A DNA stretch of 52,595 bases from Prochloron sp. SulCav_FS08_3_32_3330 (GTDB lineage Bacteria; Cyanobacteriota; Cyanobacteriia; Cyanobacteriales; DYNF01), in contig DYNF01000022.1 in the NCBI GenBank assembly GCA_020721205.1, positions 1-52,595 on the forward strand, in the 5' to 3' direction. The notes beneath the pieces were generated by a model, which was not told where the DNA came from, did not search any database, and saw nothing but the letters and a program-made list of their open reading frames with translations. This document shows positions 1 to 52,595 of the stretch, piece after piece; position 1 is the first letter of the stretch; the number at the start of each line of letters is the position of its first letter. The translations under genes were made by a program, and so were the position numbers.

Positions 1-350
1 GGGGGTTAGGGGGTGAGGGCTAACAATTTTCCCCCGAGAATGAAAACGCCCTGCCCCGGTAGGAGGGCTGAAGCCCAACTACGAACTTTTTTATCTATGA
101 CAATATTTATGACCTCCTACTTACTGATTTTTGATCCTAATTATAATAACTATTCACTGGTCACTAAAAAACTGTTTACGAATAAAGGTATTTTTACTTA
201 TTGACAACTTTATAGCTATATAGTTATATTAAGTTATGCAACAAAATTTAAGTTTTCTTTAAAAGATAGTAATATTAAATTATGCAATAAATTTAAAGGA
301 TTCTTAAACGTGTTGTAATTCCCGCACAGGCGACGAAAAGGAGTTTAGAT
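1..350. other. Intergenic left edge and leader of the hdr cluster
   Basis: No convincing gene. A G-rich stretch at the very start is followed by a perfect short palindrome, GGGCTGAAGCCC, at 65-76; this looks like part of a cyanobacterial interspersed repeat. A short open frame at 13-204 has repeat-like composition and no recognisable protein. The AT-rich part (205-330) holds an imperfect direct repeat described separately and should contain the hdr promoter. A clear ribosome binding site AAGGAG lies at 338-343, seven bases before the hdrC1 ATG. Confidence 0.6.
226..296. promoter_or_regulatory. Imperfect direct repeat upstream of hdrC1, possible operator
   Basis: Two copies of a roughly 26-base element, at 226-251 and 272-296, share the core ATATTAA(G/A)TTATGCAA. 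Their starts are 46 bases apart, about 55 and 100 bases before the hdrC1 start. Direct repeats at near-integral helical spacing in front of an operon are typical of regulator binding, but no known regulator site is recognised. The repeat itself is seen; the regulatory role is inference. Confidence 0.3.
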
Positions 351-1052
351 ATGGGTAAATTATTTGATGAATTGGCACAGGACATTAATTATCAGCATGG
401 GATGAATGCTTGTCTCAATTGCGGAATTTGTACGGCGGTTTGTCCAGCCGCCGAGGTTTATGATTATTCTCCTAGAGAGGTCATGAACTTAGTCCAAACT
501 GAGGATGATGAGTTAATTGAAGATTTATTAAAATCTGACAAAATTTGGTTTTGTGGACAGTGTTTTTCCTGTAAAACACGCTGTCCGAGAGGTAATAGCG
601 CCGCTTCGGTGATTTTAGCTTTACGTCGTCTTTCTGTCCGTCATGGTTTCTTTGCTGAGTCGGAAAAAGGCAGACAACAATTATTTGCTAAACGAGTGTT
701 TGGCGAAAATATGTTAAAAAGAGGTTATACCCTCACTGCTGAAAATATTACTCCTGAACATTTCCCCGAATTAGGAGAAAATTGGGAATATTATTTTGAA
801 CACATGGCAGAAATGCGTGAATGGTGGGGTGTCCCCATGGACTTGGAAAATAGCCCCGGCTCTCATCGCCGTATTCCTGAGAAAGATATGGATGAGTTAC
901 GCGCTATTTATGAGAAAACTGGGGCGATCGAACTCATGCAAGCAGTAGAAAAAGGCATGGAGAAAAAATTGGGCAGTAAAGCCGAAGTGGAAAAATTCTG
1001 GGATAATTGGGTTGAAACGGCGGATAGTCGTACTTATAAAATGAAAGATTAA
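351..1052 (+). CDS. hdrC1: sHdr-like heterodisulfide reductase subunit C1 (2x[4Fe-4S])
   Basis: A 233-residue iron-sulfur electron-transfer subunit. Two classical cubane motifs are complete: CLNCGICTAVCP near residues 21-32 and CGQCFSCKTRCPRG near 68-81. HdrC passes electrons between the flavin subunit HdrA and the catalytic subunit HdrB. No membrane segment or signal peptide is visible, so a cytoplasmic complex is expected. The C-terminal half is acidic and tryptophan-rich, as in the longer HdrC1 type of sHdr clusters. It is the first gene of a five-gene set and has a strong AAGGAG site. The family call is firm; the electron donor and acceptor are unknown. Confidence 0.88.
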   Translation: MGKLFDELAQDINYQHGMNACLNCGICTAVCPAAEVYDYSPREVMNLVQTEDDELIEDLLKSDKIWFCGQCFSCKTRCPRGNSAASVILALRRLSVRHGFFAESEKGRQQLFAKRVFGENMLKRGYTLTAENITPEHFPELGENWEYYFEHMAEMREWWGVPMDLENSPGSHRRIPEKDMDELRAIYEKTGAIELMQAVEKGMEKKLGSKAEVEKFWDNWVETADSRTYKMKD

Positions 1053-1128
1053 GCCTAATTTTTCGCTTTTAACACTTAAAATTTACATTAATAATAAACT
1101 TTATTTAACAAAAAAGGATACTAAAATC

Positions 1129-2175
1129 ATGAACAAAACAGGTAAATTAGACGCATGGGAAAGACATCAAAAAGAAATTCCTACTGTAGATGATCCGGGT
1201 GGTAAGTTATGGGGCTGTTTCCGTAGTTGTTTTTTACAAGCCGCCGCTCCTTATACTGAGGGTGTTGCTTATAAAATTTTAAAAAATAATTTAGGAATGG
1301 ATTTAAGAGAAGCGGCAGGTCATACTTCCTGCGGTGCGATCGGCTATCACGGCGATGTAACTAACTTAGAAACTCAAATGGTAGTAGCGGCTCGTAATTT
1401 CTCTGTGGCACACGAGGAGTTAGGGGTAGATCATTTATTCTCTTTCTGTGTTACTTCTTTTGCTAATTATACTGAGGTTATTAAGCTTTGGGAAGAAGAA
1501 CCGGAATTACGGGAATATACAGCGAAAACTCTGAAAGAAACTACAGGACGAGATTTTTGGGTGCCTCATGTTTCTGGTGGTCGTCCTTCTGTAGTTCATG
1601 CTTCTGATGTATTTTTTGCTAACCGTCATAAATTAGCGGCACAAGCTAAATACAGCCTGAAAGGGATTAAAGGGGTAGATCATATTGGTTGTCATTATGG
1701 TAAAATTTTCCCTGAAGAATGTGTGGGTGGTGCTGAATTTCCTCAAGTATTAGTAGGATTATTAGAGGCTTTCGGAGCAGACGTGGTAGATTATCCTGAA
1801 AGAAGACACTGTTGTGGCATGGGTTTTCGTCAATGTGCTTTCCCTGAAAACCGTGATTATACCGCTAGTTCAGTCTATAAAAAGATGAAAAGTTTAAAAG
1901 AAGCTCATCCTGATTGTAAGTTAATTATTACTAATTGTCCGGGTTGTACTGTCTTTTTAGATGCTGAACAAGGAGCTATTACAGAGGTTTTAGAGGAAGA
2001 ATTTGGAGTAAGCGTACTAGATTATGCTCAATTAACTGGTTTAATGTTAGGTTATGATCCTTTTAAAGATTGTGGTTTAAATGCGAAAGCAGTAGCGATC
2101 GAGCCTTTATTAGACATGATCGGCATTCCTTATGACAAAACTAAAACTTTTGAAGAACGGAGAAGACCATTTTAA
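1129..2175 (+). CDS. hdrB1: sHdr-like heterodisulfide reductase subunit B1 (CCG domain)
   Basis: A 348-residue HdrB-type protein. HdrB subunits carry CCG domains (C-X~35-CC-X~35-CXXC) that bind non-cubane [4Fe-4S] clusters and form the thiol/disulfide active site. Here the C-terminal domain is complete (CHYGK, HCCGMGF, NCPGC). The N-terminal domain is degenerate: C30 and C34 are present, but the CC pair is S67-C68 and the last CXXC is C107-xx-S110. At most one standard cluster is therefore predicted. It starts at an ATG with AAAGGA upstream, 76 bases after hdrC1. The order C1-B1-A-C2-B2 is the basis for the B1 designation. Confidence 0.85.
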   Translation: MNKTGKLDAWERHQKEIPTVDDPGGKLWGCFRSCFLQAAAPYTEGVAYKILKNNLGMDLREAAGHTSCGAIGYHGDVTNLETQMVVAARNFSVAHEELGVDHLFSFCVTSFANYTEVIKLWEEEPELREYTAKTLKETTGRDFWVPHVSGGRPSVVHASDVFFANRHKLAAQAKYSLKGIKGVDHIGCHYGKIFPEECVGGAEFPQVLVGLLEAFGADVVDYPERRHCCGMGFRQCAFPENRDYTASSVYKKMKSLKEAHPDCKLIITNCPGCTVFLDAEQGAITEVLEEEFGVSVLDYAQLTGLMLGYDPFKDCGLNAKAVAIEPLLDMIGIPYDKTKTFEERRRPF

Positions 2176-2205
2176 CAAAAATTCAAAATTTTTAAATATT
2201 CTTGA

Positions 2206-2261
2206 GTTCGTTGTTGGGCTTTAGCACCATATTTTAATCGCACTAAAGTGCAACAACAAAC
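2206..2261. repeat. REP-like inverted repeat, copy 1 (hdrB1-hdrA gap)
   Basis: A hairpin with arms starting GTTCGTTGTTGGGCTTTAG and ending CTAAAGTGCAACAACAAAC. The arms pair over about 20 bases with a few mismatches and an AT-rich loop. A very similar element lies at 4177-4225 and a half copy at 32682-32706. It could attenuate transcription between hdr genes or stabilise upstream mRNA; neither is shown by sequence alone. Confidence 0.8.
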
Positions 2262-2317
2262 CTAGATTTATTAAACACTAATGATCAATAAACATTAAAA
2301 TTAAAGGATTAAAAAAA

Positions 2318-3379
2318 ATGACAAATAAAGTAGTAGTAATTGGGGGTGGAGTTTCTGGAATGGCGGCTTGTTCCCAATTAAGAAATTTCGGTTATGATGT
2401 GGATTTAATTGAAAAGGCAAAGGATTTAGGAGGTCATGTAAAAAACTGGTATAAAGTGTTTCCAGATTTTGCTGATGCTACGGAAATTCTGGATAAATTA
2501 AAGGGAGATTTAAACGGAACAAGAGTTTTAACTAATACTACTGTTACTAAAATTGAAGGGGAAGCTCCTCATTTTGTTGTTACTACTTCTGATGATGAAA
2601 TAATTACCGCTAAGGCTGTTTTAGTTAGTACAGGTTTTCATCATTTTGATGCAACTTTTAAAGAAGAATATGGCTACAATATCTATGATAATGTGATAAC
2701 TTCGGTGGAATTAGATGCCATGTTAAAAGCTCAAAAAGTCAGAATGGTATCTGGTGATAAACCGAAAAAAATAGCGATGATTCATTGTGTGGGATCAAGA
2801 GATGAGAAGGTTAATAATAATTATTGTTCCAGAGTTTGTTGTACTAATGCGGTGAAAGTGGCGATTGAAATTAAAGAGCAAATCAAGGATTGTGAAATCT
2901 ATTGTCTGTATATGGATATCCGAGTTTTCGGACGTGGTTATGAGGAACTTTACCGCACTTCTCAAGAGGATTATAATGTGCAGTTTATCCGAGGACGACT
3001 TTCTGAGGCTAGTGAAAGACCGGATAAGTCCCTCTTATTACGGGTTGAAGATACTTTAATCAGTAAACCGATGCGTTTAGGGGTGGATCTGTTGGTCTTA
3101 ATGGTAGGAATGGAAGGGAATAATGATTTAGCTGAAATTGCTAATTTGGAATCTGGATGCGATCACTTCTATAGCACTGCCAATCAACAATATTCTAATA
3201 ATTATTCTAAACATGATGGAATTTTCTTAGCCGGGACTGCAACAGGACCAAAAGCGATCATGGAAAGCATTACCGACGGGCGATCGGCGGCGGCAGAAAT
3301 TGCTGGTTTTTTATCAAAAAAATCTTTTAATGATCTGAATAAAACTAATGCTGAGAAAAAAATTCCTAGTTTAGTTTAA
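2318..3379 (+). CDS. hdrA: sHdr-like heterodisulfide reductase subunit A (FAD, [4Fe-4S])
   Basis: A 353-residue flavoprotein. The Rossmann motif GGGVSGMAACSQL begins near residue 9, followed by the HdrA-type cluster motif CVGSRDE...YCSRVCC near residues 155-173 and a C-terminal FAD-contacting segment DGIFLAGTATGPK. It lacks the extra ferredoxin and thioredoxin-reductase-like domains of methanogen HdrA (about 650 residues). This length matches the compact HdrA of sHdr sulfur-oxidation complexes. It would be the electron-entry or exit flavin subunit bridging the two HdrB-HdrC pairs. It starts at an ATG after TAAAGGA; a repeat hairpin lies in the gap before it. Confidence 0.87.
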   Translation: MTNKVVVIGGGVSGMAACSQLRNFGYDVDLIEKAKDLGGHVKNWYKVFPDFADATEILDKLKGDLNGTRVLTNTTVTKIEGEAPHFVVTTSDDEIITAKAVLVSTGFHHFDATFKEEYGYNIYDNVITSVELDAMLKAQKVRMVSGDKPKKIAMIHCVGSRDEKVNNNYCSRVCCTNAVKVAIEIKEQIKDCEIYCLYMDIRVFGRGYEELYRTSQEDYNVQFIRGRLSEASERPDKSLLLRVEDTLISKPMRLGVDLLVLMVGMEGNNDLAEIANLESGCDHFYSTANQQYSNNYSKHDGIFLAGTATGPKAIMESITDGRSAAAEIAGFLSKKSFNDLNKTNAEKKIPSLV

Positions 3380-3550
3380 TGATTAATTAATCAAGAAAAA
3401 ATGAATATTGTAATTAAATGTAAAGAATGCCAAAAATGATTAAATGGTAATTTTTTTTATGAATCTAAAGCATTGCCCACCTTACAATATTTAAAAACCC
3501 AGATTTTTTATTTTAATAAACCTTTAACTTCGACAGAAAGGAATAAAATT

Positions 3551-4174
3551 ATGCCCACTAAAGCAGAAAAAACTACAGCTAGAAAAAAAAGACTAAAATC
3601 TTTTTTTAGTATTGACAGAGATCGTCAGGTTGATGGAGATACGATTAACAATAAATTGCTCAATGAAATAGTAGCAGAAGGAGGTGCAAGTGCTTCCATT
3701 GCGGCTTGTATGCAGTGCGGTAGTTGTACCGGAGGCTGTCCTAATGCGGATAAAATGGATATTCCACCCCGAAGTTTAATTTTAATGATTCAACGGGGCG
3801 AATGGGATAAGGTATTACAAAGTAAGACTTTATGGCTTTGTAGTAGCTGTTATACCTGTACTTCTCGTTGTCCGAGAGGGGTTAAACCTTCTGATGTGAT
3901 TGAAGCGGCTAAAGCTTTAGCGATTCGGGAAGGAATTAAAAATGATTCGGTTAAATTTAACACAATTTTTGTTGATTTAATTAAGGAAAGAGGCATTCTT
4001 TTTGAACCTGAATTAATGTATAAATACGGTGGTTTAAAAGAAGTTATTGATCAAGCACCTTTAGGGATTAAATTAACATTAACTGGTAAAATGTCGCCTT
4101 TTCCTGAAAAAGTTAAAGACCCTAAATCTTTTAAAAAGGCTTTAGAAAAAATTGAAAAAGTTTCCAAAAAATAA
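3551..4174 (+). CDS. hdrC2: sHdr-like heterodisulfide reductase subunit C2 (2x[4Fe-4S])
   Basis: A 207-residue iron-sulfur subunit with two complete cubane motifs, CMQCGSCTGGCP and CSSCYTCTSRCPRG. The ATG at 3551 is chosen because it follows AGAAAGGA at a good distance. An in-frame TTG at 3473 lies inside a copied repeat (GCCCACCTTACAAT, also at 23278-23291), so the longer form is unlikely. The N-terminus is lysine/arginine-rich. In sHdr clusters of sulfur oxidisers a small extra gene usually sits between hdrA and this gene; here the 171-base gap has no room for it. Confidence 0.87.
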   Translation: MPTKAEKTTARKKRLKSFFSIDRDRQVDGDTINNKLLNEIVAEGGASASIAACMQCGSCTGGCPNADKMDIPPRSLILMIQRGEWDKVLQSKTLWLCSSCYTCTSRCPRGVKPSDVIEAAKALAIREGIKNDSVKFNTIFVDLIKERGILFEPELMYKYGGLKEVIDQAPLGIKLTLTGKMSPFPEKVKDPKSFKKALEKIEKVSKK

Positions 4175-4176
4175 AG

Positions 4177-4225
4177 GTTCGTTGTTGTGCTTTAGTGCTA
4201 ATAGTGCTAAAGCACAACAACAAAC
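4177..4225. repeat. REP-like inverted repeat, copy 2 (hdrC2-hdrB2 gap)
   Basis: Near-perfect hairpin: left arm GTTCGTTGTTGTGCTTTAG, right arm CTAAAGCACAACAACAAAC, with one mismatch over 19 pairs and an 11-base loop. It starts two bases after the hdrC2 stop codon. Same family as 2206-2261 and 32682-32706. The stem is followed by an A-rich rather than T-rich stretch, so it is not a standard plus-strand terminator. Confidence 0.85.
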
Positions 4226-4271
4226 CAACAACAAACTATTAAATAAAATTACAATAAAAAAGGAAAAAAAA

Positions 4272-5156
4272 ATGAAATATTCTTATTATTCCGGTTGCAG
4301 TCTTCATACCACCGCTAAAGAGTTTAATATCTCTACTCAAGTTATTATGAAAGAGTTAGGAGTAGAGTTAGAAGAATTAAAAGATTGGTCTTGTTGTGGA
4401 GGCTCGATCGCTGGTGGTGTTTCTCATGATATGGGTATGGCTTTAGCCGCAAGAAATGTGGTGTTAGCACAAAATCAAAATTTAGATTTAGTGGCTTCTT
4501 GTTCCGGTTGTTATAATAAGTCAGCTAAAGCGGCTAAAGCTTTAGAAGATCCTAAAGAAAGAGCGAAAATAACTGCTGTTTTAGAAGACATGGGAATGGA
4601 GGTTTCAGATAATAATATTAAAGTGAAAAATATCGTAGATGTTTTAATTAATGATATTGATTATACGGGAAAAATTAAACATCCTTTAACGGGCTTAAAA
4701 GTTGCTTGTTATTATGGTTGCTTAATGACTCGTCCTGATGATATAACAGGGTGGGATTCCCCTCTTTATCCGATGTCTATGGATAAGTTATCAGAAATTT
4801 GTGGCGCTGAAGCGGTGGATTTTCGTGCTAAAACTAAGTGTTGTGGTGGACCTATTTTAGTACATCAAAAAGAGGTAGCTTATGAGTTAACAAAAGCGTT
4901 GTTAGATGAAGCTAAATCTTTAAATGCTGATTGCATTGTTTTAGCTTGTCCTTTGTGTGCTACTAATTTAGAAATCAGACAAAAAGAAATTGAAAAATAC
5001 TATAATGTTTCCTATAATTTACCGATAGTTTATATTACAGAATTAATCGGTTTAGCTTTAGGAATTAGTCCTCAAACATTGGGTATGAATAAGCACGTTT
5101 TATCTGTTAAAGCTGTGATAGATAAAGTTAAAAATAATCCTTTAGTTGCGGCTTAA
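4272..5156 (+). CDS. hdrB2: sHdr-like heterodisulfide reductase subunit B2 (two CCG domains)
   Basis: A 294-residue HdrB subunit with two complete CCG motif sets: C9, SCCGGS and CSGC in the first half, CYYGC, KCCGGP and CPLC in the second. It can therefore hold two non-cubane [4Fe-4S] clusters and is the more likely catalytic thiol/disulfide site of the complex. The ATG at 4272 follows AAAAAAGGA. An upstream in-frame extension to 4152 would overlap hdrC2 and translate the repeat hairpin, so it is rejected. Last gene of the cluster; a bidirectional terminator follows. Confidence 0.87.
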   Translation: MKYSYYSGCSLHTTAKEFNISTQVIMKELGVELEELKDWSCCGGSIAGGVSHDMGMALAARNVVLAQNQNLDLVASCSGCYNKSAKAAKALEDPKERAKITAVLEDMGMEVSDNNIKVKNIVDVLINDIDYTGKIKHPLTGLKVACYYGCLMTRPDDITGWDSPLYPMSMDKLSEICGAEAVDFRAKTKCCGGPILVHQKEVAYELTKALLDEAKSLNADCIVLACPLCATNLEIRQKEIEKYYNVSYNLPIVYITELIGLALGISPQTLGMNKHVLSVKAVIDKVKNNPLVAA

Positions 5157-5179
5157 TTTTTAATAGTTTTAATGAAAAT

Positions 5180-5210
5180 AATCCCCGAATTTTTCAAAAA
5201 TTCGGGGATT
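5180..5210. terminator. Bidirectional intrinsic terminator between hdrB2 and recQ
   Basis: A perfect 15-base inverted repeat, AATCCCCGAATTTTT / AAAAATTCGGGGATT, separated by one base, with T-rich sequence beyond the stem on the plus strand. It lies between two convergent genes and can stop transcription from both sides. Confidence 0.85.
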
Positions 5211-5231
5211 TTATTCTTCTTAATAATAATT

Positions 5232-6665
5232 TTATTTACAACAATTATCGCAATGACCACATTTTAAATTAATTGCCTCTTTAATAAAACCGAATTGATT
5301 TAATAAATATTGCCAACGGCAAGTTTTCAGAGTTAAATATTTTTTCATTTCCAAATAAGACTGTTGATGAGTATTAATTAAATCAGAAATATTGATTTTT
5401 ACCTGAGAATTTTTTATATATTCAAACGGTGTCACCCATTGAATTATTCCGGCATGATTTAATAAAGATAGGGCAATTTTTCCTTGTTTAAATTGTTGAC
5501 TAATTTCTTCTATATTACCCTGTTTAGGAAGTTGATTAGCAATTTTTTCAGCATTGTAATATTGTTTTTTCAAACTATCTAAAAAAAACTGATTTCTTTG
5601 CTGATCTTCTGGATTTAATAAGCCCGTAGGCTCACTTATTAAAGTTAGGGTTTCTGTGGGTTTTCCATCTCTACCTCCTCGTCCTATTTCTTGGATATAT
5701 TCTGATAATAATAGCGGGGCTTGATAATGTAAAATCCACCTGACATCTGCTTTGTTAATCCCCATTCCAAAGGCATTTGTACATACTACAAATTTGATTT
5801 TTCCTGTTAGCCATTGTTGTTCAATATTTCTTCTTTCTTGAGGGCTTAAACCTGCATGATAAGGTAAATTGAGATAACCTTTTTCTTGTAAAAATTGACT
5901 AATTTCTTCACTATCTTTGCGAGTGCGCACATAAATTAAACCGCTACTATTTTGATGTTTATTTAAAAATTTTAAAGTCTCATTTTTCCTCCCTCTTGGT
6001 GTCCAAACTATTTTAACTTTTAAAAATAAATTATTGCGGTAAGGATTAACTGAAAATTGTTGACTTTCTTTTAATTTTAAGCTATTTTTAATATTAACTT
6101 GAGCTTGAGGATTTGCTGTGGCTGTGAAAGCGGCGATCGCAATTTTTTCAGTTTTACTTCTCTGTTTTAATAAGGTTTCTCTCGCTATTCCTAAACGGCG
6201 ATATTCGGGGCGAAAAGTTTCACCCCATTGAGCTAAACAATGTGCCTCATCTAAGATTAATCCGTTGATTTTAAGGCGAGGATTAATTAATTTTTGCCAT
6301 ACGGGAGGACTTAATAAAGTTTCAGGAGATAAATAGAGTAATCTTAATTTTTGATCCTCAATTTCTTTTAAAACTTTTCTTCTTTCTAAAGGGGAAAGTT
6401 GACTATGTAATAAGTTAGCTGAAAGTTTTTTTTCTTGTAACTCTTGTACTTGATTTTCCATTAACGCAACTAAAGGAGAAATAACTAAAGTTAATCCTTC
6501 TTGTAAGAGGGCAGGAAGTTGAAAACATAAGGATTTTCCCATGCCAGTGGGTAAAATTATTGAGGTATCTTTGCCCTCTAATAAAGAGTTAATAATTTCA
6601 TTTTGAGGATAACGAAAATCATCATAACCCCAAATTCTTTTTAAGGTTTCTTTTAATTCTTTCAT
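5232..6665 (-). CDS. recQ: ATP-dependent DNA helicase RecQ (short form)
   Basis: A 477-residue superfamily 2 helicase that unwinds 3' to 5' in recombination and replication-fork repair. Visible motifs in order: LPTGMGKSLCFQLPALL (Walker A), LDEAHC (motif II), AFTATA (motif III), IQEIGRGGRDG (motif VI with arginine finger), and the C-terminal zinc ligands ending CGHCDNC. The protein stops right after the zinc subdomain, so the winged-helix and HRDC domains of E. coli RecQ are absent. Short forms of this size are common in cyanobacteria, so this is probably natural. It is convergent with the hdr cluster and ends 79 bases from the next minus-strand gene. Confidence 0.9.
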   Translation of the reverse strand: MKELKETLKRIWGYDDFRYPQNEIINSLLEGKDTSIILPTGMGKSLCFQLPALLQEGLTLVISPLVALMENQVQELQEKKLSANLLHSQLSPLERRKVLKEIEDQKLRLLYLSPETLLSPPVWQKLINPRLKINGLILDEAHCLAQWGETFRPEYRRLGIARETLLKQRSKTEKIAIAAFTATANPQAQVNIKNSLKLKESQQFSVNPYRNNLFLKVKIVWTPRGRKNETLKFLNKHQNSSGLIYVRTRKDSEEISQFLQEKGYLNLPYHAGLSPQERRNIEQQWLTGKIKFVVCTNAFGMGINKADVRWILHYQAPLLLSEYIQEIGRGGRDGKPTETLTLISEPTGLLNPEDQQRNQFFLDSLKKQYYNAEKIANQLPKQGNIEEISQQFKQGKIALSLLNHAGIIQWVTPFEYIKNSQVKINISDLINTHQQSYLEMKKYLTLKTCRWQYLLNQFGFIKEAINLKCGHCDNCCK

Positions 6666-6709
6666 AATTATTTAATTATTAATGATTAATTACTTTTAAG
6701 TAAAAATTA

Positions 6710-6746
6710 TTTTGAATTTTGAATTTTGAATTTTGAATTTTGAATT
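6710..6746. repeat. Heptanucleotide tandem repeat (TTTTGAA)n
   Basis: About 5.3 copies of TTTTGAA running into the stop codon of the GGDEF-EAL gene. Same unit class as the arrays at 44588-44740 and, in reverse orientation, inside the olefin synthase gene. Confidence 0.9.
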
Positions 6747-9177
6747 ACCAAGTAGGCGATCGCATCATTAAAGCCTCCGCATCTTTCACATTTAAAGGTT
6801 TAGCAAAAAAGTAACCTTGACCATATTCACAGTTTAAAGAGCGTAAATGAGTTAATTGAGCATTAGTTTCAATTCCTTCCGCAATTACATCCATTTTCAG
6901 AATCTGAGCTAGGGTAATAATTGCTTTCACAATTTCCGCATTTTCATCATGAGGATTAATCCGATTCACAAAAGAGCGATCAATTTTTACCGTATTTACC
7001 GGAAAACGATGTAAATAACTTAAGGAAGAATAGCCCGTGCCAAAATCATCAATACTTAATTGAATATTTCGATCCCTTATTTTTTTGAGAGTATAAGTAG
7101 CCGCCTCTGTATTATCCATTAAAATACTCTCTGTAATTTCGAGTTTAATATGATTTCCGGGCAATTGAAACTCCTCAAGAATAGAATCAATATTATCAAT
7201 TAAATGAGGATCAGAAAATTGTTTCCCCGATAAATTTATACTCATCATCACAAAAGCATAATCTTGATGAAATTTATCCTTCCATTTTCTCAATTGAGAA
7301 CAAGCTTCTTTTAGTATCCATGTACCAAGAGGAACAATTAATCCGGTTTCTTCCGCAATAGGAATAAATTCCGCCGGAGATATCATTTTATGCTCAGGAT
7401 GATTCCACCGAATCAGAGCTTCAAATCCGGCTAATTCTCCCGTTTTGAGATTGATAATCGGCTGATAAAACAGTTCAAATTCTTCCCTTTCTATGCCTCG
7501 TCTCAGGTCATTTTCCACTTGTAACCGTTTTAATACCTGAGTATACATAGAATGGTCAAATACTTGATATTGTGCCTTTCCTTGCTCTTTTGCTTGATAC
7601 ATACTAATGTCCGCATCTCGTAATACTTCTTCAGGATACTGATAATTATCAGAGGATAAAGCGATGCCAATACTAGCTGTTGTGAATATTTCATGACCAT
7701 CAATCTTAAAAGAAGTTTGTAATGACATATAAATACGCTCGGCAATATCCGTTGCATCCTCTACATGATTAATATTTTCCAATAACAGAGTAAATTCATC
7801 CCCTCCAAGACGTGCTACCGTATCAATCGGGCGCACACAAGTCTCTAAACGACGGGCGATCGCAATTAATAATTTATCTCCTAATAAATGACCCATACTA
7901 TCATTAACCACTTTAAAACGGTCAATATCCAAGAATAAAACCGCAAATAAATAATCCGGTTCTCTTTTTCTGCGTTTAATTGCCTGACCAAGACGATCCA
8001 TAAATAAAGCTCTATTTGGGAGTTTTGTGAGAGCATCATAAAAAGCATCTTGAAGTAATTGTTTCTCCATCTTCTTTCTTTCTGTAATATCTACAATTTG
8101 ATTATTGAAATGGAGAGGAAAACCCTCAGAATCTCTGACAACAACTACCTTTAAAATTGTATCTACTATCCTACCATCTTTAGAAAAATAACGATTTTCC
8201 ATTTGAAAATCACTAATATCCTGTTTTAATAATTCTTGCTCTTTTGCTTGATGAATCGGTAAATCATCAGGATGGGAAATATGAACAAAACTCAAACCTA
8301 GTAATTCTTCTTGAGAATAGCCTAAAGCCTCACATAATGACTCATTAACTTTAATGAATTTACCCTCTATATCCGTGATTGCCATACCGATGGGAGCTTT
8401 TTCAAAAGTGAGACGGAATTTTTCCTCACTTTTTCTAATTAATTCTTCAGACTCTTTACGCTCAGTAATATCCTCAGCCATCCCGACAAAACGCACTACT
8501 TTAGCATTTTCATCTCGCACCGGAAAAGCTCTTACCCAGACCCAGCGAATCGTCTGATCCGGGCGAATAATCCGATATTCTTCCTCAAATTCATCCCCGG
8601 TGCGAAACTGAGTTTCTAAAGTAGCCATTGCCTTAAAAGAATCTTCTGGATGTATTGCCATGAGCCATGATTGAGGATCCTCATACACACTTTCTCTACT
8701 TCTACCCCAGACCTTTTCGTATGCCGGACTAATATAGAGCATTTTATCGCTATCAGAGTCCATCAGAAAAAACACTTCCCTCACATTTTCGGCAATTTGA
8801 CGAAATCGTTGCTCACTTTCTTTGATAGCGTGAAACTGGTCTTTTAAAAGTTGATTTTCCGTTTGTAAATCCCCAATTAAATCCTGAAATTCTTGAAGAT
8901 TATTAATACCTTGAATAAGAGTGTCATCAGAATGTATTTGACTTATATTATCACTAGATTGTGATTTAGTAAAGGTAGCATCTAATTCAGGCTGGGTATA
9001 ATAAGTAGGAAGTATAGAGGATATATAAGTATTTATTGAGTTAGGATCAGCTATATTTAAGTTAAATTCTCGTTGAGTGGTAATCTTTGCCTTCAGTTTT
9101 GTTTGAAGTGCCTTTGTTAGAGATTTTAACTCGGCTAAATTGATTTGAGATTGTCTATTATGATCTGAGTTAAACAT
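6745..9177 (-). CDS. PAS-PAS-GGDEF-EAL c-di-GMP signalling protein
   Basis: An 810-residue cytoplasmic protein for turnover of the second messenger cyclic di-GMP. Order: an unrecognised N-terminal region (1-110, short coiled coil), two PAS domains each with a PAC tail (about 120-245 and 250-370), GGDEF (about 380-535) with intact LGGDEFTLL near residue 459, and EAL (about 555-800) with FEALIRWNHP near 587, plus the SIDDFGTGYSSL loop of active phosphodiesterases. Both catalytic signatures look intact, so it may be bifunctional or have one domain regulate the other. No membrane segment is seen; the input is likely cytoplasmic through PAS. The short gap to recQ is filled by a heptamer repeat. 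Confidence 0.93.
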   Translation of the reverse strand: MFNSDHNRQSQINLAELKSLTKALQTKLKAKITTQREFNLNIADPNSINTYISSILPTYYTQPELDATFTKSQSSDNISQIHSDDTLIQGINNLQEFQDLIGDLQTENQLLKDQFHAIKESEQRFRQIAENVREVFFLMDSDSDKMLYISPAYEKVWGRSRESVYEDPQSWLMAIHPEDSFKAMATLETQFRTGDEFEEEYRIIRPDQTIRWVWVRAFPVRDENAKVVRFVGMAEDITERKESEELIRKSEEKFRLTFEKAPIGMAITDIEGKFIKVNESLCEALGYSQEELLGLSFVHISHPDDLPIHQAKEQELLKQDISDFQMENRYFSKDGRIVDTILKVVVVRDSEGFPLHFNNQIVDITERKKMEKQLLQDAFYDALTKLPNRALFMDRLGQAIKRRKREPDYLFAVLFLDIDRFKVVNDSMGHLLGDKLLIAIARRLETCVRPIDTVARLGGDEFTLLLENINHVEDATDIAERIYMSLQTSFKIDGHEIFTTASIGIALSSDNYQYPEEVLRDADISMYQAKEQGKAQYQVFDHSMYTQVLKRLQVENDLRRGIEREEFELFYQPIINLKTGELAGFEALIRWNHPEHKMISPAEFIPIAEETGLIVPLGTWILKEACSQLRKWKDKFHQDYAFVMMSINLSGKQFSDPHLIDNIDSILEEFQLPGNHIKLEITESILMDNTEAATYTLKKIRDRNIQLSIDDFGTGYSSLSYLHRFPVNTVKIDRSFVNRINPHDENAEIVKAIITLAQILKMDVIAEGIETNAQLTHLRSLNCEYGQGYFFAKPLNVKDAEALMMRSPTW

Positions 9178-9532
9178 AGTTGAGATGAGACTATTGTTAT
9201 ATATGGTTTAAGAATTAATCAGTATTTTATCATTATAAACTAAATTTATTTTGATCGTTATCAATTTAAAATTCAGATTTTTGTCATAAATAAATAGGGT
9301 AGTTTGTTTTTGATCAATTATTTAGTTATTTAAGTATGTAGTTATATATTGTTTTTTCTATAATTGATAAGATTAACTACCTTATTAACACAAAATTACA
9401 ATTATCGCCATAAGTATAAATTTTCCTCGAAAAATATATACTTATAGAGAAAACTCATCTTATGATATAGTTATAATGAATATTATAATCATTCTTTTTA
9501 TTTAAACTCTATCAACAAACCAAACAAAAGTT
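9178..9532. other. AT-rich divergent promoter region
   Basis: 355 bases between the divergent GGDEF-EAL gene and the OLD-like ATPase gene. No open frame or hairpin of note. A TATAAT hexamer at 9472-9477 could be the -10 box for the rightward gene, but no convincing -35 is visible. Confidence 0.4.
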
Positions 9533-12004
9533 ATGCGACTAAAATCAGTTTTTATTCGCTTTTATAAATCATTTAACTATGATTATCTCAAGAAATATCA
9601 AGCTTCAGTAATTCCTAAGCCTTGGGAAATTATTGATAATTTTTGGTATCCTTATATTCAGATCAAAATTGATAATCAAGTAACCACTATTGTGGGGGAA
9701 AATGAATCAGGAAAAACCCATCTTTTAACAGCAATTGAAAAAGCAATTTCAGGAATAGACTATCAAAAAAATACCATAAAACGGGAAGATTTTTGTCGTT
9801 ATTCCCAATTTTTTTATCATAATTTATCTAATATTTTTGAACAAAACTTAAGATATCCTGATTTTGGGACAGAATGGACAAATTTAACAGAAATTGATCA
9901 AAATAACTTAAGATCAATTTCGACTATTACTACAGATATTTATTTTAATCAAGTTTACTTTTTTCGAGAGAATAAAAATAAATTTACTCTTTACTTACAA
10001 TCTGATGTAAATGAATATCTTGCTTATCCGATTAAACCAGAATATGCTACACAACTATTAGAAATTTTCCCTCAAACTTTAAGAATTAACTCAAAAATGA
10101 TCATTCCTGATAGCTTTTCAGTCAAACAATTATTACAACGGATTCCTGAAATTAAAATTAGTGGCTCAAGATACGAATTTATTCACAAAAAACAAAGAGC
10201 AAAAGTAAGAGAATCTTTAGATGAAATTTACAATTTTCCTGAAACTTTTAAACGTCCACCTTCCACTTTTAGAGAAACTAATCATAGTTTTGATTATACG
10301 ATAGAATCTCTCATTGATGCCCTGAGAGATTATGGTCAAAATTATCAAGAAATTGAACAAGAAAACCAAGAATTAGATTTAGTTTATAAGCTCATTTGTC
10401 AAGTAGCTAAAGTAGATCCAAGCCTTTTAGTGGACTTAGCTAACTCCATGATTACGGAAAAAATAGGTTATACAAATGGACTGATTGAAATTATTAATAA
10501 AAAGATTGCCCATAGTTTAAACTTTGCTTATTGGTGGGGACAAGATCAAGAATTTCAACTACTTTTATCGCCAAGGGATCATGACTTAGTATTTACCATT
10601 AAAGATCGCACAAATACTCAATATTCCTTAGGGGAAAGAAGTAGCGGATTAAAATACTTTTTAAGTTATTATATTCAATATCGTTCTTATCAAGAAGACT
10701 CAAAAAAACCTGAAATTTTATTAATGGATGAACCTGATACTTATTTATCTAGTAAAGCCCAACAAGATTTACTTAAAATATTAGAAGGTTTTACTTATTC
10801 TCCTGATCTAAATGAAGGAATACAAGTAATTTATGTAACTCATTCTCCTTTTTTCATTAATAAAAACTATCCTCAAAGAATTAGGTATTTAGAAAAAGGA
10901 AGGGAAGAAGAAGGTACAATTATTGTTACACAAACTGCTAAAAATTCTTCTGAAATTTTACAATCTTCTTTTGGACAATTTACAGGAGAAATAACTATCT
11001 TTACCCGTTGTAACCTGATTGTCAATAGTTTAGCTGAAAAAGTTTTATTAGGGGGAATTTCGACTTATTTACATCAAATTTTTGTGTCAGAAAGGGAAAA
11101 ATTAGACCTCAATCACATTAATATTATTCCTGTGGGAAATATTAGTTATTTACCTTCTTTACTTACTCTCAATGATCACAATAATATTGAGCCTCCTGCT
11201 GTAATTATTTTATTAAATACTGATGAATATAGTGAGAAAATTAAACAAGATTTAATCAGTTTAAATAAAGATCAAAAAATATCTTTTGATCCCCAATTTA
11301 TTTTGTCAATAGAAGCAGTAAAAAATCAAGAAAATGTTATTTTCTTAAATTTAGGAAAATTAACAGAACTTGAAGATATGATCCCCTTGACAATTGCGGT
11401 AAAATCTGCTAAATTTTGGCTAGTTAATTATGGAGGATTAAATCAATCTATTGCCAATAAATTAACCGAAAATTTAGTTAGTCAACAAATGAATCAAAAT
11501 TTAACACTTTTTAAAAGTATTCAAACTTGTATTAAAATAATTACTCATGATCAAATAATCATAGATCGTCTAGGTTTTAATCGTAGTGTTGTGGATTTAA
11601 TTAATCAACAGACAGAAGTTAAAAGTTCAAATAAAACCAAAATATTTAGCCTTAAATTAAAAGAATTAGAGCATAATTTTAAAATTTTATTCTCGGAAAT
11701 TAATCAAAAGAAAAGAGATGCACAAAATCTTAATCAACAGGAAAAACTTACTCAAAAAATTAGTAGAATTAAACAAAGTTTTATTAAAGATTATCCTTTA
11801 ACAGCAACAAAAGAAGCGGGTTTAATTTTATTAGAAAATATTGAAAAAGTTTTAGAAACTAATAACAAAGAAACTAAAATAAAATCAATGATTGAACATC
11901 TAAAAAAACAATATCAACTTAATCAAAATTTAACTCAACTGATTCAAAATTATGAACAATTTAAAGAAGACTTAAATAAAATAAAATATGCTAAAATAAT
12001 TTAA
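9533..12004 (+). CDS. OLD-like ABC-type ATPase with degenerate Toprim region
   Basis: An 823-residue AAA/ABC-type ATPase of the kind found in overcoming-lysogenisation-defect (OLD) nucleases. Walker A GENESGKT is near residues 55-62, an ABC-like signature RSSGLKYFLSYY near 370, Walker B ILLMDEPDTYL near 396-406, and the switch histidine in VTHSPFF near 435. After it, where OLD proteins have a Toprim nuclease, only echoes remain: IVNSLAEKVLLGG (glutamate kept, VEG lost) and VILLNTDEYSE in place of the acidic DxD. The last 150 residues are coiled-coil-like. OLD proteins are known phage-defence factors. The nuclease may be inactive or highly divergent. Followed by recG after a heptamer array. 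Confidence 0.65.
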   Translation: MRLKSVFIRFYKSFNYDYLKKYQASVIPKPWEIIDNFWYPYIQIKIDNQVTTIVGENESGKTHLLTAIEKAISGIDYQKNTIKREDFCRYSQFFYHNLSNIFEQNLRYPDFGTEWTNLTEIDQNNLRSISTITTDIYFNQVYFFRENKNKFTLYLQSDVNEYLAYPIKPEYATQLLEIFPQTLRINSKMIIPDSFSVKQLLQRIPEIKISGSRYEFIHKKQRAKVRESLDEIYNFPETFKRPPSTFRETNHSFDYTIESLIDALRDYGQNYQEIEQENQELDLVYKLICQVAKVDPSLLVDLANSMITEKIGYTNGLIEIINKKIAHSLNFAYWWGQDQEFQLLLSPRDHDLVFTIKDRTNTQYSLGERSSGLKYFLSYYIQYRSYQEDSKKPEILLMDEPDTYLSSKAQQDLLKILEGFTYSPDLNEGIQVIYVTHSPFFINKNYPQRIRYLEKGREEEGTIIVTQTAKNSSEILQSSFGQFTGEITIFTRCNLIVNSLAEKVLLGGISTYLHQIFVSEREKLDLNHINIIPVGNISYLPSLLTLNDHNNIEPPAVIILLNTDEYSEKIKQDLISLNKDQKISFDPQFILSIEAVKNQENVIFLNLGKLTELEDMIPLTIAVKSAKFWLVNYGGLNQSIANKLTENLVSQQMNQNLTLFKSIQTCIKIITHDQIIIDRLGFNRSVVDLINQQTEVKSSNKTKIFSLKLKELEHNFKILFSEINQKKRDAQNLNQQEKLTQKISRIKQSFIKDYPLTATKEAGLILLENIEKVLETNNKETKIKSMIEHLKKQYQLNQNLTQLIQNYEQFKEDLNKIKYAKII

Positions 12005-12029
12005 AATTAAGTTGTTATTACTTGTTTAT

Positions 12030-12082
12030 AACAAATAACAAATAACAAATAACAAATAACAAATAACAAATAACAAATAACA
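12030..12082. repeat. Heptanucleotide tandem repeat (AACAAAT)n
   Basis: About 7.5 perfect copies of AACAAAT filling most of the 83-base gap before recG and ending six bases before its ATG. It occupies the position where a ribosome binding site would be; none is seen. Confidence 0.95.
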
Positions 12083-12087
12083 ATTTT

Positions 12088-14550
12088 ATGACTTCATCTA
12101 TTGACTTAATCAGACTACAAAAAGCTTTATCTGTAGAAGCTGAAAGAGGTTTTCTTAACTTACAAGGAAACCAATATCTTTTTCACGAATTTTTATGTTT
12201 GAGTTTTGAACAACCTTGCCCTCTGAATGATTCTATTATTTTAGATAAATGGTCAAATTTAGTCGAAAAATATACTCAATATCCTGATTTACCCGCCTCT
12301 CAACGTCAAGTTTTAGTCACCTATACCAGACAGTTTTTAAATCAACTTCAGCGAACCCTAGAAGCTCAAAATAACCCTCCTAAACCGAAATTACCTCAAA
12401 CTAAACCTTTAGTTAATTCTACCCCTCAAAATCCCTATTCTGACCCAATTACCCTCGAAACATCGTTAAGCGATGTTCCCAATATTGGCAAAGGAAAAAG
12501 TCCCTATTTAGGTAGGTTAGGCTTAATGACTGTGAGGGATTTACTCTTTTATTATCCTAGAGATCATATTGATTATGCTCGTCAAGTCACTATTGCCAAT
12601 TTAACAGAGGGAGAAACCGTTACTATTGTAGGAACTGTAAGCCGTTGTAGTTGTTTTAATAGTCCAAAAAATAAACAATTGACTATTTTAGAAATAGTAA
12701 TTAGAGATCATACCGGGCAATTAAAAATTAGTCGTTTTTTTGCGGGATCAAGATTTAATAACCGAGGTTGGCAGGAAAAAATGAAGCGAGATTACCCTGC
12801 TGGTGCGACTTTAGCCGCTTCTGGCTTAGTCAAAAAAAATAAATATGGTGTCACGTTAGACAATCCCGAATTAGAGGTTTTAGAGTCTCATGGTGCTACG
12901 ATTGAATCATTGAAGATTGGTAGGGTTCTGCCTGTTTATCCCTTAACTGATGGAGTGGGGGCGGATTTAGTCAGAAATGCAATTTTAACAGTGTTACCCG
13001 TAGCGGATAAATTGAGAGATCCTTTACCCGAAATTATTAAAAATCAATATGCTTTTATTAACTTAAAAGAAGCAATTAAAAATATTCATTTTCCTGAAAA
13101 TCCTGAGAGTTTAATTCATGCCAGAAGACGCTTAGTTTTCGATGAATTTTTCTATTTACAATTAGGATTTTTACACAGAAGAAAAGTCGAAAAAGCGACA
13201 GAAAAAAGTGCAATTTTTCATCCAGAAGGAGAATTAATTACCCGATTTAATAACTTATTGCCCTTCCGTTTAACTAATGCTCAACAAAGAGTAATTAACG
13301 AGATTTTAGAAGATTTAAGTTTACCCACTCCTATGAATCGCCTAGTGCAAGGTGACGTAGGAGCGGGTAAAACTGTAGTAGCAGTTTTTGCCATTTTAGC
13401 CGCAATTCAATCAGGCTATCAAGCCGCTTTAATGGCACCCACAGAAGTATTAGCAGAGCAACATTATCGAAAGTTAGTAGGGTGGTTTAATTTATTACAT
13501 TTACCCGTAGAATTATTAACGGGATCAACTAAGATTAAAAAACGTCGAGAAATTCACGCTCAACTAGAAACAGGAGAACTACCTTTATTAGTAGGAACTC
13601 ATGCCTTAATTCAAGATACTGTAAACTTCAATAAATTGGGTTTAGTAGTAATAGATGAACAACATCGCTTCGGTGTACAACAAAGAGCTAGACTCCTTTC
13701 AAAAGGGGAAGCTCCCCATGTTTTAACGATGACTGCCACCCCCATTCCTCGCACCTTAGCATTAACATTACATGGGGATTTAGATGTAAGTCAAATTGAC
13801 GAATTACCCCCCGGAAGACAGCCCATAGAAACAACAGCAGTTAATGGACATTCCCGCACTCAAGTATTTGATTTAATTCGTCGAGAAGTAGCACAAGGAA
13901 GACAAGTTTATATCATATTTCCCCTGATTGAAGAATCAGAAAAACTTGATGTAAAAGCGGCGACAAAAGAGTATGAAAGACTCAAAGAAAAGATATTTCC
14001 AGAGTTTGAAATTGGCTTATTACATGGGCGAATGAAATCAGAAGAAAAAGACGAAGTTTTAACGGGATTTCGTGATAATAAATATCAGATCATTGTATCA
14101 ACAACTGTCATTGAGGTGGGAGTAGATGTGCCAAATGCGACAGTAATGTTAATCGAAAATGCCGAGCGTTTTGGCTTATCACAATTGCATCAATTACGAG
14201 GTAGAGTAGGGAGAGGAACTCATCAGTCTCATTGTATTTTAATGAGTAGCAGTAATACTCCTGATTCTAAACAAAGATTAGCAGTTTTAGAACAATCTCA
14301 AGACGGGTTTTTCATATCAGAAATGGACTTAAGATTAAGAGGTCCCGGACAAGTTTTAGGGCAAAAACAATCAGGTTTAGCTGATTTTGCTTTAGCGAGT
14401 TTAGTGGAGGATCAAGATGTGTTAATGTTAGCTAGAGATGCGGCAGAAAAAATCATTTTAGCGGATCAAAGTTTAAATCATTTACCATCATTAAAACAGG
14501 AATTAGAAGCACGTTTTCAAAAAATGATCAGTGATACTGTTTTGAATTAA
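12088..14550 (+). CDS. recG: ATP-dependent DNA helicase RecG
   Basis: An 820-residue branched-DNA helicase that reverses stalled replication forks and processes recombination intermediates. About 110 residues of N-terminal cyanobacterial extension precede the wedge/OB region. The helicase core has GDVGAGKTVVA (Walker A, near 421), DEQHRFG (motif II, near 524), TATPIPRTLAL (motif III) and QLRGRVGRG (motif VI). Full length for the family. The gap before it is taken up by an AACAAAT array and no Shine-Dalgarno sequence is visible, so translation may rely on the AT-rich leader. Confidence 0.95.
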   Translation: MTSSIDLIRLQKALSVEAERGFLNLQGNQYLFHEFLCLSFEQPCPLNDSIILDKWSNLVEKYTQYPDLPASQRQVLVTYTRQFLNQLQRTLEAQNNPPKPKLPQTKPLVNSTPQNPYSDPITLETSLSDVPNIGKGKSPYLGRLGLMTVRDLLFYYPRDHIDYARQVTIANLTEGETVTIVGTVSRCSCFNSPKNKQLTILEIVIRDHTGQLKISRFFAGSRFNNRGWQEKMKRDYPAGATLAASGLVKKNKYGVTLDNPELEVLESHGATIESLKIGRVLPVYPLTDGVGADLVRNAILTVLPVADKLRDPLPEIIKNQYAFINLKEAIKNIHFPENPESLIHARRRLVFDEFFYLQLGFLHRRKVEKATEKSAIFHPEGELITRFNNLLPFRLTNAQQRVINEILEDLSLPTPMNRLVQGDVGAGKTVVAVFAILAAIQSGYQAALMAPTEVLAEQHYRKLVGWFNLLHLPVELLTGSTKIKKRREIHAQLETGELPLLVGTHALIQDTVNFNKLGLVVIDEQHRFGVQQRARLLSKGEAPHVLTMTATPIPRTLALTLHGDLDVSQIDELPPGRQPIETTAVNGHSRTQVFDLIRREVAQGRQVYIIFPLIEESEKLDVKAATKEYERLKEKIFPEFEIGLLHGRMKSEEKDEVLTGFRDNKYQIIVSTTVIEVGVDVPNATVMLIENAERFGLSQLHQLRGRVGRGTHQSHCILMSSSNTPDSKQRLAVLEQSQDGFFISEMDLRLRGPGQVLGQKQSGLADFALASLVEDQDVLMLARDAAEKIILADQSLNHLPSLKQELEARFQKMISDTVLN

Positions 14551-14572
14551 AATTAAATAAATTTGTTTATAA

Positions 14573-14633
14573 TGTAGGGGCATGACACCGATTAATTTTT
14601 GATCTGATCATTCAATTATAAAACGTCATGCCC
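14573..14633. repeat. Small inverted-repeat element downstream of recG
   Basis: Begins TGTAGGGGCATGAC and ends GTCATGCCC; the nine-base arms GGGCATGAC (14578-14586) and GTCATGCCC (14625-14633) are perfectly complementary. An inverted partner of its outer end, CCATGCCCCTACA, lies at 14975-14987 beyond the following small gene, and a related element is at 21881-21943. Looks like a MITE-type or REP-type repeat. Confidence 0.7.
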
Positions 14634-14735
14634 AAACCCAGAGATCAATTTCAAAATTAATAATAATTGATAATTTTCGCTTTTTAAGCTATGATTATTA
14701 TAATTGATAATAGTTCAATAAATAATCTAAAAATT

Positions 14736-14969
14736 ATGAATACAACTCAAATTCGAGATCAAGTTAAACAATATATTGATCAATTATCTTCTGAAAAACT
14801 GATCATACTGGCTAACTTTTTAGATAATTTAGTTAATGATGATTCTGAAGATGCTACAGAAGAATTATTAAAAATTGCTGGTTTTGAAACTGCTTTTGAA
14901 AAAGGAAAACAACAAATTAAAGAGGGAAAAGTCAAAAATTGGCGTACTATTATGGGTATAATAATTTAA
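14736..14969 (+). CDS. Orphan antitoxin-like small protein
   Basis: A 77-residue acidic protein (ATG at 14736; an upstream in-frame ATG at 14691 lies in AT-rich leader and is less likely). The pattern DATEELLKIAGFETAFEKGK followed by KNW near the end is that of small cyanobacterial antitoxins usually found next to RelE/ParE- or PIN-type toxins. No toxin of that type follows; the next gene is a different DUF433 protein after 60 bases. It is flanked by inverted copies of TGTAGGGGCATG. The family assignment is from memory of the pattern, so moderate confidence. Confidence 0.55.
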   Translation: MNTTQIRDQVKQYIDQLSSEKLIILANFLDNLVNDDSEDATEELLKIAGFETAFEKGKQQIKEGKVKNWRTIMGIII

Positions 14970-14974
14970 GGATG

Positions 14975-14987
14975 CCATGCCCCTACA
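14975..14987. repeat. Inverted partner of the TGTAGGGGCATG repeat
   Basis: CCATGCCCCTACA, the reverse complement of the outer end at 14573-14583 (TGTAGGGGCATG). The two copies bracket the orphan antitoxin gene. Confidence 0.7.
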
Positions 14988-15029
14988 GTTTTAAAAAATT
15001 TTAGATAAATATTAAAATTAGGATTAATT

Positions 15030-15356
15030 ATGACAATACAAGAATTAACTCCCCAACTTCTCAAATTAACTCCAACTGAAAAAGCTCAAGTTATAAAAAT
15101 TCTTTCCGATAGTTTAGCAAATAGTTGGCAAGGGATTGAAAAAACTACAGGTGTTTGTGGTCGTAGAGCCTGTATTAAAGGTACTCGTATTCCTGTTTGG
15201 GTATTAGTAAATGCAAAAAATATTGGTTATAGTGAAGCTGATTTATTAGAAAATTATCCTAGTTTATCGGCACAAGATTTAACTAATGCTTGGGATTATG
15301 CTGAACAATTTGCTGATGAAATTGAGTTTGATATTAAAGAAAATGAGGAAGAATAA
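15030..15356 (+). CDS. DUF433 antitoxin (pair 1)
   Basis: A 108-residue protein with the DUF433 core TTGVCGRRACIKGTRIPVW followed by YPSLSAQDLTNAWDYA. DUF433 proteins are winged helix-turn-helix antitoxins that normally precede a DUF5615 PIN-like toxin, exactly as here (three bases between stop and next start). Expected to neutralise the toxin and repress its own promoter. Its paralogue is at 17169-17495. Confidence 0.85.
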   Translation: MTIQELTPQLLKLTPTEKAQVIKILSDSLANSWQGIEKTTGVCGRRACIKGTRIPVWVLVNAKNIGYSEADLLENYPSLSAQDLTNAWDYAEQFADEIEFDIKENEEE

Positions 15357-15359
15357 TTA

Positions 15360-15695
15360 ATGATTAAATTATATGCTGATGAGCAATTTCTTTTAGCAGT
15401 TGTTAAACTGTTACGAGAAATGAATTATGATATTATTAGAGTGCAAGATGTAGGAAAAGCCGGATTAAAAATTCCTGATTTAGAAGTTTTACAATTTGCA
15501 ACTACAGAAAATCGGGCTATTTTAACTCTCAATCGTACTGATTTTATCAAATTACATTATAACTATCCTAATCATGCCGGAATTATTATTTGTCGAGATG
15601 ATCGAAATTGGCAAAGAATGGCAAATAAAATTCATCAAGAAATATCATCTTTTAATAGTTTAACTGGTAAACTGATTAGAATTAATCGTAATTAA
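15360..15695 (+). CDS. DUF5615 PIN-like toxin (pair 1)
   Basis: A 111-residue putative ribonuclease toxin. N-terminal YADEQF and central ILTLNRTDFIKLH hold the conserved acidic residues of the DUF5615/PIN-like fold (Mut7-C related). The RNase role is inferred from the family. Translationally coupled to the DUF433 gene upstream. Its paralogue is at 17499-17843, sharing the RMANKI(H/N)QEI and TGKL/QGKL segments. Confidence 0.82.
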   Translation: MIKLYADEQFLLAVVKLLREMNYDIIRVQDVGKAGLKIPDLEVLQFATTENRAILTLNRTDFIKLHYNYPNHAGIIICRDDRNWQRMANKIHQEISSFNSLTGKLIRINRN

Positions 15696-15826
15696 TAAAT
15701 TTTGATTTTAAAGTTTTAAAAGTCAGCGATTTTTGTTAAAATATAAGAGTTATCCTTTCATTATCTAAAAAATACCAGACTTTTTGTCTTAAAATTAATA
15801 GTAACAATTGATTAATCAATAAATCA

Positions 15827-17020
15827 ATGAAACTGAGACTTTATCAACAAGAAAGTATTGAGAAAATTCATCAAGCATGGCAAAAATATAACAGTGTCAT
15901 GTTTCAAATGCCTACGGGTACAGGAAAAACGGTTATTTTTAATGAAATTGCTCACGGTGAAAGACAACAGGATAATCATGTTTTAATTATTGCCCATCGT
16001 CAGGAAATTGTTGAACAAATTGTTGAGCGTTTAGAAACAAGTTTTCATAAGCCTGTAGGAATTATTATGTCACAAAGTGATAAAAACCCAAGGGCATTAA
16101 TACAAGTAGCTTCTATTCAAACTTTATCCCGCCGAAATTATCCCTATTCCTATGCTTCAAAAGTAATTATAGATGAAGCTCATCACGCTACGGCTGAAAC
16201 TTATAAAAAATTATGGGAAGAATACCCTAATGCGAAGTTTTTAGGAGTAACAGCAACACCTATTAGATTAAGTGGAGAAGGTTTTACAAATTTATTTGAT
16301 ATTTTAATTACTTCTCCCTCTATTGCAACATTTATCAAACATGAATATTTAGCCCCAATTAAATATTTAGGTCATCCAAATGATCAAAAGTTACTTTTGT
16401 CTATTAATAAATATTTTAACTTTGGTGGTAAACCTTCTCAAGCGTTTTATTTAAAATCACTACATAATGTATGTTTACATATTCAAGGCTTGAATATTAA
16501 TTTGATTAGAGAAAAAGGTTATACAATTATTAGCCGATTAGGAAAAATAATTAAATTATATGAAAAAACAAACGATGGTATAACTTTTGTAAGAATTTCA
16601 TGGGAATTAATTGATTACAGTTTGCTTTCAAAAATTAAATATGATAGACAAATAGCTTATTTATTAATTAATAAGGTCAATAATTTTATTTCAGAAGAAA
16701 TTAAAAATAGTATAAACTTAGTTGTTCAAAGTCAGTTAATTGAAAATTCTAAAAATGAGTTAAACACAAAAATCAAAAAATTTAAGTTTTCCCAAAAAGA
16801 AGATAGAAAATTCATTAACGAAGAACGGGCAAACTTACCAAATAGACAAAAAATAAAGTCTAAAATCAATCAACTAAAAAAAAATATTAATAATTTACGT
16901 CAAGAAGAAAAAATATTAGAAGATAAAAAGATTAAAGATAAGATAAGAAAGAAAATAGAAAAAAAGAAAAGAAAAATTAATCAATTACTAATTGAGTTAA
17001 AATCTGTTGAAGAAAGATAA
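15827..17020 (+). CDS. Helicase fragment: DEAH RecA1 domain joined to unrelated C-terminus
   Basis: A 397-residue protein. Residues 1-185 are a good superfamily 2 helicase first half: RLYQQESIEKI (Q-motif), MPTGTGKTVIF (Walker A), VIIDEAHHA (motif II), VTATPIRLSG (motif III) and the EYLAPIKYL that normally leads into the second RecA domain. From about residue 190 the sequence no longer resembles a helicase, motifs IV-VI are missing, and the last 100 residues are a lysine-rich coiled coil. Unwinding is unlikely. It may be a truncated relic or a chimera with another protein. It sits between the two DUF433/DUF5615 pairs. AT content is high. Confidence 0.65.
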   Translation: MKLRLYQQESIEKIHQAWQKYNSVMFQMPTGTGKTVIFNEIAHGERQQDNHVLIIAHRQEIVEQIVERLETSFHKPVGIIMSQSDKNPRALIQVASIQTLSRRNYPYSYASKVIIDEAHHATAETYKKLWEEYPNAKFLGVTATPIRLSGEGFTNLFDILITSPSIATFIKHEYLAPIKYLGHPNDQKLLLSINKYFNFGGKPSQAFYLKSLHNVCLHIQGLNINLIREKGYTIISRLGKIIKLYEKTNDGITFVRISWELIDYSLLSKIKYDRQIAYLLINKVNNFISEEIKNSINLVVQSQLIENSKNELNTKIKKFKFSQKEDRKFINEERANLPNRQKIKSKINQLKKNINNLRQEEKILEDKKIKDKIRKKIEKKKRKINQLLIELKSVEER

Positions 17021-17168
17021 AATAAAAAAAGATAATTTTAATGAAGAAAAATATGTTGTTACTTAATGGATAAATTAACAACATATTGTCAAATTATCGA
17101 AAAAGTATTAACAGATTATTTAATGCTATAATAAATTAAAGAAAAACTAATTTTAATTAGATAAAATT

Positions 17169-17495
17169 ATGACAGTTAAAGAAATAGAAAACACATTGCT
17201 TTCTTTATCCCCATCGGAAAAAGCCGAAGCAATTTTAATCTTAGCCAAAAGTATAAATAAACAATGGCGTGGTATTACGAAAACGGCAGGAGTCTGCGGT
17301 GGAGATGCTTGTATTGAAGGTACTCGCATTCCTATTTGGGTATTAGTTAATGCTCGTAATATTGGCATTACAGAATCTCAATTACTTGACGATTATCCTA
17401 GTTTAACAGCTAGTGATTTAGCAAATGCTTGGGTATACGCTCATATTCATTCCGAGGAAATTACTACAGCAATTAAAGAAAATGAGGAAGTTTAA
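17169..17495 (+). CDS. DUF433 antitoxin (pair 2)
   Basis: A 108-residue paralogue of the protein at 15030-15356, with core TAGVCGGDACIEGTRIPIW and YPSLTASDLANAWVYA. Same length and same position before a DUF5615 gene. Divergence from pair 1 is clear at protein level, so the duplication is old or the two pairs arrived separately. Confidence 0.85.
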   Translation: MTVKEIENTLLSLSPSEKAEAILILAKSINKQWRGITKTAGVCGGDACIEGTRIPIWVLVNARNIGITESQLLDDYPSLTASDLANAWVYAHIHSEEITTAIKENEEV

Positions 17496-17498
17496 ATA

Positions 17499-17843
17499 AT
17501 GGCTTTTTTATATGCAGATGAGCAATTTCCCCGCCGAGTTGTGGAGTTTCTTCGTATTTTAAATCATGATGTTTTAACAGTGCAAGAAGCGAGAAATATG
17601 GGATTACCAGATGAAGATGTTTTAGCATTTGCTATTAGTAAAAAACGTGCCGTTTTAACATTAAATCGTCGTGATTTTTACCGTTTACATCGTTTAAATT
17701 CCCAGCATTTTGGGATTATTGCTTGTGTAGATGATCAAGACAGAAATAGAATGGCAAATAAGATCAATCAAGAGATAATTGAAACTCAAAATTTACAAGG
17801 AAAACTGCTTAGAGTCTACCGAGAAAAACCACCTAATATTTAA
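17499..17843 (+). CDS. DUF5615 PIN-like toxin (pair 2)
   Basis: A 114-residue paralogue of the toxin at 15360-15695. Conserved YADEQFPRRVVEFLR at the N-terminus and VLTLNRRDFYRLH in the middle carry the acidic residues expected for the PIN-like nuclease. Starts three bases after the DUF433 stop. Convergent with the small minus-strand gene that follows. Confidence 0.83.
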   Translation: MAFLYADEQFPRRVVEFLRILNHDVLTVQEARNMGLPDEDVLAFAISKKRAVLTLNRRDFYRLHRLNSQHFGIIACVDDQDRNRMANKINQEIIETQNLQGKLLRVYREKPPNI

Positions 17844-17888
17844 AATATTACATCAAATATTTGACAATTAGTAATTTTTGATAGCTTA

Positions 17889-18176
17889 TTAAAGCTTGTT
17901 AAATGCTTTTAACATAGCATCTTCTCCACCCCAAGCCCGTCTTACATTATTTGGATCAATAATTCGACAGTTACCAAATACATTGTTTTTCTGAAGTCTC
18001 CAACCATTGACATTTTCTATATCAGTCCAGAAAAATTTGCCCCCCATAGTTGAAGTTGGAATATTCGGCATTTGACCAAATGAATCTAATATTTTACCAA
18101 TTATACTAGGATCTTGAGCTATTTTAGTAAGTGCAACTTTCGCTATTTGTTTAGTTATTATTTGTCCGATAACCAT
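17889..18176 (-). CDS. Unrecognised 95-residue protein
   Basis: I do not recognise a family. The first 33 residues form a probable amphipathic or weakly hydrophobic helix (VIGQIITKQIAKVALTKIA). The C-terminal 50 residues are compact and aromatic with FFWTDIENVNGWRLQKN and CRIIDPNNVRRAWGG, which reads like a small folded domain with one cysteine. It is transcribed away from the next gene, with a 131-base divergent promoter region between them. Its position among toxin-antitoxin and defence genes suggests an accessory role, but nothing in the sequence proves it. Confidence 0.55.
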   Translation of the reverse strand: MVIGQIITKQIAKVALTKIAQDPSIIGKILDSFGQMPNIPTSTMGGKFFWTDIENVNGWRLQKNNVFGNCRIIDPNNVRRAWGGEDAMLKAFNKL

Positions 18177-18307
18177 AATAAATATTTCTTTATTTGAGTT
18201 TAATCAATATTATAGCGTAATTCAGAAATATCTATTACTATTTTTACATTGCAAATGTAATACTATATAATAGTATTACGTTGATCAAGTTAGGAGATTT
18301 AACCATT

Positions 18308-18586
18308 ATGTCTAATTTAAACGAAACAGCTAGTCAAACAACGACAAAAGCAGGTTCTTTACCTGCTTCAAATATTAATACTAAATTACAAATAGGCTCT
18401 GATTTATCGGGTGGTTCTATTAAGCCGGGTTGCTTTCCATTTGTTTCTGATGATTATATTAACGAAATTAAACAAAAAGAGAAAAAAGCGAAACAAGAAG
18501 AAATCAATCCTGAATCTTTATCAGAGGATTCTCCAAAAGAGGACAATCAAACTAAACAAAAAAAAGGGTTGTTTCAATCTTATTAA
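18308..18586 (+). CDS. Unrecognised 92-residue charged protein
   Basis: Starts at the ATG at 18308, which has AGGAG ten bases upstream; a longer in-frame form from 18281 would include the ribosome binding site and is rejected. Residues 1-40 are polar and serine/threonine-rich and end in SGGSIKPGCFPF with a single cysteine. Residues 50-85 are a highly charged lysine/glutamate helix. No family recognised. It is followed by the LRAT-like gene in the same direction, so it may be a partner or substrate; that is speculation. Confidence 0.55.
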   Translation: MSNLNETASQTTTKAGSLPASNINTKLQIGSDLSGGSIKPGCFPFVSDDYINEIKQKEKKAKQEEINPESLSEDSPKEDNQTKQKKGLFQSY

Positions 18587-18690
18587 AACAGAAAAAACTT
18601 AATTTATTCATTCAATGAAAGCAAACTTGTTGATTCTAAATTGAGATAAGTTTGTTTTTATTTATTTTAGTTTCAAGAGAACATAAAAAT

Positions 18691-19509
18691 ATGACAAAAA
18701 ACAGAAATTCATCTAATCAAGCTAGAATTATTCATGAATTTGGGAATCTTCAAGATCATCTTTATAATCATGTAATTCGTCATGAATTAACCCATGCTGT
18801 GAAAAATATTAAAGACCCTAAAATTATCGCTATTTGTCAAGAAATTGCTGATTATTTTGGTATAGAAATCAAAGAATATTGTAAAAAAGAAAATTTATCT
18901 TGGTATAAAGGTGCTGTTAAAAATTTAACTAATCATCTTAAAAAAGCTAATGAAAAATATGCAGAAATTTTACATTTTTTACCTGAATATGATGCAGAAT
19001 GGACTGAAGGTTTATTTAAAGCTACAGAAAAACAATTAATATATTTATCTCAATTATTTATTAAATTAGATTGTGAACCAAGCGTTTATGATCAAGAAGA
19101 AAATGAGATATTTCCGGGTAGTTTAGTTGCTTATCCTTGTGAAGATCAAGAAGGTAGATATTATGAACATTATGGAGTAGTAATGCACAGTTCACAAGGC
19201 TTAGTTGTCAAACATTTCTTTTCTGGTCCTACTGTTAAAGGTAGAAATCAATTAGTAGAAGAAGGGATCGGTTATGTGCATAGTGTACCTTATATTTCTG
19301 CATGGCTTTTTAGAGATCATCCTCCTGAAAATATCGCTTATCAAGATATTCAAAAAAGAATAGATGAATCTGATCAAAAGCTTAATAAAATTTGGAATAA
19401 ACTTAGGTATAATTGTGAACATTGGGCAAGAGAAATGGTAGAGGGAAAAGCAAGATGTACTCAAATAGACAAATTAAAAGAAAGTATTAAAGAGAAAAAA
19501 AGTTCTTAA
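18691..19509 (+). CDS. LRAT-like (NlpC/P60 superfamily) thiol enzyme
   Basis: A 272-residue protein (ATG at 18691; an upstream TTG at 18652 lies in intergenic sequence). The C-terminal half has the permuted papain-like signature of the lecithin:retinol acyltransferase family: PGSLVAYP, then YEHYGVVM with H160 as the likely catalytic histidine, then YNCEHWAREMVEGKARCTQ with C242 as the likely nucleophile. Such enzymes are acyltransferases, phospholipases or peptidases. The N-terminal 120 residues are helical with HELTHAV, which mimics a short HExxH but is HELTH and could be coincidence. No signal peptide. Lies just upstream of the PARIS-like pair; its substrate is unknown. Confidence 0.65.
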   Translation: MTKNRNSSNQARIIHEFGNLQDHLYNHVIRHELTHAVKNIKDPKIIAICQEIADYFGIEIKEYCKKENLSWYKGAVKNLTNHLKKANEKYAEILHFLPEYDAEWTEGLFKATEKQLIYLSQLFIKLDCEPSVYDQEENEIFPGSLVAYPCEDQEGRYYEHYGVVMHSSQGLVVKHFFSGPTVKGRNQLVEEGIGYVHSVPYISAWLFRDHPPENIAYQDIQKRIDESDQKLNKIWNKLRYNCEHWAREMVEGKARCTQIDKLKESIKEKKSS

Positions 19510-19629
19510 TTATAAAACCAATAAATATGAGAAAGTGCTTAATTAATAAAATTTAATTGTCTAGTTTAGATGATTGGTTTATAATATGATTAATCACTTA
19601 TTAAATTTAAAATTTTTTAGTTAATAATT

Positions 19630-20979
19630 ATGCGAATTAAACAAATTTCTGTTAAGGGATTATTCGGAATATTTGATCATGTAATTCCTTTAAATACCGA
19701 TGATAGAATTACTATTATTCATGCTCCAAACGGTTTTGGAAAAACAGTAATCATGACAATGCTTAATGGATTTTTTAATTCTCAGTATTCAATCTTAATC
19801 AATACTCCTTTTAAGGAATTTAATATTGAGTTTGATAACAAAAGTAGTATGGAGATTAAAAAAGATATTAATAAAGCAAATATTAATTTTACATTTAATG
19901 AAAATAACTCAACTCTTAAAACTTTTATTTTAAAGGAAAAAATATTAGAAACAAAAATAAATTTTTCAGTTAATCAATTAGATAATATTATACCCAGTAT
20001 TAAACAAATAGATTCTAACAAATGGTTAGATATTTTGACAGATGAAATTTTATCTTTAGAAGAAGTATTAGAGCGTTTTAATCATTTATTCCCACAACAT
20101 ATTAATACTTTATACTCTATCAAAGAACCTGATTGGTTAATAGATATTAAAAATAATATTAATATTCGCTTAATAGAATCTCAAAGATTATTAAATTTTA
20201 CTACAACTAGATCATCAATACGTTATGATAAATCATCATCAATGATACCCACTGTTATAGCATATTCTCAAGAATTAGCTAAATTAATGCTGGATAAATT
20301 TAAAGAATATGGTAGTATTTCTCAATCTCTTGATCGTAGTTTTCCAGCAAGAGTTGTACAATATAATTTATCAGAAATGACAGAAGAAAAACTCCGTGAA
20401 CAATTAAATAAACTGGAAACAAATCGTTTACGTTTAATTGAAGTTGGTTTATTAGATCAAGATGAAAATTCAGATTTTCAAATACAAACTCAAACTATTG
20501 ATGAAAGCACTAAAAATATATTATCTTTATATATTCAAGATGTGGAAAAAAAACTTGATGTTTTTAATGATATTGCTGATAAAATAGAATTATTTAGAGA
20601 CATTATTAATAATAAATTTTCCTATTCCTATAAACAAATTAATTTTAATAAAGACAAAGGATTTATTTTTACAACTGGTCATAATATTAAATCAAAATCA
20701 GCAGAAATAAAAACTCTTTCTCCTAATGATTTATCTTCTGGTGAGCAACATGAATTAGTATTACTTTATGAATTATTATTTAAAGTTAAACCTAATTCTT
20801 TAGTCTTAATTGATGAGCCTGAATTATCGCTTCATGTGGGATGGCAAGTCAATTTTATCAAGGATTTACAAAATATTATCAAATTAGCAGATTTAGATAT
20901 TTTAGTGGCTACTCATTCACCTGATATTATTCAAGATCGTTGGGATTTAACTGTTGAATTAAAAGGAGTAGAAAATTGA
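19630..20979 (+). CDS. AAA/ABC ATPase, AriA-like (PARIS-type defence)
   Basis: A 449-residue ATPase with Walker A HAPNGFGKT (31-39), signature LSSGEQHELVLLYELL near 375, Walker B LVLIDEPELSLH near 391-403, and switch histidine VATHSPDII. It overlaps by four bases a DUF4435 Toprim gene. An AAA ATPase followed by a DUF4435 Toprim nuclease is the composition of the PARIS abortive-infection system (AriA-AriB), in which the ATPase scaffold senses phage anti-restriction proteins and releases the nuclease. Which trigger applies here cannot be read from sequence. Other AAA+DUF4435 families exist, so the PARIS label is tentative. Confidence 0.72.
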   Translation: MRIKQISVKGLFGIFDHVIPLNTDDRITIIHAPNGFGKTVIMTMLNGFFNSQYSILINTPFKEFNIEFDNKSSMEIKKDINKANINFTFNENNSTLKTFILKEKILETKINFSVNQLDNIIPSIKQIDSNKWLDILTDEILSLEEVLERFNHLFPQHINTLYSIKEPDWLIDIKNNINIRLIESQRLLNFTTTRSSIRYDKSSSMIPTVIAYSQELAKLMLDKFKEYGSISQSLDRSFPARVVQYNLSEMTEEKLREQLNKLETNRLRLIEVGLLDQDENSDFQIQTQTIDESTKNILSLYIQDVEKKLDVFNDIADKIELFRDIINNKFSYSYKQINFNKDKGFIFTTGHNIKSKSAEIKTLSPNDLSSGEQHELVLLYELLFKVKPNSLVLIDEPELSLHVGWQVNFIKDLQNIIKLADLDILVATHSPDIIQDRWDLTVELKGVEN

Positions 20980-21830
20980 GAGATTTATTAACTGTTGAGC
21001 GTATTGCTAATACTATTAGAATGCAAAAAAGCACATTTCAAGATGTTTTTTTATTAGTAGAGGGTGATTCTGATAAAAAAGTTTATGAACGTTTTGTTGA
21101 ACAATTAAATTGTCGTCTCGAAATTTGTAAAGGAAAACCATCTAGTAAAGAGCGTGTAATTTCAGTTTTAAATATTCTTAATCAGTCCAATTTTTCAGGT
21201 ATTATCGGAATTATTGATGCTGATTTTGATCGTCTGGAAAATATCAAATATAACAATCTTAATTTATTTTTGACAGATACTCATGATCTGGAAACAATGT
21301 TAATTAAATCTCCTGCTTTTGATAAAATAATTGCTGAATTTGGCTCAGAAGAAAAACTTAAAAAGTTTAATCAAGATTTAAGAGAAATATTACTTGAATC
21401 AGGAAAAATAATTGGTTATTTGCGATGGATTTCTAAAGAAGAAAAATTAAACCTTACTTTTCAGAATATAAAATTTAGCAAATTTATTAATGAAAAAAAT
21501 TTAACAATTGATCAAAAAGAATTAATCAAAGAAGTAAAAAATAAATCTCAATATTTTTCGATTAAAGATGATGAATTTCAGCAAAAATTAGATCATAAAA
21601 TAAGTTCAAACAATGATCTTTGGCAAGTTTGTTGTGGTCATGATTTAGTTAATATATTAGCTATTGCGTTATGTAAAGTTATTGGTAATAATAATACTAA
21701 TGATGTAAAATCAGAAATTATTGAGCGCAGTTTAAGATTAGCTTATGAAGAAAATTATTTTTTGCAGACTAATCTTTATCATAATCTAAAAATGTGGGAA
21801 AATAATAATCAAAAGTTTTTAAATTATTAA
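20976..21830 (+). CDS. DUF4435 Toprim-like nuclease, AriB-like (PARIS-type defence)
   Basis: A 284-residue protein starting at TTG (20976), supported by AGGAG at 20964-20968 and by overlap with the ATPase stop codon. The Toprim core is intact: LLVEGDSDKKVY with E29, IIDADFD with D81 and D83, then TDTHDLETMLIKS. In PARIS the AriB nuclease cleaves host tRNA when freed from AriA. The unusual start codon and tight overlap suggest strong translational coupling, fitting a toxic subunit kept below the level of its ATPase. Family call good; exact system assignment moderate. Confidence 0.72.
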   Translation: MRDLLTVERIANTIRMQKSTFQDVFLLVEGDSDKKVYERFVEQLNCRLEICKGKPSSKERVISVLNILNQSNFSGIIGIIDADFDRLENIKYNNLNLFLTDTHDLETMLIKSPAFDKIIAEFGSEEKLKKFNQDLREILLESGKIIGYLRWISKEEKLNLTFQNIKFSKFINEKNLTIDQKELIKEVKNKSQYFSIKDDEFQQKLDHKISSNNDLWQVCCGHDLVNILAIALCKVIGNNNTNDVKSEIIERSLRLAYEENYFLQTNLYHNLKMWENNNQKFLNY

Positions 21831-21880
21831 TTAATGTGGGGTTTACAATGGTTTTTAATCATTAATTTAATGGTGGATTT

Positions 21881-21943
21881 GGGCATGGCAATTTATAGGT
21901 TAATGGTTATATCCTTATTAAAGGATGCCATGTTTCCCCTACA
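21881..21943. repeat. TGTAGGGG/CATGGC-type inverted repeat element
   Basis: Left part GGGCATGGC at 21881-21889; right part GCCATGTTTCCCCTACA at 21927-21943. The right end matches CCATGCCCCTACA at 14975-14987 apart from three inserted T bases. Related to the elements around the orphan antitoxin. Confidence 0.6.
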
Positions 21944-22115
21944 GGTTTTTTTAAAAAAAAATTTAGAATTATTGATAAAAGTCTATATATCAGGCTTTTT
22001 ACCTGTGTCCACTTTTCAAACTGTAACAATTTGTTGCAAACTATTGATTTTTTTGTTAACCTGTGTATATGCGAGAGCTATTTAGTGTTTATACTCATTT
22101 AGGAGATTAAAAAAT

Positions 22116-22259
22116 GCTCTACATTATGACTCAACAATTAGCTTTACAGGTAGAATTGGTTTTCTTCTAGGAAAATCAAAGGCGATAACTGTAAGAAGTT
22201 GCAACTTAACTGAAGGTCGAAAAAAAAGTAATGATGTTGCAATGTTATCCCTTCCTTAA
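22116..22259 (+). other. Possible remnant of a coding region
   Basis: A 47-codon open stretch without a start codon reads as protein-like sequence containing FTGRIGFLLGK and CNLTEGRKKSNDVAML. A good ribosome binding site (AGGAGA at 22101) and an ATG at 22114 open a different frame that stops after 18 codons. This could be a frameshifted small gene or chance. No family recognised. Confidence 0.25.
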
Positions 22260-22414
22260 CCAATAAGATTTTTAAACAATTTACACAAATTAAGCCCTTA
22301 AATCAGAGGTTTTACCTTTTTTCATCTTATTTGAAATTAGGAGTATTCTGTTACCACAAAAATAAGATTGTTTTGGTGACTGATCACTGATCACTGAAAA
22401 GGGAAGGAGGTTTT

Positions 22415-23209
22415 ATGACCAAAATTCAAGGAAAAACTGCCTTAGTTACAGGCGCATCTCGTGGGATTGGACGAGCGATCGCCTTAGAATTAGCTCATCA
22501 TCAGATTAAACGTCTGTTAATCGTAGCCCGTGATCCCCACCGTTTAGCGATGGTGGCACAAGAAATAAATAACATTGATCCCCAAGTGGAAGTGATTATA
22601 TTACCTTTAGACTTAACCCAACCGATTGCGGTTAATATTGCGATCGCTAAAGCATGGCGGGATCATGGACCGATTGAGTTATTGATTAACTGTGCGGGAG
22701 TAGCACATCAAACACCCTTTTTAAAATCCCAACTTTCCCAAGTGCGAGAAGAAATGTCTCTTAATTTTATGGGAATGTATACAATAACCCGTTTGATGGC
22801 GCGACGCATGGCAACCCACAAAAAAGGCACGATTGTGAATGTATCGAGTTTAATGGGTAAAGTAGCCGCGCCTACTATGTCCACCTATTCAGCGACCAAA
22901 TTCGCCATTTTAGGCTTTACACAAGCGTTACGGGGAGAGTTAGCCCCTTACAACATTAAAGTTGTGGCGTTGCTACCCACCTTAACGGATACAGATATGA
23001 CTAAAAGTTTAAAAAACTTTCGGGGCGTGATGCCCATGAGTGCCGAAAAAGTTGCACAGGCTTTAATTTCCGGTTTAAATAAAGGTAAATCAGAAATTCT
23101 TGTCGGTTGGCAAAGTCATTTAGCCGTCTGGTGTCAGAGGTTAGCCCCTTGGTTATTAGATAAAATTCTTTTAATCGCCAATCCGTTAACAGAAACATCA
23201 AAAACTTAA
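22415..23209 (+). CDS. Short-chain dehydrogenase/reductase (SDR)
   Basis: A 264-residue NAD(P)H oxidoreductase. Cofactor motif TGASRGIGRAIALELA at the N-terminus, NCAGVAHQTP in the middle, catalytic serine in NVSSLMGK and YSATK with the tyrosine-lysine pair near 158-162. Typical length for a classical SDR acting on ketones, alcohols or acyl chains; substrate not readable. Very strong ribosome binding site AAGGAGG. It lies upstream of the olefin synthase on the same strand but is separated by its own terminator, so it is not clearly co-transcribed. Confidence 0.88.
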   Translation: MTKIQGKTALVTGASRGIGRAIALELAHHQIKRLLIVARDPHRLAMVAQEINNIDPQVEVIILPLDLTQPIAVNIAIAKAWRDHGPIELLINCAGVAHQTPFLKSQLSQVREEMSLNFMGMYTITRLMARRMATHKKGTIVNVSSLMGKVAAPTMSTYSATKFAILGFTQALRGELAPYNIKVVALLPTLTDTDMTKSLKNFRGVMPMSAEKVAQALISGLNKGKSEILVGWQSHLAVWCQRLAPWLLDKILLIANPLTETSKT

Positions 23210-23213
23210 ATCT

Positions 23214-23246
23214 AAAAGTCGGGGATTTCTCAAATCCCCGACTTTT
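23214..23246 (+). terminator. Intrinsic terminator after the SDR gene
   Basis: A perfect 15-base stem AAAAGTCGGGGATTT / AAATCCCCGACTTTT with a CTC loop, starting five bases after the stop codon. Confidence 0.88.
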
Positions 23247-23257
23247 GGCGTAATTTT

Positions 23258-23292
23258 AATTTAATTATTTTAAAATGCCCACCTTACAATTA
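23258..23292. repeat. 35-base direct repeat, copy 1
   Basis: Contains ATTTTAAAATGCCCACCTTACAAT. It matches 23821-23855 over 35 bases with a single difference. The two copies bracket the vapB / broken vapC locus. The core GCCCACCTTACAAT also occurs at 3475-3488 before hdrC2. Confidence 0.85.
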
Positions 23293-23333
23293 AAAATCCT
23301 TAATCTTATATAATAAAGAAAGGATTGACTGCT

Positions 23334-23354
23334 CCCCGACCTAAAGGTACGGGG
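23334..23354. repeat. Hairpin resembling an IS200/IS605-type end
   Basis: CCCCGACCTAAAGGTACGGGG, with GACTGCT before it and ATTC after it, forms an imperfect hairpin. Similar hairpins are, from general knowledge, common at ends of cyanobacterial IS200/IS605-like elements. No transposase gene accompanies it here, so at most an insertion remnant. Confidence 0.35.
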
Positions 23355-23408
23355 ATTCAGATTTAGTAATTACTTACTAAAACCTACTCTCTATAGTGAG
23401 GTATAAAA

Positions 23409-23633
23409 ATGATTAAAACGATTGATGTTACACAGCTAAAACTAGAACAAATTAAACAAATACAAACAATGGTTGAAGCTCTTAAAAAACAAAATAACCT
23501 TGAAAATAATATTATAAATGAAAATAAGTCATCAGATGTCAATGATTTTGATACCCTATTAGATAATACTAAGGGAATATGGACTCATGGTGATGGTTTA
23601 ACCTATCAGCGAAAATTAAGACAGGAGTGGTAA
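23409..23633 (+). CDS. VapB-like antitoxin
   Basis: A 74-residue protein: an N-terminal helical part (IDVTQLKLEQIKQIQTMVEAL), an acidic linker, and a C-terminal GIWTHGDGLTYQRKLRQEW of the type that wraps VapC PIN toxins. Its stop codon overlaps the start of a broken vapC (TAATG). With the toxin gone it may persist as a solitary antitoxin able to neutralise related VapC proteins. Confidence 0.7.
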   Translation: MIKTIDVTQLKLEQIKQIQTMVEALKKQNNLENNIINENKSSDVNDFDTLLDNTKGIWTHGDGLTYQRKLRQEW

Positions 23634-23780
23634 TGAAATTTTTATTAGATTCTTGTATTTTAATAGATCATTTTAATAATATTAATAGCGATTAAATATA
23701 AATTAAAATTAATTACCACTAATACTAAAGATTTTAATGTTAATCAACAGGATTTTGTTTATATTCCTTACACAATTTAA
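23633..23780 (+). pseudogene. vapC PIN-domain toxin with internal deletion
   Basis: The first 20 codons (MKFLLDSCILIDHF...) are a normal VapC start with the first PIN aspartate, then a stop. In the next frame, from about 23692, the sequence continues as AIKYKLKLITTNTKDFNV and ends at 23780, which is the C-terminal PIN segment with its conserved TxxxxDF. About 80 central residues are missing and the frame is shifted. The toxin must be inactive. Confidence 0.85.
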
Positions 23781-23782
23781 TA

Positions 23783-23851
23783 TGTAGGGTGGGCATTTTC
23801 CCCCTAACTTAATTTTTCATAATTTAATTATTTTAAAATGCCCACATTACA
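23783..23851. repeat. Inverted repeat around TGCCCAC
   Basis: TGTAGGGTGGGCATTTT (23783-23799) faces AAAATGCCCACATTACA (23835-23851); the arms pair over most of their length. The right arm belongs to the 35-base direct repeat copy at 23821-23855. A small non-autonomous repeat. Confidence 0.75.
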
Positions 23852-23855
23852 ATTA
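23821..23855. repeat. 35-base direct repeat, copy 2
   Basis: Matches 23258-23292 with one substitution. Ends 324 bases before the olefin synthase start. Confidence 0.85.
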
Positions 23856-24042
23856 TTTATTGTGTAGGGTTGACATTGAACTCAGCCAAGACTTGTATTA
23901 TGGTCAAAAAGGGGGTTTTAAACGGTTTAGAAAAAAGTTTACTCAGGAAAGACAATTGATGAGACAATAAGTCCATATCTATTTTGTCAATCTCACAAAT
24001 GATCTATTGTTTTCGTTAAACTAGAGGAGTTTCATTTATCTT

Positions 24043-24065
24043 TAATCCCTAGGTGGGATTGAAAC
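24043..24065. repeat. Solitary CRISPR-repeat-like motif
   Basis: AATCCCTAGGTGGGATTGAAAC resembles the 3' half of common cyanobacterial CRISPR repeats, which contain AATCCC...GGGATTGAAAC. There is no second repeat at spacer distance and no cas gene in the window, so this is not an array. A related ending is at 40061-40073. Confidence 0.3.
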
Positions 24066-24178
24066 AAGGTAAGGAACGGATTTAAGTTAAACAGCTTAGA
24101 GCTAGTTAATAAACGAAAATCCAGCAATAATCATCACTGAGATGACAAATAAACATTATTAAGTTGATAAGACGATCA

Positions 24179-27100
24179 ATGATAGGGAACTTTGCTACTT
24201 TTGTAGATTTATTACGGGATAGAACAGCTTTACAACCTGATAAAATCGCTTTTTCTTTTCTCAATGATGGGGAAATGATCAGCGACCGCCTTACTTACGC
24301 TCAACTACAACAACAAGCGATGGCGATCGCCTCGAAGTTACAAGCTTGGAATGGGAAAGGGGAAAGAGCATTATTATTGTATCAACCCGGCTTAGAGTTT
24401 ATTGCCGCTTTTTTCGGTTGCTTATATGCTGGAGTGATTGCTGTACCCGCTTATCCACCTAGAGCAAACCGTTCCCTTGACAGGCTTGTGGCGATTGTAG
24501 AAGATGCTCAAGCAAAATTTGCCTTAACTACCGCATCGGTAATCGTCAATATTAAAACTCGTTTTGATGAACAAATTAATCATCAAAGTAATACGGGCAT
24601 CTTGCCTGTTAAAAATAAGATTGAATTTATTGCTACTGATATTATTAATCCTGATCTAGCCTCAAATTGGCTAGATCCTAACATAAATTCAGATAATCTC
24701 GCTTTTATCCAATATACCAGTGGCTCAACGGGTATTCCCAAGGGCGTGATGGTGACTCATAATAATTTATTACATAATTCCCATTTAATTAATAATTTCT
24801 TTCAAGATAACTCCGAAACGATTGGTTTTTCATGGCTTCCTCCCTATCACGATATGGGCTTAATTGGCGGTATTTTACAGCCTCTTTATGCTAATGTGAA
24901 ATCTATGTTATTGATGTCCCCTGTCACGTTTTTACAGCGTCCTTACCGTTGGTTACAGGGGATTTCTAACTATGGGGTGACTACTTCCGGCGCACCTAAC
25001 TTCGCTTATGATCTTTGTGTTAATCAAATTAGTGAAGAACAAAGAAGCACTTTAAATTTAAGTAGTTGGACTTTAGCTTTTAGTGGGGCAGAGCCAGTGA
25101 GAGCAGAAACTTTACAGCGATTTTACCAAACTTTTGCTGATTGGGGTTTAAAAAAAGAGGCATTTTATCCTTGTTATGGCATGGCAGAAACTACTTTAAT
25201 TGTTTCTGGGGGTAATAAATGGGCTTTTCCTGTGCAAAAAATTGTGAATACTAAAGCTTTAGAAAAACATCAAGTTATTACTGTTCCGGTTAAAGATGAT
25301 CATAATACAATTTTAGTTAGTTCTGGTCGTGTTGCTGATGATGAAAAGATAATTATTGTTAATACTGATACTTTTACCCTCTGTAAAGAAGATGAAATCG
25401 GTGAAATTTGGGTACAAAGTGCGAGTGTGGCTCAAGGTTACTGGAATAAATTAGAGCAATCTGAGGCTATTTTTAAAGCGAGGATTGAGAGTTTGGAAGG
25501 AGAAACCTTTTTACGCACAGGAGATTTAGGCTTTTTACAAGGGGGAGAATTATTTGTAACAGGAAGATTAAAAGATTTAATTATTATTAGGGGAAGAAAC
25601 CATTATCCTCAAGATATAGAATTGACGATTGATCAGGCTCATCCTGCTGTGAGACAAGGGGCAGGGGCGGCAGTTTCGATTGAGATGAATGGAGAAGAAA
25701 GACTGGTAATTATTCAAGAAATTCAAAGAAGTTATGTCAGAAAATTAAATGTAGAGGAAGTAACAAAAGCGATTCGTCAAGCAATTGTGGAAAATCATGA
25801 GTTATTACCTTATGCAATTTTATTGTTAAAAACTGGTACTATTCCCAAAACTTCTAGCGGAAAAATTAAACGTCACGCCTGTAAAGAAGGCTTTATTGAT
25901 GGCAGTTTAACTGTTATTGGTGAATGGAAAGAATCACAGAAAAGAATCACAGAAAATAATCAAAGTAAATCAAAGTCTTATCAAATAATCACAGAAAATA
26001 ATCAAAGTAAATCAAAGTCTAATCAAATAATCACAGTGGAAAATTATATCATTGAGAAAATCGCCGATCGCTTAGGGGTATCAGTAACAGAAATTGATGC
26101 TTATGAGCCTTTTGCTAGTTATGGTTTAGATTCGGTACAAGCCGTAAGATTATCAGCCGAGTTAGAAGACTGGTTAAAAGTCAAGATATCGCCTACGATA
26201 CTTTATGATTACCCAAATATTAACACACTTTCACAGTATCTACAAAAAATTCAAAATTCAAAATTCAAAATTCAAAATTTTTCACAAGCAATAGAAAATG
26301 ATCATAATAAGATCATACCCCTAAAAATAGCTAATGAAGAAATAGCAATTATCGGAATGGGATGCCGTTTTCCGGGAGCTAAAAATCCTCAAGAATTTTG
26401 GCAATTATTAACAGAAGGAAAAGACGCTATCACATCAGTAAAAACTCGTTGGAATGGGGAAGGCTTCGGAGGTTTCATTGACAATGTAGATCAATTTGAT
26501 CCTCAATTTTTTGGTATTTCCCCAAGAGAAACTCAACGGATGGATCCTCAACAAAGATTACTCTTAGAAGTAAGTTGGGAGGCTTTTGAATATGGCGGGA
26601 TTAAAGTTGATCAATTAGCCGGAAGTAATACGGGTGTATTTATGGGGATGAGTAGCAGTGATTATTCTCAGCTACAGTTACATTATGGCTTAAAAGTGGA
26701 CGCTTACGCAGGGACAGGCAACGCCCACAGTATCGCCGCTAATCGTCTTTCTTATATTTTTGATTTTAAAGGTCCCTCCCTCACGATTGATACGGCTTGT
26801 TCATCTTCCCTTGTGGCGGTACATTTAGCGTTACAGAGTTTACAAAAAGGGGAATGTGATCAGGCTTTAGTCGGTGGAGTTAATTTAATGTTAAGTCCAG
26901 AATTAACTGATACTTTTGCCCAAGCGGGAATGTTGAGTCTCGACGGTAAATGTAAGACTTTTGACGCTTCGGCTGATGGTTATGTGCGAGGCGAGGGTTG
27001 TGGTATAATTGTACTAAAACGGTTATCGGATGCTCAAAAAGATGGTAATTTAATTTTAGGTTTAATTAAAGGTAGTGCGATTAATCAAGATGGGCGTAGT

Positions 27101-30100
27101 AACGGTTTAACAGCCCCTAACGGGATCGCCCAACAGGAAGTGATCCGTCAAGCTTTAATTAATGCCTGTGTTAATCCTCGTGATCTTAATTATATTGAAG
27201 CTCATGGCACGGGGACATCTTTAGGAGATCCGATCGAGATTAATTCTTTGATTGAAGTATTAGGAGAAAATAGAGAGCAAAATAATATTTGTTATATTGG
27301 CTCAGTTAAAACAAATATTGGTCATTTAGAAGCGGCGGCGGGGATGGCAGGATTAATTAAAACTATTTTATCTTTATATTATCGTCAAATTCCCCCTCAT
27401 TTGAATTTCTCTACATTGAATCCTTTAATCAATTTAGAAAATACTCGTTTTGCGATTCCTACTAATCTTAAATCTTGGAAAAATCAAGAGCAAATTTTAG
27501 CAGGAGTTAGCTCCTTCGGTTTTGGTGGTACAAATGCACATATTATAATTCAAAATTCAAAATTCAAAATTCAAAATTCAGAAGTAAATTTTAATTCCCG
27601 TAACACAGGCAGATTGCCTGTAACTAAAGATAGACCTTTACATATCTTAAATTTATCAGCAAAAACCGAATCTGCATTAAAAGATTTAGTTAAGAATTAT
27701 GACAATTACTTGACAAATAATCCAGAAGTTGAGTTAAAAGATTTATGTTTTAGTGCGAATACAACGAGGGTACAATTTAATCATCGTTTGACGATTGTTA
27801 CTGATTCAAAAAATCATTTAAAAGAGCAGTTTAAAATATTTTTAGAAGGGAAGAAAACCCCAGAAATATTACACGGTAAAGTGAAAAAAGGACGAGATCA
27901 AAAAATTGCTTTTCTGTTTACAGGGCAGGGATCTCAATCTGTAAAAATGGGATTTCAATTGTATGAAACTTCCCCTATTTTTCGAGAAAGTTTTAATCAA
28001 TGTGCAGAAATTTTAACTAATTATTTAGACGTTTCTTTAATTGATGTTTTATATTCAGAAAATAAAGAAATTAATCAACTTTTAGATCAAACAGCATACA
28101 CTCAACCTGCTTTATTTGCTTTAGAATATTCCTTAGCTCAATTGTGGATGTCTTGGGGTATAATTCCCACTGTGGTAATGGGGCATAGTGTGGGGGAATA
28201 TGTAGCCGCTTGTATTGCCGGAGTTTTCAGTTTAGAAGATGGTTTAAAATTGATTGCTAAACGGGGAAAATTAATGCAATCTTTACCTCAAAATGGGAGT
28301 ATGGTGGCAATTTTTGCTGATAAAAAGATAGTCGAAAAAATTGTAGAAACCGATCATAATACTTCTTTACAAAAAGTATCTATTGCCGCTTATAATGGCT
28401 CTCATATTGTCGTGTCAGGAGAAACAGAAGCGATCGAAAAAATTGCTTTATCTTTTGAAAATCAAGAGGTGAAAGTTAAGCGTTTAAATGTATCCTCAGC
28501 TTTTCATTCGCCTTTAATGTTACCAATGATTAAAGAGTTTGAAAAAGTAGTTAAAGAAATTAATTTTTATCTCCCTAAAATTGATCTAGTTTCTAATGTA
28601 ACAGGGGATTTTATTACAGAAGAAATTACGACGATTAACTATTGGTTAGATCATATTTTAAAACCAGTACATTTTGAATCTAGTATTGAGAAATTAAACG
28701 ATGCAGAATATAAAATATTTTTAGAAATTGGGGCTAAAGCAACATTATTAGGAATAACTTCTTCAGTTATCAGTTACCAGTTACCAGTTACCAATAATAA
28801 CAACAAGATTAGAGTAGAAGATAATAATTGTCAATTTATTCCTAGTTTAAGAAATATTGACCAAGATTGGCTTACTATTTTAGAAAGTTTGGCTAAACTT
28901 TCGGTGAGAGGGATCAAGATTGATTGGGAAAATTTTGACGCTCCTTATCCCTGTCAAAAAGTTATTTTACCTACCTATCCTTTCCAACGTCAAAGATATT
29001 GGTTAAAGGATATTATTCCTGTTTCTTCTAGTTTAATGTCTCCTGTTTTAGACTTAGAAGAAATCCAGTCTAGTGAGGATTGGTTTTATCAAGTAAAATG
29101 GCTAGAAAAAGAAGGTCATTTTGTTAGTAATAAACCGAATAATATTAAACAATGGATCATTTTTGCTGATCAAACGGGCATAGCTGAAAAAGTTGCTAAT
29201 GTGTTAATTAATAAGGGTAATTCTTGTTTATTTATTAACTATCAAACAGAAAATAAAAGTAATATTACTATTAATAAACTAGAAGATTATAGTTTAATTT
29301 TCAAAAATTCTAGTCTGGATCTAAGTCAAGAAATAGGTATTTTACATTTATGGAGTTTAGATAGTAAATCTAATGATGATCTGACTATTTCTGACTTAGA
29401 AACTGCTCAAAAATTAGGTTGTCAAAGTGTGTTATTTTTATTACAAGAATTGATCAAATATCCGGTTAAAGCGAAAATTTGGTTAACGACTCAAAATAGT
29501 CAAATACAATTCAAAAATCAAAATTCAAAATCTAAAAATAATTTAGCTTTTTCTCAAACTCCTTTATGGGGAATGGGTAAAGTTTTATCTTTTGAGCATC
29601 CTGAATATTTTGGTGGTTTAATTGATCTTAGTAGTAATATTAATGATCATGAAATTGAAAATTTAGTTAATAAAATTACTCACCATGATCCCGAAACAGA
29701 AATTATTTTAAGAGACAATAAAATTTATGGCTCTCGTCTTACTCAAATAAAAGATCAAAGTAGCACAAGCAAGATGCCTGTGTCAAACTCAGCAAGTTAT
29801 TTGATCACAGGAGGCTTAGGCTCTTTAGGTTTAAAAATTGCTCAAACTTTAGTGGAAAATGGGGCAAAAACTTTAATTTTAGTTGGGCGAAATAAACAAA
29901 AAAATGAGGCTGTTAAAGTAATACAAGAATTACAAAATCAAGGCGTTAAAATTGTAGTAAGTCAAACGGATATTACTAATAGTAAAGAGTTAGAAACTTT
30001 ATTCAAACAAATTAACGAAACTTTGCCACCTTTAAAGGGAATTATTCACAGTGCAGGGGTGTTAAATGATAATGTTTTAATTAGTCAAAATTGGGAACAA

Positions 30101-32668
30101 TTTTCTACAGTTTTAGCTCCGAAAATTCAAGGTACATGGAATTTACATCAATTAACTAAAAATATTCCTTTAGATTTCTTGATTTTATTCTCCTCTGCCG
30201 CTTCTTTATTAGGCTCTCCCGGGCAAGGAAATTATAGTGCGGGTAATACTTTTCTTGATGCGATCGCTGTTTATCGTCGTCAATTAAATTTACCCGCTTT
30301 AAGTATTAACTGGGGGACGTGGGGAGTTTCAGGGATGGCTATTTCCAGTCGTTTAGCTGTGAAGGGAATTAAATTTATTCCTGTTAATAAAGGGCTGGAA
30401 ATATTTACTCAACTTTTATCATCTCAATCTACACAAATAGGGGTAATTTCGATTGATTGGAATGAAGTAGTACAACAGTTCCCTCAAATTAATCAATTAC
30501 CTTATTTTGAGGAAGTTTTAGAAGAAAAAGAGGTAAATTTAATTTCAGAAACTTCATTAAATTTAGTGGATCAACTGTTAAAATATAATCCTGAAGAAAG
30601 GGAAATTGAGTTAATTAGTTATCTAAAAAATACCCTTGGTAATATTTTACAAGTGGATAGTAATAATATTAGTGAAAGTGAGAGTTTATTAGATTTAGGA
30701 ATGGACTCCCTAATGGTAATGGAAGCAATAACTCAATTAAAAAATGATTTACAATTGATGTTATATCCGAGGGAATTTTATGAGCGCCCAAAAATTAATT
30801 CTCTTGCTAAATATTTGGCTTTAGAATTTACGAAACAACATGATCAGGTAAACATTTATCCTGATCATAATATGGTAGAGACGTATCATGATACGTCTCT
30901 ACAAACATCGAAAAAAACAAATATTAAACATCAAAAACCGACGACAAAAATTAAAAAACCTGTCGTATTTATCTTGTCTAGTCCCCGATCGGGATCAACT
31001 TTATTAAGGGTAATGTTAGAAGGTCATCCTTTATTATCTTCTCCTCCAGAATTACATCTTTTACCCTTTAATAATATGCAGGAAAGAGAAGCAGAATTAT
31101 CTGTTTCTTATTTAGGGGAAGGACTACAACGGGCATTAATGGAATTACAAAAAATAGATGGACAAACTGCTCAAAATTTAGTGGATCAATTTGTCAAAGA
31201 AAATCGCTCAATTCAGGAAATTTATCAATATTTATTAGACTGTAGTGGGGATCATTTATTAATAGATAAATCCCCTACTTATGCTAATGATTTAGAGACC
31301 TTAGAAAATGCTGAATTATTATTTGAAAATGCTAAATATATTCATTTAGTCAGACATCCTTATGCGGTGATTGAATCTTTTACTCGTCTACGCATGGATA
31401 AGTTAGTGGGAGGAGAAGGAAATCCCTATAAAATAGCTGAAAATATCTGGTCTCAAAGTAATCAAAATACTTTACAATTTTTCTCTAATCTTGATCCCAA
31501 TAAACATCATTTAATTTATTATGAAGAATTAGTTAAAAATCCTCGTCAAGTAATGGAAAATCTCTGTAATTTCTTAGAAATTCCCTTTGATGAAAATGTT
31601 TTAACTCCCTATCAAGGTAACAGAATGACCGACGGAATTTATCATAAATCAATGTCCGTTGGTGATCCTAATTTTCTTAAACATACCGCCATTGATCCGA
31701 CTTTAGCTGATACTTGGAAAGAGATAAAATTGCCCTATCAATTGAGCGATCTTGCCCTCAATCTTTCTGCTAGTTTAAATTATTCTTTACCTAATGATCA
31801 AGAATTGACGGAGGACTCTTATTTAATGACTGAAACCCTCATTAATATTCGAGGTTTAAATCTTTGTTTATGTCGTTGGGGATCAGAAAAAAATCCGTTA
31901 ATATTCTGTTTACACGGTATATTAGAACAAGGAGCAACTTGGAGCGACGTGGCTTGGCGTTTAGTGCGCAAAGGTTATCAAGTGGTCGCCCCTGACTTAC
32001 GAGGGCATGGAAAGTCTGATCATGTGGGGAAAGAAGGCTCTTATAATATCTTAGACTTTTTAGGGGATCTCGATGCGATCGCTAGTCATATCACGGATCA
32101 ACCTTTTACTCTTGTCGGGCATTCCTTTGGCTCAATATTAGCCGCTATTTTTACCAGTATTCGCCCTCAAAAAGTGAAAAATTTAGTCTTAGTTGAGCCT
32201 GTAATACCCGCCGAAACGAGCGAAAATGACACGGTAGATCAACTTACTACCCATTTAAACTATTTAGCCTCCCCTCCTGACCATCCCATTTTTCCCGATG
32301 TGGAAACCGCCGCTAAACGTCTGATACAGGCAACTCCCGCCCTTTCTAAAGAATTGGCATTAAAACTAGCAAAAAGAATCACTCAACCCTGTAAAGGCGG
32401 TGTCTGTTGGCTTTGGGATGCCTTTTTACGCACCCGGGCGGGAATTGAATTTAACGGCATTAGTCGTCAGAAATATTTGGGTATTCTTAAAACTCTCAAA
32501 ATTCTAATAACTCTGATATACGGAGATAATAGTGAGTTTAATCGTACAGAGGATTTAGAGGATCAACAAAAAGCGATGCCTAATGCGAAACGGCACAAAG
32601 TTTCTGGTGGACATAATTTACATTTTGATGCCCCCGTTGCTTTAGCGGAAATTATTGGTAATCTTTAA
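24179..32668 (+). CDS. ols: Olefin synthase, type I polyketide synthase (Ols)
   Basis: A 2,829-residue megasynthase that activates a fatty acid, extends it by one malonyl unit, reduces the keto group, sulfonates the hydroxyl, and releases a terminal alkene with loss of CO2 and sulfate (1-nonadecene pathway of Synechococcus sp. PCC 7002). Domains: fatty acyl-AMP ligase 1-590 (YTSGSTGIPKG), ACP1 with serine near 651 (YGLDSVQ), ketosynthase 720-1135 (DTACSSS near 873), acyltransferase 1240-1545 (GHSVGEY near 1335), ketoreductase 1870-2060 (TGGLGSLG), ACP2 near 2173 (GMDSLM), sulfotransferase 2260-2500 (SSPRSGSTLL), thioesterase 2570-2829 (GHSFG, GGHNLHFD). The ATG at 24179 gives MIGNFATFVDLL, in line with PCC 7002 Ols; a TTG five codons earlier is rejected. 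Linkers contain repeat-derived sequence. Confidence 0.95.
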   Translation: MIGNFATFVDLLRDRTALQPDKIAFSFLNDGEMISDRLTYAQLQQQAMAIASKLQAWNGKGERALLLYQPGLEFIAAFFGCLYAGVIAVPAYPPRANRSLDRLVAIVEDAQAKFALTTASVIVNIKTRFDEQINHQSNTGILPVKNKIEFIATDIINPDLASNWLDPNINSDNLAFIQYTSGSTGIPKGVMVTHNNLLHNSHLINNFFQDNSETIGFSWLPPYHDMGLIGGILQPLYANVKSMLLMSPVTFLQRPYRWLQGISNYGVTTSGAPNFAYDLCVNQISEEQRSTLNLSSWTLAFSGAEPVRAETLQRFYQTFADWGLKKEAFYPCYGMAETTLIVSGGNKWAFPVQKIVNTKALEKHQVITVPVKDDHNTILVSSGRVADDEKIIIVNTDTFTLCKEDEIGEIWVQSASVAQGYWNKLEQSEAIFKARIESLEGETFLRTGDLGFLQGGELFVTGRLKDLIIIRGRNHYPQDIELTIDQAHPAVRQGAGAAVSIEMNGEERLVIIQEIQRSYVRKLNVEEVTKAIRQAIVENHELLPYAILLLKTGTIPKTSSGKIKRHACKEGFIDGSLTVIGEWKESQKRITENNQSKSKSYQIITENNQSKSKSNQIITVENYIIEKIADRLGVSVTEIDAYEPFASYGLDSVQAVRLSAELEDWLKVKISPTILYDYPNINTLSQYLQKIQNSKFKIQNFSQAIENDHNKIIPLKIANEEIAIIGMGCRFPGAKNPQEFWQLLTEGKDAITSVKTRWNGEGFGGFIDNVDQFDPQFFGISPRETQRMDPQQRLLLEVSWEAFEYGGIKVDQLAGSNTGVFMGMSSSDYSQLQLHYGLKVDAYAGTGNAHSIAANRLSYIFDFKGPSLTIDTACSSSLVAVHLALQSLQKGECDQALVGGVNLMLSPELTDTFAQAGMLSLDGKCKTFDASADGYVRGEGCGIIVLKRLSDAQKDGNLILGLIKGSAINQDGRSNGLTAPNGIAQQEVIRQALINACVNPRDLNYIEAHGTGTSLGDPIEINSLIEVLGENREQNNICYIGSVKTNIGHLEAAAGMAGLIKTILSLYYRQIPPHLNFSTLNPLINLENTRFAIPTNLKSWKNQEQILAGVSSFGFGGTNAHIIIQNSKFKIQNSEVNFNSRNTGRLPVTKDRPLHILNLSAKTESALKDLVKNYDNYLTNNPEVELKDLCFSANTTRVQFNHRLTIVTDSKNHLKEQFKIFLEGKKTPEILHGKVKKGRDQKIAFLFTGQGSQSVKMGFQLYETSPIFRESFNQCAEILTNYLDVSLIDVLYSENKEINQLLDQTAYTQPALFALEYSLAQLWMSWGIIPTVVMGHSVGEYVAACIAGVFSLEDGLKLIAKRGKLMQSLPQNGSMVAIFADKKIVEKIVETDHNTSLQKVSIAAYNGSHIVVSGETEAIEKIALSFENQEVKVKRLNVSSAFHSPLMLPMIKEFEKVVKEINFYLPKIDLVSNVTGDFITEEITTINYWLDHILKPVHFESSIEKLNDAEYKIFLEIGAKATLLGITSSVISYQLPVTNNNNKIRVEDNNCQFIPSLRNIDQDWLTILESLAKLSVRGIKIDWENFDAPYPCQKVILPTYPFQRQRYWLKDIIPVSSSLMSPVLDLEEIQSSEDWFYQVKWLEKEGHFVSNKPNNIKQWIIFADQTGIAEKVANVLINKGNSCLFINYQTENKSNITINKLEDYSLIFKNSSLDLSQEIGILHLWSLDSKSNDDLTISDLETAQKLGCQSVLFLLQELIKYPVKAKIWLTTQNSQIQFKNQNSKSKNNLAFSQTPLWGMGKVLSFEHPEYFGGLIDLSSNINDHEIENLVNKITHHDPETEIILRDNKIYGSRLTQIKDQSSTSKMPVSNSASYLITGGLGSLGLKIAQTLVENGAKTLILVGRNKQKNEAVKVIQELQNQGVKIVVSQTDITNSKELETLFKQINETLPPLKGIIHSAGVLNDNVLISQNWEQFSTVLAPKIQGTWNLHQLTKNIPLDFLILFSSAASLLGSPGQGNYSAGNTFLDAIAVYRRQLNLPALSINWGTWGVSGMAISSRLAVKGIKFIPVNKGLEIFTQLLSSQSTQIGVISIDWNEVVQQFPQINQLPYFEEVLEEKEVNLISETSLNLVDQLLKYNPEEREIELISYLKNTLGNILQVDSNNISESESLLDLGMDSLMVMEAITQLKNDLQLMLYPREFYERPKINSLAKYLALEFTKQHDQVNIYPDHNMVETYHDTSLQTSKKTNIKHQKPTTKIKKPVVFILSSPRSGSTLLRVMLEGHPLLSSPPELHLLPFNNMQEREAELSVSYLGEGLQRALMELQKIDGQTAQNLVDQFVKENRSIQEIYQYLLDCSGDHLLIDKSPTYANDLETLENAELLFENAKYIHLVRHPYAVIESFTRLRMDKLVGGEGNPYKIAENIWSQSNQNTLQFFSNLDPNKHHLIYYEELVKNPRQVMENLCNFLEIPFDENVLTPYQGNRMTDGIYHKSMSVGDPNFLKHTAIDPTLADTWKEIKLPYQLSDLALNLSASLNYSLPNDQELTEDSYLMTETLINIRGLNLCLCRWGSEKNPLIFCLHGILEQGATWSDVAWRLVRKGYQVVAPDLRGHGKSDHVGKEGSYNILDFLGDLDAIASHITDQPFTLVGHSFGSILAAIFTSIRPQKVKNLVLVEPVIPAETSENDTVDQLTTHLNYLASPPDHPIFPDVETAAKRLIQATPALSKELALKLAKRITQPCKGGVCWLWDAFLRTRAGIEFNGISRQKYLGILKTLKILITLIYGDNSEFNRTEDLEDQQKAMPNAKRHKVSGGHNLHFDAPVALAEIIGNL
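24593..24609. repeat. 17-base palindromic repeat in ols (FAAL region)
   Basis: ACGGGCATCTTGCCTGT, near-palindromic. Translated in frame as NTGILPV. Same family at 27605-27621 and 29765-29781, all inside ols. Confidence 0.7.
25946..26029 (+). repeat. 42-base tandem duplication in ols (FAAL-ACP1 linker)
   Basis: Two nearly identical copies (25946-25987 and 25988-26029) plus the start of a third. Each encodes 14 residues containing TENNQSKSKS. The unit length is a multiple of three, so it lengthens the hydrophilic linker without a frameshift. Confidence 0.9.
26246..26280 (+). repeat. Heptamer array (AAAATTC)n in ols (ACP1-KS linker)
   Basis: Five copies of AAAATTC (last one AAAATTT). Because seven is not a multiple of three, the array cycles through all frames and encodes the repeating peptide KIQNSKF without stops. 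It is the reverse complement of the TTTTGAA arrays at 6710 and 44588. Confidence 0.93.
27547..27580 (+). repeat. Heptamer array (AAAATTC)n in ols (post-KS linker)
   Basis: About five copies just after the ketosynthase, encoding QNSKFKIQNS. Followed directly by the palindromic repeat at 27605-27621. Confidence 0.92.
27605..27621. repeat. 17-base palindromic repeat in ols (post-KS linker)
   Basis: ACAGGCAGATTGCCTGT, arms ACAGGCA/TGCCTGT. Translated as NTGRLPV. Confidence 0.72.
28764..28791 (+). repeat. Heptamer array (CAGTTAC)n in ols (post-AT)
   Basis: Four copies (first CAGTTAT) encoding SYQLPVT. A different unit from the AAAATTC arrays but the same seven-base length. Confidence 0.9.
29765..29781. 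repeat. 17-base palindromic repeat in ols (before KR)
   Basis: ACAAGCAAGATGCCTGT, a diverged member of the ACAGGCA/TGCCTGT family, translated as STSKMPV just before the ketoreductase Rossmann motif. A degenerate AAAATTC-like stretch lies upstream at about 29507-29535. Confidence 0.6.
30875..30902. repeat. Perfect 28-base palindrome in ols (ACP2-ST linker)
   Basis: A perfect palindrome whose half is GTAGAGACGTATCA. Elements with the GTAGAGACGT end are familiar as interspersed cyanobacterial repeats, normally between genes. Here it is read through as VETYHDTSLQ in the linker between the second ACP and the sulfotransferase. Confidence 0.9.
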
Positions 32669-32681
32669 AATTGAATTGTTT

Positions 32682-32706
32682 GATCGCACTAAAGTGCAAC
32701 AACAAG
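32682..32706. repeat. Half copy of the REP-like element after ols
   Basis: GATCGCACTAAAGTGCAACA and following bases match the right arm of the element at 2206-2261. The left arm is missing. Confidence 0.65.
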
Positions 32707-32769
32707 CCTAATTTTAGAACAATTGACTATAATATAACAAGATAACTGGTTAAATTTCTTCTAATTATC

Positions 32770-35700
32770 ATGAATCAATCTCCTAATAATAATAATTCTA
32801 GTGAAATTACCATAAATGAAAAGCCTTCAAAAAAGAAAAGATGGCAGAAAATTTTTCTGTGGATCGGGGTAATTTTTTTGGTAACGGTGGGTAGCAGTGT
32901 CACGATCGCATGGTATTTTATTCAACGTCAACTATCTCCCCTTGTGGAGAAAAATTTAACTAATATTTTAAACCGTCCGGTTAACTTAGGTGAGGTAGAA
33001 GGTTTTTCGGTAGGTTCTTTGAACTTTGGTAGTACAGAAATACTAGCAACGACCACAGATCCAGACTGGGTAAAATTAGATCAAGTGCAAGTTTCTTTTA
33101 ATTTATTGGATTTTATTAACCCTTTTCAAGAAAGAGAAAAGCCGACTTTAAATATTAATATTACTTTAATTAATCCTAACATTTATATAGAACAAGATGA
33201 AGATTATAGTTGGGTAGCTACTCGCTTAAAACAGACTGACACTGGCAATTTTAAAATTAAAGTTAATCAAATTGATCTTAAAAATAGTACCCTAACTATT
33301 GTACCAAGAATTAAGGATCAGTTAGGAACTCAAATTACCAGTTATATTCCCAAAAGTGTAACCTATTTAAGTCAAAATAATCAAGAAATAAAGTTTAATT
33401 TAGCTGGACATTTAGATAATCATAAATGGTATCAAATAGAAGGTAAAGTCTTGACACCGACAAAAGAAGTAAGTTTAAATATATCAGGAAAAGATATAGA
33501 TGTAGCAACTATTGATCCTTTATTACCTATTCCTTTAGACTTTCCAAAAGGGATAATTGATCCTAATATAAATATTGAGATAAAACCTGATCAACCAACT
33601 CGATTAAATGGTTTAATTACCCTTAATAAAGTAACAGTTAATATTAAACAATTACCCCATCCTTTTATTAATTCTAGTGGTACATTAGTATTTAACAATA
33701 GAGAAATTCAATTATTGCAAGTAAAAAGCGAATATGGCAAAGCAAAAGGGGTGGTTTCGGGAATAGTTGATCTGGATAAAGGACTATTTTTAGATGCTAA
33801 AACTGAATCAATTTTAATTCAAGATTTAATTACGACTTTAAAAATTCCTAAGCCCACGATTCCGATTGAGGGGGAAATCCAAGGAAATTTGAAAGTTACA
33901 GGTAAATTTAATCAACCTCTTTTAACGGCTGAAGTTATTACGAAACAAACTTTATTAGTAGATAAGATTAAGTTTAAATCCTTTGTGGGAAAATTAACTT
34001 TTTTTCAGGGGACAATTTTAGTTCAAGCTTTTGAAGGAATCCCTGTATTTGGGGGTAAAATTATTGGTAAAGGACAATTAGTTTTACCGAAACAAGATTT
34101 ATTATTTGATATCGGTTTAACTAATATTCCTGCTGATCAAATAGGGATTATTTATAAGAAAGAATTACCCGTAAGATCCGCTATCATTAATCAGGGGAGA
34201 TTTAAACTTATTGGCAATGGAAAAAAATTAAGGGAAACTTTAGCGATCGGGGATGCAAAAATTACGATTGGAAAAAATATTTTTACCGCTAATAACTTAA
34301 AAATTGAGTTAAATGAAAAAGGAAAATGGCAAGGTTTACTTAATGGTATTAATTTAGATTTAGATGATTTAATCTATCAATATCAACAGGAAAATAATTT
34401 ACCTCTAATCTTAAAACAAAGTCAATTAAATGGAAAAATAAATGTATCAGGAACATTAGAATCTTTTGCTGTGAATACATTACAAGGCACAGGTAATGTA
34501 ATTTTAACTAATCAAAAAGGAACATTTCAACTGAAAAATCTGACCTTTAATCAGGGTAACTGGACATCTCAGTTACAAGTGAAAAATGCGGAGATAGATT
34601 CTTTTTCTAATATTAATGGAGAATTTGATCTAATCGGAAATTTAACCTCTTTTAGTTTAGCAGGATTAAAAACTTGGGGGCGCGGAAATTTAATTTTAAA
34701 TGGGGAAAATATTGGGATTCAAAGTTTTAATCTTGATGATTATAATTTAAAGGTAAATTTAGCTTTAACCAGTCTTCCTATTCGCAAATTTTTACCAAAA
34801 TTACCCATTCCCCTCAATAGTTTTTTAACGGGAAATTTTGCGATCTTAGGGAATATTAATCAGTTAAAATTAAATAAATTAAAAGGATCAGGATCAGGAC
34901 AAATTAATTTAGCAGATGGTCATATTAATGCGACCAGTTTCACTTTTGAAAAAGGCGATTGGCAAACTAGCGCCACTTTACATAATATTCATGCTAGAAA
35001 ATTAAATTATGCTATCCCCTTGGCATTTTCTCCTATTATTAATAGTACAGTAAATTTTAAAGGAAAATTAGAAGATTTTACCCTTGAAACTTTAAGCGGA
35101 TCTGGATCGGGAATCTTAACTTTACCCGGAGGTTTTGTGAATATTCCTAATTTTACTGTCAAAAAGGGAAATTTTACCGCCTCCCTGACCCCTCAAAATT
35201 TCTCTTTACGCTCTTTTTCCTCTCAACTTCCGGGAACAATGGGAGGGTTGATATTGGTATCGGGAAGTTTAACGAAACCTACTTTAAATGCAATTACAGC
35301 CGAGGGAAATCTTAATTTTAATAATTATATTAAAAATCAAGAAAGTCCTTTAAATGGAATTTTTAACTGGGATGGAGAAAGGTTAAATTTAGCACAGTTA
35401 ACCACAGATGGTTTAAATGTTAGGGGTTTTTTAGATATCAATTCTCAATTTTTAGGACAAACAAAAGCGATTAAAACTATTAATTTAAAGGTGACAGCAA
35501 GGAAATTTAATTTAGAAAATATTGCTATTCCTACTTCATTTCCTCTCGTGTTAGAAGGTTTAATTAATTTTAATGGTACAATTACGGGAAGTGGCATAAA
35601 ACCGGAATTTTTAGGAGATATTATTTTAGCGGATTTTGCCTTAGATTCTCTTAAGTTTGATCCTATTTTACAAGGTAACATTAATCTTAATTCTGAACAG

Positions 35701-38484
35701 GGTACAAGCCTTAATTTAACTTCATCTAAGGATAAAATTACCCTTCAACTTAACCCTAATTTTTCTCCTATTTTTGCGGAAATTAAACGGGATCAAATTG
35801 TAGCAACTTTAACTGATCAACAGACATATTTTGACTTTAATCTTTCTCAATTTCCTTTACATCTTTTACGCAATTTAGTCACAGTTTGTCAAACAAATGA
35901 TTGTTTAAAAACGAACTTTCCCGGAGTAGTTGAAAGAATTATTCCTCCTACTTTATTATCCCAAAATTTAGATGGACAAGTTTCCTCTCATTTTAGCTTT
36001 TCTTCTCATACTAAAAATGGGACGGGTAAAATTACAATTGATCACCCTGTGATTGGTAGAATTAAAGGAGATTACTTTGGTCTTAATCTTAATTATCAAA
36101 ATGGACTTTTAACTCTCAATAACGGCGAATTTATTAAAAATGAAAGTCTATATCAATTTGATATTACTCTGCTTACTACTGAGGAAAAACCTCAATTTAC
36201 TCTAAATAGTAAGATTAAACAGGGAGATATTCAAGATATCCTCATCGCCCTTCAACTTTTTGAAATAGGGGATCTTCCCCAAACTCTAAATTCTCCTGAA
36301 TATGGGAAAGCAAAAGATTTATTTCTTCAAACTAACTCTTTTAATAACTGTAATCCTACTTGTAATCCTCTTTTTTCCGTCGGTATTCCTAATGGTTCAA
36401 TTTTAGATCAACTGCGTCGTTTTTCTGAAATTCAAGCATTTCAACAACAACAAAGACAGCTAAAACAAGATAATTTTAATTTCCCTAAATTAAGGGAACT
36501 AATAGGTAAATTTGATGGAAAAATTACCGCTCAAAATAGTTTAAATTCTGGCATTAAAGCCCAATTTCAAATAAGTGGAGGAAAATATAACAATCCCACA
36601 GGAGAAACCGTGGGAAATCCTTGGCAATGGGGAAATTTTATCGCTGATCATGTGGAAATTGATGGACAATATGACGATGGAATTACTCAACTTGTCCCCG
36701 TTAAAATTCAAACAGGCAATGCCCTAATTAATTTTAAAGGTACATTTGGTGGTGCGACTCAATCCGGGGAAATTAGTGTGGATAACTTACCCCTTTCTTC
36801 TCTTAATAATTTAGTTACTTTTCCCCCTCAATTTGGTTTTGAAGGGATCTTAAATGGTAAAGCTAATTTTTCCGGTAGTAGAGACAACCCCAGCGCGATC
36901 GGACAAATTCAAGTAGTAGATGCCACTGTCAATCAAACCCCCGTACAATCAACTAATGGGGCATTTAACTACAATAATGCAAAATTAACCTTTTTGCTAA
37001 ATAGTATCTTAAATAAAGGGGCTGAACCCCTGATAATAAAGGCTTCTGTTCCCTTTCAACTCCCTTTTGCCACCACGCCTCCCGAAAATAATGAAATTCA
37101 ACTTTCTCTTAATCTCAAAAATCAAAACCTCGCTTTACTCAATATCCTCACAAAGAATCAGATTGAATGGTTAGACGGGGAAGGGGAAGTTAATCTCAAT
37201 ATTTCAGGAATTTTAGCTCCTAAACAGAATAAACCTACTAATTTAATTGCCAATGGGGTGATCAACGTCAAGAATGGCACGATCGCAGCGATCGCTTTAC
37301 CCGAAGGCAATTTAACGGGAGTTACAGGGACAATTAACTTTGATTTTGACACTCTTAAAGTGCAGGAATTAATCGGTAATTTTGGCGGAGGACAGATCAC
37401 CGTTAAAGGAAATCTTCCGATTAATAATGATATTCCTCAAGAAGAACCATTAATTGCTACTTTAGACCCTCTGAATATTGAGTTAAAACGAATTTATCAA
37501 GGGGAAGTAAAGGGAGAAATAATGATTACGGGGAATCTTTTATCACCCACTTTAAACGGATTTTTAGAGCTTTTTGACGGTAGAATTTTATTATCAGAAA
37601 AAATAGAAGGGAATAAAAATGGGAATGAAAATGAGGATCAGCAATTAATTGCCGTTACCCAACTCAATAATCTTCAACTTCGTTTAGGGGAAAAAATCCA
37701 AATAACTCGTCCTCCCCTCCTTAACTTTTTAGCGGAGGGAGATTTACTGGTTAATGGGACTTTAGAAGCCCCTCAACCGGAAGGGATAATTCGCTTAAAA
37801 CGGGGACAAGTCAACCTTTTTACCACTCAACTAGGATTGGCAAGTGGCTATGAACATACTGCCCAATTTTTAAGCGATCGGGGTTTAGATCCCTATTTAA
37901 AGATTCGTCTAGCAACCTCCGTCGCAGAAACCACTTCTCGCCCCTTACCCGAAGATCCCCTTTCGGCGGAGGTGAATGATATCCCCGCCACTAATTTTGG
38001 ACAGTTACAAACTATCCGAATAGAAGCAGAAGTAAACGGTTTTTCCTCTCAATTAACAGATAGTTTAACTCTGAAAAGTAATCCATCTCGTAGTAAAACA
38101 GAAATTGTGGCACTGTTAGGAGGGGGATTTATTAACACTTTAGGACAAGATGATCCCTCTCTAGGATTAGCTAATTTAGCGGGTTCTGCTCTTTTAGGAA
38201 CGGTACAAGACTCGATTGGACAAGCATTAGGTTTAACAGAATTTCGTCTTTTTCCTGCCTCAGTATTGGATGAAAATGGACGCACTTCTTCCCTCGGTTT
38301 AGCGGCAGAAGCGAGTGTGGATGTAACAAGAGAGTTATCTGTGTCTGCTTTGAAAATTTTAACCACAGAACAACCTGCTCAATTTGGTTTACGCTACCGT
38401 TTAGATGATAGTTTAATCTTAAGGGGATCCAGTGATTTTTCTGGAGATAGTCGGGCTACCCTTGAATATGAAATTAGATTTTAA
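32770..38484 (+). CDS. tamB: TamB / Tic236-like outer-membrane biogenesis protein
   Basis: A 1,904-residue envelope protein. A lysine-rich cytoplasmic start is followed by one membrane anchor (about residues 27-50, FLWIGVIFLVTVGSSV). A very long periplasmic part of repeating beta-strand segments follows (LNGxxxVSGTL-like and GSGSGxLxL patterns), and the C-terminal TamB (DUF490) domain ends RYRLDDSLILRG...YEIRF, a beta-barrel-like finish. TamB proteins bridge inner and outer membranes, helping outer-membrane protein assembly or lipid transport; Tic236 is the chloroplast relative. It starts 101 bases after ols, with a REP half copy between, and heads a run of envelope genes. Confidence 0.92.
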   Translation: MNQSPNNNNSSEITINEKPSKKKRWQKIFLWIGVIFLVTVGSSVTIAWYFIQRQLSPLVEKNLTNILNRPVNLGEVEGFSVGSLNFGSTEILATTTDPDWVKLDQVQVSFNLLDFINPFQEREKPTLNINITLINPNIYIEQDEDYSWVATRLKQTDTGNFKIKVNQIDLKNSTLTIVPRIKDQLGTQITSYIPKSVTYLSQNNQEIKFNLAGHLDNHKWYQIEGKVLTPTKEVSLNISGKDIDVATIDPLLPIPLDFPKGIIDPNINIEIKPDQPTRLNGLITLNKVTVNIKQLPHPFINSSGTLVFNNREIQLLQVKSEYGKAKGVVSGIVDLDKGLFLDAKTESILIQDLITTLKIPKPTIPIEGEIQGNLKVTGKFNQPLLTAEVITKQTLLVDKIKFKSFVGKLTFFQGTILVQAFEGIPVFGGKIIGKGQLVLPKQDLLFDIGLTNIPADQIGIIYKKELPVRSAIINQGRFKLIGNGKKLRETLAIGDAKITIGKNIFTANNLKIELNEKGKWQGLLNGINLDLDDLIYQYQQENNLPLILKQSQLNGKINVSGTLESFAVNTLQGTGNVILTNQKGTFQLKNLTFNQGNWTSQLQVKNAEIDSFSNINGEFDLIGNLTSFSLAGLKTWGRGNLILNGENIGIQSFNLDDYNLKVNLALTSLPIRKFLPKLPIPLNSFLTGNFAILGNINQLKLNKLKGSGSGQINLADGHINATSFTFEKGDWQTSATLHNIHARKLNYAIPLAFSPIINSTVNFKGKLEDFTLETLSGSGSGILTLPGGFVNIPNFTVKKGNFTASLTPQNFSLRSFSSQLPGTMGGLILVSGSLTKPTLNAITAEGNLNFNNYIKNQESPLNGIFNWDGERLNLAQLTTDGLNVRGFLDINSQFLGQTKAIKTINLKVTARKFNLENIAIPTSFPLVLEGLINFNGTITGSGIKPEFLGDIILADFALDSLKFDPILQGNINLNSEQGTSLNLTSSKDKITLQLNPNFSPIFAEIKRDQIVATLTDQQTYFDFNLSQFPLHLLRNLVTVCQTNDCLKTNFPGVVERIIPPTLLSQNLDGQVSSHFSFSSHTKNGTGKITIDHPVIGRIKGDYFGLNLNYQNGLLTLNNGEFIKNESLYQFDITLLTTEEKPQFTLNSKIKQGDIQDILIALQLFEIGDLPQTLNSPEYGKAKDLFLQTNSFNNCNPTCNPLFSVGIPNGSILDQLRRFSEIQAFQQQQRQLKQDNFNFPKLRELIGKFDGKITAQNSLNSGIKAQFQISGGKYNNPTGETVGNPWQWGNFIADHVEIDGQYDDGITQLVPVKIQTGNALINFKGTFGGATQSGEISVDNLPLSSLNNLVTFPPQFGFEGILNGKANFSGSRDNPSAIGQIQVVDATVNQTPVQSTNGAFNYNNAKLTFLLNSILNKGAEPLIIKASVPFQLPFATTPPENNEIQLSLNLKNQNLALLNILTKNQIEWLDGEGEVNLNISGILAPKQNKPTNLIANGVINVKNGTIAAIALPEGNLTGVTGTINFDFDTLKVQELIGNFGGGQITVKGNLPINNDIPQEEPLIATLDPLNIELKRIYQGEVKGEIMITGNLLSPTLNGFLELFDGRILLSEKIEGNKNGNENEDQQLIAVTQLNNLQLRLGEKIQITRPPLLNFLAEGDLLVNGTLEAPQPEGIIRLKRGQVNLFTTQLGLASGYEHTAQFLSDRGLDPYLKIRLATSVAETTSRPLPEDPLSAEVNDIPATNFGQLQTIRIEAEVNGFSSQLTDSLTLKSNPSRSKTEIVALLGGGFINTLGQDDPSLGLANLAGSALLGTVQDSIGQALGLTEFRLFPASVLDENGRTSSLGLAAEASVDVTRELSVSALKILTTEQPAQFGLRYRLDDSLILRGSSDFSGDSRATLEYEIRF

Positions 38485-38571
38485 AAAAAAAATTTAACAA
38501 AACTTAACACTTTCTGAAAATAAAGGTAAAATAGACTATTTAACCTCAATCTCTCAATGTCATAACTAAAC

Positions 38572-39960
38572 ATGAATTTTTTGACGATTATTTCTTGTCA
38601 TCCTTATCTTTCCCCTTTGCTGGGGGCAACGGAAACTAAAGCCGAAGAAGGATCCCTGATCCTATCTTCTATTTTATTAAGTTTAGTGGTAATTTATTTC
38701 GCCAGTAAATTAGGCGGTGAAATTTGTGTGCGTTTAAATTTTCCCCCCGTCTTAGGGGAGTTAGTCGGCGGTGTGGTAGTAGGTGTTTCCGCTTTACATC
38801 TGTTAGTTTTTCCCGAAAGTGGTGCGACGGGTGATAATTCCCTTATTATGCAATTATTAGCACATACTGCTCATATTTCCCCAGAAACGACTCAATCTGT
38901 ATTTAGTCACCAAAGTGAGGTTATTTCTGTACTCTCGGAATTGGGAGTTGTCATTTTATTATTTGAAATCGGTTTAGAATCAGAATTACAAGACTTAATT
39001 CGAGTAGGACCACAAGCGGCAATTGTAGCAGTAGTGGGGGTTATAGCCCCCTTTACTATGGGAACATTAGGCTTGATTTATTTCTTTCATATTGCTCCGA
39101 TTCCGGCGATTTTTGCCGGGGCGGCTTTAACGGCTACCAGTATCGGGATTACGGCTAAAGTTTTAGCAGAAATCGGACAAATTAGTACAAAAGAAGGACA
39201 AATTATCATTGGGGCGGCAGTTTTAGATGATATTTTAGGAATTATCGTTTTAGCGGTAGTGGCTTCCTTAGCAAAAACTGGAGAAATTCAAGTTAGCAAT
39301 ATTCTCTTTTTAATTATTAGTGCCACAACTTTTTTAGTCGGTGTAATTTTAATTGGACGCTTTTTAGGTAGTTATCTTGTGGCACTGGTAAATCAAATGA
39401 AAACCAGAGGACAATTACTTTTAACTTCCTTAATTTTTGCCTTCATTCTGGCTTATATTGCTAATATTATTCACCTTGAAGCTATTTTAGGAGCATTTGC
39501 CGCCGGATTAGTTTTAGCAGAAACGGAAAAAAGACAGGAGTTAGAAAAACAAATTATTCCTGTAGCGGATCTGTTTGTCCCGATTTTCTTTGTTTGTGTC
39601 GGTGCTAAAACCGATTTAAGTGTTTTAAATCCAGCTATTCCTAGTAACAGAGAAGGTTTAATTTTAGCTACATTTTTAATTATTGTGGCTATTCTCGGTA
39701 AAGTTATTACAGGTTTTACTTTATTTAATCAACCTGAATTAAATAAATTGGCGATCGGGATGGGAATGATCCCCAGAGGAGAAGTAGGTTTAGTCTTTGC
39801 CGGAGTAGGTGCTAGTAGTGGAGTATTAAGTGAATCTACCACAGCCGCTATTATTATGATGGTCATTGTTACCACTTTTGTAGCACCACCTTTATTAAGA
39901 TTAGCTTTTGAAAAAACAAAACCTTCTGAATCAATAACTTCAGAAACGAAGAAAGTTTAA
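38572..39960 (+). CDS. CPA2-family cation/proton antiporter
   Basis: A 462-residue integral membrane protein with about 12 hydrophobic segments. Typical monovalent cation:proton antiporter-2 features: RLNFPPVLGELVGGVVVG near the start, LLFEIGLESEL, TATSIGITAKVLAEIG followed by GAAVLDDILGIIVLA, where the aspartate pair is the expected ion-binding site, and GMIPRGEVGLVFA near the end. No C-terminal TrkA domain, so it is a bare transporter (NapA/NhaS-like). It would exchange sodium or potassium for protons for pH and salt homeostasis. Ion specificity cannot be read. Confidence 0.9.
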   Translation: MNFLTIISCHPYLSPLLGATETKAEEGSLILSSILLSLVVIYFASKLGGEICVRLNFPPVLGELVGGVVVGVSALHLLVFPESGATGDNSLIMQLLAHTAHISPETTQSVFSHQSEVISVLSELGVVILLFEIGLESELQDLIRVGPQAAIVAVVGVIAPFTMGTLGLIYFFHIAPIPAIFAGAALTATSIGITAKVLAEIGQISTKEGQIIIGAAVLDDILGIIVLAVVASLAKTGEIQVSNILFLIISATTFLVGVILIGRFLGSYLVALVNQMKTRGQLLLTSLIFAFILAYIANIIHLEAILGAFAAGLVLAETEKRQELEKQIIPVADLFVPIFFVCVGAKTDLSVLNPAIPSNREGLILATFLIIVAILGKVITGFTLFNQPELNKLAIGMGMIPRGEVGLVFAGVGASSGVLSESTTAAIIMMVIVTTFVAPPLLRLAFEKTKPSESITSETKKV

Positions 39961-40060
39961 TGTTTAATAATTTTTGTTGATTAAGGAATTTAACTCGGAA
40001 ACATGAAGGGATTGAGGTGCGTCTTTGATCTTAATATTTTTCAATTATACTAAGACCGAT

Positions 40061-40073
40061 AAGGGATTGAAAC
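40061..40073. repeat. Isolated GGGATTGAAAC motif
   Basis: AAGGGATTGAAAC, preceded by ACTAAGACCGAT, matches the 3' end typical of many cyanobacterial CRISPR repeats. Single copy, no array. Confidence 0.2.
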
Positions 40074-40106
40074 TTAAATTTATCAATGCTTAAATTTTGG
40101 ATAATT

Positions 40107-40141
40107 CTAAAATCTAAAATCTAAAATCTAAAATCTAAAAT
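40107..40141. repeat. Heptanucleotide tandem repeat (CTAAAAT)n
   Basis: Exactly five copies of CTAAAAT; the last base runs into TAGGAG, the ribosome binding site of the amidase gene. Copy-number change would alter the leader immediately upstream of this site. Confidence 0.95.
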
Positions 40142-40154
40142 AGGAGTAACATTT

Positions 40155-42014
40155 GTGAAATTACGTTGGTTTTTACTTAGTCTGTTTAGTTTCTTTTTAT
40201 ATGCAGACCCCGCCAAAGCGGGAGACTTAATTAATTGGAATTTTAATGCTTCTTCTAATCGTTTAACTTTTAGCACCAATGAAGGAGTACAACCAAGGGC
40301 TATGCTTGTGCCTAATCCTACTCGTCTTGTGATTGATTTACCCGGCACTGATTTTGGTCGCCCAAGAGTCAATCAAACCGTAGGAAATAGCATTCGAGAA
40401 GTAAGAGTCGCTCAATTTGATGACAATACTACTCGCATTGTCATAGAATTATCTCCCGAATATACCATTGACCCCACTCAAGTTAGAGTTAGAGGCACAA
40501 GCCCCACTCAATGGACTGTAGATATTCCTACTCCTGAGCCGATTACGGCTGAAACTACCCCCAATAATCCCCCAACGATTGAAACTCCTCCGACTGATAA
40601 TAATACTTCTAATCCTCCTACCACCTCTAACCCCCCTTCCGATCTCCAAGTAACCCAAAATGGTCTATTTATTCGTTTAAATGGACAATCAAATGGACAA
40701 ATTAATATTCGTCGCAGTCGAAATCGTCGTCGGATTGATGTGGAGTTAACCGGAATTACTTTATCGGAAAATCTTTTGTCTCAAGGGACAGCACCTTTAA
40801 ACCGTTATGGCGTGGAAGAAATTACTTTTAGTCAAACTTCTAGATCCCCTGCGGTCTCCTTAATTAGTTTAAAAGTAGCAGAAGATAGTCCAGATTGGTT
40901 AGCACAATTTAGTCGTAGTGGGGATTTAGTCTTATTCCCAAAGGGGGGAATCGGTAATGTAAATCAGGGACAAAATAATCCTACTACTCCTGTTTCTATT
41001 ACCGTATCCACTACCACCCCTTCTAATACTGGTCTTGCTACCATTAACACCATTGATCTGGTTAATAATCAATTATTAATCAGAGCCGATCGCCCGATCC
41101 GAGGTAATGGACAATGGAATAATAGTTCAGGCGTATATGAAATTCGGATTAGTAATGCGGTACTAGCCGAGCAGTTAAGAGGACCAAATCTTGATAATAA
41201 TAGTGCGATTTCCCGCATTCGTTTACGTCAAGAATCCGCACAAACCGTATTAATCCTAGTGCAACCCACTTTAGGAAGTCAAGTCGTCACCCTCAATCAA
41301 CCCACTGAACAAAGTTTAGCTTTACAAATACGTCCGGGGGCTACTAATACAGCAGATTTCCCTGAAGTTTCTATTTCTGTTCCCCAACCAACCAACTCCG
41401 GCACAACTACTCCCATTAATCCTAATCCAAACCCGAATCTTAATATTCCCCCTCGGAATCCCTCTCAAGGTAGAGTCTTAGTCGTTTTGGATCCCGGTCA
41501 TGGCGGACACGATCCCGGGGCGATCGGCATAGGTGGTCTTCAAGAAAAAAATGTTATTTTTCCTATTTCCCAAATGGTCAAACAATATTTAGAAGCACAA
41601 GGGATTGAAGTAATGCTAACGAGAGATAGCGATTTTTTTGTTAGCTTAGACGGTAGAACCGTCATGGCAAATAGGGTACAAGCAGACTTATTTGTGAGTA
41701 TTCATGCCAATGCCATCAGTATGAGTCGTCCTGATGTCAATGGTTTAGAAACCTATTATTATCAAAGCGGTCAAAGATTAGCACAAACAATTCATAATAC
41801 TATTTTAAGACGGATAAACATTCGAGATCGGGGGGTACGCACCGCCCGATTTTATGTATTGCGTAATTCTAATATGCCTTCTGTGCTAGTGGAAACTGGT
41901 TTTGTTACAGGGAGAGAAGATGCCGCTAACTTAAGTAATCCTACTTTTCGTCAACAAATGGCGGAAGCGATCGCCCTTGGCATTTTAGAATATATCCAGC
42001 AAAATGGACTTTAA
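40155..42014 (+). CDS. N-acetylmuramoyl-L-alanine amidase with AMIN domains
   Basis: A 619-residue periplasmic peptidoglycan hydrolase. Start GTG at 40155, nine bases after GGAG. A signal peptide (about 1-22, ending PAKA) is followed by an AMIN domain (about 25-120), a proline/threonine linker, one or two further AMIN-like beta regions (about 165-250 and 295-395), an Asn-Pro-rich linker, and the catalytic Amidase_3 domain (about 440-619). Zinc and catalytic residues are in DPGHGGHDPGA, GLQEKN, SIHANA and LVETGF. It cleaves the bond between MurNAc and the peptide stem, needed for cell separation (AmiC type). The next gene, murI, is also a cell-wall gene. Confidence 0.93.
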   Translation: MKLRWFLLSLFSFFLYADPAKAGDLINWNFNASSNRLTFSTNEGVQPRAMLVPNPTRLVIDLPGTDFGRPRVNQTVGNSIREVRVAQFDDNTTRIVIELSPEYTIDPTQVRVRGTSPTQWTVDIPTPEPITAETTPNNPPTIETPPTDNNTSNPPTTSNPPSDLQVTQNGLFIRLNGQSNGQINIRRSRNRRRIDVELTGITLSENLLSQGTAPLNRYGVEEITFSQTSRSPAVSLISLKVAEDSPDWLAQFSRSGDLVLFPKGGIGNVNQGQNNPTTPVSITVSTTTPSNTGLATINTIDLVNNQLLIRADRPIRGNGQWNNSSGVYEIRISNAVLAEQLRGPNLDNNSAISRIRLRQESAQTVLILVQPTLGSQVVTLNQPTEQSLALQIRPGATNTADFPEVSISVPQPTNSGTTTPINPNPNPNLNIPPRNPSQGRVLVVLDPGHGGHDPGAIGIGGLQEKNVIFPISQMVKQYLEAQGIEVMLTRDSDFFVSLDGRTVMANRVQADLFVSIHANAISMSRPDVNGLETYYYQSGQRLAQTIHNTILRRINIRDRGVRTARFYVLRNSNMPSVLVETGFVTGREDAANLSNPTFRQQMAEAIALGILEYIQQNGL

Positions 42015-42059
42015 ATAGATTAAGTATATTTACTTTTAAATTATTTTCGGTAATTAAGA

Positions 42060-42938
42060 TTGACAAACTTTTATTTTTCTCAAACTAAATTATCTTCTCT
42101 AACTTCTTCCTTTAGAGAAGATCCTAGCACCCTTTCCATCGGCGTTTTTGACAGTGGGGTGGGAGGATTAACCGTTTTACGGGAAATTTATGCAAAATTA
42201 CCCCAAGAGACGATTTTATATTTTGGTGATACCGCTAGATTACCCTACGGCAATCGTTCCGCCGAGGAAATTTTACAATTTGTGCGTGAAATTATCACTT
42301 GGATGGTGGATCAGGGAGTAAAAATGGTAATTATGGCTTGTAATACCAGTTCCGCCTTAGCTTTAGAACAAGTCCAAAAGGAATTTAAAATCCCCATTTT
42401 AGGCTTAATTTTACCCGGAGCGAGGGGAGCAGTACAACAAGGACGACGAATCGGCGTTATTTCAACTCCTGCCACAGCAGACAGTAATGCTTATGGTCAG
42501 GCGATTCAGGAAATAGATCCGAATATTCCCGTCTGGCAGATTGGATGTCCTGAGTTTGTACCTTTAATTGAGCAAAATCGTCTTCATGATGTATATACTT
42601 ATGAGGTAGCTAAAAAATATTTAACCCCTTTAATGGAGGCAAATATTGATACTTTAATCTATGGCTGTACTCATTATCGTCATATTTCCCATATTTTAAG
42701 AGAAATATTACCTTCTTTTGTCAAATTTATTGATCCTGCTACCTTTGTGGTGTCAGCCGCCGAAAAAGAGTTAGAAGCAATGGGTTTAAAAAATACCTTA
42801 ACACCCTTGCCCACTCGTTTTTGTGTCAGTGGCTCACCAGAGCAGTTTGCTGAATTATCGAAACAATGGTTAGGTCATACTCCAGAAGTGGAAAAGGTTG
42901 ATCTAGCTGTCTTTTCTCAAATTTCTGTCTGCCCTTAA
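42060..42938 (+). CDS. murI: Glutamate racemase
   Basis: A 292-residue enzyme that makes D-glutamate for peptidoglycan. The core is complete: GVFDSGVGGLTV, FGDTARLPYG, catalytic cysteine in ACNTSSA, and the second cysteine in YGCTHYRH. No early ATG exists in frame; the TTG at 42060 is the best visible start, though the true start could be slightly downstream. The first 25 residues before GVFDSG are longer and less conserved than usual. It lies 45 bases after the amidase, so co-transcription of the two is likely. Confidence 0.93.
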   Translation: MTNFYFSQTKLSSLTSSFREDPSTLSIGVFDSGVGGLTVLREIYAKLPQETILYFGDTARLPYGNRSAEEILQFVREIITWMVDQGVKMVIMACNTSSALALEQVQKEFKIPILGLILPGARGAVQQGRRIGVISTPATADSNAYGQAIQEIDPNIPVWQIGCPEFVPLIEQNRLHDVYTYEVAKKYLTPLMEANIDTLIYGCTHYRHISHILREILPSFVKFIDPATFVVSAAEKELEAMGLKNTLTPLPTRFCVSGSPEQFAELSKQWLGHTPEVEKVDLAVFSQISVCP

Positions 42939-42999
42939 ATCTTAAACTTGTACGGACATAATCTGATTATGTCCATACCACGATTTAAGTTTAAGATTT
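42937..42999. terminator. Large hairpin after murI
   Basis: Outer arms AAATCTTAAACTT / AAGTTTAAGATTT and inner arms GGACATAATC / GATTATGTCC form a two-part stem starting at the murI stop codon, followed by ATCTATTTTAT. It can act as a terminator for murI and possibly for the small minus-strand gene; it also looks like an interspersed repeat. Confidence 0.65.
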
Positions 43000-43014
43000 A
43001 TCTATTTTATAAAT

Positions 43015-43170
43015 TTAATTCTCTATAGTTTGAGAGGAATTAATAGTAATATTCTGTGTATTATGAATATCTTTTTTAGAGCGTTGAGCTAAAGTTAATA
43101 AAAGATAAACCACAATCAAATATAAAATAGCAAGAGTAGGAATGATAATGTGTAAATTATTAAAATTCAT
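43015..43170 (-). CDS. Small single-pass membrane protein (51 residues)
   Basis: An open frame with one strong hydrophobic segment, IIIPTLAILYLIVVYLLLTL, followed by AQRSKKD and a polar tail. The layout (short N-terminus, one helix, basic stop-transfer, short soluble tail) is that of small subunits of photosynthetic or respiratory complexes, but I do not recognise a specific one. No good Shine-Dalgarno is visible, which lowers confidence. Convergent with murI. Confidence 0.45.
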   Translation of the reverse strand: MNFNNLHIIIPTLAILYLIVVYLLLTLAQRSKKDIHNTQNITINSSQTIEN

Positions 43171-43383
43171 GGCTTTTTTACAGGTCGAAAAGGGGAGGTA
43201 TTAAGAAATAAGGTGGTATTGTTTTTAGAAAAATCCGCAGGAAAAACCTCTGATTTTTGAACATTAAAACCAGAACTTTTACCTTAAGGAAAAACTACTC
43301 AAGACAATGTTACTTCTATTATGTCATGAAACACAACAATTTTTATCAAGGGAAAAAAGCCTGTAAAGCTTATAATATCTAAA

Positions 43384-43455
43384 AGCTGGTGACAAGATTT
43401 GAACTTGCGACCGGCTGATTACAAATCAGCTGCTCTACCACTGAGCTACACCAGC
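43384..43455 (-). tRNA. trnT: tRNA-Thr (UGU anticodon)
   Basis: Read on the minus strand: acceptor stem GCTGGTG/CACCAGC, D arm GCTC-AGTGGTA-GAGC, anticodon arm with loop TTTGTAA giving anticodon TGT, variable loop, and T arm GCAAG-TTCAAAT-CTTGT. All stems pair; 72 bases without encoded CCA. Decodes ACA and other Thr codons. Confidence 0.95.
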
Positions 43456-43565
43456 AAGGTTTAATTAAATAATCTCAACTTATTTAATCAAAAGTCAAAA
43501 AAACTTATTTTTTAACTCTAATCTACGATTTTAAACTAATAAGTTGAGATTGTCAAGAAATTTGA

Positions 43566-44483
43566 TTAGCTTTTTTTCGCCACAATGGTGCGATGACGAG
43601 GACTATTGATGGTAATAGTGGGAGGTTCAAAACCTGCTGAAATTAAGGCTTTTTCTACGTCAAAAGTCATATAATCATCTAAATAGGGTTCGGTACTTTT
43701 CAACAAGGTAAAGACGTAAGGAGGGAATTTTTGAAAGGCATCAGAATAGGGATTCATGTCCATAATCGTTAAATAGCCCCCCGGACGTAATAACCGCCAT
43801 GCTTCTTTAAATATATCTTTTGAGGGTTTTTGGGGTAATTCATGAAACATTAAACAGGAGGAAATTAAATCAAAGGATTGATCTGCTAATCCTGTATTTT
43901 CGGCACAACGGTGAACCCATTTGATATTATAATTCTTGGTTCTTGCTTGATATTGTGCTACTGCGAGAAAATAAGAGGATAGATCTAAACCTGTAATCTC
44001 GGCATTGGGATATAATTCCTGTAAGGTAAAGCTACTCATGCCTACGCTACAGCCTAAGTCTAGTATTTTTTGAGGGGTAATTTTTAATTGTTCTTTAATT
44101 ACGTTATGATAACTAGAGCGTAATTTGCGATCGCCGTCAATATTTTCTTCCCCCCAGATTTTGGCATGGACAGCATAAGCGGCAGATTCCACTTCAAAAG
44201 CGGCTTCCCAACTTAAATTTCCTGTATCATAGGAGTGAAAAGTAGTTACATAATATTCAGGATATTGAATATTAGGATTTTCAATTTTAGCTTGTTCAGT
44301 TTTCCAGTCGTGTTGGGAGAGTTTTTTAACGGTTTCTGTCCAAGGGACACCAATTTTTTCGGCACGTTTTACCATCATTTGATGTGCTTGTGCTTTCATA
44401 AAATTAGCTAGAGGTTTAACGGATAAAATAAAATTAATCAGACGAGAAGTAAAATCAGTTTGAGAAGTTGCACTAACAGCCAT
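43566..44483 (-). CDS. Class I SAM-dependent methyltransferase
   Basis: A 305-residue protein. The SAM-binding motif I is ILDLGCSVGMSSFTL near residue 150, then ITGLDLSSYFLAVAQ and SCLMFHELPQ, followed by LLRPGGYLTIMDMNP, the standard class I order. The N-terminal 120 residues are a helical region common in cyanobacterial members of this group. Substrate unknown; small molecules such as quinones or lipids are typical for this type. The upstream region has two hairpins and a long heptamer array, so it is probably its own transcription unit. Confidence 0.85.
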   Translation of the reverse strand: MAVSATSQTDFTSRLINFILSVKPLANFMKAQAHQMMVKRAEKIGVPWTETVKKLSQHDWKTEQAKIENPNIQYPEYYVTTFHSYDTGNLSWEAAFEVESAAYAVHAKIWGEENIDGDRKLRSSYHNVIKEQLKITPQKILDLGCSVGMSSFTLQELYPNAEITGLDLSSYFLAVAQYQARTKNYNIKWVHRCAENTGLADQSFDLISSCLMFHELPQKPSKDIFKEAWRLLRPGGYLTIMDMNPYSDAFQKFPPYVFTLLKSTEPYLDDYMTFDVEKALISAGFEPPTITINSPRHRTIVAKKS

Positions 44484-44532
44484 AATTTTTTTGATTTTTT
44501 AAATATTTAGTTAATCAATATTTTGAAACTAT

Positions 44533-44554
44533 AAAACCCGTCTTTACGGGTTTT
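44533..44554 (-). terminator. Hairpin terminator downstream of the HD phosphohydrolase gene
   Basis: AAAACCCGT / ACGGGTTTT with a four-base loop. On the minus strand the stem ends in a TTTTAT run. It lies between the HD gene and the methyltransferase. Confidence 0.65.
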
Positions 44555-44560
44555 GTTTGG

Positions 44561-44588
44561 GTAGCAACGGGTTTTAACCCGTTGCTAC
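44561..44588. repeat. Perfect 13-base-pair hairpin
   Basis: GTAGCAACGGGTT / AACCCGTTGCTAC with a two-base loop. Shares the ACGGGTT core with the neighbouring terminator hairpin and resembles a cyanobacterial interspersed palindrome. Confidence 0.8.
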
Positions 44589-44740
44589 TTTTGAATTTTG
44601 AATTTTAAATTTTGAATTTTGAATTTTAAATTTTGAATTTTAAATTTTGAATTTTGAATTTTAAATTTTGAATTTTAAATTTTGAATTTTAAATTTTAAA
44701 TTTTGAATTTTAAATTTTAAATTTTAAATTTTGAATTTTA
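44588..44740. repeat. Long heptanucleotide array (TTTTGAA/TTTTAAA), ~22 copies
   Basis: About 153 bases made of seven-base units in two variants, TTTTGAA and TTTTAAA, mixed in irregular order. The phase is kept throughout. It ends 16 bases before the stop codon of the HD phosphohydrolase gene. Longest array in the window. Confidence 0.97.
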
Positions 44741-44756
44741 TGGAGGGAGGGTGTTT

Positions 44757-47165
44757 TCAAAGGGGTGGCTTAAACGGTTCTAAAGCGGCTTTCGGATAGG
44801 CGATCCTTTGATGATTAAATTGTTGCCAAACTCGTACAAATACATTAGCAATGATCGGTAATTCTTCCCATTTTAAACCACTAGCGATTAATTGTCCATC
44901 TTGCCAACGTGCCTTAAATATTTTTTTGAGAGTGTTTAAAGCTTGATCTGCTGTAACATCTTTCATCGATCGCAAGGCGGCTTCACTACCATCAGCTAAC
45001 ATTAAAATACCTGTTTCCCTTGATTGGGGAATCGGTCCATCATAACGAAAATCCGATTCTACGATCGCTCTACGATCATGATCCGAGCGTTCTCTTGCTT
45101 TAAAATAGAAATAAGAAATTAATAAAGTACCTTGATGTTCGGGAATAAAATCTCGGATCGCTTTAGGTAAGCCACATTTTTTTGCCATGACGATGCCTTG
45201 AGTAACGTGCTTTTTAATGATTTGCGCACTGACCCAAGGATCAGCGATCTGATCATGTTTATTAGGACCGCCCATTTGATTTTCAATAAAACCGAGGGGA
45301 TCGTGCATTTTACCAATATCATGATATAAAGTTCCCGCACGGATTAACTCCACATTGCAATATAATTCCCGGGCGGCGGCTTCGGCTAAAGATGCCACAA
45401 ATAAAGTATGTTGAAAAGTGCCGGGGGCTTCCGTTGCCAAGCGTTTTAATAAAGGACGGTTGGGATTACATAATTCTGCTAATCTGATGGGGGTAATGAG
45501 GTCAAATAGTTTTTCCAAGTAAGGAGAAATTCCTAAAGCAAGGATACACCAAGCCACACCCGATAAACCATAAATACCCGCTTCCATTAAAACTACTGTC
45601 CAAATACTTTCTACGGCGGCACTGGGGATTAAATTTAAAATTAAATGAGTGCCACCTTGGGCTAAACCTACTCCCATCCCTAAAAAGGCGAGTTCTTCTC
45701 GGGATCTTAAACGGGCGGCGATCGCCCCGGCGACGATACTGCCTACGGATCCAGCGATTAAATATTCCCAGCCCATCCCGGCGGTAGTCCAAGAGACTAA
45801 ACCTGTTAAAATTGTGACTTGAGCAATAGCGATCGCCGGATTATAAAAGCTACTGACCAGAAAACCAATCACAGGAAGGGGAGTATAAGGAATTTTAGTA
45901 ATCGCCGTTAAAGGAGGGGCTAAACTGAGTAAACCGAGTAAAATATAATCCCGAAGACGTAAAGGACGATGAATTTTTCGCAAAAAGAGGCAAAATACTC
46001 CCACTGAACCTGTAACCATTAAACCAGAAATAATTAAACCTTTCCAGTTCACACTACGACGACTGAGGTTAAAACTATCTAATAAAACAAATTGTGATTG
46101 AGTAATGGTTTCTCCGCCTTTGACAATGGTTTCACCTTGCTTAACCATAACTATAACTGGTTCTACTTCTTCCATCGCTTTTTCAGCCCTTGCCTTCGTT
46201 TCCTCTGGATTTTCGACTAAATTAGGTTGTAAAGTAGTTAAGAGGAATTTCTGAATAATAGGAGTAATTTCACTGTCCACTCGCCAGTGAAGATAAAGAT
46301 TAATCGTTGCTTCTAGTTGGTTTTTGGGTAAACCCTTTGGTATACCTTGGGTAAGAATACCCCTTGCAATCTCAAAAATGTGGGTTTGGGTTTCTATCCA
46401 TGCTGGATCATTTAAACTTAATAAGAGGGTTTTTTCTTCCAAAGTTAATTCTATGGATAGATCTTTCGCAAACTGATCCCAACCTTGTTGATAGCGTTGT
46501 CTAGCTAATTCAATTTGAGTTAAAATGGTTTCAAATTCAAATTTTGATCCTTTTTTTTGATAATTTTTTAGTTCAGAAAAAGCTTGAATAGCTTTAGGAT
46601 TATCCTGAGATAAAGGGGATTTATTTTCTTCAATTAGTTTTTTAAAATTTTTCCATTCTTGTTCATTACAAGCTCTTAAATAATGTTGACTATCAAGGGA
46701 AATTATACTTCTTTTTAAAAAGGGCATAACCCCCGTATTCTCACGAATTTGGTCTATTTGATTGATAAAATTTGATAAATTTACTTCAATTTGTGCTGTC
46801 ATTTCTTGATCAATTTTGAGGACGGGAACTACTCCAGTTTTTGCTTCTTTTCGTTTTTCTTCGGTAGTTTGTTTATCTTCAAACTTGCCATCGGTAGGGG
46901 CAATAATCGTTTCCGTTGCAATAGTATCCACTGCTAATTTTGGTTGATTATAAAAACGATAACCTACCACAGAAGTTAAAGTGGCGATCGTCGTAATTAA
47001 AATGAGGGGGGAATGGGTTTTTTTGATATGATAAGCTAATTTTGTTTGTTTTAGAGGATCAATTGAAGAATAAGGGGGAAAACTCGGTTGTTTTGTTTCT
47101 TTTAGCCAAGATAATAACAAATTAATTTGTTTTAATTTTTGGATTAATAAATTGAATCTGTCCAT
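44757..47165 (-). CDS. 7TM-HD phosphohydrolase, PgpH-type c-di-AMP phosphodiesterase
   Basis: An 802-residue membrane protein. One N-terminal membrane segment (about 50-70) is followed by an extracytoplasmic 7TMR-HDED domain (about 80-360), seven closely spaced membrane helices (about 375-570), and a cytoplasmic HD domain (about 580-790) with HTLFVASLAEAAA and LYHDIGKMHDP near 613. This is the PgpH architecture, a family that hydrolyses cyclic di-AMP, linked to osmotic and potassium control. The substrate is inferred from the family. The HD metal-binding residues are present, so it should be active. Confidence 0.88.
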   Translation of the reverse strand: MDRFNLLIQKLKQINLLLSWLKETKQPSFPPYSSIDPLKQTKLAYHIKKTHSPLILITTIATLTSVVGYRFYNQPKLAVDTIATETIIAPTDGKFEDKQTTEEKRKEAKTGVVPVLKIDQEMTAQIEVNLSNFINQIDQIRENTGVMPFLKRSIISLDSQHYLRACNEQEWKNFKKLIEENKSPLSQDNPKAIQAFSELKNYQKKGSKFEFETILTQIELARQRYQQGWDQFAKDLSIELTLEEKTLLLSLNDPAWIETQTHIFEIARGILTQGIPKGLPKNQLEATINLYLHWRVDSEITPIIQKFLLTTLQPNLVENPEETKARAEKAMEEVEPVIVMVKQGETIVKGGETITQSQFVLLDSFNLSRRSVNWKGLIISGLMVTGSVGVFCLFLRKIHRPLRLRDYILLGLLSLAPPLTAITKIPYTPLPVIGFLVSSFYNPAIAIAQVTILTGLVSWTTAGMGWEYLIAGSVGSIVAGAIAARLRSREELAFLGMGVGLAQGGTHLILNLIPSAAVESIWTVVLMEAGIYGLSGVAWCILALGISPYLEKLFDLITPIRLAELCNPNRPLLKRLATEAPGTFQHTLFVASLAEAAARELYCNVELIRAGTLYHDIGKMHDPLGFIENQMGGPNKHDQIADPWVSAQIIKKHVTQGIVMAKKCGLPKAIRDFIPEHQGTLLISYFYFKARERSDHDRRAIVESDFRYDGPIPQSRETGILMLADGSEAALRSMKDVTADQALNTLKKIFKARWQDGQLIASGLKWEELPIIANVFVRVWQQFNHQRIAYPKAALEPFKPPL

Positions 47166-47214
47166 AAATAAGAGGAAATAAGAAATAAATAATAAAACAA
47201 TAATAAAACAATAA

Positions 47215-48111
47215 TTAACGGATAACTCGTTTTTGGAGAAGATCAGGGGGGGCTACAGGAATAGAAGGATTAATAAGAGTATTATGAGTATCGCTGACTC
47301 CACACCAGAGGGCAAATAATTGTTGTGTGAGGCTGTCACAGGTAGCAAAAAGGGATTGTTGTTTAAATTTTACTCTCCATTTTAAAGGAAGTTGATCCCA
47401 TCCATGATAAAGTCCGCTTAAACTTCCGGTTAAAGTGGTGGTAAGTAAAGGTTCAATTATGGTATTTTTAGCACGATTAAGACTAATTTCTATATTTCCT
47501 ATTGTATCGCTAAAATAATAAATTGCCATCGCTAAAGGGGTATTTTCAGGTTGAGGATATTGTTGCACAATTTTGCTAATTTCCCTTGAACTTTTATGGA
47601 TTTTTTTTTGTTGATTAATTATTACTAATTTTTCGGTTAAAGGAGTTTCAATATTGATAATTTGTTCTAATAGTTGTTCCAAAAAAAATTGAGGTTTAAT
47701 GATTTCTTTGAAAATTAAACTTAATGTTTTAGCAAAAATAATTAAATCTAATTTCACTGATGGTAAAGTAGATAAATTTTGATCTTCAGGGAAAATATTA
47801 TTTAATTGTTGTTCCCATAAATATAAACTTTCATGACAATAAATATTAAGGGGAAGGGTCGCAAGGGCAAGTTTAGCACTATGATTTAATTGTTGTAAAT
47901 CTATTAATTTATGTTTAGTTTCAGGGGAAAAATAAGCCCCTTGATAGTTAATTAAATCCTCAATTATTTGCCATTGTAATTGACTCCAAGAAGAAAGATG
48001 AATTTTCTCGAAAGAATTAGGTTTAAAAATTGAAGGGGCATGAATTAATTGTTCAGCAATTAAATTACCAATTAAACAGCCTTGAAAACGGTCTAATAAG
48101 GTTTTTTTCAT
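47215..48111 (-). CDS. Degenerate ADP-ribosylglycohydrolase-fold protein
   Basis: A 298-residue protein. The start FQGCLIGNLIAEQL and late LTGSLSGLYHGWDQLPLKW resemble the first and last motifs of ADP-ribosylglycohydrolases, where GD and D residues bind magnesium. Here the metal-binding aspartates at the first motif are absent, so catalysis is doubtful. A divergent paralogue with another role is possible. It ends 50 bases before the HD phosphohydrolase gene on the same strand, so the two may be co-transcribed. Confidence 0.6.
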   Translation of the reverse strand: MKKTLLDRFQGCLIGNLIAEQLIHAPSIFKPNSFEKIHLSSWSQLQWQIIEDLINYQGAYFSPETKHKLIDLQQLNHSAKLALATLPLNIYCHESLYLWEQQLNNIFPEDQNLSTLPSVKLDLIIFAKTLSLIFKEIIKPQFFLEQLLEQIINIETPLTEKLVIINQQKKIHKSSREISKIVQQYPQPENTPLAMAIYYFSDTIGNIEISLNRAKNTIIEPLLTTTLTGSLSGLYHGWDQLPLKWRVKFKQQSLFATCDSLTQQLFALWCGVSDTHNTLINPSIPVAPPDLLQKRVIR

Positions 48112-48220
48112 AATAGTTATTATTTGTTTATTAAGATTAACTAATTAAAGATAATAGACATTAGTGCGAAAGTCTAACTAATAATTAATTATAATAGTGT
48201 TTTCGTCAATTCTCCTATTC

Positions 48221-48248
48221 ATTACTCATTACTCATTACTTATTACTC
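48221..48248. repeat. Heptanucleotide tandem repeat (ATTACTC)n
   Basis: Four copies of ATTACTC with one substitution, in the gap between the two minus-strand genes at 47215-48111 and 48265-49527. Confidence 0.88.
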
Positions 48249-48264
48249 GACTTCTACAAGAAGT

Positions 48265-49527
48265 CTAATTAATCCTAGTTTCCGGGTCTATTGTAAAATA
48301 AAAAGTTGTACCTTGATTCGGTTGAGAATCACACCAAATTAAACCGCCATGACGATGAATAATTTTTTGGACAGTAGATAAACCAATACCTGTACCCTTA
48401 AATTCTTCTTGATCATGTAATCTTTGAAAAGGAATAAAAATATTTTTTACTTCTTTCATCTCAAAACCGATTCCATTATCTTGAATAAAATAAATAGGGA
48501 GAGATTTTTGATGAATTTTAGTTTTTTCCAGTTCAGAAATAAAACATTGAGGAAAAGATATCTCCTTTTGATCTATAGAAATAACGCCAATTTTTATGAG
48601 AAGTTCATTTTCTTTTTTACTATATTTTACCCCATTATAAATTAAATTTTCAAGGGCAATTTTTAATAATCTTTGATCCCCTTTAACTTTTAAATCAGAT
48701 TCCACTAGAAACTTAATTTTTGGGGAGGAATTATTGATTAAAACTTCCTCAAAAATTTGGTTAGCAATTTCTGTTAAATTAACTGATTCAATCATAATTT
48801 GACGATTATTAATTTGAGATAAAATCATTAAACCATCAAGAGTTTCCATCATATTTAAACGAGAATCATCAATCAATTTAATATATTCTTGTGCCTCTAA
48901 ATCTAATTGAGTACCATACTGTTCTTGTAGTAAAATAGTTAAAGCATTAATATTAGCTAAAGAGTTGCGTAAATCGTGAGAAACTCGATAACTAAAAGCT
49001 TCTAATTCTTGATTTAATTTTTCTAGTTGATCCGTTCTTTGAAATAATTGTTCACTGGTTTTTTTAAGATTAATTTCAATCGTTTCCCTATTTTTTATTT
49101 CCTGTTGTAAATTTTGATTATTTTCGATTAATTTAAGTTGTAAACAACGAAATTTTAATTGATTTTTCACCCTCGTGATAACTTCCATTACATGAACAGG
49201 TTTTGTTAAATAATCCACTCCCCCCACTTCAAAAGCTTTTACTTTATCTAAAATTTCATCTAAAGCTGTCATAAAAATAACAGGAATTTCCGCAGTTTCT
49301 GGATTTTGTTTTAAAATTTTACAGACTTCATAACCATTTATATCAGGCATTTTTATATCTAATAAAATTAAATCAGGAGGGTCTATTTTTACACTATTAA
49401 GTGCTAATTTTCCCCCGGGGGCAATGCGAATTATATAGCCTTGATCTGATAACATTTGAGTTAAAACGTGTAAATTCGTAGCCGTATCATCTACAATTAA
49501 AATACTATGTTGTTTTGCCATAATCAC
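48265..49527 (-). CDS. Response regulator-histidine kinase (REC-HisKA-HATPase)
   Basis: A 420-residue cytoplasmic signalling protein. The N-terminal receiver (1-125) has phospho-acceptor aspartate in LILLDIKMP and lysine in YLTKPV. A coiled coil (130-175) follows, then HisKA with FSYRVSHDLRNSL (histidine near 183) and HATPase with NLIYNGVKYS, FIQDNGIGFE and GTGIGLSTV. The receiver-before-kinase order means it can take phosphate from another kinase, most likely the sensor kinase encoded 37 bases upstream, and relay it. No output domain is fused; the final target is not in the window. Confidence 0.92.
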   Translation of the reverse strand: MIMAKQHSILIVDDTATNLHVLTQMLSDQGYIIRIAPGGKLALNSVKIDPPDLILLDIKMPDINGYEVCKILKQNPETAEIPVIFMTALDEILDKVKAFEVGGVDYLTKPVHVMEVITRVKNQLKFRCLQLKLIENNQNLQQEIKNRETIEINLKKTSEQLFQRTDQLEKLNQELEAFSYRVSHDLRNSLANINALTILLQEQYGTQLDLEAQEYIKLIDDSRLNMMETLDGLMILSQINNRQIMIESVNLTEIANQIFEEVLINNSSPKIKFLVESDLKVKGDQRLLKIALENLIYNGVKYSKKENELLIKIGVISIDQKEISFPQCFISELEKTKIHQKSLPIYFIQDNGIGFEMKEVKNIFIPFQRLHDQEEFKGTGIGLSTVQKIIHRHGGLIWCDSQPNQGTTFYFTIDPETRIN

Positions 49528-49546
49528 AAAGATTAATAAGTTTTAA

Positions 49547-49570
49547 TTTTAAAGTTTTAAAGTTTTAAAG
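49547..49570. repeat. Octanucleotide tandem repeat (TTTTAAAG)n
   Basis: Three copies of TTTTAAAG lying across the stop codon of the sensor kinase gene at 49565-51937. Unlike the other arrays in the window its unit is eight bases. Confidence 0.85.
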
Positions 49571-51937
49571 ATAAGATTGAATTAAATCAAGAAGATAATT
49601 AAATTCATATTTATTGACTAAATTACGAATTTGATCCGCAATTTCTGAAAATTCTAAAGCTAGATTGTCAATCAGATTTAACATTAATTTAATATCGCCT
49701 CTTTGGGTTGCTTGATTAAATTCATTTAACCACATTTTAGATATTGTGCTTAAATCTATAGTCGTTACTTCTGCCCCTTTCAATAATCTTAGATTCTCTT
49801 GATTTAATAATTTATTTTTACCCATATTTTCCCGTTCTTTTTCTGTAGGAATGACCGCAGAAAATTGAACTAAAATCGGTAAAGATATGTGAAAAATTGT
49901 CCCTTGATTAACTTCCGATTGTACGGTAATTTTTCCTCCCATTAATTCTATCAGTTCTTTGCTAATAGTTAAACCTAAACCTGTTCCTTCTTTTGAGGTT
50001 AAACCTGTTTCTGTTTGACCAAAAGCTTCAAAAATAAGTCCATATTCTTCCTGAGAAATACCAATCCCTGTATCTTGAATCTGGATCATCAAAAGATAAT
50101 ATTTAAGGTCTGATTTAAGAACCTCAATATTTAATTTTTTGGCAATTGTTTGAACTATTTTTATATTTTCAGAACTATTAATTTGTTGATTTTTCCCTTG
50201 AGTTGGAATAATTTGTTGTTGACCAAAAATAACATTATCTGTCGGAAATTCCGCTAGTTTTACTGATAATTTAACAAAGCCTTTTTCCGTAAATTTTAAG
50301 CCATTACTCAACAGATTTAATAAAATTTGACGTAATTTAGTCGCATCGCTATATACCCATTGAGGAACGGTCTCAATCCCTTCAAAAATCAATTCTAAGC
50401 CCTTCTCTTGGGCTTTTAGGGTAAAAACATCCTTCAGTTCATTTAATAAGCTAAAAAGGTCAAAATAAGTAGATTGAATTTTCGTTTTTTTCGCTTCTAA
50501 TTTAGAGAGGTCTAAAAGATTATTAATCAAAGTTAAAAGATGTTTGCCACTATTATAAATCATCATCACTCTTTTGTGTTGATCCGGTGGAAATTTTGGG
50601 GATCTTAACATTAATTGAGAAAAGCCTAAAATTGAATTTAAAGGAGTGCGTAATTCATGACTCATATTAGCAATAAAAGCACTTTTTGCGTTACTAGCGG
50701 CTTCGGCGGCTTCTTTACTTTTTTCTAATCTTAATTCAAAGTTTTTTCGTTCAGTAATATCGGTAATAAATCCTTCTAAATAAAGTAATTGATTTTTTTG
50801 ATTAAAAATACCTTGACCTTTTTCCCAAACCCATTTTATTTGATTATTTGCCGTTTTAATTCGATAATTTATTTCAAAAGATTGATGATTTTTAAGGGAA
50901 TTTTGGATCGTTTCCCACACCATTTGTAAATCTTGTTTATCAATTAATTCCCCATAATTAATCCGTTTTGAATAAAAATCTTGAGGTAAATAACCTGTTA
51001 AATTATAAGTCCCTGCACTTAAAAAAATCATATTCCAATTATTATTATTTAAACAACGATAAACTATCCCCGGAAGATTACTCATTAAAGTAAATAAAAT
51101 TCTTTGATTTTCTACTAAACAATCTAAAACATTGTATAATTCTAAAGTTCTTTCTTTTACTTGTTTTTCTAATATTTGATTATAATTTTCAAGGATTTCT
51201 TTTGTTTTTTTCCTTTGACTAATATCCTGAAAAATTACCATTGCTTGAATAATATTACCTTCTTGATCATAAAGAGGAGTAGCAGTTACTTCTAAAGGGA
51301 TAATCTGATCTTTAACATGAATTTCTATATCATCAATAGTTACTTTTTTCCCTTTTAATGCTTGGTTAAAGGGCATTTTTTCTATTGGATAAAGCTTATT
51401 TGTATTAGCAATATAAGTTTGATAATATACCCCTAATTTTGCTGGAGAAATCTCGTTTATTTCTTCTTGAAAAAGTATTTGTTTCGCTTTAAAGTTAATA
51501 AATACTATTTTCCCATCTAAGTTATGGACGACAAAACCAATGGGTAAAAGTTCTAAAAATTGTTTAACTTGTGCTTCTCTATTTGATAATTCTTCAAAAC
51601 TAATCGTTATTTGTTTTATAATTTGATTAATAATTTGATTAATATCTTCTAATTCCCTAAAATCTTCCCATTTAAAAAAATCTTTCCCTTGATTTTCCTG
51701 TAATTTCTGGATTGTATTTTTAAAATTTATAAATTGGTTATTGAACCAATTTATAATCATAAATAAAAAAATAATTGTGATGACAAAAGCCAGAATAAAC
51801 AGAAAAAGAATGAGATAATTATAATTAATAATTTCTGTTTGAGATAACAGTAAATATCCCGTTAATCCTATTATTAAAATAACTTGAATAATAACAGGAA
51901 TAAGAATAACAATTTTTGAAGGAATTTGAGAAAACAT
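49565..51937 (-). CDS. Membrane PAS sensor histidine kinase
   Basis: A 790-residue sensor. Two membrane helices at the N-terminus (about 8-28 and 38-62) have almost no periplasmic loop. Then come a coil, PAS (about 125-235), a second PAS with PAC tail (about 275-395), HisKA with FIANMSHELRTPLNS (histidine near 428), and HATPase with NLLSNGLKF, QDTGIGIS and GTGLGLTI. The C-terminal 70 residues form a helical tail (MWLNEFNQATQRGDI...) seen in cyanobacterial kinases. With almost nothing outside the membrane, the signal is probably intracellular through PAS. Forms an operon with the REC-kinase gene 37 bases downstream. Confidence 0.92.
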   Translation of the reverse strand: MFSQIPSKIVILIPVIIQVILIIGLTGYLLLSQTEIINYNYLILFLFILAFVITIIFLFMIINWFNNQFINFKNTIQKLQENQGKDFFKWEDFRELEDINQIINQIIKQITISFEELSNREAQVKQFLELLPIGFVVHNLDGKIVFINFKAKQILFQEEINEISPAKLGVYYQTYIANTNKLYPIEKMPFNQALKGKKVTIDDIEIHVKDQIIPLEVTATPLYDQEGNIIQAMVIFQDISQRKKTKEILENYNQILEKQVKERTLELYNVLDCLVENQRILFTLMSNLPGIVYRCLNNNNWNMIFLSAGTYNLTGYLPQDFYSKRINYGELIDKQDLQMVWETIQNSLKNHQSFEINYRIKTANNQIKWVWEKGQGIFNQKNQLLYLEGFITDITERKNFELRLEKSKEAAEAASNAKSAFIANMSHELRTPLNSILGFSQLMLRSPKFPPDQHKRVMMIYNSGKHLLTLINNLLDLSKLEAKKTKIQSTYFDLFSLLNELKDVFTLKAQEKGLELIFEGIETVPQWVYSDATKLRQILLNLLSNGLKFTEKGFVKLSVKLAEFPTDNVIFGQQQIIPTQGKNQQINSSENIKIVQTIAKKLNIEVLKSDLKYYLLMIQIQDTGIGISQEEYGLIFEAFGQTETGLTSKEGTGLGLTISKELIELMGGKITVQSEVNQGTIFHISLPILVQFSAVIPTEKERENMGKNKLLNQENLRLLKGAEVTTIDLSTISKMWLNEFNQATQRGDIKLMLNLIDNLALEFSEIADQIRNLVNKYEFNYLLDLIQSYL

Positions 51938-52135
51938 AATATTAAAAGGTTCACTTTTAGATTATAGGCTGTTAATGATAGAATCTCAAATTAATAGAAT
52001 TATCAGGAGATATCCAGATAAATAGATTATACTTGAGATAATTAAAATTAATTCACCTAAATTTAGGTTAAAATAATATATCTCCTTAGTTTGTACTCAA
52101 AAACCCAAATTGTCAAAGAAATCGGATCGGAATCA

Positions 52136-52595
52136 ATGACAAAAGCTAATGTTTTAAAGCCATTCTGGAATGAGTTATGTCAAGAAATGTCGTCCTGCTT
52201 GTGGTCGGGATCAATGACGTTAAACTCGGATTTAACTCCCCTAACTAGCTCTGTAAACTCGATAATTATAAACTCGTGGTTTGCCACAACTGTGAGTTAT
52301 CTCCAGAAAGAGAAATGGTGGAAGGCATACTTCCAATTATTTCAATCTTCTAGTGATTCTGTGGATTGTGAAAGCATAAACCTCTCATCAAAGAAGATCA
52401 GTATTTACCCTGAAACAAAGCTTAAATCGGTTTACCGTAAGTGGTTAGCTTCTAGTCGTTATTGTTATAATCAAGCGATCGCTATTTTAAAAGAACAATA
52501 TAAATTAGGAGAAAAACTATTTACAGCTTATGATTTAAGAAAACAAGTTATGAGTAATATTCCTGAATGGGTTAATTCTACTCCTTATAATTTAA
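52136..52595 (+). CDS. tnpB: TnpB-type (IS200/IS605/IS607 OrfB) protein, 5' part, cut by window end
   Basis: An open frame from the ATG at 52136 to the window end (153 codons, no stop). Residues 1-85 form a serine- and tryptophan-rich N-terminal extension. From about residue 88 it reads ISIYPETKLKSVYRKWLA, RYCYNQAIAIL, YDLRKQV and NIPEWVNSTPYNL, the typical start of cyanobacterial TnpB, an RNA-guided nuclease carried by IS200/IS605-type elements. The RuvC catalytic residues lie beyond the window. No tnpA is seen in the 198 bases upstream. Confidence 0.85.
   Translation, partial: MTKANVLKPFWNELCQEMSSCLWSGSMTLNSDLTPLTSSVNSIIINSWFATTVSYLQKEKWWKAYFQLFQSSSDSVDCESINLSSKKISIYPETKLKSVYRKWLASSRYCYNQAIAILKEQYKLGEKLFTAYDLRKQVMSNIPEWVNSTPYNL

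Follow-up and report, generated by a model that had tools for sequence, protein, structure and literature searches.

Five consecutive genes in the 52,595-nucleotide stretch of cyanobacterial DNA analysed here (the window) encode heterodisulfide reductase-like (Hdr-like) subunits in the order hdrC1-B1-A-C2-B2, and the genomes that carry this cluster encode sulfide:quinone oxidoreductase (SQR) but no LbpA-type lipoate carrier. On balance, the cluster probably specifies a soluble Hdr-like complex, an LbpA-independent sister of the sulfur-oxidizing sHdr system, that forms sulfite from the sulfane sulfur produced by SQR and does not need O2 to do so.

ORF calling gave five intact open reading frames on the + strand (351-5156), which family scans assigned, in order, to HdrC, HdrB, HdrA, HdrC, and HdrB; the preliminary description of the window, which listed five consecutive genes for two HdrC with two motifs each, two HdrB, and a 353-residue HdrA, is thereby confirmed. 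The electron-transfer subunits are encoded by hdrC1 (351..1052, + strand, 233 aa) and hdrC2 (3551..4174, + strand, 207 aa), each with two [4Fe-4S] motifs (in HdrC1, CLNCGICTAVCP and CGQCFSCKTRCP), and an alignment showed that the two complete CxxCxxCxxxC motifs per HdrC are kept in 12 cyanobacterial and 7 sHdr sequences. By comparison with homologues, the start of hdrC2 is most likely the ATG at 3551 rather than the TTG at 3473. The proposed catalytic subunit, HdrB1 (1129..2175, + strand, 348 aa), has a degenerate N-terminal CCG motif and a complete C-terminal one (C188, CC228-229, C270, and C273), and HdrB2 (4272..5156, + strand, 294 aa, most likely starting at the ATG at 4272) has two complete CCG motifs, the sites of non-cubane [4Fe-4S] clusters. 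Between them, hdrA (2318..3379, + strand) encodes a compact FAD/Fe-S subunit of 353 aa without ferredoxin domains, which is matched end to end by the 349-aa chain of 6tjr, which we take to be the Hyphomicrobium sHdrA; Cys residues 157, 170, 174, and 175 are conserved in sHdrA too. A palindromic repeat (4176..4226, no strand assigned) lies between hdrC2 and hdrB2, genes that overlap in at least 8 of 11 other loci, and a related half-copy lies between hdrB1 and hdrA (2235-2262). A strong, intrinsic terminator-like hairpin with a 14-bp stem and a T-rich tail follows hdrB2 (5180..5210, + strand). Upstream of hdrC1, the sequence that best fits a sigma-70-like promoter is TTGACA-18-TATATT (201..230, + strand), such sites being at chance level in the region (18 found versus 18.4 expected). 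Because the window spans a whole contig (G000:C34, 1-52595), anything further 5' of hdrC1 is out of view.

The strongest clue to function comes from the company the cluster keeps. A homologue of HdrA (67-76% identity) was found in 13 of 386 sampled cyanobacterial genomes (~3%), and SQR is encoded in all 13 of these carriers versus 55 of the 373 genomes without the cluster (Fisher p 6e-11, with no correction for relatedness). The gene for SQR is no more than 10 kb from the cluster in 8 of 12 loci, and in Picosynechococcus PCC 7003, 5 bp separate the end of hdrB2 from sqr. Further neighbours in some loci include a persulfide dioxygenase, a rhodanese, a TauE-type exporter, a sulfate permease, and a Rieske paralogue; genome-wide, all 13 carriers encode TusA and a persulfide dioxygenase homologue. 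Matches to PDB entries identified a type I SQR as the neighbour in a locus, and the window genome's own SQR as type II. The latter gene is on a different contig (C32), so the linkage rests on relatives; adjacency of the window contig to C32 was considered and is not claimed, the two sharing only a 21-bp repeat, which sits at the SQR-distal end of C32. Together, these observations establish a strong link between the cluster and sulfide, which supports the role in cytoplasmic sulfur metabolism proposed earlier.

The closest known system is the type I sHdr-LbpA system of Hyphomicrobium, Thioalkalivibrio, and Acidithiobacillus, with which the cyanobacterial cluster shares the order C1-B1-A-C2-B2, a compact HdrA (~350 aa, FAD fold), the B1 signatures, all cubane motifs, and the conserved HdrA cysteines, in agreement with the sHdr-like architecture first proposed. 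A generic Rossmann pattern scan of contigs returned at least 15 loci, with four proteobacterial sHdr loci among the matches listed. Subunit trees were built with a proteobacterial sHdr sample only, archaeal, Aquificota, and type II sHdr being left out. With this sample, HdrC1 groups with sHdrC1 (support 99/97) and HdrB1 with sHdrB1 (support 100/99), in both cases as sister clades over long branches, which supports a shared origin of these two subunits and their sHdr counterparts, as judged from their sequences. The expected affinity with sHdr thus held for these two subunits, whereas HdrA did not group with sHdrA, nor was a joint clade of the two rejected (AU p 0.315), support for HdrB2 with sHdr was 76/18, and the HdrC2 tree gave no firm placement, all against the same proteobacterial sample. 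The cyanobacterial sequences make up a clade of their own, and the cluster does not branch from within the sampled sHdr. A tree joining cyanobacterial B1 to B2, as an internal duplication would give, was rejected (AU p 0.00016).

At the level of motifs, HdrB1 and sHdrB1 have in common TSC...YHG, TSFxNY, and CCGxGFR, which methanogen HdrB lacks, as well as a degenerate N-terminal CCG motif, at which methanogen HdrB diverges from cyanobacterial B1. On the other hand, cyanobacterial B1 lacks the N-terminal extension of sHdrB1 and has CPGC where sHdrB1 has DTGC, the first position of this C-terminal CxxC being Cys in 12 of 12 cyanobacterial B1 and Asp in 6 of 6 sHdrB1. The active sites of B1 and sHdrB1 therefore differ, since C270 stands where sHdrB1 has Asp. 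The complete CCG motifs of HdrB2 and of the B1 C terminus, as found in heterodisulfide-reducing methanogen HdrB, lend themselves to a complex that works as a reductase, drawing on ferredoxin or NAD(P)H to reduce disulfides, glutathione persulfide, or polysulfide formed in sulfide stress and so guarding the thiol pool. Reduced ferredoxin is plentiful in phototrophs, and LbpA, which is linked to the oxidative pathway, is absent. We nevertheless regard reduction as unlikely: the nearest relatives of C1 and B1 are oxidative sHdr subunits, B1 shares with sHdrB1 a degenerate N-terminal motif, and no recurring ferredoxin or NAD(P)H module was found in the inspected loci.

The cluster departs from sHdr in a defining feature, LbpA. 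In Hyphomicrobium, sulfur oxidation by sHdr requires LbpA (PMC6067878), a protein described as essential to sHdr and nearly always encoded with it (PMC6067878, PMC10332631). A genome-wide search revealed no LbpA-type GcvH paralogue in any of the 13 carriers, each having one housekeeping GcvH, whereas the same search recovered at least two GcvH-like copies, the extras being full-domain, in four of four proteobacterial sHdr genomes. On this test, identity of the cluster with sHdr-LbpA was rejected, and the earlier suggestion that the carrier may differ is borne out. The gene between hdrA and hdrC2 is likewise absent from the window and from 11 other intact loci, as first reported, although it is not small as had been stated, measuring ~290 aa in the sHdr loci examined (e.g. 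L049 8997-9875). DsrE is also absent from 11 of the 13 carriers, being present in three copies in the window genome and also in one other. Full membership of the sHdr-LbpA pathway is thus not supported for this separate clade missing LbpA, the ~290-aa gene, and usually DsrE. A full sHdr pathway could still operate if the single housekeeping GcvH moonlighted as lipoate carrier, given that every carrier has one and that a few of the GcvH read contain one to three Cys. This seems improbable, because GcvH lacks the two strictly conserved Cys of LbpA and LbpA does not replace GcvH of Bacillus subtilis (PMC6067878); moreover, the GcvH of the window genome is entirely free of Cys, and no GcvH match was found within any inspected cluster locus.

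Comparison with the HdrABC of methanogens and sulfate reducers leads further away. The subunit families are the same by sequence and HdrB2 has two complete CCG motifs, but the cyanobacterial HdrA is devoid of ferredoxin domains, and B and C are doubled. The size of HdrA (353 aa versus 640-780 aa for HdrA with ferredoxin domains) and the lack of partner genes in 12 cluster loci, where no hydrogenase, formate dehydrogenase, or Flox partner was seen, led to the rejection of a simple HdrABC. The earlier statement that such a cluster has no characterised function in cyanobacteria agrees with the literature found, yet heterodisulfide reductase genes had already been noted in Phormidium pseudopriestleyi, annotated as hdrA2B2C2 and read as possible electron bifurcation (PMC8002359). 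A bifurcating or methanogenesis-type Hdr, the reading put forward for this organism and for Lake Fryxell mats (PMC7153904), would be compatible with the FAD fold retained in HdrA, but the short HdrA and the absence of a Flox, Mvh, or Frh partner from the 12 loci make it very unlikely. In addition, the hdrB signal from Fryxell follows those of psbA and rbcL (PMC7153904), which suggests that it is cyanobacterial rather than derived from sulfate reducers.

The 13 carriers belong to a single taxonomic order, within which the spread is patchy. The gene order is common to the 12 loci read, one of which (G126) has an internal deletion fusing hdrA to hdrB2. Four of five Picosynechococcus strains are without the cluster, which is therefore dispensable, and PCC 7002 and PCC 7117 retain a ~200-bp decayed hdrB2 tail, a deletion scar, before sqr. 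Relative to one close homologue (G075), dN/dS is ~0.08-0.14 for hdrA, hdrC2, and hdrB2, dS being saturated for hdrC1 and hdrB1, and the cluster genes are, on this sequence evidence, under purifying selection. That the cluster is a horizontally acquired, decaying, and now functionless relic, as the patchy distribution, the scar, and the G126 fusion might suggest, is hardly credible given that the five genes are intact in the window and 11 other loci, that the Fe-S cysteines of C1, C2, A, and B2 are retained, that HdrB1 is 82-89% identical across cyanobacterial families, and that dN/dS is low.

For the favoured oxidation of sulfane sulfur to sulfite, we infer the reaction, its direction, the carrier, and the electron acceptor as follows. 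Membrane SQR would oxidize sulfide, passing electrons to plastoquinone and leaving sulfane sulfur as polysulfide and then as persulfides on glutathione, rhodanese, or TusA. In a complex composed of C1-B1-A plus C2-B2, HdrB1 would take the persulfide sulfur, which would be oxidized to sulfite in the cytoplasm, with electrons reaching the FAD of HdrA via HdrC1/C2 and the Fe-S clusters before passing to NAD(P)+ or a ferredoxin; sulfite and further sulfane sulfur would then yield thiosulfate. Synechococcus PCC 7002 oxidizes sulfide via SQR and a persulfide dioxygenase (PMC7042703), a pathway that would draw on the same substrate stream, SQR adjoining the hdr cluster; the dioxygenase uses O2, whereas the Hdr-like complex would do the same without it. 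Under O2, the complex would duplicate the work of the persulfide dioxygenase, of which all 13 carriers encode a homologue.

A conserved sHdr-like complex without LbpA in 13 of 13 genomes raises the questions of which carrier it uses and whether the chemistry depends on lipoate. A marine cyanobacterium oxidizes sulfide to thiosulfate (PMC12694226), and a 1995 title in the reference list of PMC7784965 names sulfite as an intermediate when marine cyanobacteria oxidize sulfide anaerobically to thiosulfate, whereas the known cyanobacterial sulfite-forming enzyme, persulfide dioxygenase, uses O2. The cluster provides a concrete candidate for the missing O2-free enzyme, and PCC 7003 (cluster present) and PCC 7002 (remnant only) form a natural pair for testing it. 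Being SQR-adjacent and without a lipoate carrier, these genes may represent the oxygen-free path by which oxygenic phototrophs turn sulfide into sulfite and thiosulfate, a step that has been missing. More tentatively, oxygenic phototrophs might have an Hdr-type enzyme that needs neither O2 nor lipoate to turn SQR-derived persulfide into sulfite, and sHdr chemistry would then exist in a second form, independent of LbpA; if so, this enzyme would be the source of the sulfite that arises as an intermediate when cyanobacteria oxidize sulfide to thiosulfate anaerobically.

The five hdr genes reported in the preliminary description in the order C1-B1-A-C2-B2 are all present, intact, and co-directional on the forward strand of the window: hdrC1 (351-1052), hdrB1 (1129-2175), hdrA (2318-3379), hdrC2 (3551-4174, with the ATG start favored over a TTG at 3473), and hdrB2 (4272-5156), followed 3' of hdrB2 by a hairpin with a 14-bp stem and then a T-rich tail. 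Profile scans agree with these assignments to HdrC, HdrB, and HdrA, with scores that for all five proteins fall below the cut-offs set for the methanogen equivalogues. The window HdrA is matched along its whole length by the compact 6tjr chain, and in part by the longer methanogen HdrA. The coding sequences of the cluster are under purifying selection; the window being a whole contig, the view starts 350 nt before hdrC1. Elsewhere in the window, an AAA ATPase gene and, after it, a DUF4435 gene whose product matches AriB (93.8 bits) look, from their sequence (19630-21830), like a PARIS (AriA-AriB) type anti-phage defense pair. An 823-aa AAA_15/OLD-like ATPase (9533-12004) shows weak similarity to Gabija GajA and AriA, with no obvious partner gene seen in the window, and two DUF5615 (PIN-like toxin) genes lie about 2 kb apart (15360-15695 and 17499-17843). 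A 2834-aa polyketide synthase (24164-32668; acyl-AMP ligase, ACP, KS, AT, KR, ACP, sulfotransferase, thioesterase) reads in translation like an olefin synthase-like enzyme for terminal alkenes.

Of 386 cyanobacterial genomes drawn from across the phylum, 13 (3.4%) have an HdrA homologue (67-76% identity), and these carriers, which include the window genome, belong to one order and several families. Among the 12 loci read besides the window, the five genes keep the same order in 11, including G154, where a DUF2202 gene is inserted between C1 and B1; the C2 and B2 reading frames overlap in at least eight of the 11 intact loci. In genome G126 (L029 9572-10756), an internal deletion has taken out hdrC2 and left hdrA reading in frame into the C-terminal part of hdrB2; this copy is either decaying or misassembled. 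The G154 locus (L022) also holds a second, solitary hdrB1 (322-1392) about 6.5 kb beyond the cluster, 84.7% identical to the window B1. The cluster of Picosynechococcus PCC 7003 lies on a plasmid of 253 kb that typing classed as mobilizable, with 5 bp between the hdrB2 end and the sulfide:quinone oxidoreductase gene (sqr) and a cation:proton antiporter gene on the other side. PCC 7002, 7117, 73109, and 8807 have the antiporter and sqr, and the cluster is absent from all four. Base-level inspection, which covered PCC 7002 (pAQ7) and PCC 7117, revealed that homology restarts about 200 bp before the hdrB2 end, leaving a decayed tail directly before sqr; the remnant (L156 6037-6240) in PCC 7002, a laboratory strain, carries a frameshift and a stop and is a pseudogene. 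This shows that the ancestors of these two strains had at least hdrB2 beside sqr and later lost it.

In an alignment of the cyanobacterial proteins with those of the sulfur-oxidizing Hdr-like (sHdr) system, both groups keep the C1 and C2 cubane motifs, four cysteines in HdrA, and the two CCG motifs in B2. B1 of cyanobacteria and sHdrB1 differ from methanogen HdrB in having TSC...YHG, TSFxNY(T/K)E, and CCGxGFR in common, and cysteines of the N-terminal CCG motif have been lost from both. On the other hand, cyanobacterial B1 has a full C-terminal motif (NCPGC) where six of six sHdrB1 proteins have DTGC, and it is missing the N-terminal extension of sHdrB1; the cluster also lacks hyp, the gene of about 290 codons between A and C2. 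In trees whose sHdr rows were proteobacterial only, C1 and B1 joined their sHdr counterparts, the cyanobacterial clade being sister, on long branches, to sHdrC1 (99/97) and sHdrB1 (100/99). The other three were not firmly placed: B2 grouped with sHdrB2 at 76/18, C2 had no clear placement relative to sHdr, and neither did HdrA (AU p 0.315 for a single clade with sHdrA).

The suggested genome search for paralogues of GcvH resembling LbpA, the sHdr lipoate-binding protein, returned none in the 13 carriers (PF01597), each of which encodes one full-length GcvH, two further matches being fragments of 35-39 positions; this fits the earlier idea that the substrate carrier may differ. The same search gave at least two copies of the full domain in every one of four proteobacterial sHdr genomes; in Thioalkalivibrio, two GcvH-like copies, with four and five cysteines, are encoded within a few kb of hdrA on the contig that bears sHdr. 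Two cysteines are strictly conserved in LbpA (PMC6067878); the GcvH of the window genome has none. TusA is present in 13/13 carriers, and DsrE was not found in 11. On Acidithiobacillus ferrooxidans plasmid pACF1 (L046 3150-4490), the gene for an HdrB-like CCG protein stands alone, other hdr subunits being absent, with genes for a GcvH-like protein, two hemerythrin-domain proteins, and a DUF2249 protein nearby. The claim of a complete sHdr complex thus stands in part: judged by LbpA, hyp, and DsrE, the cluster is not the sHdr-LbpA system, and judged by its anatomy and the ancestry of C1 and B1, it is a relative of sHdr.

An SQR gene lies within 10 kb of the cluster in 8 of the 12 other loci, five of type II (mitochondrial-like) and three of type I, as typed by alignment of the eight together with PDB matches of one type I neighbor (3hyv/3kpk-like) and of the window genome's own type II SQR (6mo6-like), which is on a separate 4.3-kb contig. 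At least one SQR occurs in 13/13 carriers versus 55/373 non-carriers (386 genomes; Fisher p 6e-11, uncorrected for relatedness). Because of this linkage, the data point to sulfane sulfur as the substrate of the complex. Neighbors in one or few loci include a persulfide-dioxygenase-like protein, rhodaneses, a TauE exporter, a sulfate permease, and a DUF4405 membrane protein, with an ArsR-type regulator in genome G148. A paralogue of PetC, the cytochrome b6f Rieske protein, recurs by Hdr/SQR genes (L025 4360-4893, L022 16181-16741, L026 2349-2882, L156 9372-9863), a possible link to plastoquinol oxidation. Persulfide dioxygenase homologues, counted in the carriers, occur in all 13; the route through this enzyme requires O2.

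Related genes may have been met before. Phormidium pseudopriestleyi has a type II sqr as well as hdrA2/B2/C2, the latter interpreted as a possible sign of bifurcation (PMC8002359), and in Lake Fryxell mats hdrB tracks psbA, yet was ascribed to sulfate reducers (PMC7153904); we infer that both represent the same cluster as that in the window. A 2026 mat survey assigned Hdr-LbpA genes to other phyla, but to cyanobacteria it assigned SQR alone (PMC13384644). In PCC 7002, sulfite and thiosulfate are made by SQR plus persulfide dioxygenase (PMC7042703). Anaerobic thiosulfate formation via sulfite in marine cyanobacteria, as given in the title of Rabenstein 1995 (cited in PMC7784965), and the conversion of sulfide to thiosulfate by Sodalinema stali (PMC12694226) therefore call for an O2-independent enzyme. 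The hdr cluster is a candidate for this O2-independent enzyme of cyanobacterial thiosulfate formation.
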